Shown: one piece after another, positions 1 through 33,343 of the stretch
How the letters are laid out: each line of letters begins with the position of its first letter
Position numbering within the stretch: the stretch's first letter is position 1
DNA from: Thermodesulfobacteriota bacterium
GTDB taxonomy: Bacteria; Desulfobacterota; Deferrisomatia; Deferrisomatales; JACRMM01
Assembly: GCA_040756475.1 (NCBI GenBank)
Contig: JBFLZB010000002.1
Location: 1-33,343, forward strand
DNA: 33,343 bases
Reading direction: 5' to 3'
Made by a program: the position numbers and the translations under genes
Notes under the pieces: model-generated
Database searches by the model: none
What the model was told of the DNA's origin: nothing
The model's input: only the letters and a program-made list of their open reading frames with translations

Positions 1-122
1 CCCGGCGCCGGCTGCCGGGCCGTCTGTGCCTTGATCGCCGCGCCTCGGTCGGGGCGCGCCCCGGCCGCCGCGTGCCGGAACGCAGCCCACGTCCGACGGT
101 GCGGACAGGAGGCCAGAGAGCC

Positions 123-1094
123 ATGAACCAACGTCCGTTTCCCGCGGGCCGAGACCGGCCCTTCCGACCTCTTGACGGGGCGGGGCCCCGCCTGCTCGCC
201 GCGGCGGCGGGCATCCTGTGCCTGACCTCGGCCGCCTCCGGCGCGGGGGTCGTCACGGAGGGGGACCGCACCTGGGCGGCCGCCGCGCTCCGGGAGGAGC
301 AGAGCCTCCCCGCGCGGGCGGCCCCCAACACGGTGGGAGTCCTGTACTTTCACAACCGCACCGGTGACGCCGCGCTGGACCCTCTGCAAAAGGGACTTGC
401 CCTCCTGCTGGTGACCGACCTCTCGGCGGTCCGGGGACTCCAGGTGGTGGAGCGGGTGCGGCTCCAGGCCCTGGTGGAAGAGCTCGGGTTGGGGAAGACG
501 GGCCTGGTGGAGGAGGGCTCCGGGCCCCGGGTGGGCCGCCTCCTGGGGGCGCGCTGGCTGGTGGGAGGGATCCTCACCTCGCCTGCTCCCGCGGCGGTTA
601 GGGCCGAACCCCGCGTGCTCGACGTACCCCAGGGGGTACCCACCGGGCTCCCAGGCGCCGAGGGGGAGCTGGCCGAGTTCTTCCGGGTGCAGAAGGATCT
701 CCTCTTCCAGATTCTGGGCTTCCTCGAGGTGCGCCTGACCCCCTCCGAGGAGAGGCGCCTGCGAAGGCCCTGCACCCGAAGCCTGGCGGCGCTCCTGGAT
801 CTCTCCCGCGCCGTGGGCGCCTCGGACGCCGGAGACTACGGGGGCGCGGCCGCCTACTACGAGAGCGCCCTGCGGGAGGACCCGGGCGTGTGCCTCGCGG
901 GCGACGCCCTGCGGGACCTGCGGCGCCGCGGCCTGGTGAGCCCCCGCGCCGAGGCCGGCGAGCTCTTGGAGAGCCTGCGCAGCAGCACCTCGCTCACCGA
1001 CGCCCTCACCCCCAAGGACGCGCTGCGCCGCGGCGCGCCCGCGGCGGGAACCCGGAGCGTTCCCGTGGAGGTCCGCATCGATTTTCCCCAGTAG
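123..1094 (+). CDS. CsgG-like periplasmic protein
   Basis: A 323-residue protein of unknown specific role. The ATG is chosen because AGGAGG lies 9 bases upstream; the frame is open to about position 72. The N-terminus is basic, followed by a hydrophobic stretch (about residues 23-40) ending in ASGA, so it is probably exported. Residues about 68-150 form a CsgG/curli-type core: NTVGVLYFHNRTG, then VVERVRLQALVEELGLG and RVGRLLGARWLVGG. The same VVER...L..EL.LG...RLGRL.GAR pattern recurs in the two minus-strand neighbours at 2480-2980 and 2977-4923. The C-terminal third contains a possible TPR-like helical pair (about residues 235-275). The gene precedes a beta-barrel gene by 42 bases, so they probably form an operon. 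CsgG relatives make outer-membrane pores or envelope assembly factors; which applies here is inference. Confidence 0.8.
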   Translation: MNQRPFPAGRDRPFRPLDGAGPRLLAAAAGILCLTSAASGAGVVTEGDRTWAAAALREEQSLPARAAPNTVGVLYFHNRTGDAALDPLQKGLALLLVTDLSAVRGLQVVERVRLQALVEELGLGKTGLVEEGSGPRVGRLLGARWLVGGILTSPAPAAVRAEPRVLDVPQGVPTGLPGAEGELAEFFRVQKDLLFQILGFLEVRLTPSEERRLRRPCTRSLAALLDLSRAVGASDAGDYGGAAAYYESALREDPGVCLAGDALRDLRRRGLVSPRAEAGELLESLRSSTSLTDALTPKDALRRGAPAAGTRSVPVEVRIDFPQ

Positions 1095-1136
1095 CGGCCC
1101 AAGGGGCGTTACGGGCTCGTGGAGAAAGAGGCAGCC

Positions 1137-2342
1137 ATGCGTCATGGGCAGACTCTGAAGCGGTGGAAGGCACCTGTTGCGGCCGGCGCGGCGCTCGGGG
1201 CGGGGGGCGCCCTGATCGCCCTGGTCGCACTGGTCGCACTGGTCGCACTGGTCGCGATGCCGCGGCCCGCGAAGGCCGCGGAGACCACGGCGTCCTCGGG
1301 CTTTGCGGTCCACCCCTGGTGGGGCTCGGGGGAGCGGGCGGTTCAGTTCTACGTCCCCGCCGAGGTGGAGTACCGGGCGGGTCCCTTCGCCGCCGGACTC
1401 CTCACCGCCTACGCCCACACCTGGCGCCGGGGCTCCGGGGGGGAGGACGCCTCCCTCTCCGCCCTGCTGGACACCAAGCTCACCACCTCGTACTCGGCCG
1501 TGGGCCGGCTGCCCGTGGACGTCCTCCTGGGACTCGACCTCAACCTCCCCACGGGAAAGACGCGCCTGAGCCGCCGGGAGGCCTCCCTGGTGATGGATCC
1601 GGATCTCGTGCCGATCACTTCCTTCGGGGAGGGGTTCAACGCAAATCCCACCCTGGCGCTGGCCCGCTCCTGGGGGGCGGTGGCGGCGGGCGTGGGGGCG
1701 GGGTACGCGTGGCGCGGGTCCTACGACCTGGGCTCGGCCGCCGGGGGCGACGACTACGACCCGGGCGACGTGGTGACCCTTTCGGCCGAGGTGCGCTGGG
1801 CGTTCGCCCCCACGTGGGAGGCGCGGCTGGCGGGGGGCTACGCGCGGTACGGCCGCGACGAACTCGACGGGAAAGAGGTGCTGGGGGAGGGAGACTTCTG
1901 GAGTCTTCTTGCCGGATGCAGCCGGGACTGGGGCCGCTGGTCCGCCTCGGCGGACGTGCAGGGAATCTTCCGGCAGAAGAGCGAGGTCCTCTCGGCCGAC
2001 GGCACCCTGGGCACCGAGCCCGAGCGCAGCCGCGGCCCCGAGTGGCGGGGCGCGGCGCGCGCCGGCTATGCCCTGGACGACGCCACGCGCCTGACCGCCG
2101 CCCTGGAAGGGCAGTACACCGCGGAAAACGGGTACTCGGACGACTCTCCATTCTTCGTGGGCAGCCGGGAGCGCGTGGCGCTGACCGCAGGCGTGGGGCG
2201 GCAGTTCGCCTCCGTCTGGGAGGCCCAGGCCGACCTGGGGGGGTTCTACCTCCACACCGAAGAGAGCCGGCTCGCGCCCGCCCTGGACGCGGGAACCTAC
2301 CTGGGGCTCGTGGTCCGGGCGTTGGTGACGGTCCGGTTCTAG
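1137..2342 (+). CDS. Outer-membrane beta-barrel protein
   Basis: About 401 residues. The ATG at 1137 is preferred over GTG 1119 because GGAGAAAGAGG precedes it. The N-terminus is a signal peptide whose hydrophobic core is a literal ALV repeat (residues about 24-41), with a likely cut near AKA|AET. The mature part is a run of short amphipathic strands with alternating aromatic residues and G/D/N turns, and it ends in LVTVRF; a terminal phenylalanine is the usual outer-membrane insertion signal. I see no plug, OmpA or enzyme domain, so this is a transporter-like or structural barrel of unknown ligand. It follows the CsgG-like gene and faces a four-gene operon that holds two more CsgG-like proteins, so it may be the outer-membrane partner of that system (inference). 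Confidence 0.8.
   Translation: MRHGQTLKRWKAPVAAGAALGAGGALIALVALVALVALVAMPRPAKAAETTASSGFAVHPWWGSGERAVQFYVPAEVEYRAGPFAAGLLTAYAHTWRRGSGGEDASLSALLDTKLTTSYSAVGRLPVDVLLGLDLNLPTGKTRLSRREASLVMDPDLVPITSFGEGFNANPTLALARSWGAVAAGVGAGYAWRGSYDLGSAAGGDDYDPGDVVTLSAEVRWAFAPTWEARLAGGYARYGRDELDGKEVLGEGDFWSLLAGCSRDWGRWSASADVQGIFRQKSEVLSADGTLGTEPERSRGPEWRGAARAGYALDDATRLTAALEGQYTAENGYSDDSPFFVGSRERVALTAGVGRQFASVWEAQADLGGFYLHTEESRLAPALDAGTYLGLVVRALVTVRF
1212..1256 (+). repeat. 9-bp tandem repeat inside a signal peptide
   Basis: Five head-to-tail copies of a 9-bp unit (CTGATCGCC, then three CTGGTCGCA, then CTGGTCGCG) encode the hydrophobic core of the barrel's signal peptide. Gain or loss of a unit keeps the frame and changes the core by three residues. 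Confidence 0.9.
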
Positions 2343-2351
2343 GGGGCCGCT

Positions 2352-2380
2352 GGACGGGATGACAGGATGGGCAGGATGGG
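2352..2380. repeat. Intergenic 9-mer repeat, single arm
   Basis: Imperfect tandem copies of the unit ACAGGATG(G/A) start 9 bases after the barrel stop codon. The same unit recurs as inverted pairs in the Hdr-Met cluster (23576-27253). No good complementary arm is seen nearby here. Confidence 0.8.
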
Positions 2381-2440
2381 GGAGCGGGGGGAGTCGTGCC
2401 GCAATGCGCGGTTCCGGCTGGTACGGCGGCACGGGTTCTC

Positions 2441-2476
2441 GGTCGGAATCGGAATCGGTATCGGGATAGAAATCGC
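2441..2476. repeat. Intergenic hexamer repeat (ATCGGN)
   Basis: Copies of ATCGGA/ATCGGT with drift lie between the convergent barrel and lipoprotein genes. It is the same family as the hairpin at 14922-14987. Confidence 0.75.
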
Positions 2477-2479
2477 TCC

Positions 2480-2980
2480 TCACCGTCCTGCCGCGAGGGC
2501 GCTCGCCGCATCGTCGGCAGCGCGCAGGAGGGCGGTCCAGTCGCCGGCGGGGCCGGTGCCCTGGGCTGCCTGGAGAATCTTGCCGGTTTCCACGTCCACC
2601 AGGCGAAGATCCACCCGCACCTGCCCCCCGAAACTCTGGTAGCCGCCGAACACCATCTGCCGGGCGCCGGCCAGCCGGCCCAGGCGAAGGCGGGTGGCCT
2701 CGTCGGCGAGCACGCCGGAGCCCAGCTCGAGCTCTGCCAGGAGGGCCGCCAGGCGCTGGCGCTCCACCACCGGGTAGCCCCGAACCCGAAACGCCTCCGC
2801 CGCCTGCCCCCCCAGGACCTCCCCGAGCTCCGGCTGGGTCCGGGCCGCCGTGAGGTCGTCCAGGTCCCACACCGCCACGGGGCCGTGTGGCGGGGCGGGG
2901 GGGACCGAGGCGCAGCCGGCCGCCAGGAAGAGGAGCGCCGCCGCCACCACGGCGGCAACGCGGCCGAGCGGCCTCCTCAT
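2480..2980 (-). CDS. CsgG-like lipoprotein
   Basis: A 166-residue lipoprotein. The start MRRPLGR is followed by a hydrophobic segment and the lipobox LAAGC (Cys at about 23). The mature part is a compact CsgG/GNA1162-like domain: VAVWDLDDL, then YPVVERQRLAALLAELELG, RLGRLAGAR, and VDLRLVDVETG. This matches the core of the protein encoded immediately upstream (residues about 420-560) and the plus-strand gene at 123-1094. The start codon overlaps the stop of the upstream gene by 4 bases (ATGA), so translation is coupled. It is the last gene of the minus-strand operon. It is probably anchored in the outer membrane and works with the larger CsgG-containing protein; no enzymatic residues are visible. 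Confidence 0.82.
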   Translation of the reverse strand: MRRPLGRVAAVVAAALLFLAAGCASVPPAPPHGPVAVWDLDDLTAARTQPELGEVLGGQAAEAFRVRGYPVVERQRLAALLAELELGSGVLADEATRLRLGRLAGARQMVFGGYQSFGGQVRVDLRLVDVETGKILQAAQGTGPAGDWTALLRAADDAASALAAGR

Positions 2981-4923
2981 CGCCGATCCTCGCCGGGGAA
3001 CCGCTCCCGGATCCGGTCGTCCGGCCGGGGGGCGCGCTCCCCCGGCAGCGCCTCGGCATGGCTCAGGCCCGGCTCCACCCGCGCCACCCGCACCCGCCCC
3101 ACGGAGCGGATCTCTCCCTGGAGGAGCTTCCCCCGGTATTCCACGGGTTCGCCCTCTTCCACCAGGTCGAACTCGGTCCCCGGCACGACCCCCTGGGAGG
3201 AGCCGATGTTGAGGAGCACCCGGTCCCCCTCGGCGCGAACCACGTAGCCCTGGAGGGGGTACTGGCGGATCACCGTGCCCAGGATCTCGCGGTTCAGGGC
3301 CAGGACCTCCCGCTCCAGGGCGGCGGCGGTCCCCAGGGTCCGGGTCCAGACCTTCGCCACGGCGGAGGTCTCGGTGTCGATGAGGCGCAAGCTCAAGAGC
3401 GACTCCTGGGGGCCGTGGAGCAGGGTCCCCGTGCCGATGAGGCGGGCGGCGAAGAGCCGTCCGAGGCGAAGCGCCGTTTCCGGGTCGGCGAGCTCGGAGG
3501 AGCCCAGGTTGAGCTCTTCGAGGAGCCGCGCCAGGAGCGCCCGCTCCACCACCTGCACCCGCCCCGAAGCGCCGAGCTGCTCGGTGAGCTGGGTCAGCAG
3601 CACCGCGGAGAACCCGTCGCGATCTGCGAGCCCGCCCTTTTCCTGGACGTCCACGAAGGTCAGCACCATGGGGCCGGAGGTCCAAGGGTCGTCCCTGGTC
3701 GGGGGCGCCTTCTCCCGGCTCCGGAAGCGGGCGGAGAGCTCCTTCACCAACTGGTCCACCCGGCGGCTGCGCTCAGCATCCTTCTGGAGCTCCACCAGCT
3801 CCTGGGCCCGGCGCGCCAGGGTGGCGGCAAAGGGGTCGGTGGCGTCCACCGCCAGAGCCCGGCGGTAGGTTTCCAGAGCCTGGTCCCACCGGCCCTCCTT
3901 CTCGTAGGTCAACCCCTTGTTGGTGGTGGTCTCCACGTCGAAGGGGTTGAGGAGCTCTGCCTTCTCGTAGAGCTCCCGGGCCCGCTCGTACTCTCCCCGG
4001 CCGGCCGCCAGGCGTCCGAGCTGGTTCGAGGCCCGCGCCGCCTGGCTCGGCGGAGCCACCGGCGCCGCGGCGGCCTTGCGATACTCGGCCTCGGCCTGGG
4101 CCGTTTCTCCCCGGGCCAGGAGCACGTCTGCCTTGACCACGTGCGCCGGGGCGCGGCCGGGCGCCTTCTTTTCCACCTCCGCCGCCAGCGCCAGGGCCTT
4201 GTCGGGCTCTCCCCGGCGCGCGTGGACCGCGGCCAGCCCTTCCTTGCCCAGCACCTCCGCGTCCCCGCCCGTGGCCGCCAGCTCGCGGAACACCCGCTCG
4301 GCCTCCGGGAGATCCTTCTGCGCCAGGGCGGCGTTGCCCCGTACCGCCTTTGCCCCGGGGTGGGCGGGGTTTTCCCGGGCCACCGCGTCGCCGATGGCCA
4401 GGGCCACGGCGGGGGCCCGCTGCTGGAGCTTTCGCTCGGCCAGGCGCACGAGCATGGCCTCGGTGGTCTTGCCGCCCCCCTCGAAGCGGTCCAGAACCCG
4501 GCGCCCCGGGCCCAGCACGCAGGCGGTGGGCAGCACGATCTCCGCGCCGTAGCGCTCGCTCACCGCGCCTTCGTCGAGGAGGATGGGAAAGGACAGGCCC
4601 GCGGCGGCTGCCGACTGGGCCGCCGCCGCGGCGGGCGAGGTGGTGATGCCCCACACGGCGAGCGCCCCCGGCGGGAAGGTCTTGGCCAGCCGGTCCAGGG
4701 TGACGAGGCCCTCCTGGCTCGGCCGGGAGTCCACGTCGAAGAACCAGAGCACGAGCAAGGGCAGCTCTTCGGCGGACCGAAGGTCGAAGATCTGTCCCTT
4801 GAGGTCCTTCAGCACGAACTGCGGCGCCTCGTGGCCCGGCAGGGGTTTGGCCAGGCCGGGCGCCCCAAAGGCGGTCACGAGGACGAGGGCGGCTATCCAC
4901 GCGGGCAGGGCGGATGGTTTCAC
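2977..4923 (-). CDS. Thioredoxin-like/TPR/CsgG multidomain exported protein
   Basis: A 648-residue exported protein. Signal peptide about 1-25 (cut near GLA|KP). Residues about 28-165 are an AhpC/TlpA-type thioredoxin fold (GHEAPQFVLKDLKG, LLVLWFFDVDSRPS, GVSFPILLDEG-like, PTACVLGPGRRV), but the CXXC redox pair is absent: the site reads FFDVDSRPS. Residues about 175-395 are TPR-like repeats, including NPFDVETTTNKGLTYEKEGR and ALAVDATDPFA. Residues about 415-560 form a CsgG-like domain with VVERALLARLLEELNLG and RLGRLFAAR. The C-terminal 80 residues are strand-rich (VVRAEGDRVLLNIGSSQGVVPG), reminiscent of the C-terminal domain seen with FlgT/CsgG-like proteins. It lies 16 bases downstream of the kinase gene. 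Probable role: a periplasmic assembly scaffold rather than an oxidoreductase (inference). Confidence 0.85.
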   Translation of the reverse strand: MKPSALPAWIAALVLVTAFGAPGLAKPLPGHEAPQFVLKDLKGQIFDLRSAEELPLLVLWFFDVDSRPSQEGLVTLDRLAKTFPPGALAVWGITTSPAAAAAQSAAAAGLSFPILLDEGAVSERYGAEIVLPTACVLGPGRRVLDRFEGGGKTTEAMLVRLAERKLQQRAPAVALAIGDAVARENPAHPGAKAVRGNAALAQKDLPEAERVFRELAATGGDAEVLGKEGLAAVHARRGEPDKALALAAEVEKKAPGRAPAHVVKADVLLARGETAQAEAEYRKAAAAPVAPPSQAARASNQLGRLAAGRGEYERARELYEKAELLNPFDVETTTNKGLTYEKEGRWDQALETYRRALAVDATDPFAATLARRAQELVELQKDAERSRRVDQLVKELSARFRSREKAPPTRDDPWTSGPMVLTFVDVQEKGGLADRDGFSAVLLTQLTEQLGASGRVQVVERALLARLLEELNLGSSELADPETALRLGRLFAARLIGTGTLLHGPQESLLSLRLIDTETSAVAKVWTRTLGTAAALEREVLALNREILGTVIRQYPLQGYVVRAEGDRVLLNIGSSQGVVPGTEFDLVEEGEPVEYRGKLLQGEIRSVGRVRVARVEPGLSHAEALPGERAPRPDDRIRERFPGEDRR

Positions 4924-4939
4924 GGCGGTCCTCCTGTGG

Positions 4940-6181
4940 TCAGTTCCCCGAGTCCTCCACGGGGGCCAGCTCTATGGAAAGAGGCGTCTCGCCCTCGGCC
5001 TTTACCAGCACCCGCGCCTCCCAGTCGCCCCGGCCGGGGTAGGTGAGGCGCACGTCGTGGCGGCCCGCGGCCACCGAGAGGGTCGCCGGAGTGAGCCCCT
5101 GGAAGGCCCCGCCCACGAAGAGCTGGGCGCCGGGCGGAGCGGTCTCGATGCGCAGGGTGCCGTACTGCGCCGGAGGGGGCTCCGGTCGGCTGGCAAAGTA
5201 GAGGCCGGCCCCAGCCGCGAGTACGCCTGCGGCGAGCGCCGCCCCCCACGCGGCCCGGCGCCGGGGCGTTGTGGCGCGGGCCCCTCCGGAAGCCGGCTGG
5301 ACGGAGCCCGCGAGATGCGCCCGCAGGGCTTGTGCCAGGGCCGCCGCCGTGGGGAAGCGCGCCTGGGGGTCCTTCTGGAGGCAGCGCAGGATGATGTTTT
5401 CGAGCTCCCGGGGCAGCGCAGGATTTCGCCGGCAGGGTGCCTCGGGCTCCTTGTGGGCAATGGCGAAGAAGACCGCGGCCAGGTTGTCCCCCGCAAAGGG
5501 CTTGGCCCCCGTGGCGAGCTCATAGAGGATGATGCCCAGGGAGAAGAGGTCCGAGCGCGCGTCCACCGGTTGGCCGGCCACCTGCTCGGGAGACATGTAG
5601 CTCGGGGTGCCCAGGATCTGCCCCACCTCGGTCCGGTCCCCGGGGGCCAGGCTCTCGATCCGGGCGATCCCGAAGTCGGTGATCTTGATGCGGCCGTCGG
5701 AGCGGATGAGGATGTTGCCCGGCTTGACGTCCCGGTGGACGATGCCCTTGGTGTGGGCCTCCTCCAGGGCCTCGGCCACGGTGGCCCCGAGCTCGGCCAC
5801 CTCCGCCGGAGCCAGCCTCCGGTTCTTGGCCGCCTGGCTGAGGGACTCCCCCTCCACGAGCTCCATGGCGATGTAGACGGTGCCGTCGGCCGTGTCCACG
5901 TTGAAGACCCGGACGGTGTTGGGGTGCTCCAGGCGCCCCAGGGCTTTCGCCTCGGAGAGGAACCGGCGCACGAGCCCCTCGTCGGAGAGCCGTTCCCGGC
6001 GCAGCACCTTGAGGGCCACGTCCACGTCGAGGTTGGGGTCGTGGGCGCGGTAGACCACGCCCACGCTCCCGCTCCCGATCTCACTGAGGATTCGGTACCG
6101 CCCCACGGCTTCCACGTCATGCCTCGGTGCTTCGCGGTGGGCCTTGTTTCGTTGCCCGTTCGTTTCCCGATCATCGGGCAT
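4940..6181 (-). CDS. Transmembrane Ser/Thr protein kinase with C-terminal PEGA domain
   Basis: A 413-residue Hanks-type kinase, probably active: glycine loop GSGSVG (36-41), lysine K58 in VALKVL, catalytic HRDVKPGN (149-156), DFG (169-171), SPE (197-199). One transmembrane helix (about 311-329) is followed by a PEGA domain (about 340-408, TLRIETAPPGAQLFVGG), so the kinase is cytoplasmic and the PEGA domain extracytoplasmic. The ATG overlaps the upstream protease gene by 11 bases. The first 25 codons are low in complexity and partly made of heptamer-like repeats, so a start nearer GRYRILSEIG is possible. Kinases of this design sense envelope state; its neighbours (an exported protease and CsgG-like proteins) suggest that it regulates that envelope system. 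Confidence 0.93.
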   Translation of the reverse strand: MPDDRETNGQRNKAHREAPRHDVEAVGRYRILSEIGSGSVGVVYRAHDPNLDVDVALKVLRRERLSDEGLVRRFLSEAKALGRLEHPNTVRVFNVDTADGTVYIAMELVEGESLSQAAKNRRLAPAEVAELGATVAEALEEAHTKGIVHRDVKPGNILIRSDGRIKITDFGIARIESLAPGDRTEVGQILGTPSYMSPEQVAGQPVDARSDLFSLGIILYELATGAKPFAGDNLAAVFFAIAHKEPEAPCRRNPALPRELENIILRCLQKDPQARFPTAAALAQALRAHLAGSVQPASGGARATTPRRRAAWGAALAAGVLAAGAGLYFASRPEPPPAQYGTLRIETAPPGAQLFVGGAFQGLTPATLSVAAGRHDVRLTYPGRGDWEARVLVKAEGETPLSIELAPVEDSGN

Positions 6182-7130
6182 CGGGTCGCCCCAGGAAGCG
6201 GAGCACGGTTTGCGCCGGGATCACGAACCCGCGCGTCTCGTCCGCCTTGAGACGTCCCCGCACTACCCCTGAGAGCCTGCCCTCCCCGTCGAAGAGCGGG
6301 CTCCCGCTGCTCCCGGGCGGCGTGGGCAGGTCCACCTCCCAGAGCACTGCGGTACCCATGCGGCGCATGGGCAGGAGCAGGCGCCCCTCCCGCACGGTGG
6401 TCTCCCCCGGCGCGGTGCAACCCACCGCGTAGACCGGGTCTCCCTCCCCCACTGCGAGGCGGGCGTTAAGGGTCTCCACGTGCGGTCCAAATCCGTTGCC
6501 TCCGGGCACGGGCCCGGTCCGGAACAGGGCAAGGTCTTCCTCCGGGTCGGTGCGCACCCGGTGCCCCGGGACGCGGCCTCCCCCCGGCCACACCACGGTT
6601 ACCGTATCGGCCCCTTCGAGGCCGTGGGCCGTGGTGAGCACCGTGCCCGCGCCGTCTACGGCAAAGCCGGAGGACTGGCGCGGGCCGTCGGGCCCGTGGG
6701 ACAGCAGGCACACGACCGAGGGCCGGCGCGCCAGCACGGCCGCCGGGATCGGTACCCGGGGTAGGGGAGGCGCCTGCGAGCCGTCCCGGGCGTAGCGCTC
6801 CAGCACGCGCTCCAGGGCTTTCTCCCAGGGCTCGGCCAGGGTCGCCGGGACCACCGACACCGACTCCACGCAGGTCGCCAACGCGGAGCAGGGGCGCAGG
6901 GCGAGGTTCCAGTCCTGCTCCCCCCGCCGTCCCTCCAGCCGCGTGCCCCCCTCCGGGAGCTCCCACCGGCGGACCTCGAATCCGGACCGTTCGAGCCACC
7001 GGCCGATGACGATTCCGGTCTCCGGCAACGGATAGGGCCACCGCACCCCCTCGGCGAGGGCGGCCGCGGATCCGGCCAGGGTCAACGCGCAAGCCGCGGC
7101 CCCAAGGGTGCGCAGGAGCAGGCTCCTCAC
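6171..7130 (-). CDS. Exported trypsin-like serine protease
   Basis: A 319-residue protein with a signal peptide (about 1-27, ALAEG). Residues about 130-310 form a trypsin-like (S1C/Deg-type) domain with the catalytic triad visible: H169 in LTTAHG, D199 in EEDLALF, S277 in GSSGSPLF. No PDZ domain follows, unlike DegP/DegQ. The N-terminal 110 residues (a tryptophan-rich region with a possible disulfide C81/C87) are not recognised. It is the first gene of a four-gene operon and overlaps the kinase gene. A periplasmic protease beside a sensor kinase suggests quality control or proteolytic signalling (inference). Confidence 0.88.
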   Translation of the reverse strand: MRSLLLRTLGAAACALTLAGSAAALAEGVRWPYPLPETGIVIGRWLERSGFEVRRWELPEGGTRLEGRRGEQDWNLALRPCSALATCVESVSVVPATLAEPWEKALERVLERYARDGSQAPPLPRVPIPAAVLARRPSVVCLLSHGPDGPRQSSGFAVDGAGTVLTTAHGLEGADTVTVVWPGGGRVPGHRVRTDPEEDLALFRTGPVPGGNGFGPHVETLNARLAVGEGDPVYAVGCTAPGETTVREGRLLLPMRRMGTAVLWEVDLPTPPGSSGSPLFDGEGRLSGVVRGRLKADETRGFVIPAQTVLRFLGRPDAR

Positions 7131-7179
7131 GGCGGGACCGGCCTCCCGATGGGTCGAGGTCGAGGGCTTCGAGGGCTAC

Positions 7180-7207
7180 AGTGTACGCCCTTTCGGAGCT
7201 TTGCAAA
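7180..7207 (-). promoter_or_regulatory. Possible sigma-70 promoter for the protease-kinase operon
   Basis: On the minus strand TTTGCA (7207-7202), 16 bases, then TACACT (7185-7180). The match is moderate. It lies 50-77 bases before the protease start codon. Confidence 0.35.
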
Positions 7208-7209
7208 GC
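7198..7209. promoter_or_regulatory. 12-bp perfect palindrome between divergent promoters
   Basis: GCTTTGCAAAGC is a perfect palindrome. It overlaps the -35 of the minus-strand promoter and ends 12 bases before the -35 of the livF promoter, which is a suitable place for an operator controlling both directions. Confidence 0.4.
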
Positions 7210-7220
7210 GAGCCCCGCGC

Positions 7221-7249
7221 TTGACCTTGGAAACCCCGAACCGTAAGAT
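7221..7249 (+). promoter_or_regulatory. Sigma-70-type promoter upstream of livF
   Basis: TTGACC (7221-7226), 17 bases, TAAGAT (7244-7249). Five of six and four of six bases match the consensus. The livF start lies 73 bases downstream. Confidence 0.6.
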
Positions 7250-7321
7250 TTCCGCCTTCGGTGGTCGTGTTCGCCCGGGGCCCGGCGGGTCCCGCCTTCC
7301 CCACCCGCGGAGAGTCCCTCG

Positions 7322-8029
7322 ATGCTCGAGCTTCGCGAGATCCAGACCTACTACGGGAACATCCAGGCACTCAAGGGGGTTTCCCTGCGCGTGGAGGAAG
7401 GGGAAATCATCACCCTGATCGGGGCCAACGGAGCGGGCAAGAGCACCACCCTCATGTCGATTTGCGGCATCGCGCCTCCCCGGGGGGGGGAGATCCTCTT
7501 CCGGGGGAAGCCCATCCACGGCCGCACCCCCGACGAGATCGTGGCCCTGGGGATTTCCCAGGTGCCGGAGGGCCGCCGCATCTTCCCCCTCCTCACCGTG
7601 GCGGAGAACCTGGACATGGGGGCCTTCCTGCGGCGCGACAAGGGGGGTATCAAGGAAGACCTGTCCCACGTCTACGAGCTCTTCCCCATCCTGGCCGAGC
7701 GGCGCCACCAGGCAGGGGGCACCCTGAGCGGGGGCGAGCAGCAGATGCTCGCCATCTCGCGGGCGCTCATGGCACGCCCCCGGCTTCTCCTCCTGGACGA
7801 GCCCTCCCTGGGGCTCGCGCCGCTGATCGTCAAGCGCATCTTCGACATCGTGCGGCGGATCAACCGGGAGGGAGGGACGACCATCTTCCTCGTGGAGCAG
7901 AACGCCAACCTGGCCCTCCAGTTGGCCCACCGGGGCTACGTGATGGAGACCGGGCGCATCACCCTGGAGGACCGGGCCGACCGGCTCCTGGCGAACGAAG
8001 ACGTCCGAAGGGCCTACCTGGGCCTGTAA
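7322..8029 (+). CDS. livF: Branched-chain amino acid ABC transporter ATPase LivF
   Basis: A 235-residue ABC ATPase of the LivF family. Walker A GANGAGKST (about 37-45), signature LSGGEQQ, Walker B LLLLDEPSLGLAP, and the family-typical VEQN in place of the H-loop histidine. ITLEDRADRLLANEDVRRAYLGL is the usual LivF end. It would pair with LivG to drive LivHM. It lies ahead of livK rather than at the end of the operon and has its own promoter, so it may be transcribed separately. Confidence 0.95.
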   Translation: MLELREIQTYYGNIQALKGVSLRVEEGEIITLIGANGAGKSTTLMSICGIAPPRGGEILFRGKPIHGRTPDEIVALGISQVPEGRRIFPLLTVAENLDMGAFLRRDKGGIKEDLSHVYELFPILAERRHQAGGTLSGGEQQMLAISRALMARPRLLLLDEPSLGLAPLIVKRIFDIVRRINREGGTTIFLVEQNANLALQLAHRGYVMETGRITLEDRADRLLANEDVRRAYLGL

Positions 8030-8198
8030 CGCCCGTCGCGGAGAGCGGGGGGATTCGCGCGCCGAAACAGGCCCGCCGCCGAGAACCGCAGCCAGCGGGG
8101 GCCCGGGGGTGGAGGGGGGAGACGGGCCCCCGGCGCCCCGCGCGGCCCCCCCCGGGAGCGGGCTGGGAAGCCGGGTCGGCACGCCGGCGGGAACGCGG

Positions 8199-8227
8199 TT
8201 GACGCCTGGAAGCGCTCCTGTTACAAG
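8199..8227 (+). promoter_or_regulatory. livK: Sigma-70-type promoter upstream of livK
   Basis: TTGACG (8199-8204), 17 bases, TACAAG (8222-8227), 80 bases before the livK start. It gives livKHMG its own transcription start. Confidence 0.55.
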
Positions 8228-8306
8228 ACCTCAGGCCCGGGACGGTCCGGGCGCTTGTTTGATGCGCCCAAACTTTTGGGCAGACACACCACGCAAGGAG
8301 GGAAAG

Positions 8307-9437
8307 ATGAACCAGCGGCTTCTCGTTCGTTTGGCCACCGTAGCCGGGGCGGCGCTCTTGGCCTTCTCCGGGGCAGCCTCGGCCCAGGAACCCATCAAGC
8401 TCGGCGTGGCCGGCCCCCACAGCGGCGACCTCGCCTCCTACGGCATCCCGGCCACCCGGGCCGCGAAGTTGGTGGTGGACGAGGTGAATGCCCGGGGCGG
8501 CGTGTTGGGACGCCAGGTGCAACTCCTCGTGGAGGATGAGGAGTGCAAGCCCGAGAAGGCGGCGAACATCGCGGCCAAGTTTGTCTCGAGCGGAGTCCAC
8601 GTGGTCCTGGGGCACATCTGTTCCGGCGCCACCAAGGCCGCCATGGGCACCTACCGCGACGCGAAGGTCATCGCCATGTCTCCCTCGGCCACCAACCCGG
8701 ATCTGACACAGAGCGGCGACTACCCCAACTTCTACCGCACGATCGCCTCGGATGACCTGCAGGCGAAGCTCGGGGTGGACTTCACCCTCGACACCCTCAA
8801 GAAGAAGAAGATCGCCGTCCTCCACGACAAGGGCGACTACGGCAAGGGCTTTGCCGAGTTCGCCAAGAAGTTCGTCGACGAGTCGGGGGGCAAGGGCGAG
8901 GTGGTGCTCTTCGAGGGCATCACCCCCGGTGCCGTGGACTACTCGGCCGTCATCCAGAAGGTCAACCAGCGGGGCGCCGAGGCTCTCATCTACGGCGGGT
9001 ACCACCCCGAGGCCTCGAAGCTCGTCACGGGCATGAAGAAGCGCAAGATGGACATCCCCTTCGTCTCCGACGACGGCGTCAAGGACGACACCTTCATCAA
9101 GGTGGCCAAGGAGTTCGCCGAGGGCGTGTACGCCTCGGGCCCCAAGGACACCTCGAAGTTCCCCCTGTTCAACAAGGCGGTGGAAGACCACAAGAAGGCG
9201 TACGGGGAGGAGCCCGGCGCCTTTTTCAAGGAGGCCTACTCGGCGACCCTCGCCCTCCTGAACGCCATCGAGAAGGCGGGCTCCACCGAGTACGCCGCCG
9301 TGGAGAAAGCCCTGCGCACCGAGTGGGTGGAGACCCCGGTGGGGCGCATCAGCTTCGACGAGCGGGGCGACGCCAAGGGGGTGGGCTTCTCCATGTACCA
9401 GGTGCAGAACGGGACCTACGTCCAGGTCCAGGAGTAG
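8307..9437 (+). CDS. livK: Branched-chain amino acid substrate-binding protein LivK/LivJ
   Basis: A 376-residue periplasmic binding protein. The ATG at 8307 follows AAGGAGGG and starts a clean signal peptide cut at ASA|QEP (about 26). IKLGVAGPHSGDLASYG is the classic start of the mature Leu/Ile/Val-binding fold. C80 and C105 match the conserved disulfide of LivJ/LivK. It delivers ligand to LivHM; leucine, isoleucine, valine or a related amino acid is likely, but ligand choice cannot be read from sequence alone. The following hairpin (9456-9498) should make it more abundant than the permeases. Confidence 0.95.
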   Translation: MNQRLLVRLATVAGAALLAFSGAASAQEPIKLGVAGPHSGDLASYGIPATRAAKLVVDEVNARGGVLGRQVQLLVEDEECKPEKAANIAAKFVSSGVHVVLGHICSGATKAAMGTYRDAKVIAMSPSATNPDLTQSGDYPNFYRTIASDDLQAKLGVDFTLDTLKKKKIAVLHDKGDYGKGFAEFAKKFVDESGGKGEVVLFEGITPGAVDYSAVIQKVNQRGAEALIYGGYHPEASKLVTGMKKRKMDIPFVSDDGVKDDTFIKVAKEFAEGVYASGPKDTSKFPLFNKAVEDHKKAYGEEPGAFFKEAYSATLALLNAIEKAGSTEYAAVEKALRTEWVETPVGRISFDERGDAKGVGFSMYQVQNGTYVQVQE

Positions 9438-9455
9438 GGCACGCAGGTAGCTCCC

Positions 9456-9498
9456 ACGGCGCAGGGGAGGAGCGGGAGCTTCTTCCCTGCGCCGTTTT
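9456..9498 (+). terminator. Hairpin after livK, probable partial terminator
   Basis: An 11-bp perfect stem, ACGGCGCAGGG (9456-9466) with CCCTGCGCCGT (9485-9495), followed by a short T run (9495-9498). It lies between livK and livH, where a leaky terminator or stabilising hairpin commonly raises binding-protein mRNA over permease mRNA. Confidence 0.75.
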
Positions 9499-9582
9499 CA
9501 TGCGAGAGCGCGAGGGTGCCCACGGCCGAGGCCCCCCCTCGAGGCCCGCCTCACCCGACGGCCCCCGGGGTGTGTGACCTCC

Positions 9583-10485
9583 ATGGATTACTTCGTCTAC
9601 CTCTTCATGAGCGGGCTCACCCGGGGCAGCATCTACGCCCTCATCGCCCTGGGCTACACGATGGTGTACGGCATCATCCAGCTCATCAACTTCGCCCACG
9701 GCGAGATCTACATGATCGGGGCGTTCACGGCGCTGGTGGTGGCGAGCGTGCTCACCCTGTACGGCATCCAGGGCCCGGCGGTGCTCGTGCTGGCGGGAGT
9801 GGTGGCGGTCATCTACTCCATGGCCTACGGCTTCACGGTGGAGAAGATCGCCTACAAGCCCCTGCGCCAGGCCCCCCGGCTCTCCCCGCTGATCAGCGCC
9901 ATCGGGATGTCGATCTTCCTCCAGAACTACGTTCTCCTGGCCCAGACCTCGAACTTCCTGCCCTTTCCCGCCCTGGTGCCCGAGTTTGCGTTCCTCGAGC
10001 CGGTGAGCCACCTCATGAGCTCGGCCGAGATCCTCATCGTGGCCACGTCGGCAGCGTGCATGGTGGTCCTCACGCTCCTCATCAAGTACACCCGCATGGG
10101 CAAGGCCATGCGGGCCACGGCCCAGGACAAGTCCATGGCGCTGCTGCTCGGCGTCAACGTCAACCGCGTCATCTCGACGACGTTTGTCATCGGGTCGTCG
10201 CTTGCGGCCATCGGGGGGGTACTGATCGCCTCCCACATTGGCCAGATCAACTTTTTCATCGGCTTCATTGCGGGGATCAAGGCGTTTACCGCCGCCGTGC
10301 TCGGGGGGATCGGCAGCATCCCGGGGGCCGCCCTGGGGGGGCTGGTGCTCGGCCTCACGGAGAGCTTCGCCACCGGGTACGTCTCGAGCGACTACGAGGA
10401 CGTGTTCGCGTTCGCCCTCCTGGTGCTGATCCTCATCTTCCGGCCCGCCGGCATCCTGGGGCGGGCCACGACCCAGAAGGTATAG
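9583..10485 (+). CDS. livH: Branched-chain amino acid ABC permease LivH
   Basis: A 300-residue multi-pass membrane protein of the LivH family, about eight membrane helices. Characteristic motifs: GSIYALIALGYTMVYGIIQLINFAHG near the N-terminus, RMGKAMRATAQDKSMALLLGVN for the ATPase-coupling loop, and AAVLGGIGSIPGAALGGLVLGLTE. The start is either ATG 9583 (used here, MDYFVYLF) or GTG 9574; the ribosome site is poor for both. It partners LivM. Confidence 0.94.
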   Translation: MDYFVYLFMSGLTRGSIYALIALGYTMVYGIIQLINFAHGEIYMIGAFTALVVASVLTLYGIQGPAVLVLAGVVAVIYSMAYGFTVEKIAYKPLRQAPRLSPLISAIGMSIFLQNYVLLAQTSNFLPFPALVPEFAFLEPVSHLMSSAEILIVATSAACMVVLTLLIKYTRMGKAMRATAQDKSMALLLGVNVNRVISTTFVIGSSLAAIGGVLIASHIGQINFFIGFIAGIKAFTAAVLGGIGSIPGAALGGLVLGLTESFATGYVSSDYEDVFAFALLVLILIFRPAGILGRATTQKV

Positions 10486-10533
10486 CCCGGGGTCCGCCTC
10501 GCCGGCTCCCCCGTGACTCGAGCGAAAGCCGCC

Positions 10534-11760
10534 ATGAACGGTCTCAAGCAATCCCTGCTCGTCTCCCTCTGGATGGTGTTCCTCACCTTTCCCCTCTTGG
10601 TGATCCGGGTGAATACCATCGAAGAGGTCGTGGAGTGGCGGTGGCACAACATGCTCTGGATCGCGGTGAGCACGTTCGTGCTCTCCTTTGTTTGGCGCCG
10701 CCTCCTCGAGCGCAAGGAGCGCGGCGGAAAGGCGCGGCAGGGCCGCGATGCGGGCGGGCGTGTGCCCCTCTCCCAGCGCCTCCTCGAAGAGCGCCGCATC
10801 TTCGTCCCCGCCCTGGTCCTCCTGGGGGTCGTTGCCCTCCTGGTGCCGCACCTCTTCTCCACCTTCCAGGTCCGCATCCTCATCACGGCCCTGATCTACG
10901 TGGTGCTGGGGCTCGGGCTCAATATCGTGGTGGGGCTCGCCGGGCTACTCGACCTGGGGTACGTGGCCTTCTACGCCGTGGGGGCTTACTCCTACGCCCT
11001 CTTGCACGCCAACTTCCAGATCGGGTTCTGGACTGCCCTGCCCCTGGGCATGCTCCTGGCGGCGCTCTTCGGCGTCCTCCTCGGCATCCCGGTGCTGCGC
11101 CTGCGGGGAGACTACCTGGCCATCGTGACCCTGGGCTTTGGGGAGATCATCCGACTCGTCCTCGAGAACTGGGGGACGTTTTCCCGCGGCCCGAGCGGCA
11201 TCGCCAACATCCCCAAACCCGGGTTCTTCGGCATCCCCCTGACCCTGCAGCAGTCTACTGTCTACATCTACTACCTGATGATCGCCCTGGTGCTCTTCAC
11301 GATCTTCGTCGTCAACCGCCTCCAGAACTCGCGCCTGGGGCGCTCGTGGCTCGCGCTCCGGGAAGACGAGATCGCCTGCGAGGCCATGGGCATTCCACGC
11401 ATGCGCACCAAGCTCGCGGCGTTTGCACTGGGGGCCACGTGGGCCGGCCTGGGCGGGGTGATCTTCGCGGCCAATACCGGCTTCATCAACCCGGCGAGCT
11501 TCACCCTGTGGGAGTCGATCATCATCTTGTCCATCGTGGTCTTCGGGGGGATGGGGTCGATCACGGGGGTGGTCCTCGCGGCCTTCATCCTCACCCTGCT
11601 CCCCTACTACCTTGCCGAGTTCATGCAGTATCGGATGCTGCTCTTCGGGGCGACCATGGTTCTCATGATGGTCTTCCGGCCCCAGGGGCTCATCAGCAAG
11701 GTGCGGCGGCGCTACGAGTATCACAGCGCCGGTGCTCCCGCCGCGCGGAGCGAGAACTGA
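10534..11760 (+). CDS. livM: Branched-chain amino acid ABC permease LivM
   Basis: A 408-residue permease. The conserved LivM core starts near residue 95 (ALIYVVLGLGLNIVVGLAGLLDLGYVAFYAVGAYSYAL) and includes GDYLAIVTLGFGEIIRL and the coupling loop RLGRSWLALREDEIACEAMGI. The N-terminal extension with two extra hydrophobic segments (about 8-30 and 42-57) occurs in full-length LivM proteins. Start ATG 10534 is used; GTG 10513 is possible. The stop lies 1 base before livG. Confidence 0.94.
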   Translation: MNGLKQSLLVSLWMVFLTFPLLVIRVNTIEEVVEWRWHNMLWIAVSTFVLSFVWRRLLERKERGGKARQGRDAGGRVPLSQRLLEERRIFVPALVLLGVVALLVPHLFSTFQVRILITALIYVVLGLGLNIVVGLAGLLDLGYVAFYAVGAYSYALLHANFQIGFWTALPLGMLLAALFGVLLGIPVLRLRGDYLAIVTLGFGEIIRLVLENWGTFSRGPSGIANIPKPGFFGIPLTLQQSTVYIYYLMIALVLFTIFVVNRLQNSRLGRSWLALREDEIACEAMGIPRMRTKLAAFALGATWAGLGGVIFAANTGFINPASFTLWESIIILSIVVFGGMGSITGVVLAAFILTLLPYYLAEFMQYRMLLFGATMVLMMVFRPQGLISKVRRRYEYHSAGAPAARSEN

Positions 11761-11761
11761 C

Positions 11762-12550
11762 ATGGACCGGCTTCTCGACGTGCGCAAACTCGGGATGAAC
11801 TTCGGGGGGCTGCGGGCACTCGACGCGGTGGACCTGGACGTGGGCCCGGGGGAGATCGTGGCCCTCATCGGCCCCAACGGGGCGGGGAAGACCACGTTTT
11901 TCAACTGCATCACCGGGATCTACACCCCCACCGGCGGCGACGTCTTTCTCCAGCTTCCGGGCCGGAGCCGGGCGCGGCTCAACGGACTCAAGCCCCACCG
12001 CGTCACTGCCCAGGGCATGGCCCGCACCTTCCAGAACATCCGCCTGTTCCCCAACATGACCGCCCTGGAAAACGTGATGGTGGGCCGCCACTGCCGTACC
12101 GGCTCGGGCATCCTGGGGGCGATCTTCCGAGGGCCGGCCACCCGGGCGGAGGAGCGCGCCGTGGTGTCCCGGAGCTACGAGCTCCTGGAGCGGATGGGTC
12201 TGGAGGCCTACGTAAACGAGCAGGCCAAAAACCTCCCCTATGGGGCCCAGCGCCGCCTGGAGATCGCCCGGGCGCTCGCCACCGACCCCTGCCTCCTGCT
12301 CCTCGACGAGCCCGCGGCGGGGATGAATCCCCAGGAGACGGCGGAGCTCGACGAGCTCATCACCCGCATCCGGGACGAGGCGGGGATCGCCATCCTCCTC
12401 ATCGAACACGACATGAAGCTCGTCATGAGCCTCTCGGACCGGATCTTCGTGATGGAGTACGGGCGCAAGATCGCCGAGGGCACCCCCGAGGAGATCCGGT
12501 ACAATCCGGCGGTGATCAAGGCGTATCTGGGGGAGGAGGCCGTGGGCTGA
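11762..12550 (+). CDS. livG: Branched-chain amino acid ABC transporter ATPase LivG
   Basis: A 262-residue ABC ATPase of the LivG family: Walker A GPNGAGKTT, the LivG-specific signature LPYGAQRRLEIARALA, Walker B LLLLDEPAAGMNPQET, and H-loop IEHDMKLVM. GMARTFQNIRLFPNMTALENVMVGRH is typical of LivG. One base separates it from livM, so they are co-translated. It is the last gene of the transporter operon. Confidence 0.95.
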   Translation: MDRLLDVRKLGMNFGGLRALDAVDLDVGPGEIVALIGPNGAGKTTFFNCITGIYTPTGGDVFLQLPGRSRARLNGLKPHRVTAQGMARTFQNIRLFPNMTALENVMVGRHCRTGSGILGAIFRGPATRAEERAVVSRSYELLERMGLEAYVNEQAKNLPYGAQRRLEIARALATDPCLLLLDEPAAGMNPQETAELDELITRIRDEAGIAILLIEHDMKLVMSLSDRIFVMEYGRKIAEGTPEEIRYNPAVIKAYLGEEAVG

Positions 12551-12564
12551 GGGGGAAGCCCGCG

Positions 12565-12600
12565 GCGCGCTGCCCGTTGCCCGTCGCCCGTTGGGGGTTG
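12565..12600. repeat. Intergenic heptamer repeat (GTTGCCC)
   Basis: Consecutive 7-base units (GCTGCCC, GTTGCCC, GTCGCCC, GTTGGGG) lie after livG. The same family recurs at 30888-30968 and 32356-32434. Confidence 0.75.
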
Positions 12601-12642
12601 AAGAGTCGCCGGCGGGCGCCGTGCCGGAGGAGAGGAGAACTC

Positions 12643-14715
12643 ATGGGCAAAGGGTTTCTGGTGGCGGCGCTGGCCGCGGCGATATTCCTGGGGCAACCGG
12701 CGGGGGCGCAGCTCGATGCCACGGTGCCGAGCGATACCTATCGGACGATCCAGGAGGGAATCGACGCCGCCGCCGGGGAGATCGACGGGGGCACCATCAC
12801 CGTGCGTACGGGCACCTACGGCGATGCGCTCACCCTGCGGGCCGGCGTCACCGTGCGGGGGGAAGAGACCGCCAGCACGATCCTCACGGGGGCTATCACT
12901 TCCCAGGGCGGAGGGACTCTCCAGCGCTTCACGGTGCGGGGGAACGGCGCGAGCTTTTCCAACGCACCCAATCTGGACCTCAGCAACAACGTCTTCCACT
13001 CCGTCTCCGGCGCCGCCCTCCAGGTGCGAAACTCCGCCAACGTGGCGATCGCGAACAACACCTTCTACGGCAACGGCACCGGGCTCACCCTCACCGGGAG
13101 CACCGGCTCGGTGCGGGCGAACCTCTTCGCCAACAACGCGGTGGCCGTGAGTTGGGACAACGCGGGGGCTTCCTTCCAGCAGAACTTCTTCGACCTACGT
13201 GCCCAGGACGTGACGGAGGAGACCACCGCCGACCGCGATCCGCTCCTGGTCGCCCCGGAGGCGGGGGACTTCCACCTGCGGGCGGGCTCCCCCTGCATCG
13301 CCGCCGCGTCCAACCCCGACGGCAGCGACGCCGATCAGGGGGCCTACGGGGGAACCGGAGCGGACACGCGCCCCTTTCCCGTGTCCGGACTCGATGCGGA
13401 GGTGGATGCAACGGGAACCGCCGCGACCCTCACCTGGCAGCCCAACCTCGCGTACGACGTCACGGGCTACCGCGTTCACTACGGTCCCGACGAGAACTTC
13501 GGAGGCACCGGCGCCGACCAGGGGGCCTCGCCCATCACCGTAGGGCTGGTGGCCGGGCTCGCCCTGACCGGACTCGACGTGGCCGCCGAGGCGCCCGGGG
13601 CCGTGGGGGGCCTGGAGGCCTTTCCCCGGAATCGGGCCGTGCTGCTGCGCTGGGACCCCGCGCCGGGGGCCACGGGATATCGGGTGCTCTGGGGCACGGC
13701 GACGGGCGCCCTGGACGAAGCTTCGGACGTGGGAAACGTGACCTCCCACACGGTTACGGGGCTCGCCAACGGCACGGAATACCGCTTTGCCGTGCGATCC
13801 CTCGGGGGCACCACCCACAACTTCGCCGTGGCGGCGCTGGCTACCGCCCGGGAGAGCGTGCGCTCCGCCGGCGTGGCTGTGCCGGTGACCGAGCTGGAGG
13901 GCGACCTCTCGGCCGAGGTCCTGCAAATCCCGGAGGAGGCGGTGGGCTTTCCCGAACTGGACGATCGCGGCGGCTGCTTTCTCCGCAGCGCCGCCGGACC
14001 GCCGCGGGGAGGCGCCGTCTTCGCGGGCGCCTGTCTTCTTGCCGTGTTCGGCCTCCTGTCAACCTGGCGGGCCAGGGCGGTGCTGTCGGTTCTCGTGCTT
14101 GTCGGGGTGGCCCTCGGGGGCGGCGAGGCGCGGGCCGACGGGCTCCAGTGGACGGCCAGCGCCAAAGGGGGCGTCTGGTTTCCGGCGGAGAGCGGGTGGG
14201 ACGACCACTACGACAGCGCGATCGCGGCCGACTGGCGGCTGGCCTTCGGACTTCGCCTCCTTTCCCGTTTCGAGGTGGGGCTGGAAGGTGGCTACCGGAA
14301 GACCGAGGGAGAGGTGGACACCAACCGCCGGGGCGACCCCCTGGGGCGTACCCTCGAGCAGACCCTCACCGTCTTCCCCGTGCAGGCCTATGTGGTCTAC
14401 GACCTCCGGGGCGCCCCCGATGCCCTGGTGGTGCCCTACGTGGGGGCCGGGTACAGCCGCTACTACTACCGCCACGAGGTGGAAGAGGCCTCGACCGTGC
14501 GCGGCCGGCAGCACGGCTACCACGTCCGCGGCGGCGTCAAGGTGCTCCTGAATCCCTTCGACCCCGCGGCCGCCCGCCGGTCTGCAGGGGGCATGGGTCC
14601 TGCACGCACTTACGCGTGCCTCGAAGGGCAGTATGCCCGGGTGGACGACTTCGGCTCGGCCGACGCCGACCTGGGGGGCTGGAGCCTCCTCGCCGGAGCG
14701 GCTCTGTACTGGTAG
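12643..14715 (+). CDS. Beta-helix/FN3 secreted protein fused to an outer-membrane barrel
   Basis: A 690-residue protein; the ATG follows GGAGGAGAGG. Signal peptide 1-22 (PAGA|QL). Residues about 30-215 are a right-handed parallel beta-helix (NNTFYGNGTGLTL, ANLFANNAV). Residues about 245-405 are two fibronectin-type-III-like domains, the second containing ATGYRVLWGTATG and LANGTEYRFAVRS. Residues 443-478 look like a C-terminal sorting tail: GGCF, a hydrophobic helix (456-473), then a basic end WRARA. At once a second signal-peptide-like segment begins (V480 to ARA|DG, about 498), followed by a roughly 190-residue beta-barrel that ends in LAGAALYW. An in-frame GTG at 14080 could start the barrel separately, but no stop separates the parts. 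Beta-helix plus FN3 suggests a surface adhesin or glycan-binding protein (inference). Confidence 0.82.
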   Translation: MGKGFLVAALAAAIFLGQPAGAQLDATVPSDTYRTIQEGIDAAAGEIDGGTITVRTGTYGDALTLRAGVTVRGEETASTILTGAITSQGGGTLQRFTVRGNGASFSNAPNLDLSNNVFHSVSGAALQVRNSANVAIANNTFYGNGTGLTLTGSTGSVRANLFANNAVAVSWDNAGASFQQNFFDLRAQDVTEETTADRDPLLVAPEAGDFHLRAGSPCIAAASNPDGSDADQGAYGGTGADTRPFPVSGLDAEVDATGTAATLTWQPNLAYDVTGYRVHYGPDENFGGTGADQGASPITVGLVAGLALTGLDVAAEAPGAVGGLEAFPRNRAVLLRWDPAPGATGYRVLWGTATGALDEASDVGNVTSHTVTGLANGTEYRFAVRSLGGTTHNFAVAALATARESVRSAGVAVPVTELEGDLSAEVLQIPEEAVGFPELDDRGGCFLRSAAGPPRGGAVFAGACLLAVFGLLSTWRARAVLSVLVLVGVALGGGEARADGLQWTASAKGGVWFPAESGWDDHYDSAIAADWRLAFGLRLLSRFEVGLEGGYRKTEGEVDTNRRGDPLGRTLEQTLTVFPVQAYVVYDLRGAPDALVVPYVGAGYSRYYYRHEVEEASTVRGRQHGYHVRGGVKVLLNPFDPAAARRSAGGMGPARTYACLEGQYARVDDFGSADADLGGWSLLAGAALYW

Positions 14716-14722
14716 GGGTCGG

Positions 14723-14854
14723 TACCACAGCACCTTTTCCCTGATTCCCGCAGAAGGACCGCGGCCCGGGACCCGCTGCACGGCGACCATCACCGCCCGG
14801 GACTTGGTCGGCGTCCCGACCACCCATGGCTGGAGCTTTACCACCGGCCCCTGA
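14723..14854 (+). pseudogene. Remnant of an SbsA/Big_5 Ig-like domain gene
   Basis: One frame reads FSLIPAEGPRPGTRCTATITARD, then HGWSFTTGP and a stop at 14852-14854. This is the end of a bacterial Ig-like (SbsA, Big_5) domain, whose usual pattern is PAEPLAPGTTYTVTVTG...YTWSFTTGP. No start codon, ribosome site or upstream domain is present; only about 43 codons remain directly after the fusion gene. Confidence 0.6.
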
Positions 14855-14921
14855 GGTATCCCTGTGGACCTGAGCTCTCGGCTTCCAGGGGAGGCGCGGG
14901 GAGCATGGTCACCCCATCCCC

Positions 14922-14987
14922 ATCGGTATCGGTATCGATATCGCTATCGACCCCGACCCCGACCCCGATAGCGATAGCGATACCGAT
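14922..14987. repeat. Hexamer-repeat hairpin
   Basis: The left arm (14922-14949) is ATCGGT/ATCGAT/ATCGCT units; the right arm (14966-14987) is the inverse (CGATAG/CGATAC units); the loop is three GACCCC units. The arms pair with few mismatches over about 22 bp. It lies between convergent genes. The rest of the 411-base gap (14716-15126) holds the Ig-domain remnant and the cytochrome terminator. Confidence 0.8.
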
Positions 14988-15059
14988 TTGGTGATGGGAG
15001 GCTGGGGCCCAAGAGGCCGGCGGCCCCCTTTGGGTTCCCTGCAGCGTGGCGCGTTGCAC

Positions 15060-15097
15060 AAAAAAAGGGACGCCGGGGCTTGCCCCGGCGTCCCTTT
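15060..15097 (-). terminator. Strong intrinsic terminator of the cytochrome gene
   Basis: A perfect 16-bp stem (15064-15079 with 15082-15097) with a two-base tip. On the minus strand it runs into seven T (complement of A 15060-15066). It starts 29 bases after the cytochrome stop codon. Confidence 0.92.
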
Positions 15098-15126
15098 CAT
15101 ACTCGTGCTGCGTGCGACGGGAGCGG

Positions 15127-17613
15127 CTACCAGCGCTCGGAGCCGTGGCAGCCCTGGGTCGAGCAACTCCGGGTTGCCGGGTTGTAGGAAGTCACCCGGG
15201 TATCGGCGCCACCGATCGTCGTCGGGGCAACCCCCTCGCGTCCCGGGGTGTCGAGGCCGGCGAAGTGCACGTCGGCCAGGCGCGCCGTGCTGTGGCACAC
15301 CGTGCAGTCGTATCCCCGGCGGCTCACGTGGAGGGTGTGGCGCCCCGAAAAGTAGCCGTTGTCTTCCCCGGTGCCTGCCTCGTGGCACGACCGGCACTGT
15401 ACGTCCACCGCGATGGTCCCCGTCCACCACTCGGGGGTGGTCTGGCCCCCGTGGCAGCTCAGGTTGGAGCAGGTGCCGTCCAGGTTGTCCGCGGCCTGCC
15501 CGCGCCCGGCGTCGAGGGTCGCCGGAAAGGCCAGGTCCACGGAACCGTCGTGGGTTGCCCCCAGGTGGCACACGCCGCAGTCGGAGCCCACGGTGGGCAG
15601 GGCCGCGTGGGCGGCGTGGGCCCCTGCGGTGTTGGGGAACGCGTTGCCCGAAGGCGGCATGCCGTGACAGGCGGTGCAGCTTCCAACGGGCGGCGGATCG
15701 GTCGGAACGGTCGGTTCCGTCGGGTCACTGGGATCGGTTGGGCCGGCGAGCTGGTTGAGCCACGCGGCCAGGGCCTGCTCCTCGGCGCTGGAGAGCAGGG
15801 TGCCCATGTGCCCGGCCTGGAGCTTCGGGGCTACCAACGCCCCGGCGCCGGCCAGGTCGGGGGCGAAGCCGGTGGGGTCTTCCGAGCCGGCCGTATGGCA
15901 GCTCGCGCAGTCCGCCAGGTACACGGCGTAGCCGTCCGCGGGGCCAGACGGATCAGTCGGATCGGTCGGATTCGTCGGATCGGTCGGGCCGGCGAGCTGG
16001 TTGAGCCAGGCCGCCAGGGCCTCCAGCTCGGCCCCGGAGAGCGCGGCGCCCATGTGCCCGGCCTGGAGCTTCGGGGCCACGAGCGCCCCTGCGCCGGCCA
16101 GGTCGGGGGCGAAACCGGTGGGGTCTTCCGGGCCTGCCACATGGCAGCTCGCGCAGCCTGCCAGGTACAGGGTAAGGCCGTCGGCGGGGCCAGTCGGATC
16201 GGTCGGGTCGGGCGCTCCGGGAAGGGCGGAGGCCAGGGCGTCCAACTCGGCGTCGGTCAGGACGATGCCCCCCATGCCCCCCGCGTCGGCGCCGATGGCG
16301 GCGCGAATCTGGGCGGCGGTGCGGCCGGGCACGTCGGTCCCGGCGAGGGGGCCGTGGCACCCCGCGCATTCCGCAGCGTAGAGGGCAGTGCCGTCCGGGG
16401 GGGCGGTCGGGTCCGTGGGCGGGGGCACGGCCTGGGACACCGTGTCGAGCCACGCCGCCAGGGAGGTGAGCTCGGCGGCGGACACGGTAGCGCCCATGTG
16501 ACCTGCCTGGAGCTTGGGGGCAACCAGGGCCCCGGAACCGGCCAGATCGGGGGCGAACCCCGCCGGGTCGCCATCCCCCGCCTTGTGGCACGAAGAACAG
16601 CTGGCATCGTACACGGCCTGGCCGTCCGGCTGGGCCGGCGGAGGATCTTCGGGAGTCTCAGGGGGCGTCTCTGGGGCCGGGTCGGAGGGCGGGCTGCCCG
16701 GGTCTTCGGGGTCCAGGCCGGTACGGGCCTGGTAGACGCTCCGGGCCATGGGCCCGGCGCCCCCCAGCACGGCGTGGACGGCCTCGTCCATCGCCTCGCG
16801 GGTGGCAGGGTCGCCGGTGTGGTCGCGAAGGCGTGCCACGAGCTCCCGCTGGAGGCGGGCGGCCACGTGGATGGCGTCGCCGAGGGTGAAGGGGTGCTCG
16901 GGCTGGGCTCCGGCCTCTGCGGCCAGCTCCGCCCGAAGCTGGGGATGGAGGGTGGTCTGCACGGCGTGGACGAACTCTTCGAGGAGCCGGGCCACGTCCG
17001 GCTCGGCCAGGGCGTCGGGCCCCAGGCCAAAGTCGCCGGCCAGGGTCATGAGGGCCATGGCGGCCATGTTGGCCTGGAGGGGCCGCAGTGCGGCCTCACT
17101 CACCTCGCCGGCTTCTTCGGCGAGCCCCGCCATGGGGTCCGCCAGCAGATCCGAAGCCGTCAGCCCCGGGAGGCCGGCCGCGCGGAGCGCCTCCAGGAGG
17201 TCGTCGGGCTCGATCCCGTTGGACAGGAGGGTGGTGAGGGGCGAGACCACGACGGACTCCCCGTCGTCCGGCCCCACGGATCGCTTGAGCAGGCCGCCGA
17301 AGGGGGCCCCCGCGTGGGTCCCCCGGGCTCCCGCCTTCATCTCCACCCGGGAACCCTCCCGAAGCGGGGAGGGAAACTGGAAGCGGCCCAGGTCGTCCGA
17401 AGGACTCGACTCCCGCTGGACCAGGGTGCCGTCGGCGGCCACTTCCTGGAACACGGCTCCTTCGATATAGGGGTCCACCGCCACGCCGGAGCGGGTGGAC
17501 GTGAGGACCGGGTCGCCGGAGCTGTCGCCGCTGCAGCCGACAAGGGCGGCTGCGGCGGGCAGGAGAAGCAAGAGGAGGGGAACGAACGATCGGGTGATGG
17601 GCTTTCGGAGCAT
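15127..17613 (-). CDS. Ten-haem c-type cytochrome lipoprotein
   Basis: An 828-residue lipoprotein; ATG 17613 follows GGGAGGA, and the lipobox LVGC puts the lipid on C27. Residues about 30-290 carry no haem (a strand-rich domain starting SGVAVDPYIEGAVF, then helices). Eight CXXCH motifs (CSSCH, CAGCH, CASCH twice, CTACH, CGVCH, CRSCH, CTVCH) and two CX4CH motifs (CSNLSCH, CSTQGCH) give ten probable haem sites. The first four sit in monohaem cytochrome-c-like modules with distal HMG, joined by Thr/Asp/Pro linkers. The last six form a C-terminal domain of the Geobacter CX4CH/CXXCH type. The likely role is electron transfer at the outer surface, for example to metal oxides. It has its own sigma-54-type promoter and terminator, so it is probably monocistronic. 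Confidence 0.93.
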   Translation of the reverse strand: MLRKPITRSFVPLLLLLLPAAAALVGCSGDSSGDPVLTSTRSGVAVDPYIEGAVFQEVAADGTLVQRESSPSDDLGRFQFPSPLREGSRVEMKAGARGTHAGAPFGGLLKRSVGPDDGESVVVSPLTTLLSNGIEPDDLLEALRAAGLPGLTASDLLADPMAGLAEEAGEVSEAALRPLQANMAAMALMTLAGDFGLGPDALAEPDVARLLEEFVHAVQTTLHPQLRAELAAEAGAQPEHPFTLGDAIHVAARLQRELVARLRDHTGDPATREAMDEAVHAVLGGAGPMARSVYQARTGLDPEDPGSPPSDPAPETPPETPEDPPPAQPDGQAVYDASCSSCHKAGDGDPAGFAPDLAGSGALVAPKLQAGHMGATVSAAELTSLAAWLDTVSQAVPPPTDPTAPPDGTALYAAECAGCHGPLAGTDVPGRTAAQIRAAIGADAGGMGGIVLTDAELDALASALPGAPDPTDPTGPADGLTLYLAGCASCHVAGPEDPTGFAPDLAGAGALVAPKLQAGHMGAALSGAELEALAAWLNQLAGPTDPTNPTDPTDPSGPADGYAVYLADCASCHTAGSEDPTGFAPDLAGAGALVAPKLQAGHMGTLLSSAEEQALAAWLNQLAGPTDPSDPTEPTVPTDPPPVGSCTACHGMPPSGNAFPNTAGAHAAHAALPTVGSDCGVCHLGATHDGSVDLAFPATLDAGRGQAADNLDGTCSNLSCHGGQTTPEWWTGTIAVDVQCRSCHEAGTGEDNGYFSGRHTLHVSRRGYDCTVCHSTARLADVHFAGLDTPGREGVAPTTIGGADTRVTSYNPATRSCSTQGCHGSERW
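15803..16129 (-). repeat. In-frame duplicated haem modules
   Basis: About 80 bases at 15803-15883 and 16049-16129 are nearly identical (246-base spacing, 82 codons); a more diverged third copy is at 16493-16572. Each encodes APDLAGxGALVAPKLQAGHMG of a cytochrome module. The linker between modules (about 15948-15990) is itself a 6-base GGATCG/GTCGGA-type repeat encoding TDP units. Confidence 0.85.
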
Positions 17614-17719
17614 GGGTCCTCCCTGGAGGGACGAGGGGGTTCGGGCCACGGGATCCGGGCGGCCCGGCGGGGCCCGAGTCCGCCGAGTCGCATGGGTGGG
17701 TACCTGGACGAAAAGCTTT

Positions 17720-17735
17720 AGCAGGGACCGTGCCG
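17720..17735 (-). promoter_or_regulatory. Sigma-54 (-24/-12) promoter of the cytochrome gene
   Basis: The minus strand reads CGGCACGGTCCCTGCT. It has the GG-N10-GC invariant spacing and differs from TGGCACG-N4-TTGCT at two positions. The expected start near 17709 leaves a leader of about 96 bases. Its directing enhancer candidate is at 17888-17905. Confidence 0.7.
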
Positions 17736-17887
17736 CGGGGCCGGAGGGAACGGAAGCTCTTGGTTTTCCAGCAGAAGACTGCGCCGTGGGTGAAGAGGGG
17801 AAGGGCGAAGGCCCCGCAAACCGTCGCCGTCCTGCGACGCCGCGAAGGGGCGGTATCCGAAAGACAGCCCCAGAGGCTGGGCAGGCG

Positions 17888-17905
17888 TGTCGCTGGTTTG
17901 CGACA
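17888..17905. promoter_or_regulatory. GlrR-type activator site TGTC-N10-GACA
   Basis: TGTCGC-TGGTTT-GCGACA is a perfect inverted repeat and an exact TGTC-N10-GACA, the motif known for GlrR (QseF) in enterobacteria. It is about 160 bases upstream of the -24 element at 17733-17734, a normal enhancer distance, and 71 bases beyond the glrR stop. A degenerate second copy may lie at 17936-17954. The rest of the 363-base gap (17614-17976) shows no gene. Confidence 0.7.
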
Positions 17906-17976
17906 GGCGGGTTCCCCAGGCCTCGGCAGGGCGCGTGTCGCCGGGGGGGCGATGGCGGCGGGCCGGACCGACCGCC

Positions 17977-19356
17977 CTAGTCGTGCTTGAGCGATTCGGG
18001 CTTGGACGCTTCGGGCTTGAAGAGGGCCGGCTCGATCCGGTGGCGGGCGAGAAGCTTGTAGAAGTCCGTGCGATTTCGCCCCGCCAGGCGGGCGGCGCGG
18101 GTGACGTTGCCCTCGGTGATCTGGAGCAGGCGTACCAGGTAGTCGAGCTCGAACCGCCTGCGGGCCTCGAGGAAGCTCGGCACCTCCTGTGGGGTCTCCC
18201 GAAGGGCCTCGCGCACCAGGTCGGCCGGGATCAGGGCCGAGGTGCTCAGGGTGTAGGTCTGCTCCACTGCGTTGGCCAGCTGGCGCACGTTGCCGGGCCA
18301 AGGGGCCGATACCAGGGCCTCCAGGGCCTCCGGCGAGAACCCCTTGACCTGCTTGCGCCCTTTGGCCGCCAGGGCTTCCAGGAAGTGCTCCGCCAGGAGG
18401 GGGATGTCTTCCCGGCGGGCGGCCAGGGTTGGGATCTCCAGGCGGATGACGTTGAGGCGGTAGTAGAGGTCCTCCCGGAAGGCCCCGGACGCCATTTCCC
18501 GATCCAGGTCGCGGTGGGTGGCCGAGACCACCCGCACGTCCACCCCCACGGGCGCCGTTGCGCCCACCGGCCGCACCTCCTTTTCCTGGAGGGCGCGCAG
18601 CACCTTGGCTTGGAGGGCGAGCGGCATGTCGCCGATCTCGTCCAGGAAGAGGGTGCCCCCGTGGGCCGCCTGGAAGAGTCCCTCGTGCTCGCGCACGGCC
18701 CCCGAAAACGCGCCTCGTGCGTGGCCGAAGAGCTCGGACTCCAGGAGGGGCTCGGGGATGGCGCTGCAGTTGACGGGAACGAAGGCCCGGTCGTGCCGGG
18801 GGCTCGCCCGGTGGATGGCCCGGGCCAGGAGTTCCTTGCCGGTACCGCTCTCGCCGCACACCAGCACGCTGGCATCCCCTTCGGCGGCGAGGCGGGCCTT
18901 GCGCAGGAGCTCTTCCATGGCGGGGCTTCGGGTGACGATCGCCCCGCGCCAGGACTCGGCATCGGCGCCCCGGAGGGCGCCCGCCCCGCTCAGGGCCAGG
19001 GCCCTGGCCACCTCGGCCAGGAGTTCCTTGCCGTCAAAGGGCTTGGCCATGAAGCCGAAGACGCCCCTGCGGGTGGCCTCGACAGCTTCGGCGATGGAGC
19101 CGTGGGCGGTGAGGATGATGACCGGGAGGGAAGGGTGGGTCTTGCGAAGGGCGTCGTGCAGTGCCAACCCGTCCATTGCGCCCATGCGAAGGTCCGTGAT
19201 CACCAGGTCGGGTCGGGCCTGGGAGAGCCGTGCCAAGGCCTCCTCGCCGCTCTCCGCCGTCTGGACCTCGTAGCCCGCCGAGTGGAGGCGAAGGGAGAGG
19301 AGCCGCAGGAGGCCGGTATCGTCGTCGACCAGCAGGATGCGCATCGGGTCGCTCAT
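17977..19356 (-). CDS. glrR: Sigma-54-dependent response regulator GlrR/QseF
   Basis: A 459-residue NtrC-family activator. Receiver domain 1-120: acidic D11-D13, phosphoacceptor D55, T83, K105. AAA+ domain: Walker A GESGTGKE (168-175), sigma-54 loop GAFSGA (215-220), Walker B LFLDE (236-240). The C-terminal Fis-type helix-turn-helix with LLQITEGNVTRAARLAGRNRTDFYKLL is the GlrR signature. The sigma-54 loop has Ser in place of the usual Thr of GAFTGA. The start overlaps the lipoprotein stop (ATGA). It probably activates the adjacent cytochrome promoter through the TGTC-N10-GACA site. Confidence 0.93.
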   Translation of the reverse strand: MSDPMRILLVDDDTGLLRLLSLRLHSAGYEVQTAESGEEALARLSQARPDLVITDLRMGAMDGLALHDALRKTHPSLPVIILTAHGSIAEAVEATRRGVFGFMAKPFDGKELLAEVARALALSGAGALRGADAESWRGAIVTRSPAMEELLRKARLAAEGDASVLVCGESGTGKELLARAIHRASPRHDRAFVPVNCSAIPEPLLESELFGHARGAFSGAVREHEGLFQAAHGGTLFLDEIGDMPLALQAKVLRALQEKEVRPVGATAPVGVDVRVVSATHRDLDREMASGAFREDLYYRLNVIRLEIPTLAARREDIPLLAEHFLEALAAKGRKQVKGFSPEALEALVSAPWPGNVRQLANAVEQTYTLSTSALIPADLVREALRETPQEVPSFLEARRRFELDYLVRLLQITEGNVTRAARLAGRNRTDFYKLLARHRIEPALFKPEASKPESLKHD

Positions 19357-20054
19357 CGGGCTTCCTCCCCGGCGGCCGGGTCTTCCCGGAGTTCCAGGAT
19401 CCGCTCGATTGCCTTGAGCTGGCCCAACTGCCCCTCCAGCTCCGCGGCGCGGCGGCGCTCCTCCTCCAGGGCTGCCTCGAGGGGACGGACACGCCCCACG
19501 GCCTCGTCGCGCTCCCGCTCCAGAATTTCGATGCGCGCCTTCCAGGCCCGGCCCTCGGTGCGGGCCTCTTCGAGGGAGGAGCGCAGCCCCTCCACGACCT
19601 CGCGTTCCGCCTCCCACCCCGCCTCGGCGTGGTGGAGTGCGGCGGCAGCCCGCAGCCGCTCTTCGAAGACCCCTTGCAGCAGGGTCTCCACATCCCGCAG
19701 GCCCGGCTCCTGGTCCGGCGGGAACTGGGCGCTCTGGAGCACCTCCAGCGCCCACACGTCTCCGAACTCCCGGGGCGGCGCCCGCAAGAGGAGGAGGAGA
19801 ACCCGCAGGCGGCTCTCGGGGGTGCGTTGGTTGCGAAAGGCCTCCACGGCGTGGGGGAGCCGTGCCTGCGCATCCTCCGGCGAGAGTGCCGCGGTGCGGC
19901 CCAGGGCCTCGCAAATGGGATCGGGCCGCTCCTCGAGGGCAGAGGAGCGCACACCCCCTCCCGGCTCCGGCCACGTTCCCAGGCCTGCACAACCCGCCAG
20001 CCCGGCAAGCCAAAGGGCCAGGCACGCTGCCGCGCGGCGTCTGCCACGCTTCAT
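19353..20054 (-). CDS. QseG-like lipoprotein with C-terminal coiled coil
   Basis: A 233-residue lipoprotein: basic N-terminus, hydrophobic core, lipobox LAGC with C22. Residues about 150-225 are a long charged coiled coil rich in E, R and L heptads. Sequence likeness to QseG is weak by eye; the assignment rests on size, lipobox, coiled coil and position between glrK and glrR. It overlaps both neighbours by 4 bases (ATGA). In enterobacteria the outer-membrane lipoprotein QseG binds and activates the kinase; the same role is inferred here. Confidence 0.8.
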   Translation of the reverse strand: MKRGRRRAAACLALWLAGLAGCAGLGTWPEPGGGVRSSALEERPDPICEALGRTAALSPEDAQARLPHAVEAFRNQRTPESRLRVLLLLLRAPPREFGDVWALEVLQSAQFPPDQEPGLRDVETLLQGVFEERLRAAAALHHAEAGWEAEREVVEGLRSSLEEARTEGRAWKARIEILERERDEAVGRVRPLEAALEEERRRAAELEGQLGQLKAIERILELREDPAAGEEAR

Positions 20055-21499
20055 GGGTCCTCCTCGCTCCAGACGGCGAGCCGCACCCGCAGCAGCGCCC
20101 CTGGGCCGCCGTGCGCCATTGCTTCGGCCCGGCCCCCGAGGGCGCCCGCGTACTCGGCCACGATGGAGAGGCCCAGGCCGCTGCCCATCACCGCACCGTC
20201 GCCCCGGGCCGCCCCCTGGAAGAACGGCTCGAAGATCCTCTCCCGCTCTCCGGCCGGGATGCCCGGGCCGGTGTCTCCCACGTCGATCACGGCTTCCTTC
20301 CCGTCCCGAGAGACCCGGATCCCCACGGTGCCTCCCCGGGGGGTGAACTTCACGGCGTTCGAGAGCAGGTTGTCGAGGATGACCCGCACGCGCTCCCGGT
20401 CCCCCCGCACCCGCACCGGCTCCACGTCGCGCTCCACCCGCAGGGCCTTGGCGGCGCTCGCCATCCGGTGGTCCGCTACCACCGCCTCCACCACTTCCGC
20501 CACCTCCGTCCAGGCGTCTCCCGGACCTTCGGCCCGGGCCAACTCCACGCTGAACCGCAAGAGGTTCTCGATGAGCCCCTGGAGGCGCAGGGCACTGTCC
20601 CGGAGGATCGAGGCCACTTCACGCTGCTCGGCCGTGAGGGCGCCGACCACTCCTTCCCCCAGGAGCTCGGCGCCTTCCCGGATGGCGGTCAGGGGCGTCT
20701 TGAGCTCGTGGGACATGTGGGCGAGGAAGCGGGTCTTCTCCGCCTCGAGCTCCGCGAGCCGCAACCGCAGCCAATCCAGGCGTTCCCCCAGGAACTCCAG
20801 GTCCCGCGGGCCGCGTACCACGATGGGAGAATCGAACCTTCCCGAACCCAGACCCTGGATGCCTCGGTCGATCTGTCGAATGGGCCGGGCCAGCAGGGCG
20901 GCGAAGAGGGCCGAGACCAGGAGCGTGAGCGGAACCAGCGCCGACGCCTGCCAGAGAAACGCGCGCCGCGCCTGCGCCGCCGCGTGCTGCATCGCCTCGG
21001 CCTCCTCGAGGCTGAAGCGGGTGCTGGCGTCGAGGACCTCCCGAGAGAGTGCGCTCAGGGGGGCGAACCGGTCCAGGGCTTCGGCGTCGGCTCCCTGGGG
21101 CTGGGGGCCTCCCTGGGTCAGGAATCGGAAGACCGCCTCCTCGAGCTCCCTCATGGCGGCGGCCCGCTCCTCCAGGGAGGGGAGGAGCCGGGCGAGCCGG
21201 TCCAGCAGTTGGAGAAAGACCTCCCTCCGGTCCCCGTAGTCCCGGAGGAGTTGCTCTTCTCCCAACACGTGGAACTGGCGGGCGCGCCGCTCCAGGGACA
21301 GCACGTGATCCTGGAGGAGCCGGCTGTCGTCCGCCACCCGGGACGCGTGCTGCACGGCCTCCGCGGCCCTGCGGGCAAAGCGGCCCGCGAACACGCCCGC
21401 GTTCAACAGCGCCACCGCCAGTGGCAGGGTGACGCAGAAGAAGCCGGTCCACACCAGGGCGCGAAAGGAGCCGGGGCGGTGGCTGAAGACGGGAAGCAT
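20051..21499 (-). CDS. glrK: Sensor histidine kinase GlrK/QseE
   Basis: A 482-residue membrane kinase; the ATG follows GGAGGACC. TM1 about 14-36, a helical periplasmic domain (about 40-180), TM2 about 183-204, HAMP (about 205-255), then the phosphorylation site FLAHMSHELKTPLTAIREGAELL with H264. The catalytic ATPase domain has NLLSNAVKFT (N box), DTGPGIP (G1) and GSGLGLSI (G2). The H-box surroundings closely resemble GlrK. It overlaps the lipoprotein gene by 4 bases and leads a three-gene operon (glrK, lipoprotein, glrR). Confidence 0.93.
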   Translation of the reverse strand: MLPVFSHRPGSFRALVWTGFFCVTLPLAVALLNAGVFAGRFARRAAEAVQHASRVADDSRLLQDHVLSLERRARQFHVLGEEQLLRDYGDRREVFLQLLDRLARLLPSLEERAAAMRELEEAVFRFLTQGGPQPQGADAEALDRFAPLSALSREVLDASTRFSLEEAEAMQHAAAQARRAFLWQASALVPLTLLVSALFAALLARPIRQIDRGIQGLGSGRFDSPIVVRGPRDLEFLGERLDWLRLRLAELEAEKTRFLAHMSHELKTPLTAIREGAELLGEGVVGALTAEQREVASILRDSALRLQGLIENLLRFSVELARAEGPGDAWTEVAEVVEAVVADHRMASAAKALRVERDVEPVRVRGDRERVRVILDNLLSNAVKFTPRGGTVGIRVSRDGKEAVIDVGDTGPGIPAGERERIFEPFFQGAARGDGAVMGSGLGLSIVAEYAGALGGRAEAMAHGGPGALLRVRLAVWSEEDP

Positions 21500-21725
21500 G
21501 GTCCTCCGTCGAGGGGGGCTGGGCTCTCGGCCTCCAGGGTAGCGCGGAGAATGGACCCTTGGCCAGCCCAGTGCCGTCTGGTGTCCGGGGCGGGCCGGAA
21601 GGCCCAAACGCCGGCCTGAATGCAGTGCCCGGCCCCCGTGTCTTGTTGCGGCGCAGCCGTCCCTGTCGCCCCCGAGGTTCCCGTTTGCCTCTTCTGGGCG
21701 GACCTGAACGGCGCTTGCTTTTTTC

Positions 21726-21755
21726 TTGACGCCGCATTGCAGCAAGGCGTACCTT
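21726..21755 (+). promoter_or_regulatory. Possible sigma-70 promoter of the small membrane protein
   Basis: TTGACG (21726-21731), 18 bases, TACCTT (21750-21755). It lies in the 308-base gap (21500-21807) between the divergent glrK operon and the small gene. Apart from this I see no gene or clear element in that gap. Confidence 0.45.
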
Positions 21756-21807
21756 CCGGCTACCTCCTCCCATGGGAGCCTGGGACGGCTCCCCATTCAA
21801 GGGGAAG

Positions 21808-22023
21808 ATGCCCGCCATGGAGCACGCGATCCTGGTCCAGCTTACCGCCGCCATCCTCCTGTTCGCGACCCCTTCCATCCTGCGCCGGGGGCTTCCCTCC
21901 ACGGAGCCCTTTTCCAAGTTCTTTGCCGATCTCTTCCGCTCGGTTCGCTCCGAGCCCCGCTCCCGTGGGGCCCGGCGCGGCCGCCGCGCGGCGATGCGGG
22001 GCGCGCGGCCCTGGTGGGAGTAG
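21808..22023 (+). CDS. Small single-span membrane protein
   Basis: A 71-residue protein of unknown function. The start MPAMEHA follows AAGGGG; an upstream in-frame ATG (21772) lacks a ribosome site. One hydrophobic helix (about residues 7-26, ILVQLTAAILLFATPS) is followed by a short polar part and a strongly basic arginine-rich tail that ends in ARPWWE. The case for a real gene is its setting: promoter-like bases upstream and a good intrinsic terminator 33 bases after the stop. I recognise no family. Confidence 0.6.
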   Translation: MPAMEHAILVQLTAAILLFATPSILRRGLPSTEPFSKFFADLFRSVRSEPRSRGARRGRRAAMRGARPWWE

Positions 22024-22056
22024 GACTCCGTCCGGCCGCGTGCCGGTCAAAGCCTG

Positions 22057-22084
22057 AAGCTGGCCCTGCGGCCAGCTTTTCTTT
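22057..22084 (+). terminator. Intrinsic terminator of the small gene
   Basis: A perfect 9-bp stem AAGCTGGCC / GGCCAGCTT with the loop CTGC, followed by TTCTTT. Confidence 0.85.
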
Positions 22085-22178
22085 CGGTGGCCTCCGGGAA
22101 TCGCCGATCGACGTTTCGGCTGCGTACCCCCGGGGGAGCGGCGCCCGGGGTGCGATGGGACCGGCGCTTCGGGCGCCG

Positions 22179-22206
22179 TTGACGCGGCGCACCGGTGTGC
22201 TACCCT
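22179..22206 (+). promoter_or_regulatory. bfr: Possible sigma-70 promoter of bfr
   Basis: TTGACG (22179-22184), 16 bases, TACCCT (22201-22206). The bfr start lies 77 bases downstream. No Fur box is evident by eye. Confidence 0.45.
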
Positions 22207-22283
22207 CCGGCCGCCCGGCTGGGCCAGGCGCGAATGCGCGGCCGGACCCGCGCAACATACTCCCACACGGAAAGGAGAGGACC

Positions 22284-22751
22284 ATGAAGGGCAACGAGAA
22301 GCTCATCGAGACACTCAACGCACTGCTGGCCGACGAGCTGACTGCGATCAACCAGTACATGGTTCACTCGGAGATGTGCGCCAACTGGGGTTACGAGAAG
22401 CTTCACGAGGGTTTCGAGAAGCGGGCCATCGACGAGATGAAGCACGCCGAGAAGCTCATCGGCCGCATCCTGTTCCTGGAGGGGCTGCCGATCGTGAGCA
22501 ACCTGCACAAGATGCACATCGGCGCCGACGTGCCCAAACAGCTCGCCAGCGACCACGTGCTGGAGTCGTCCGCCATCAAGGCATACAACGACGCCATCGG
22601 GCTTGCCGCCGACGTGGGCGACCACGCGACCCGCGAGCTCCTGGTGGGCATCCTCAAGGACGAGGACGCCCACATCGACAGCATCGAGGAACTCCAGGAC
22701 CAGATCGGCCACATGACGCTCCCCATCTTCCTCGGCACCCAGGTGGGGTAG
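22284..22751 (+). CDS. bfr: Bacterioferritin
   Basis: A 155-residue four-helix protein of normal length; the ATG follows AAGGAGAGG. The complete dinuclear iron (ferroxidase) site is present: E18, E51, H54, E94, E127 and H130. M52, the haem-b ligand between subunits, is also present, so this is a haem-binding bacterioferritin rather than a Dps or plain ferritin. It stores iron and removes Fe(II) and peroxide as a 24-mer. It has its own promoter and terminator. Iron storage fits a cell rich in cytochromes and Fe-S proteins. Confidence 0.96.
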   Translation: MKGNEKLIETLNALLADELTAINQYMVHSEMCANWGYEKLHEGFEKRAIDEMKHAEKLIGRILFLEGLPIVSNLHKMHIGADVPKQLASDHVLESSAIKAYNDAIGLAADVGDHATRELLVGILKDEDAHIDSIEELQDQIGHMTLPIFLGTQVG

Positions 22752-22782
22752 GGCCGTACGGCGAGATTTCCGGAAGGCAAAC

Positions 22783-22820
22783 GCCAAGAGGGCCGCGACG
22801 GGCGTCGCGGCCCTCTTGGC
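22783..22820. terminator. Hairpin between convergent bfr and CBS-ACT genes
   Basis: A perfect 17-bp stem (22783-22799 with 22804-22820) and a 4-base loop, 31 bases after the bfr stop. There is no clear T run on either strand, but the convergent position suggests a two-way terminator or 3'-end stabiliser. Confidence 0.75.
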
Positions 22821-22913
22821 GGGAGTTCTCCGGGATCGCGGGGGGCTTTGGACCCGTCCGGCGCGCCGTCCGGGGCCCGCGAAGGGGGCTCGTGCAGCAG
22901 CCTACCGATGTGG

Positions 22914-23552
22914 CTAGGTGCGCAGGTCCGCCACCGAGACCCCCGGCAGCCGGGCGAGAGCGGCGGAGATCTGCTCCGGGGAGAGGTTCTGCACCTTGAG
23001 CACGGCGCCCCAGGTGCCTTCTCCTACCGGCCAGCTCCCGACGGCCGAGAGGTTCCCCCCCTGTTCCGCCAAGGCCCCCGCCACCCGGGAGAGCTCCCCG
23101 CGCCGATTGGGCAGGTGCACCGTCACGCGCACTCCTTTGCGCCGTGCGCCCAGGAGCTCGAGCATGGCCTCGAAGATGTCGGTGTCCGTGATGATCCCCA
23201 CCGGCTTGCCCTCTCGCACGACCACGAGGCTCGAGATCCGCTTTGTGTTCATGACTCGGGCGGCCTCCTCGGCGGCCATGTCCTCGGTGCCGAGCGCCGG
23301 GTCTCGGATCATAACCTCCCGGATCCGTGTGTTGGCAGTGAGGTAGTTGTACTCGAAGCGGGTGAGGCCCGTGCCGAGTCCCGGGAGGGCCTGGGCCAGG
23401 GAGGCACGGGTCACCAGTCCCACGAGCCGGTCTCCCTCCAGGACCGGAAGGTGGCGGATTCCCTTCTCGGTCATGAGCGCGCCCGCTTCCGCCACGGTTT
23501 GATCCGGGGCAATGGAGACTGGCTCAGGTGTCATGAGGTGCTGGACGAGCAT
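22914..23552 (-). CDS. CBS-CBS-ACT protein (AcuB-like)
   Basis: A 212-residue cytoplasmic protein; the ATG (MLVQHLMTPEP) follows GGAGGT. Two CBS domains (about 1-60 and 78-133; MTEKGIRHLPVLEGDRLVGLVT and TKRISSLVVVREGKPVGIITDTDIF) are followed by an ACT domain (about 138-212, VTVHLPNRRGELSRVAGALAEQGGNL). This layout is that of AcuB. CBS pairs bind adenine nucleotides and ACT domains bind amino acids or other small ligands. As the last gene of the Hdr-Met cluster it may report energy state to that complex (inference). Confidence 0.88.
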   Translation of the reverse strand: MLVQHLMTPEPVSIAPDQTVAEAGALMTEKGIRHLPVLEGDRLVGLVTRASLAQALPGLGTGLTRFEYNYLTANTRIREVMIRDPALGTEDMAAEEAARVMNTKRISSLVVVREGKPVGIITDTDIFEAMLELLGARRKGVRVTVHLPNRRGELSRVAGALAEQGGNLSAVGSWPVGEGTWGAVLKVQNLSPEQISAALARLPGVSVADLRT

Positions 23553-23575
23553 GGGAGACCTCCGGGGAGAGTTTT

Positions 23576-23629
23576 GGACGGGATAACGGGATCGACCTTT
23601 CCCCATCCCGTTCATCCCGTTATCCCGTC
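23576..23629. repeat. Inverted 9-mer repeat pair, hdrCB/CBS-ACT junction
   Basis: GACGGGATAACGGGAT (23578-23593) is perfectly complementary to 23614-23629. The right arm overlaps the end of hdrCB and contains its TAA stop (23620-23622). Confidence 0.9.
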
Positions 23630-25038
23630 TGCAAGAAGCCCTTCTCCCCGAGCAGGGGCCGCGGGTCCACGAGCTTGCGCCCGAGACCTGCCGCCTTCTG
23701 CCCCAGGCCGAAGGCGAGCGCCATGAGTTGGGTGACATAGAGTACCGGGGTCTGGCGCGCCAGCGTCGGCATCTGGCGCTGGCGGTTGTCGAGGTTCGAG
23801 TCGCAAAGCGGGCACGCCACGACGAGGACGTCGGCGCCGGCGGCCTGGGCGTGCTCCACGATGTTCTGGCTTAGCCGCAGCATCACCTCCTTGGCCGGCA
23901 CCGCGAGGCTGCCGCCGCAGCAGACGGTCTTGTCGTCCCAGTCCAGGGTCTCGGCCCCCAGGGCCCGGCAGACCTCGTCGAGCTCGGTGGGGTACTCGGG
24001 ATGGGGGTGACCGGTGACCTCGGGCGGCCGGGTGAGGAGGCACCCGTAGTAGCAGACCACCCTGAGCCCCTGGAGGGGCCGGACCACCCTGGCCCGGATC
24101 GCCTCGGTTCGGACGGTGCCCGCGAGCCAGTCCGCGATGGACCGGATCGCCACCTCGCCTCGGTACCGGTAACCGAGGTCTGCGTCCACCCGAGCCCGGA
24201 GCACCGGGTCCCGGCGAACCTCGTGGTCGGCGGCCTTGAACCGGTTGTAGCAGGCGGCGCAGGGGGCCACCACCTCGCCAAACCCGCTCGCCTCCACCAG
24301 GGAGAGGTTGGCCAGGGGCGCCTTGACCCCGAGATAGGGATCCACGTGGTGGGCCGGGCTCGCCCCGCAGCAGGTCCAGCCGTTGGGCTCCACGAGCCGG
24401 TACCCCAGAGCGTCGGCGCACGCTCGAAAGGAGGTGTCGAACTCCTTGGCCAGGGAGTGGAGCGAGCACCCCGGGTAGTAGCCCACCTGGTTCGGCTCGG
24501 GGTTGCGGTGCTTCTGGCGGTCGGGCCGCGAGCGGGCAAGGGAGGGGAGAAAGCTGATCTTTGACCGCTTGAGCATCTCCACGCCCAGGTCCGCGTCCTC
24601 GAACCACTTTCCTGACAGCAGGTTCATGGCCCCCATGAGCCCGAGCTCGTACAGCCGCCCGAAGAGCCGGGCGTCCTTCAAGAAGATCTTGTGGAAGAGG
24701 GCCACCTCGGGCACCGCGGGCGCGATGCCCCGATCGTGGGCCACCTGGGTCAGGGTCTCCATGACGAGGGCGATGTCGAGCCCCTGGGGGCAGCGGGTGG
24801 TGCAGGTCTGGCACGAAGCGCACAGCCAGGGCGTGCGGGCCCTGAGGACCGCCTCCTCGTCGCCGATCTGCACGAGCCGCATGACCTGGTTCGGGGTGTA
24901 GTCGTAGTAGTCGGTCACCGGGCAGCCGCTCGTGCAGCGCACGCACTGGTAGCACAGAAAGGCGTTCTGCCCCGTGCGGGCCTCGATCTCCCTGGCGAGG
25001 TCGGGCTTGAGTGCGGTGGTGGTCGCTGCTGGCTCCAT
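23620..25038 (-). CDS. hdrCB: HdrC-HdrB fusion, copy 2
   Basis: A 472-residue heterodisulfide-reductase-type fusion. The N-terminal HdrC part has two 4Fe-4S motifs (C29, C32, C35, C39 and C73, C76, C79, C83). The HdrB part has two CCG domains (C191 with C223-C224, C260, C263; C329/C333 with C373-C374, C409, C412), the ligands of the noncubane 4Fe-4S clusters that act on disulfides. It carries electrons from HdrA to a substrate-reducing site; in Met-linked complexes the acceptor is not settled. The last residues LQTG and the stop are read from an intergenic repeat. It is a paralogue of 30972-32345. Confidence 0.93.
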   Translation of the reverse strand: MEPAATTTALKPDLAREIEARTGQNAFLCYQCVRCTSGCPVTDYYDYTPNQVMRLVQIGDEEAVLRARTPWLCASCQTCTTRCPQGLDIALVMETLTQVAHDRGIAPAVPEVALFHKIFLKDARLFGRLYELGLMGAMNLLSGKWFEDADLGVEMLKRSKISFLPSLARSRPDRQKHRNPEPNQVGYYPGCSLHSLAKEFDTSFRACADALGYRLVEPNGWTCCGASPAHHVDPYLGVKAPLANLSLVEASGFGEVVAPCAACYNRFKAADHEVRRDPVLRARVDADLGYRYRGEVAIRSIADWLAGTVRTEAIRARVVRPLQGLRVVCYYGCLLTRPPEVTGHPHPEYPTELDEVCRALGAETLDWDDKTVCCGGSLAVPAKEVMLRLSQNIVEHAQAAGADVLVVACPLCDSNLDNRQRQMPTLARQTPVLYVTQLMALAFGLGQKAAGLGRKLVDPRPLLGEKGFLQTG

Positions 25039-25056
25039 GGGAAGATCCTATTCTGG

Positions 25057-25169
25057 GACAGGATGACAGGATGGACAGGATGGAATTTTGGTGGAGCTGA
25101 ACCTGCGAGCCGCCGGTCTGCCTGTAGCCGTTCCCCTCAGCCCCATCCTGATCATCCTGTGATCCTGTC
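25057..25169. repeat. Inverted 9-mer repeat pair, metF/hdrCB junction
   Basis: Arms 25057-25083 and 25143-25169 are complementary at 24 of 27 positions and are built of ACAGGATGG-like units. The right arm contains the metF stop (25152-25154) and encodes its last residues, FDRITG. Confidence 0.9.
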
Positions 25170-26162
25170 AAAACCCCCCGCACCTCGAACCGCCGGCCGA
25201 GGCAGGAGCCCGGCGCCTTCCACGATGGGGCGCACGGCCTCTTCCCACTCGATGGCCATGACGTGGACGCCGGCCACGCCTTCGATCTCCCGGAGCTCCT
25301 GGATGAGCTCGACGCACATCCGGATGCCCTCGGCCTTCCAGGCTGTCTGGCGCGCTTCCTTCTCCTCGGGGGGGATCCCCCCGGCGGCGCCTTCGATCCG
25401 CTCGATGACGTGGTCGGGCACGGTGATGCCGGGGACGAAGTCGCGCATGTACTTGGCCATGGCCGGGCCTTTGAGGGGCCCCACCCCCACGAGGATCGCG
25501 AGCTTCTCGTGGACCCGGAGCCGGCGCACCTCCTCCATGAACCGCTTGAAGGCCGGCACGTTGTAGACGAGCTGGGTCTGGATGAAGTCGGCCCCTGCGG
25601 CGGCCTTCTTCGCCAGTCGCTGGGGCCGCCACTCCACCGGGTGGGCCTCGGGGGCCGCCGCGGCGCCGATGAAGAACCGGGGCTCGGCTCCCTTCACGAG
25701 GTCGCCGCACTGGAACCGCTTCTCGTCCCGGAGGTCCTTGAGCATCTGGAGCTGCTGCACGGAGTCCAGGTCGTGGACGTTCTTCGCGGTGGGGTGGTTG
25801 CCGAAGGACTGGTGGTCCCCGGTGAGGGCCAGGAGATTTCGGATGCCGAGCGCGTAGGCGGAGAGGTAGTCGGCCTGCATGGCCAGGCGGTTCCGGTCGC
25901 GGCAGGTCATCTGCATGACCGGCTCCAGGCCCTCCTGCACCGCGACGATCGACGCCCCCAGGCTCGACATGCGCACCACGGCGGTCTGGTTGTCGGTGAC
26001 GTTCACCGCGTCCACCACCCCCTTGAGGTGGCCCGCCTTCACCCGGATGTGGTGGGCGTCGGCGCTCTGGGGCGGCCCCAGCTCGCCGGTCACCGCAAAG
26101 TGCCCCGCGGAGAGGACCTTCTCCAGATTGCTGCCCGACTTGTAGCCGTTGGCGTTCGTCAT
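25152..26162 (-). CDS. metF: Methylene-tetrahydrofolate reductase MetF, copy 2
   Basis: A 336-residue TIM-barrel flavoprotein of the MetF family: VTGELGPP at the start, VTDNQTAVVRMSS, QMTCRDRNRLAMQADYL, LALTGDHQ, FIQTQLVYN, PLKGPAMAKYM. It reduces methylene-H4F to methyl-H4F in the methyl branch of the Wood-Ljungdahl pathway, or runs in reverse. MTNANG at 26162 is used as the start; the ribosome site is weak. It has no C-terminal MetV part; that is the separate next gene upstream. It is a clear paralogue of the partial gene at the window end and shares the C-terminal IEWEEAVRPIVEGAGLLPRP. Confidence 0.93.
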   Translation of the reverse strand: MTNANGYKSGSNLEKVLSAGHFAVTGELGPPQSADAHHIRVKAGHLKGVVDAVNVTDNQTAVVRMSSLGASIVAVQEGLEPVMQMTCRDRNRLAMQADYLSAYALGIRNLLALTGDHQSFGNHPTAKNVHDLDSVQQLQMLKDLRDEKRFQCGDLVKGAEPRFFIGAAAAPEAHPVEWRPQRLAKKAAAGADFIQTQLVYNVPAFKRFMEEVRRLRVHEKLAILVGVGPLKGPAMAKYMRDFVPGITVPDHVIERIEGAAGGIPPEEKEARQTAWKAEGIRMCVELIQELREIEGVAGVHVMAIEWEEAVRPIVEGAGLLPRPAVRGAGGFDRITG

Positions 26163-26190
26163 CTCAGCACCATGCAAGGACACCGGTGTT

Positions 26191-26314
26191 GGACAGGATG
26201 ACAGGATCAACAGGATAGAGCCGGATTCTTGTTGGAAATGTCGGTGCGGAGTCTTGTCGCATAGCAGCGAGTCGAAGAGGTTCTATCATCCTGTCCATCC
26301 TGTTCATCCTGTCC
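26191..26314. repeat. Inverted 9-mer repeat pair, metV/metF junction
   Basis: Arms 26191-26216 and 26285-26314 (ACAGGATGA-type units and their complement) pair over about 26 bases with one indel and few mismatches. They fill most of the 168-base gap. The right arm starts 16 bases beyond the metV stop. Confidence 0.88.
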
Positions 26315-26330
26315 AAGGGCTTATCCCTTC

Positions 26331-27080
26331 CTATCCCTCGTCCAGGAGGAGGAGGTCTTCCCGGACGATGCGGCGGGGGCCGCCGTCGCGGGAGGTGGAC
26401 CAGTCCTTGGGGCCCTGGACGCCCGTGATGAGGTCCAGGCGACCGAGGCGTTTGAGCCGCTCGTGGATCAGGTGCCAGGCGCACTCCACATCCTCGGTGA
26501 CCGGCACCTGCCGGCCGCGGGCGTCGGTCTTCATCACGGGGACGCCGTTTTCGCGTTTGACCCGCTTGACTTCGCACAGGCCGTTTTCCGAGCCTCCGCA
26601 GGGGCCGTTCTGCACCTGCTTGGAGCACCGGGCGATGGGGCAGATGCCGCCGGTCTGGCCGAGCATGCAGTTGCCGCAGGCCTGGCACTGCTCGGTCCAG
26701 ATGCCCTGCTCCTCGGGCAGGCCCAGGAACGTGGTGTTCAGGCCGGGCACCACCCAGGCGTCGGGAAAGTGCCGGACCATGGCCTGGACCCCGATGCCGC
26801 AGGCGAGCGACACCACGGCGTCGGCCCTCCGCACGTGCTCGGCGATGCCGTCCAGGTACTCCCACTCGCACTGGCGCTGGGCCGTGACATCGGTCACCCG
26901 GCGAGTGGCCCCGTCGAGCCGGGAGGCCATGCGAAGGGCCGACGCCAGGAGTTGGGCTTCCTTCTCGCCCCCCGCCAGGCACACGGTGACGCAGGTGCCG
27001 CACCCGGCCACGAGCACCTCCCGCGCGTCCCCCAGAAACCCCACAATCTCCGAAAGTGGCTTTTGCTCGCCGACGATCAT
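26331..27080 (-). CDS. metV: MetV, cysteine-rich partner of MetF
   Basis: A 249-residue protein of the MTHFR C-terminal-domain (MetV) family; the ATG follows GAGGTGATTCC. Cysteines: C27, C30, C34 near the N-terminus (VAGCGTCVTVCLAGG), C71, C94, then a dense group C132, C135, C138, C147, C152, C161, C169 (QCQACGNCML...CPIARCSK...GPCGG), consistent with more than one Fe-S and/or zinc site. In Moorella thermoacetica MetV links MetF to HdrABC-MvhD. Only one copy is seen in this window, against two metF genes. Confidence 0.9.
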   Translation of the reverse strand: MIVGEQKPLSEIVGFLGDAREVLVAGCGTCVTVCLAGGEKEAQLLASALRMASRLDGATRRVTDVTAQRQCEWEYLDGIAEHVRRADAVVSLACGIGVQAMVRHFPDAWVVPGLNTTFLGLPEEQGIWTEQCQACGNCMLGQTGGICPIARCSKQVQNGPCGGSENGLCEVKRVKRENGVPVMKTDARGRQVPVTEDVECAWHLIHERLKRLGRLDLITGVQGPKDWSTSRDGGPRRIVREDLLLLDEG

Positions 27081-27103
27081 GGAATCACCTCGACGTGGGA
27101 GTT

Positions 27104-27253
27104 GGACGGGATAACGGGATATACGGGATGAAACCTGCCGAACTCTTGGTGAGACGTGGTCAGCCGGCCGGCTACACCGCGACACCCCGCGTAGGCACCC
27201 CGGCGTACGCGGCCGCCGTTGCTCCACATCCGGTTCATCCCGTTATCCCGTCC
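27104..27253. repeat. Inverted 9-mer repeat pair, mvhD/metV junction
   Basis: Arms 27104-27130 and 27227-27253 (ACGGGATAA-type units) are complementary at 24 of 27 positions around a 96-base interior. The right arm contains the mvhD stop (27235-27237) and encodes its tail LDGITG. Confidence 0.9.
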
Positions 27254-27720
27254 AAACCCCGTCCGCTCCGCAATGGGCTGGGCCCCAGCCGGCGGATGCG
27301 CTCGGTCATCTCCCGGGCGGCGGCGGCGAAGCTCTCGCCCATGCCCCCGGAGAGGAAGAAGATGCCCAGGCGCTCGCCCTCGAGCCCCACCTGCTCCAGG
27401 AGCTTGCGGGTGCGCTCCACCCGGGCCCGGGCCCTCTCGTTGCCCCGCACGTGATGGCAGTTGCCGATGGGGCAGGCGATCACGTAGACGCCGTCGGCCC
27501 CCTCTTCGAAGGCGGCCAGGAGGTAGCGGGCGTCGGCCTTCCCCGTGCAGGGCAGCTTCACCACCTTCACGGTGGCCGGGTACTGGAGCCGCAGCGCACC
27601 TGCCGTGTCGCCCGACATGTAGGCGCAGTAGCTGCACGTGAAGGCAGTGAGCTCCGGCTGAAAGCCGGGGCTCGTTGCGGGTGGCACGTGGCCCGTCGAG
27701 ATTTGCCGGTCGGCTGTCAT
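27235..27720 (-). CDS. mvhD: MvhD/FlpD-type electron-transfer subunit
   Basis: A 161-residue protein of the methyl-viologen-reducing hydrogenase delta (MvhD/FlpD) family. Cysteines C29 and C32 (FTCSYCAY), C58 (LPCTGK), C83 and C88 (ACPIGNCHH) suit its 2Fe-2S cluster. It passes electrons between an external donor (hydrogenase, formate dehydrogenase or NADH module) and HdrA. No hydrogenase or dehydrogenase subunit is seen in the window, so the donor is unknown. The start overlaps the hdrA stop by 4 bases. The last codons come from an intergenic repeat. Confidence 0.93.
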   Translation of the reverse strand: MTADRQISTGHVPPATSPGFQPELTAFTCSYCAYMSGDTAGALRLQYPATVKVVKLPCTGKADARYLLAAFEEGADGVYVIACPIGNCHHVRGNERARARVERTRKLLEQVGLEGERLGIFFLSGGMGESFAAAAREMTERIRRLGPSPLRSGRGLDGITG

Positions 27721-30700
27721 GGCGCGGTCGCTCCCGCCCTGGACGACTCGGCGAACTCGGAGTCCCACTGACCGAGAGCGCCTGTCATCACCTGGTCGTC
27801 GCGGTAGTGGGCGAGCTGGATGGCTACAGCGGGGCACTCGCCGGTGCAGGAGCCGCAGCCCTGGCACAGGGCGGGGTCGATCCAGGCGTGGCCCCCGAGG
27901 TTGCCCACCCCCGCCTGGTCATACGCCATGCGGGGGATGTGGAAGGGGCAGGTGCGTACGCAGGTGAGGCACCCCACGCACCGGTCCGGGTCCACCGCCG
28001 CCACGACCCCCCCCACGTAGAAGGGGTCGAGGCTCAGGACCGTGAGCGCCCGCCCGGCGGCTGCCTGGGCGCTGGAGATGGCCTCCTCCAGGAACCGGGG
28101 GTAGTGGGCCATGCCGCACAGGAAGAGGCCCTCGGCCAGGAAGTCCATGGGGCGCATCTTGAGGTCCGCCTCCAGGAAGAACCCCTCCTGGGAAAGCGGG
28201 AGCTGGAGGAGCCGGGCCAGCGCCCCCGTGCCCTCGGCGGGCACGATGGACATGCTCAGCGCCAGGAGCTCGGGCTCCAGAATGTAGCGGCGGTTGAGGC
28301 TCGGGTCGGTCACCTCCAGGCGCAGGGCGGCGCCGAGCGGGGTCACCCGGGGCAGATCCTCGTCGGTGTACCGCACGAACACGACCCCTCGGCGGCGCGC
28401 CTCGGTGTAGTACTGCTCCCGGAAGCCGTAGGTGATGATGTCTTTGTAGAGCACCGTGACCTGGCAGTCTGGGTTGAGCATCTTGACCCGGATGGCGTTC
28501 TTCATGGTGTTGGTGCAGCAGGTGCGCGAGCAGTAGAAGCTCTCGGCCTCCGCGGGCTTCACGCACTGGATCATGGCGACGCTTTGCATCCCCGCCACCC
28601 GCTCGGGCTGGTGGACGATCCAGTCCTCGAGTTCGAGCTGGGTCACCACCCGAGGGTCTTCCCCGTGGAGGAAGGCCTCCGGCGTCCCCTCCCGGCCGCC
28701 CGTGGCCACCACCGTGACCCCGTGCTCCACCTCGAAGGTGCCCCCCTCGGCCCCCGGGTCGGCGGTGCGGATGCGGCTCTGGAACCGGCCGATGGAGCCG
28801 CTCCAGGCGGCCAGCTCGCTGCGGGTGAGGACCCGGATGCGGTGGTGGCCCCGCACCCGATTGACCAGGTCGCGCAGGAGCCGCTGGGGGTTGAGGCCTT
28901 CGGCCAGGTAGTAGATGTGGCGCAGGTTTCCCCCCAGGGCCTCGCCCCGCTCCACCAGGGTCACGTCGTGGCCGCTGTCGGCGATGGCCAGGGCCGCCGT
29001 CATGCCGGCCACCCCGCCCCCCAGGACGAGCGCGCTGCGGAAGGGCTGGATGGGGACGCGCCGCACGGGCTCCAGGCGGGCCGCTCGCAGCGCCCCCAGC
29101 CGCACGAGCTCCGAGGCCTTGCGGGTGGCCGCCTCGGGCTCCCGGTCGTGGACCCAGGCGCAGTGTTCCCGCAGGTTCACCATCTCCAGGAGGTAGGGAT
29201 TGAGGCCCGCCTGGCGCACCGCCCGCTGGAAGAGGGCCTCGTGGGTGCGGGGGCTGCACGCCGCAACCACCGCCCGGTTGAGGCCGTGGGCCGCGATGTC
29301 GGCCCGGATTGCCTCGAGCCCCTCGGGGAAGCACGCAAGCTCCACCCGGGCGGCGTGGACCACCCCGGGCAGGCCTGCCGCCCGATCCCGGATCGCGTCG
29401 AGGTCCAGGGACTGGGACACCACCGGGCCGCACGCGCACAGGAAGACCCCGGTGCGCGCCGGCTCCTCCGCCGTGTCCCGCTCCGGCGGGGCGGCATCGA
29501 CGCGCCCCAGGAAGGGGTACTCCCGGGGGGCCGGCAGGCCGCCCAGGGCGTCGTGGAAGACCCGCATCACCTCGGCGGCGGCGCCGGCGGCGTCGAAGAC
29601 CGTCTCGGCGATCTCCTTGGGGGACTGGAAGGCGCCGGCCACGTATACCCCGGGCTGGCTCGTCTGGAGGGGATGGAACTTGTCGGTGGCGCAAAAGCCG
29701 TGGGGGTTGAGCTCGACCCCCATCATCCGGGCGAGCTCCGCCGCTCCGGCCGGGGGCTCCAGGCCCACGGCCAGTACCACCATCCCGTAGCGCTCTTCCC
29801 GGGGCTTGCCGTCGGGCCCCGGGAAGCGCAGGAGGAGGTCCCGGGTGGCCGGGTCCTCCCGGATGGCGCTCACCCGACACCGGGTGTAGCGCACCCCGTG
29901 GGTCTCCATGGCCCGGCGGTGGTACTTGGTGTACTCCTTGTTGAAGGCCCGCTCGTCCATCACGAAGACCTGGCAGTCCACGCCGCCCAGGCGCTGCTTG
30001 GCGAGCACGGCCTGCTTGGTGGCGATCATGCAGCAGATGGAGGAGCAGTAGGGGTGCTCCTGGTCCCGGGAGCCGATGCACTGGAGCCACGCCACGCGCC
30101 CGGGGCGCACCCCGTCGGAGAGGCGGGCCACCATGCCCTCGGTGGGGCCCGACCGGCTCGCCAGGCGCTCGAACTGCATGGTGGTGACCACGTTGGGATA
30201 GCGCCCGTAGCCGAACTCCTCCAGGGAGGCCGGGTCGAAGAGGCGGTGGCCCAGGGCCAGGATCGTCGCCCCCACCCGGATCGTCTCGGTGCGCGGCTCC
30301 TCCTCCAGGTCCACGGCCCGCGTCGGGCAGATGGCCGCGCACTTGCCGCACCCCTCGCACCAGGGCCCCTTCTCGATGACGTAGGCGTCGGGGATGGCCC
30401 GGGGGGCGGTCTTGTAGGCGGCCCTGCGGTTGGACATGCCGAGCTGGAACTCGCTGGGGAGCGTCGCCGGACACACCACGGCGCACAGCCGGCAGTTGAT
30501 GCAGCGCGCGGGGTCCACGTGCCGCGGGCTGCGGCGCAGGGTGACGGTGAAGTCCCCCACCTGACCCTGGAAGTCCACCACCTCGGTGAGGGTGCGCAGC
30601 CGGATGTTGGGGTGGAGGTTGTGGTCCTGGAAGGCCGGGGAGATGGAGGGCCGGGTGCACCCGTACCCGTGGTCCGACGAGCCCCGGCAGAGCACGCAGT

Positions 30701-30884
30701 CGTGGGTGGGGAACATGAACCCGAGCTGGGAGACCCGCCCCCCGAGCCCCGGCGCGGCCTCCACCAGGTGCACCTGGAGCCCGGTCTCGGCGAGATCCGC
30801 GGCGGCGCGCATCCCCGCCACCCCGCCCCCCACCACGAGGACCGAGCCAACCTTCCTGCCGTTGCCGTTGCGGCTTGGAGACAT
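27717..30884 (-). CDS. hdrA: Double-length HdrA flavin/Fe-S subunit
   Basis: A 1055-residue protein with two HdrA-type modules in one chain. Module 1: extra cysteines C63, C66, C76 (PTHDCVLCRG), FAD motif GGGVAG (20-25), ferredoxin clusters C128-C138 and C176-C186, and C280/C284-C285 (CSSICC). Module 2: second FAD motif GGGVAG (622-627), C785/C789-C790 (CSRTCC), and C-terminal ferredoxin clusters C969-C979 and C1007-C1017. HdrA carries the FAD that splits electron pairs (bifurcation) or joins them. Two FAD modules give room for two flavin centres. It lies between hdrCB and mvhD and overlaps mvhD. ATG 30884 is used. Confidence 0.93.
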   Translation of the reverse strand: MSPSRNGNGRKVGSVLVVGGGVAGMRAAADLAETGLQVHLVEAAPGLGGRVSQLGFMFPTHDCVLCRGSSDHGYGCTRPSISPAFQDHNLHPNIRLRTLTEVVDFQGQVGDFTVTLRRSPRHVDPARCINCRLCAVVCPATLPSEFQLGMSNRRAAYKTAPRAIPDAYVIEKGPWCEGCGKCAAICPTRAVDLEEEPRTETIRVGATILALGHRLFDPASLEEFGYGRYPNVVTTMQFERLASRSGPTEGMVARLSDGVRPGRVAWLQCIGSRDQEHPYCSSICCMIATKQAVLAKQRLGGVDCQVFVMDERAFNKEYTKYHRRAMETHGVRYTRCRVSAIREDPATRDLLLRFPGPDGKPREERYGMVVLAVGLEPPAGAAELARMMGVELNPHGFCATDKFHPLQTSQPGVYVAGAFQSPKEIAETVFDAAGAAAEVMRVFHDALGGLPAPREYPFLGRVDAAPPERDTAEEPARTGVFLCACGPVVSQSLDLDAIRDRAAGLPGVVHAARVELACFPEGLEAIRADIAAHGLNRAVVAACSPRTHEALFQRAVRQAGLNPYLLEMVNLREHCAWVHDREPEAATRKASELVRLGALRAARLEPVRRVPIQPFRSALVLGGGVAGMTAALAIADSGHDVTLVERGEALGGNLRHIYYLAEGLNPQRLLRDLVNRVRGHHRIRVLTRSELAAWSGSIGRFQSRIRTADPGAEGGTFEVEHGVTVVATGGREGTPEAFLHGEDPRVVTQLELEDWIVHQPERVAGMQSVAMIQCVKPAEAESFYCSRTCCTNTMKNAIRVKMLNPDCQVTVLYKDIITYGFREQYYTEARRRGVVFVRYTDEDLPRVTPLGAALRLEVTDPSLNRRYILEPELLALSMSIVPAEGTGALARLLQLPLSQEGFFLEADLKMRPMDFLAEGLFLCGMAHYPRFLEEAISSAQAAAGRALTVLSLDPFYVGGVVAAVDPDRCVGCLTCVRTCPFHIPRMAYDQAGVGNLGGHAWIDPALCQGCGSCTGECPAVAIQLAHYRDDQVMTGALGQWDSEFAESSRAGATAP

Positions 30885-30887
30885 TGA

Positions 30888-30968
30888 CGCTGCTCGTTGC
30901 TCGTTGCGCGTTGTCCGTTGTCCGTCGTCCGTGGAAGTCCGTGTCGGTCCGTGCCCGTCCGTGCGCTC
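30888..30968. repeat. Heptamer repeat, hdrCB/hdrA junction
   Basis: Units GTTGCTC, GTTGCGC, GTTGTCC and then GTCCGTG-like units fill nearly the whole 87-base gap. Confidence 0.85.
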
Positions 30969-30971
30969 CCC

Positions 30972-32345
30972 TCAGCCCCCCAGACCCATCAATGGCTCCG
31001 CGGGCACGGCGCACTGGTCCAGTGCCTGGGCCTCCGCCGGCAGGCCCAGGGCCACGGCCAGGAGCTGGGTCACGTAGACCACGGGAAGCTGGAAGCCGAG
31101 CTCCGCCTCCATCTCGGGCTGGCGCTCGTCGAGGTTCACGTGGCACAGGGGGCAGGCCGCCGCCACCAGATCCGCCCCCCGGGCGTGGGCCTCCCGGAGG
31201 ATCTCGGCGCTCATGCGCTTGGCAAGGGCGGTGTGGGAGATGGCGAGGCTCCCGCCGCAGCAGTCGGTCTTTCGGGACCAGGAGAGGGGCTCGGCCCCGA
31301 GCGCCCGCACCAGCCTCTCCATGCCCTGGGGGTTCTCGGACTCGGCGGCTCCCGTGTCGGCGGGCGGGCGGGTGAGGAGGCAGCCGTAGTAGCAGGCCAC
31401 CTTGAGGCCCTTGAGCGGTGCCGCGACCCTGGCCTCCAGGGTCTCCAGGTCCACCTGCCCCAGGAGGTCCACGGCGTTCAAGACGCGCACCCCGTCGCCG
31501 TACTCCTGCCCCAGCTCCCCGTCCACCCGGGCGGCGAGCTCCCCGTCCTCCCGGTAGTGGCGAAGCGCCGTGCAAAAGCGCCCGTAGCAGGCGGCGCAGG
31601 GGGCCACCACCCGATCGAGGCCCATGCGCTCGGCGATGGCGAGGTTCTGGAGCGGCATGCTCACCGCCCGCACCGGGTCGGCCCCGTGGGCGGGGGTGGT
31701 GCCGCAGCAGGTCCATCCGGGGATCTCCCGGACCTCGAACCCCAGGGCCTCGGCGGTTCCCCGGAAGGAGCGGTCGAAGGCGGCCCCGGTGGAGTGCAGC
31801 GAGCACCCCGGGTAGTAGGCCACCCGGTGCGGCGCCGGCTCCACCGCCTCGACCCGCTTCGGGGGCCGCGCCACCTGGGGGAGGAGCCGGATCTTCCCCT
31901 TCCGGATCATCCGAAGCCCCATGGGCAGATCCCGGAGGGGCTTGCCGTCCCGCAGGTTGAGCTCTCCCATGAGGCCGGCCTCGTACACCCGCCCGAAGAC
32001 CCGGGCGTTTCGCAGGAAGGCCTTGAAGAACCGGGCGGTCTCGGGCACCGAGGCCCGGTCCAGGGTCTGCTGGCGGAAGTGGTCGATGATGCCCGGGATG
32101 TCGAGCCCCTGGGGACAGCGGGTGTTGCAGGTCTGGCACGAGGCGCACAGCCACACCGTGCGGCTGTCGGCCACCGAGGCGTCCCCCTCCTGGATGGCCA
32201 GCATCACCTGGCTCGGCAGGAGGTCGAAGTCCTCGGCCACCGGGCACCCGGAGGAACAGCGCAGGCACTGGTAGCACAGGTGCGCGTTCTGGTGGGTCGC
32301 TTGTTCGACCTGCTCCGCAAGAGCCCCGCTGCGCTGTGCCGTCAT
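30972..32345 (-). CDS. hdrCB: HdrC-HdrB fusion, copy 1
   Basis: A 457-residue fusion with the same plan as 23620-25038. HdrC clusters: C24, C27, C30, C34 and C67, C70, C73, C77. HdrB CCG domains: YYPGCSLH...GWTCCGTTPAH...PCAACYG and CYYGCLLTRP...DCCGGSLA...CPLCHVNLDERQ, so all cluster ligands are present. ATG (MTAQRSG) is used; AAAGGG lies about 9 bases upstream. It lies between metF and hdrA. Differences from copy 2 are spread over the whole chain, so the duplication is old rather than recent. Confidence 0.93.
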   Translation of the reverse strand: MTAQRSGALAEQVEQATHQNAHLCYQCLRCSSGCPVAEDFDLLPSQVMLAIQEGDASVADSRTVWLCASCQTCNTRCPQGLDIPGIIDHFRQQTLDRASVPETARFFKAFLRNARVFGRVYEAGLMGELNLRDGKPLRDLPMGLRMIRKGKIRLLPQVARPPKRVEAVEPAPHRVAYYPGCSLHSTGAAFDRSFRGTAEALGFEVREIPGWTCCGTTPAHGADPVRAVSMPLQNLAIAERMGLDRVVAPCAACYGRFCTALRHYREDGELAARVDGELGQEYGDGVRVLNAVDLLGQVDLETLEARVAAPLKGLKVACYYGCLLTRPPADTGAAESENPQGMERLVRALGAEPLSWSRKTDCCGGSLAISHTALAKRMSAEILREAHARGADLVAAACPLCHVNLDERQPEMEAELGFQLPVVYVTQLLAVALGLPAEAQALDQCAVPAEPLMGLGG

Positions 32346-32355
32346 GGGTAACCCT

Positions 32356-32434
32356 TTGCGTGTTGCGCGTTGCGCGTTGCTCGTTGGGCCCCCCGTCCGT
32401 GGTCCGTGCCTTACGCTCTGTGCCCTGCGCCCTC
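32356..32434. repeat. Heptamer repeat, metF/hdrCB junction
   Basis: GCGTTGC units, then GTCCGTG and CTGTGCCCTGCGCCC units. The repeat runs into metF: it contains the stop (32411-32413) and encodes the tail GAGHRA. Confidence 0.85.
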
Positions 32435-33343
32435 GGCCGCCGCCGGCATGGGCTGCGGCCGGGGCAGGAGCCCCGCCCCCTCCACGATGGGGCGCACGGC
32501 CTCCTCCCACTCGATGGCCATCACGTGGACCCCGGCGACGCCGGGGATCTCCCGCACCTCCTGGATCTGCTCGATGCACAGCCGGATCCCCTCGGCGCGC
32601 CAGGCCCTGGACTTCTCGGCCTTGTCGTCGATGCCCTTGCCGGCCTGGGTGAGGCGGTCGATCACGGCCTCGGGCATGTCGATGCCGGGGACGTTGGCGG
32701 CCATGTACTTGGCCATGGCCGGGCCCTTGAGCGGGCTCAGGCCCGCCATTACGTACACCTGGTCCAGGAGCCCCATGTCGCCGAGCTTCGCCATGAAGTC
32801 CTTGAACCGGGGCATGTTGTAGATGCACTGGGTCTGGAGGAAGCGCGCCCCGGCCCGCACCTTCTTGGCCACCCGGAAGGGCCGGTAGGGGATGGGGTCG
32901 GCAAAGGGGCTCTCCACCGCCCCCAGGAAGAACCGGGGCGGCTCCCCTTCGAGCTCCTCCCCGTTGGCGAAGACGCCGTGGTCTCGCATCTCGGCCATCA
33001 TCTTCACGAGCTGGATCGAGTCCACGTCCCACACGTTCTTGGCGTCGGGGTGGTTGCCGAAGGTCTGGTGGTCGCCCGTGAGGCACAGGAGGTTACGCAG
33101 CCCCAGGCCCCAGGCCCCCAGGAGGTCGGCCTGAATGGCCAGGCGGTTCCTATCGCGGCAGGTCATCTGCACCACCGGCTCCACCCCCTCCTCCCGGGCC
33201 AGGAGCCCCGCGGCAATCGAGCTCATGCGCACCACCGCAGTCTGGTTGTCGGTGATGTTGGCCGCGTCCACCGCGCCGCGCAGGAGGCGCGCCTTCTTGC
33301 GGATCACCTCGGGCTCGGCCCCCTTTGGAGGCCCCAGCTCCCC
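32411..33343 (-). CDS. metF: MetF, copy 1 (5' end outside the window)
   Basis: Partial MetF-family gene, 310 codons visible; the frame is open to the window edge. The first visible residues GELGPPKGAEPEVIRKKAR align with residues about 20-40 of copy 2, so only about 20 residues are missing; the GTG at 33307 is internal. Conserved: ITDNQTAVVRMSS, QMTCRDRNRLAIQADLL, LCLTGDHQTFGNHP, FLQTQCIYN, PLKGPAMAKYM. Differences from copy 2 are spread throughout. It reduces methylene-H4F and is probably tied to the HdrCB encoded next. Confidence 0.92.
   Translation of the reverse strand, partial: GELGPPKGAEPEVIRKKARLLRGAVDAANITDNQTAVVRMSSIAAGLLAREEGVEPVVQMTCRDRNRLAIQADLLGAWGLGLRNLLCLTGDHQTFGNHPDAKNVWDVDSIQLVKMMAEMRDHGVFANGEELEGEPPRFFLGAVESPFADPIPYRPFRVAKKVRAGARFLQTQCIYNMPRFKDFMAKLGDMGLLDQVYVMAGLSPLKGPAMAKYMAANVPGIDMPEAVIDRLTQAGKGIDDKAEKSRAWRAEGIRLCIEQIQEVREIPGVAGVHVMAIEWEEAVRPIVEGAGLLPRPQPMPAAAEGAGHRA

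Follow-up and report, generated by a model that had tools for sequence, protein, structure and literature searches.

We found that the signal peptide of a probable outer-membrane beta-barrel protein, encoded near one end of a 33,343-nucleotide stretch of DNA from a Thermodesulfobacteriota bacterium (hereafter the window), contains a tandem array of five 9-bp units, and that this array is probably a replication-slippage expansion which occurred in this lineage and was tolerated in the low-constraint hydrophobic core of the signal peptide. The coordinates of the array, of its gene and of the gene upstream are shown in Table 1.

Table 1. Location of the array, the parts of the signal peptide and the two adjacent genes in the window
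Feature	Positions	Strand	Details and basis
CsgG-like gene upstream	123-1094	+	PF03783, E 1.5e-7, 31.4 bits against a cut-off of 20.8
ORF P0001, signal peptide plus probable outer-membrane beta-barrel	1137-2342	+	401 aa; translation, 20 orthologues aligned
n-region, MRHGQTLKRWK, positively charged	1137-1169	+	translation
First part of hydrophobic core, A/G-rich, non-repeat, APVAAGAALGAGGA	1170-1211	+	translation
Five 9-bp tandem units encoding LIA-LVA-LVA-LVA-LVA	1212-1256	+	sequence, Tandem Repeats Finder, translation, shuffles
Perfect period-9 core of the array	1221-1255	+	35 bp, about 3.9 copies; sequence
c-region, MPRPAKA, ending in A-K-A before AET	1257-1277	+	translation; A-X-A rule as described in PMC5875014

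The units read, in order, CTGATCGCC, three copies of CTGGTCGCA and CTGGTCGCG, and lie in the frame of the ATG at position 1137, giving the peptide LIALVALVALVALVA. Identity is complete only among units 2-4, unit 1 being off by two bases and unit 5 by one, and the perfect stretch is, judged from its sequence, the part of the array that should be most able to slip. Tandem Repeats Finder reported a repeat at 1208-1255 with a period of 9, 5.3 copies, 94% matches and a score of 75, the second highest in the window. Only a 246-bp duplication scored higher; it consists of two tandem copies of approximately 246 bp that are 87% alike (15731-16211) and lies inside a minus-strand gene (15127-17649) matching cytochrome c families. 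The preliminary description had placed five tandem units, in frame and within the signal peptide, at exactly the location found here, and had correctly stated that each unit adds three residues with the frame unchanged, 9 bp being three codons. Its view that the array makes up the hydrophobic core was accurate for the later half of the core, whereas the A/G-rich segment, which has no repeat, comes first.

The precursor starts with MRHGQTLKRWK-APVAAGAALGAGGA-LIALVALVALVALVA-MPRPAKA-AET. Examined by eye, it has the layout of a Sec type I signal peptide, with a charged n-region, an uncharged core and AKA, and the A-K-A before AET, also assigned by eye, is likely the signal peptidase I site. The core is longer than is usual for this class (an uncharged stretch of 31 residues, compared with a median of 17 and a range of 6-20 in 20 orthologues), and we regard the signal peptide as a putative atypical member of Sec type I. 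The twin-arginine motif of the Tat pathway was not present at the boundary of the n-region and the core, which reads LKRWK and has no Arg pair. Tat signal peptides are described as having this motif, a core less hydrophobic than that of Sec signal peptides and often a positively charged c-region, and Arg or Lys in the c-region is described as rare among Sec signal peptides (PMC5875014). Here such traits were mixed, the very hydrophobic core speaking against Tat and the Arg and Lys in MPRPAKA for it. Sec was preferred because the Arg pair is missing and because of the strong hydrophobicity of the core.

Several lines of evidence suggested that the array is a product neither of chance nor of codon choice. 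First, it had the highest period-9 score (31; next 21) in 391,265 bases of its own genome. This sample comprised the window and 20 further stretches of the same genome (411,665 bases, of which 391,265 were readable, one all-N stretch being dropped), and five Markov resamples of it reached maximum scores of only 9-13. Second, a 27-base pattern of three units, allowing up to three mismatches, had three overlapping matches, all inside the array, whereas 100 shuffles gave 0.00 matches on average. Third, units 2-4 are identical down to the Ala codon GCA, whose share among the Ala codons of the genome sample is 5.8%. If LVA is taken as given three times, the probability is 5e-7 that all three are CTGGTCGCA and 0.008 that any three units are identical; the latter is the fairer figure because the form of the array was noticed after the fact. 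The threefold use of GCA points to DNA duplication, in agreement with the origin suggested in the preliminary description. An effect of codon usage or composition was rejected as the source of the array, since GCA is rare and the Markov resamples did not exceed 13. A mobile or recurrent genomic repeat was also rejected, as few other matches to the LVA pattern or to the surroundings of the array were found in the genome: a degenerate two-unit LVA pattern occurred at three further places, none in the CTGGTCGCA form (the reversed control matched twice), and a 606-base query around the array had, in addition, just two short matches (35-39 bases in the genome, 86%).

Short tandem arrays were abundant in the genome sample, with 34 rows, some of them listing one array under two periods; 18 rows fell outside called genes and many others at gene ends. 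The genome is rich in such arrays, and therefore duplication of this type is common there. Among 283 gene calls, three, including the window gene, had an in-frame array score of at least 15 within their first 70 codons; on inspection, the remaining two seem to have starts called too far upstream, so that they read into leader repeats. Further into genes there are other arrays, for example one of 15 bp in L027 and one of 9 bp in L020, both stretches of the same genome, so that the window array is not the only one in coding DNA. Loss of mismatch repair had no support as a cause: the genome has two MutS_V matches and, with MutS-family genes present, there is therefore no sign of a slippage mutator. 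Other short arrays in the window, with units of 6, 7 or 9 bp, are located at 2443-2475, 14922-14987, 25056-25084, 26287-26315 and 30891-30964, and additional ones were observed at L024:9457-9532, L017:16186-16218 and L022:7101-7169; units that recur among the arrays of the genome include GGACAGGAT, CAACGGA, GGGTGAC and ATCGGT. At L032:6686-6725, a 7-bp unit, GGGCATG, is repeated 5.7 times within or immediately upstream of a called gene (6484-8136); as its length is not a multiple of three, this unit could cause a frameshift or change the leader.

A comparison with orthologues showed how the array is distributed. When 395 genomes of the phylum were searched with a profile built from five orthologues, 23 of them, the genome of the window included, had matches, at 24 places in all (an earlier single-sequence search had found matches in 6 of 99 genomes, again including its own). 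One of these places is the window gene, two (L077 and L079) were dropped because a contig end truncates them, and one (L080) was dropped as weak and divergent (E 1.8e-7). The remaining 20 orthologues have complete N-termini and belong to the same phylum, the genus being represented by the genome of the window alone; in two pairs (L064/L065 and L069/L070) the signal peptides are the same or almost the same, so that the independent number is nearer 18. The window protein is only 32-42% identical to its orthologues in the alignment. All 20 orthologues lacked the array (best period-9 score 6, compared with 31), among them that of G001 (L062), the only genome of the same family among the 99. Because of this absence, the array is lineage-specific and not needed by the family, and a fixed family motif was rejected.

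The orthologues also provided a measure of how much core is sufficient. The signal peptide, measured by eye, has 47 residues in the window protein and 22-39 in the 20 orthologues. Summed hydropathy, a crude measure whose low end is set by a His that splits the core of one orthologue, was 67.0 in the window protein and 12.6-46.4 in the orthologues (median 36.8). The value computed for the window protein was 17.7 with no units, 27.8 with one, 37.6 with two, 47.4 with three and 67.0 with all five; thus two units approximately equal the orthologue median and more than three exceed all 20 orthologues. The upper copies look redundant, to judge from these computed values, since two units already match the family median.

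Based on these observations, we propose that copies of a CTGGTCGCN unit, encoding Leu-Val-Ala, accumulated in a Sec-like core in this lineage, with replication slippage as the most likely mechanism. The expansion would have been tolerated because the core, which must be hydrophobic, is free in sequence and exact length, and because every added unit lengthens the peptide by three residues and leaves the frame intact. The protein is probably still exported and cleaved normally, since the long hydrophobic core still runs into the A-X-A site, perhaps with a larger share routed through the signal recognition particle. Changes of copy number near five are expected to be almost neutral: a change from five to four or six units should matter little because two units match the family median hydropathy, and export should weaken only if no more than one unit is left. 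However, several points count against this reading: units 1 and 5 have diverged, and the array is therefore not brand new; the great length of the core could be a sign of selection; Arg and Lys in the c-region are uncommon for Sec; and the MutS-family genes give no sign of a slippage mutator. If slippage and tolerance are indeed the explanation, the array is an example of how a protein segment under low constraint can take up extra in-frame DNA, and its units form a natural length series for studying the relation between core length and export.

The protein that carries this signal peptide is a probable outer-membrane beta-barrel, as the preliminary description had assumed, although the support comes from its relatives. 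The window protein itself matched no Pfam and no NCBIfam family at E values up to 1, whereas some of the 21 aligned members of the family had weak matches at the same threshold to MipA (7), Phenol_MetA_deg (4) and OMP_b-brl (3), all of them in relatives. No PDB sequence matched the family profile at E values up to 10. A C-terminal Phe is a motif of the barrel signal, and F401 is conserved in at least 90% of the 21 aligned sequences. A structure model from the single sequence was poor (mean pLDDT 35 overall) except for the signal helix, a predicted 28-residue helix at residues 12-39 with blocks of mean pLDDT 57, 74 and 76. A search of genome_contigs with a protein pattern gave 34 pattern stretches with no relative confirmed, and the pattern of the upstream flank had zero matches in viral_contigs.

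The gene upstream, besides its CsgG match, has TPR matches below their cut-offs. Of 19 upstream ORFs at the 20 orthologue loci, ten were chosen, most of which share a C-terminal motif or a TPR-like end, and all ten had a CsgG match (loci L060-L063, L066-L069, L072 and L073, with the CsgG-like gene immediately upstream of the barrel gene). Because the pair occurs here and all ten chosen ORFs match CsgG, it is a recurrent arrangement, and in the window the two genes possibly form one transcription unit. Several other orthologues have long upstream ORFs of apparently other kinds. On the other strand, the region 2977-7130 (minus) of the window encodes a TPR protein with an AhpC/TSA match and a CsgG match below the cut-off, a protein kinase with a PEGA domain and a trypsin-like protease.

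Among the alternative explanations, it is unlikely, in our view, that selection at the protein level favored a longer and more hydrophobic core, with duplication as a mere supplier of units and the copy number now fixed. The core is the longest among 39 signal-peptide-like N-termini (31 residues; next 27, median 20), which were picked by a rough rule from 283 rough gene calls in the genome sample, and this could be a sign of selection for a special signal; in addition, its summed hydropathy lies above the range of all 20 orthologues, and highly hydrophobic signal peptides are described as those recognised by the signal recognition particle (PMC5875014). However, the LVA units may do no more than make up for the weak A/G-rich half of the core, and ordinary cores suffice in the orthologues.

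The preliminary description had raised the possibility of graded tuning of export; in such a contingency locus, frequent slippage in a population would set different levels of barrel export in steps of three residues. We consider this quite improbable. The unit is in frame, the perfect tract reaches 35 bp and the product is probably an outer-membrane protein; moreover, signal peptide cores are described as requiring a minimum length and hydrophobic density, with core length and hydrophobicity acting on secretion in either direction, higher hydrophobicity having increased it in some studies and decreased it in others (PMC5875014). Precedents for variation also exist: populations of Salmonella and E. 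coli gave rise to mutL alleles differing in a three-copy 6-bp repeat (PMC2955026), the mutation rates of repeat loci were correlated with copy number in several species, and the VNTRs of E. coli O157:H7 without the most variable locus had a combined rate of 6.9e-4 mutations per generation (PMC3777172). On the other hand, approximately four perfect copies are few, and in the E. coli VNTR study alleles of up to 13 units had a constant and lower rate, although its authors warn against generalising (PMC3777172). Furthermore, with two units at the orthologue median hydropathy, the response should be saturated at five, and none of the 20 orthologues keeps the array. Phase-variable loci have a tandem array in coding or promoter DNA, and the window gene shares this feature in its coding part, but their frame-shifting off-switch unit has no counterpart in a unit of three codons.

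A more elaborate version, in which an in-frame signal peptide minisatellite acts as a rheostat and a copy number drifting by slippage sets both precursor routing and the amount of surface barrel that is made, seems very improbable to us; the routing choice would possibly be between the signal recognition particle and SecA/SecB. If copy number both varied and mattered, a bacterium would vary a surface protein by degrees, not by an on/off switch, via its signal peptide. Equally hard to credit is an uncleaved signal anchor, in which the length of the core keeps the protein in the inner membrane or slows cleavage: the predicted helix and a core longer than others in the genome sample would fit it, but the core is followed by Pro residues and the A-K-A site, outer-membrane assembly is favored by the conserved length and the nearly invariant C-terminal Phe, and the structure model is poor overall.

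A parallel array was found outside this family. In an Actinomycetota MAG, a DUF3999 protein (L049:907-2133, minus strand; start MKSAIAAAMSLVLVALVALVALVAATAAGA) has a signal peptide core with three copies of CTGGTCGCT followed by CTGGTCGCG, which are CTGGTCGCN-type units read as LVA. As in the window, the array lies in the signal peptide core, but it has four units and occurs in an unrelated protein and another phylum. Among 26 stretches of genome_contigs with at least four exact-core units, eight read LVA and 18 another frame such as D-Q-G, D-Q-R or A-T-S, the reading frame being a rough choice; of the eight, only L049 has a clear signal peptide, and L057 has a possible membrane segment. Because L049 is an unrelated protein with a parallel array, signal peptide arrays of this kind form independently, though they are rare among LVA-type arrays. 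A narrow search of open-licence literature, judged by titles and the beginnings of abstracts and liable to miss other wordings, gave no bacterial in-frame signal peptide repeat.

The P.II proteins of Neisseria gonorrhoeae are the Opa proteins. In the genes for these surface proteins, CTCTT repeats are likewise arranged in tandem in the stretch coding for the signal peptide; however, their unit has 5 bp and switches expression on and off by frameshift (PMC3899988), whereas the 9-bp unit in the window always stays in frame. In eukaryotes, signal peptides are enriched in leucine repeats, which are placed as the repeat is here, but these are runs of a single residue, in contrast with a bacterial unit of three residues; that study sets bacteria aside as having far fewer such repeats (PMC3124433). 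The mutL repeat of Salmonella and E. coli (GCTGGC, read as LALALA) resembles the window array in being in frame, in coding for Leu and Ala and, for its part, has copy-number alleles, but it has three copies, lies in the ATP-binding region and, when changed, is reported to give defective MutL (PMC2955026), whereas the window repeat lies in a signal peptide. The same size of change occurs in the human APOB variant rs17240441, a 9-bp indel of the signal peptide equal to three residues (27 or 24), for which small associations with APOB and lipid levels are reported (PMC5586014). It is a one-unit eukaryotic polymorphism with evidence from association only, whereas the window contains a five-unit bacterial array in one genome.

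Follow-up and report, generated by a model that had tools for sequence, protein, structure and literature searches.

The fused reading frame and its parts

The window, a stretch of 33,343 nucleotides from the draft genome of a Thermodesulfobacteriota bacterium, carries a reading frame (Table 1) in which a signal peptide, a beta-helix, a fibronectin type III (FnIII) part, a GGCF motif, a transmembrane helix, an arginine-containing loop, a signal-peptide-like helix ending in ARA and a barrel follow one another. In translation, residues 443-478 read GGCFLRSAAGPPRGG-AVFAGACLLAVFGLLSTW-RAR, with GGCF at 443-446, and residues 480-498 read VLSVLVLVGVALGGGEARA, in which the second hydrophobic helix (480-491) passes into GGGEARA|DG and the barrel (499-690) begins directly afterward. 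The first-pass annotation had described one frame running across a sorting-type tail and a second signal-peptide boundary, and this description holds, since the 690 residues are uninterrupted by a stop and the coordinates are correct. The GC content at third codon positions (GC3) is 0.88 in the passenger, 0.84 at the junction and 0.88 in the barrel, staying high across the join, as in coding DNA. Taken alone, an open join of 56 codons in GC-rich DNA proves little. The fused gene is present in one copy in the window's own genome.

A branched-chain amino acid ABC transporter set (ATPase, binding protein, two permeases, ATPase) occupies 7322-12550 and ends 92 bases ahead of the fused gene. On the minus strand, 15127-17649 encodes an 840-residue protein with repeated CxxCH haem-type motifs and, further along, 23620-33307 holds MetF-like and CCG-domain (HdrB-like) iron-sulfur genes twice, flanking a 1055-residue HdrA-like protein, all named by eye. 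The context of the fused gene is not conserved, because the neighbors of its homologues in two related genomes (G001 and G002) differ.

Table 1. Features of the fused frame; coordinates are those of the window
Feature	Position	Strand	Basis
Whole reading frame, fused passenger and barrel, 690 aa and stop	12643..14715	+	Translation; homologues
Shine-Dalgarno-like stretch GGAGGAGAGGAGA ahead of ATG 12643	12626..12638	+	Sequence
Signal peptide 1 (residues 1-22), probable cut PAGA|Q	12643..12708	+	Sequence; inferred
Parallel beta-helix (NosD-like) passenger domain	12790..13350 (limits approximate)	+	Pfam PF13229 E 1.3e-8, PF05048 E 1e-7
FnIII domain, the better of two stretches	13633..13809	+	Pfam PF00041 E 6.3e-12
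GGCFL core, CFI-box-like sorting motif, internal	13969..13983	+	Sequence; GGCFV / GFCFL in homologues
Transmembrane helix 1 (stop-transfer), residues 458-475	14014..14067	+	Hydropathy 2.36 over 16 aa
RARA loop (residues 476-479), basic, cytoplasmic by prediction	14068..14079	+	Sequence; pattern of charges in the fused genes
SP2, the internal signal peptide (residues 480-498), with EARA|DG as predicted signal peptidase I site	14080..14136	+	Hydropathy 3.07 over 12 aa; spacing to barrel
8-stranded outer-membrane beta-barrel, MXAN_2562-like, residues 499-690	14137..14712	+	NF040596; AlphaFold; NspA Z 19.4

The C-terminal part belongs near the MXAN_2562 family of NCBIfam (NF040596), which matched residues 519-688 with 68.7 bits (E 5.3e-19); this lies below the curated cut-off of 100 bits, which is passed by the homologues of G041 (146 bits) and G036 (124 bits). 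An AlphaFold model of residues 499-690 has eight strands at a pLDDT of 84, with the first strand beginning at residue 4 after the predicted cut, and takes the fold of a small single-domain outer-membrane barrel. Its nearest structures are NspA (Z 19.4), the OprF barrel (Z 18.3) and OmpA (Z 17-19), along with OmpW. Folding of the whole chain without an alignment gave no usable model (pLDDT 35).

Residues 443-478 had been likened to a C-terminal sorting signal. The GGCF core, the helix and the basic end are all there, and the core is of the GGCF[IVL] type with its invariant cysteine (GGCFL at 443-447). It is shared with the CFI-box-CTERM (NF041770) and CFI-box putative sorting motif (NF041763) models of NCBIfam; unlike those, the motif of the window is internal, with 243 residues behind it, and lacks the CFI-box domain of about 60 residues, and neither the protein nor the junction matched either model at E 10. 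A full CFI-box is found in fused homologues, in the G041 protein with 88.6 bits and in G077 by genome search, and in both frames it is followed by several hydrophobic helices.

Split and fused relatives

Two further genera of the window's order have homologues that match over the full length, at 45% (residues 4-687) and 36% (residues 8-686) identity, and both share the junction with its two helices and its AxA-type end. A further 31 genomes have a sorting motif and a barrel in one frame, including G041 and G077 at 47-50% GC, which brings the other genomes with this layout to 33 in all. A whole-protein scan of the named genomes returned no match, and a barrel profile built from six relatives found nine loci.

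The search with the barrel model covered 395 genomes of the window's phylum and found the barrel in 12. A GCF-tailed protein is fused to it in frame in five of these (the window's genome, G000, together with G001, G002, G041 and G077) and lies directly upstream in the other seven, where the upstream protein ends in a GCF tail or a CFI-box and the gap measures 2 to 44 bases in six genomes and 204 in one. In Bdellovibrionota, assigned through the phylum of G396, which includes the Bdellovibrionales genome G395, the barrel is present in 142/369 genomes. Among the 90 of these 142 barrels that were classified (the 30 best and another 60 from lower in the list), 29 are fused, 43 have a separate and adjacent tagged gene, 16 have none within reach and two are cut by contig ends, so that a CFI-box-type protein is fused or adjacent in 72/88 readable cases. 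The 43 separate tagged genes end near the point where the barrel gene begins and often overlap its frame. Thus, separate versions of the two parts do exist, as adjacent genes in 7/12 genomes of the window's phylum and at 43/90 classified barrels of Bdellovibrionota, and the join sits, as had been suggested from the sequence of the window, where two genes meet. The near-constant pairing suggests a joint function for the CFI-box-tagged protein and the small barrel.

The gene truA, for tRNA pseudouridine synthase, lies 3' of the barrel in many Bdellovibrionota and in G041, which points to one ancestral locus. The two-gene state appears to be the ancestral one, because the split form has the wider spread. 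A single origin of the fused form agrees poorly with the trees: on a quick tree of 84 barrels, fused and split forms switch 13 times, with no fewer than eight of these switches forced by well-supported branches, and a careful tree of 15 barrels weakly rejects a single clade of the fused forms of the window's phylum (AU p 0.046). Single splits after fusion are likely too, as for G584, which stands within a fused group.

One chain, probably matured into two proteins

At the junction, the segment behind the stop-transfer helix has a basic n-region, an h-region and an AxA-type site, the makeup of an internal signal peptide. In the fused genes of the window's phylum (n=5), the last helix ends in such a site 22-31 residues ahead of the first invariant residue of the barrel, and the true signal peptides of the split homologues end 26-35 residues ahead of it. 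Because a strict AxA pattern overlooked genuine sites, ARA among them, the counts use another one. A signal-peptidase-like site follows the last helix at 26/28 fused junctions with readable helices as against 9/27 for the previous helix (Fisher p 4e-6), the pattern being loose enough that these 9/27 controls match as well, and a start codon with a Shine-Dalgarno-like motif stands ahead of the barrel signal peptide in 28/38 split and 2/23 fused genes (p 7e-7), both p-values being overstated because related sequences are not independent. The ribosome-binding sites are therefore nearly gone in the fused genes, which argues that these are read as one chain. The mean net charge at the 28 fused junctions is -1.0 after the last helix and +3.3 after the previous one, a contrast that has the pattern expected of a hairpin with a cytoplasmic loop.

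These features point to an old fusion of neighboring, co-operating genes whose product would be one polyprotein, matured by signal peptidase I into the passenger and a free barrel, a reading to which we give a probability of roughly two in three (0.68). We infer the cut itself, the sorting of the passenger and the cooperation of the two products from sequence comparison and structure prediction, and events could proceed as follows. The first signal peptide would start Sec export of the beta-helix/FnIII passenger, the helix after GGCF would halt transfer and the arginine loop would remain in the cytoplasm, after which the internal signal peptide would restart export and signal peptidase I would cut behind EARA. 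The freed barrel would go to the outer membrane via BAM, and the passenger would be left on a helical membrane hairpin with its GGCF still usable by a sorting or lipidation step toward the surface, where it would probably work with the barrel.

It is rather unlikely that the barrel is instead made, additionally or exclusively, by initiation within the frame, for instance at GTG 14080, the upstream read-through being incidental. The first-pass annotation had offered this codon as the start of the barrel; it does exist, as codon 480, and many fused genes have in-frame start codons close to the second signal peptide; those of G041 (TTG, MKKALIIV...) and G001 (TTG, MRRLAAL...) would yield textbook signal peptides. 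In addition, 11/23 Bdellovibrionota fusions have an in-frame ATG within 22 codons, well placed for a separate signal peptide, and internal starts may therefore add output in some species. Nevertheless, no start is conserved among the homologues, GTG 14080 included, and a chain begun there would leave behind the arginine residues of the n-region. By eye, the GTG codons in and just before SP2 of the window have no Shine-Dalgarno-like motif, and the near loss of such motifs from fused genes also speaks against a separate start. Internal starts are therefore not general, and may operate in single species.

A single uncut protein, in which the barrel would anchor the beta-helix/FnIII part to the cell surface, with the helices as a linker, is very unlikely. 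One frame in the order passenger-barrel resembles an autotransporter, and the self-anchored surface protein had been put forward for that frame before. However, the eight predicted strands, nearest to NspA, OmpA and OmpW, do not make the 12-stranded C-terminal translocator of a type V autotransporter, a pair of strongly hydrophobic helices joined by a basic loop would remain in the inner membrane, and the residues of the cleavage site are kept at fused junctions. An uncut chain over both membranes is ruled against because the approximately three residues between the helix end, at the predicted cut, and the first barrel strand cannot span the periplasm. Full-length homologues of the same layout are indeed common, but the internal segment is not an ordinary linker helix. 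Six related fused genes (the G701 group) show no clear hydrophobic helix at their junctions, from which the helices have mostly disappeared; a genuinely single protein would fit there, and the polyprotein model therefore does not cover every fusion.

A sequencing or assembly error, or a fresh form, confined to one genome, of the stop loss that the first reading had offered as one option, retains hardly any probability and is refuted by the homologues: the window does come from a fragmented draft of 369 contigs, but GC3 is continuous over the join and the layout recurs in two other genera and 31 further genomes, so that the join is due neither to chance nor to base calling and the fused form is an old one that recurs. 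A recurrent polyprotein arrangement explains the frame better than a lost stop codon.

Beyond this locus, the polyprotein reading could extend, at odds that we would place only a little above even, to a class of natural bacterial polyproteins. In these, a tagged surface protein and a barrel would have been fused repeatedly, with at least eight changes between fused and split in at least two phyla; the internal signal peptide would mostly be kept and the ribosome-binding site dropped, signal peptidase I would release the partners 1:1, and the CFI-box would act as an internal sorting signal. To our knowledge, there are few documented cases of bacterial polyproteins that are secreted and cut at an internal signal peptide. 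Dozens of relatives with the same parts, separate or fused, are natural controls that make the question of one or two proteins directly testable, and the pairing with a small barrel is a lead on what the CFI-box does.

Comparable systems and other sorting tails

The FbcH cytochrome b/c1 polyprotein of Bradyrhizobium japonicum is also one gene giving two proteins, split at an internal signal peptide; it differs from the gene of the window in belonging to a respiratory complex and in having neither a sorting tag nor an outer-membrane barrel. The same combination as in the window, an FnIII-type tagged protein and this family of barrel, is found in MXAN_2561 (NF045522, MYXO-CTERM-anchored) and MXAN_2562 (NF040596), which we take to be adjacent genes from their consecutive locus tags. 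The upstream FnIII parts match NF045522 with a best E of 2.6e-14. The Myxococcus pair consists of two genes with a MYXO-CTERM tail, whereas the window has one frame, a GGCF tail and a beta-helix passenger.

TraA and TraB of Myxococcus xanthus are likewise a tagged surface protein and an outer-membrane barrel partner, encoded by overlapping genes (PMC11980579); they are unfused, and differ further in their passenger and in a barrel with an OmpA-type domain. The closest published case by analogy appears to be MXAN_5598 of M. xanthus, in which an internal MYXO-CTERM is followed by an outer-membrane barrel and an OmpA domain, and which was considered a possible fusion, with processing at the tag proposed for its N-terminal part (PMC11980579). 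Like the gene of the window, it places a sorting tag in mid-frame, between a preceding surface domain and a following outer-membrane barrel; unlike that gene, it combines a MYXO-CTERM tag with a large adhesin passenger and a barrel with an OmpA cell-wall domain. It is a single case, and the main text of that paper contains no survey of split and fused relatives. In the model for M. xanthus, the MYXO-CTERM cysteine is proposed to be lipidated, myxosortase cuts the tail and the type II secretion system brings the protein to the surface (PMC11980579).

The MYXO-CTERM model had no match in the protein of the window, and myxosortase (NF040593) had none at E 1e-3 in G000, G001 and G002. The window's genome has two general CPBP proteases, and relatives of myxosortase occur in four CFI-box genomes (G041, G077, G094 and G022). 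A weak CFI-box-like match near a CPBP protease on contig 103 of the window's genome was rejected, as it falls inside an unrelated frame. Our literature search found no paper on the CFI-box, the MXAN_2561/2562 pair, Bd0486 or the fusions, and no described enzyme for the CFI-box, which stands as a putative sorting motif.

GGCF tails of other kinds are also present in these genomes. Many surface-type proteins of G000, G001 and G002 end 6-16 residues past a poly-Gly-GGCF[LV] stretch with no transmembrane helix behind it, one of them ending in ...GGGGGCFLSALGK. Examples are L068, L069, L075, L102, L107 and L111, several with choice-of-anchor U domains; some proteins of this kind match NF041763, only below its cut-off, and G002 has about a dozen of them. 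In G001, L088 and L090 have GGCF tails with a hydrophobic helix, L088 also with an arginine cluster, and two forms of the tag therefore coexist in that genome, helix-bearing tails beside helix-less short ones. On contig 14 of G001, the frame L132 (1735-6618) encodes about 1600 residues in which two propeller-like halves are joined by poly-Gly-GGCFLLACGG, a hydrophobic helix and APVRA, and it is possibly another fusion across the sorting motif.
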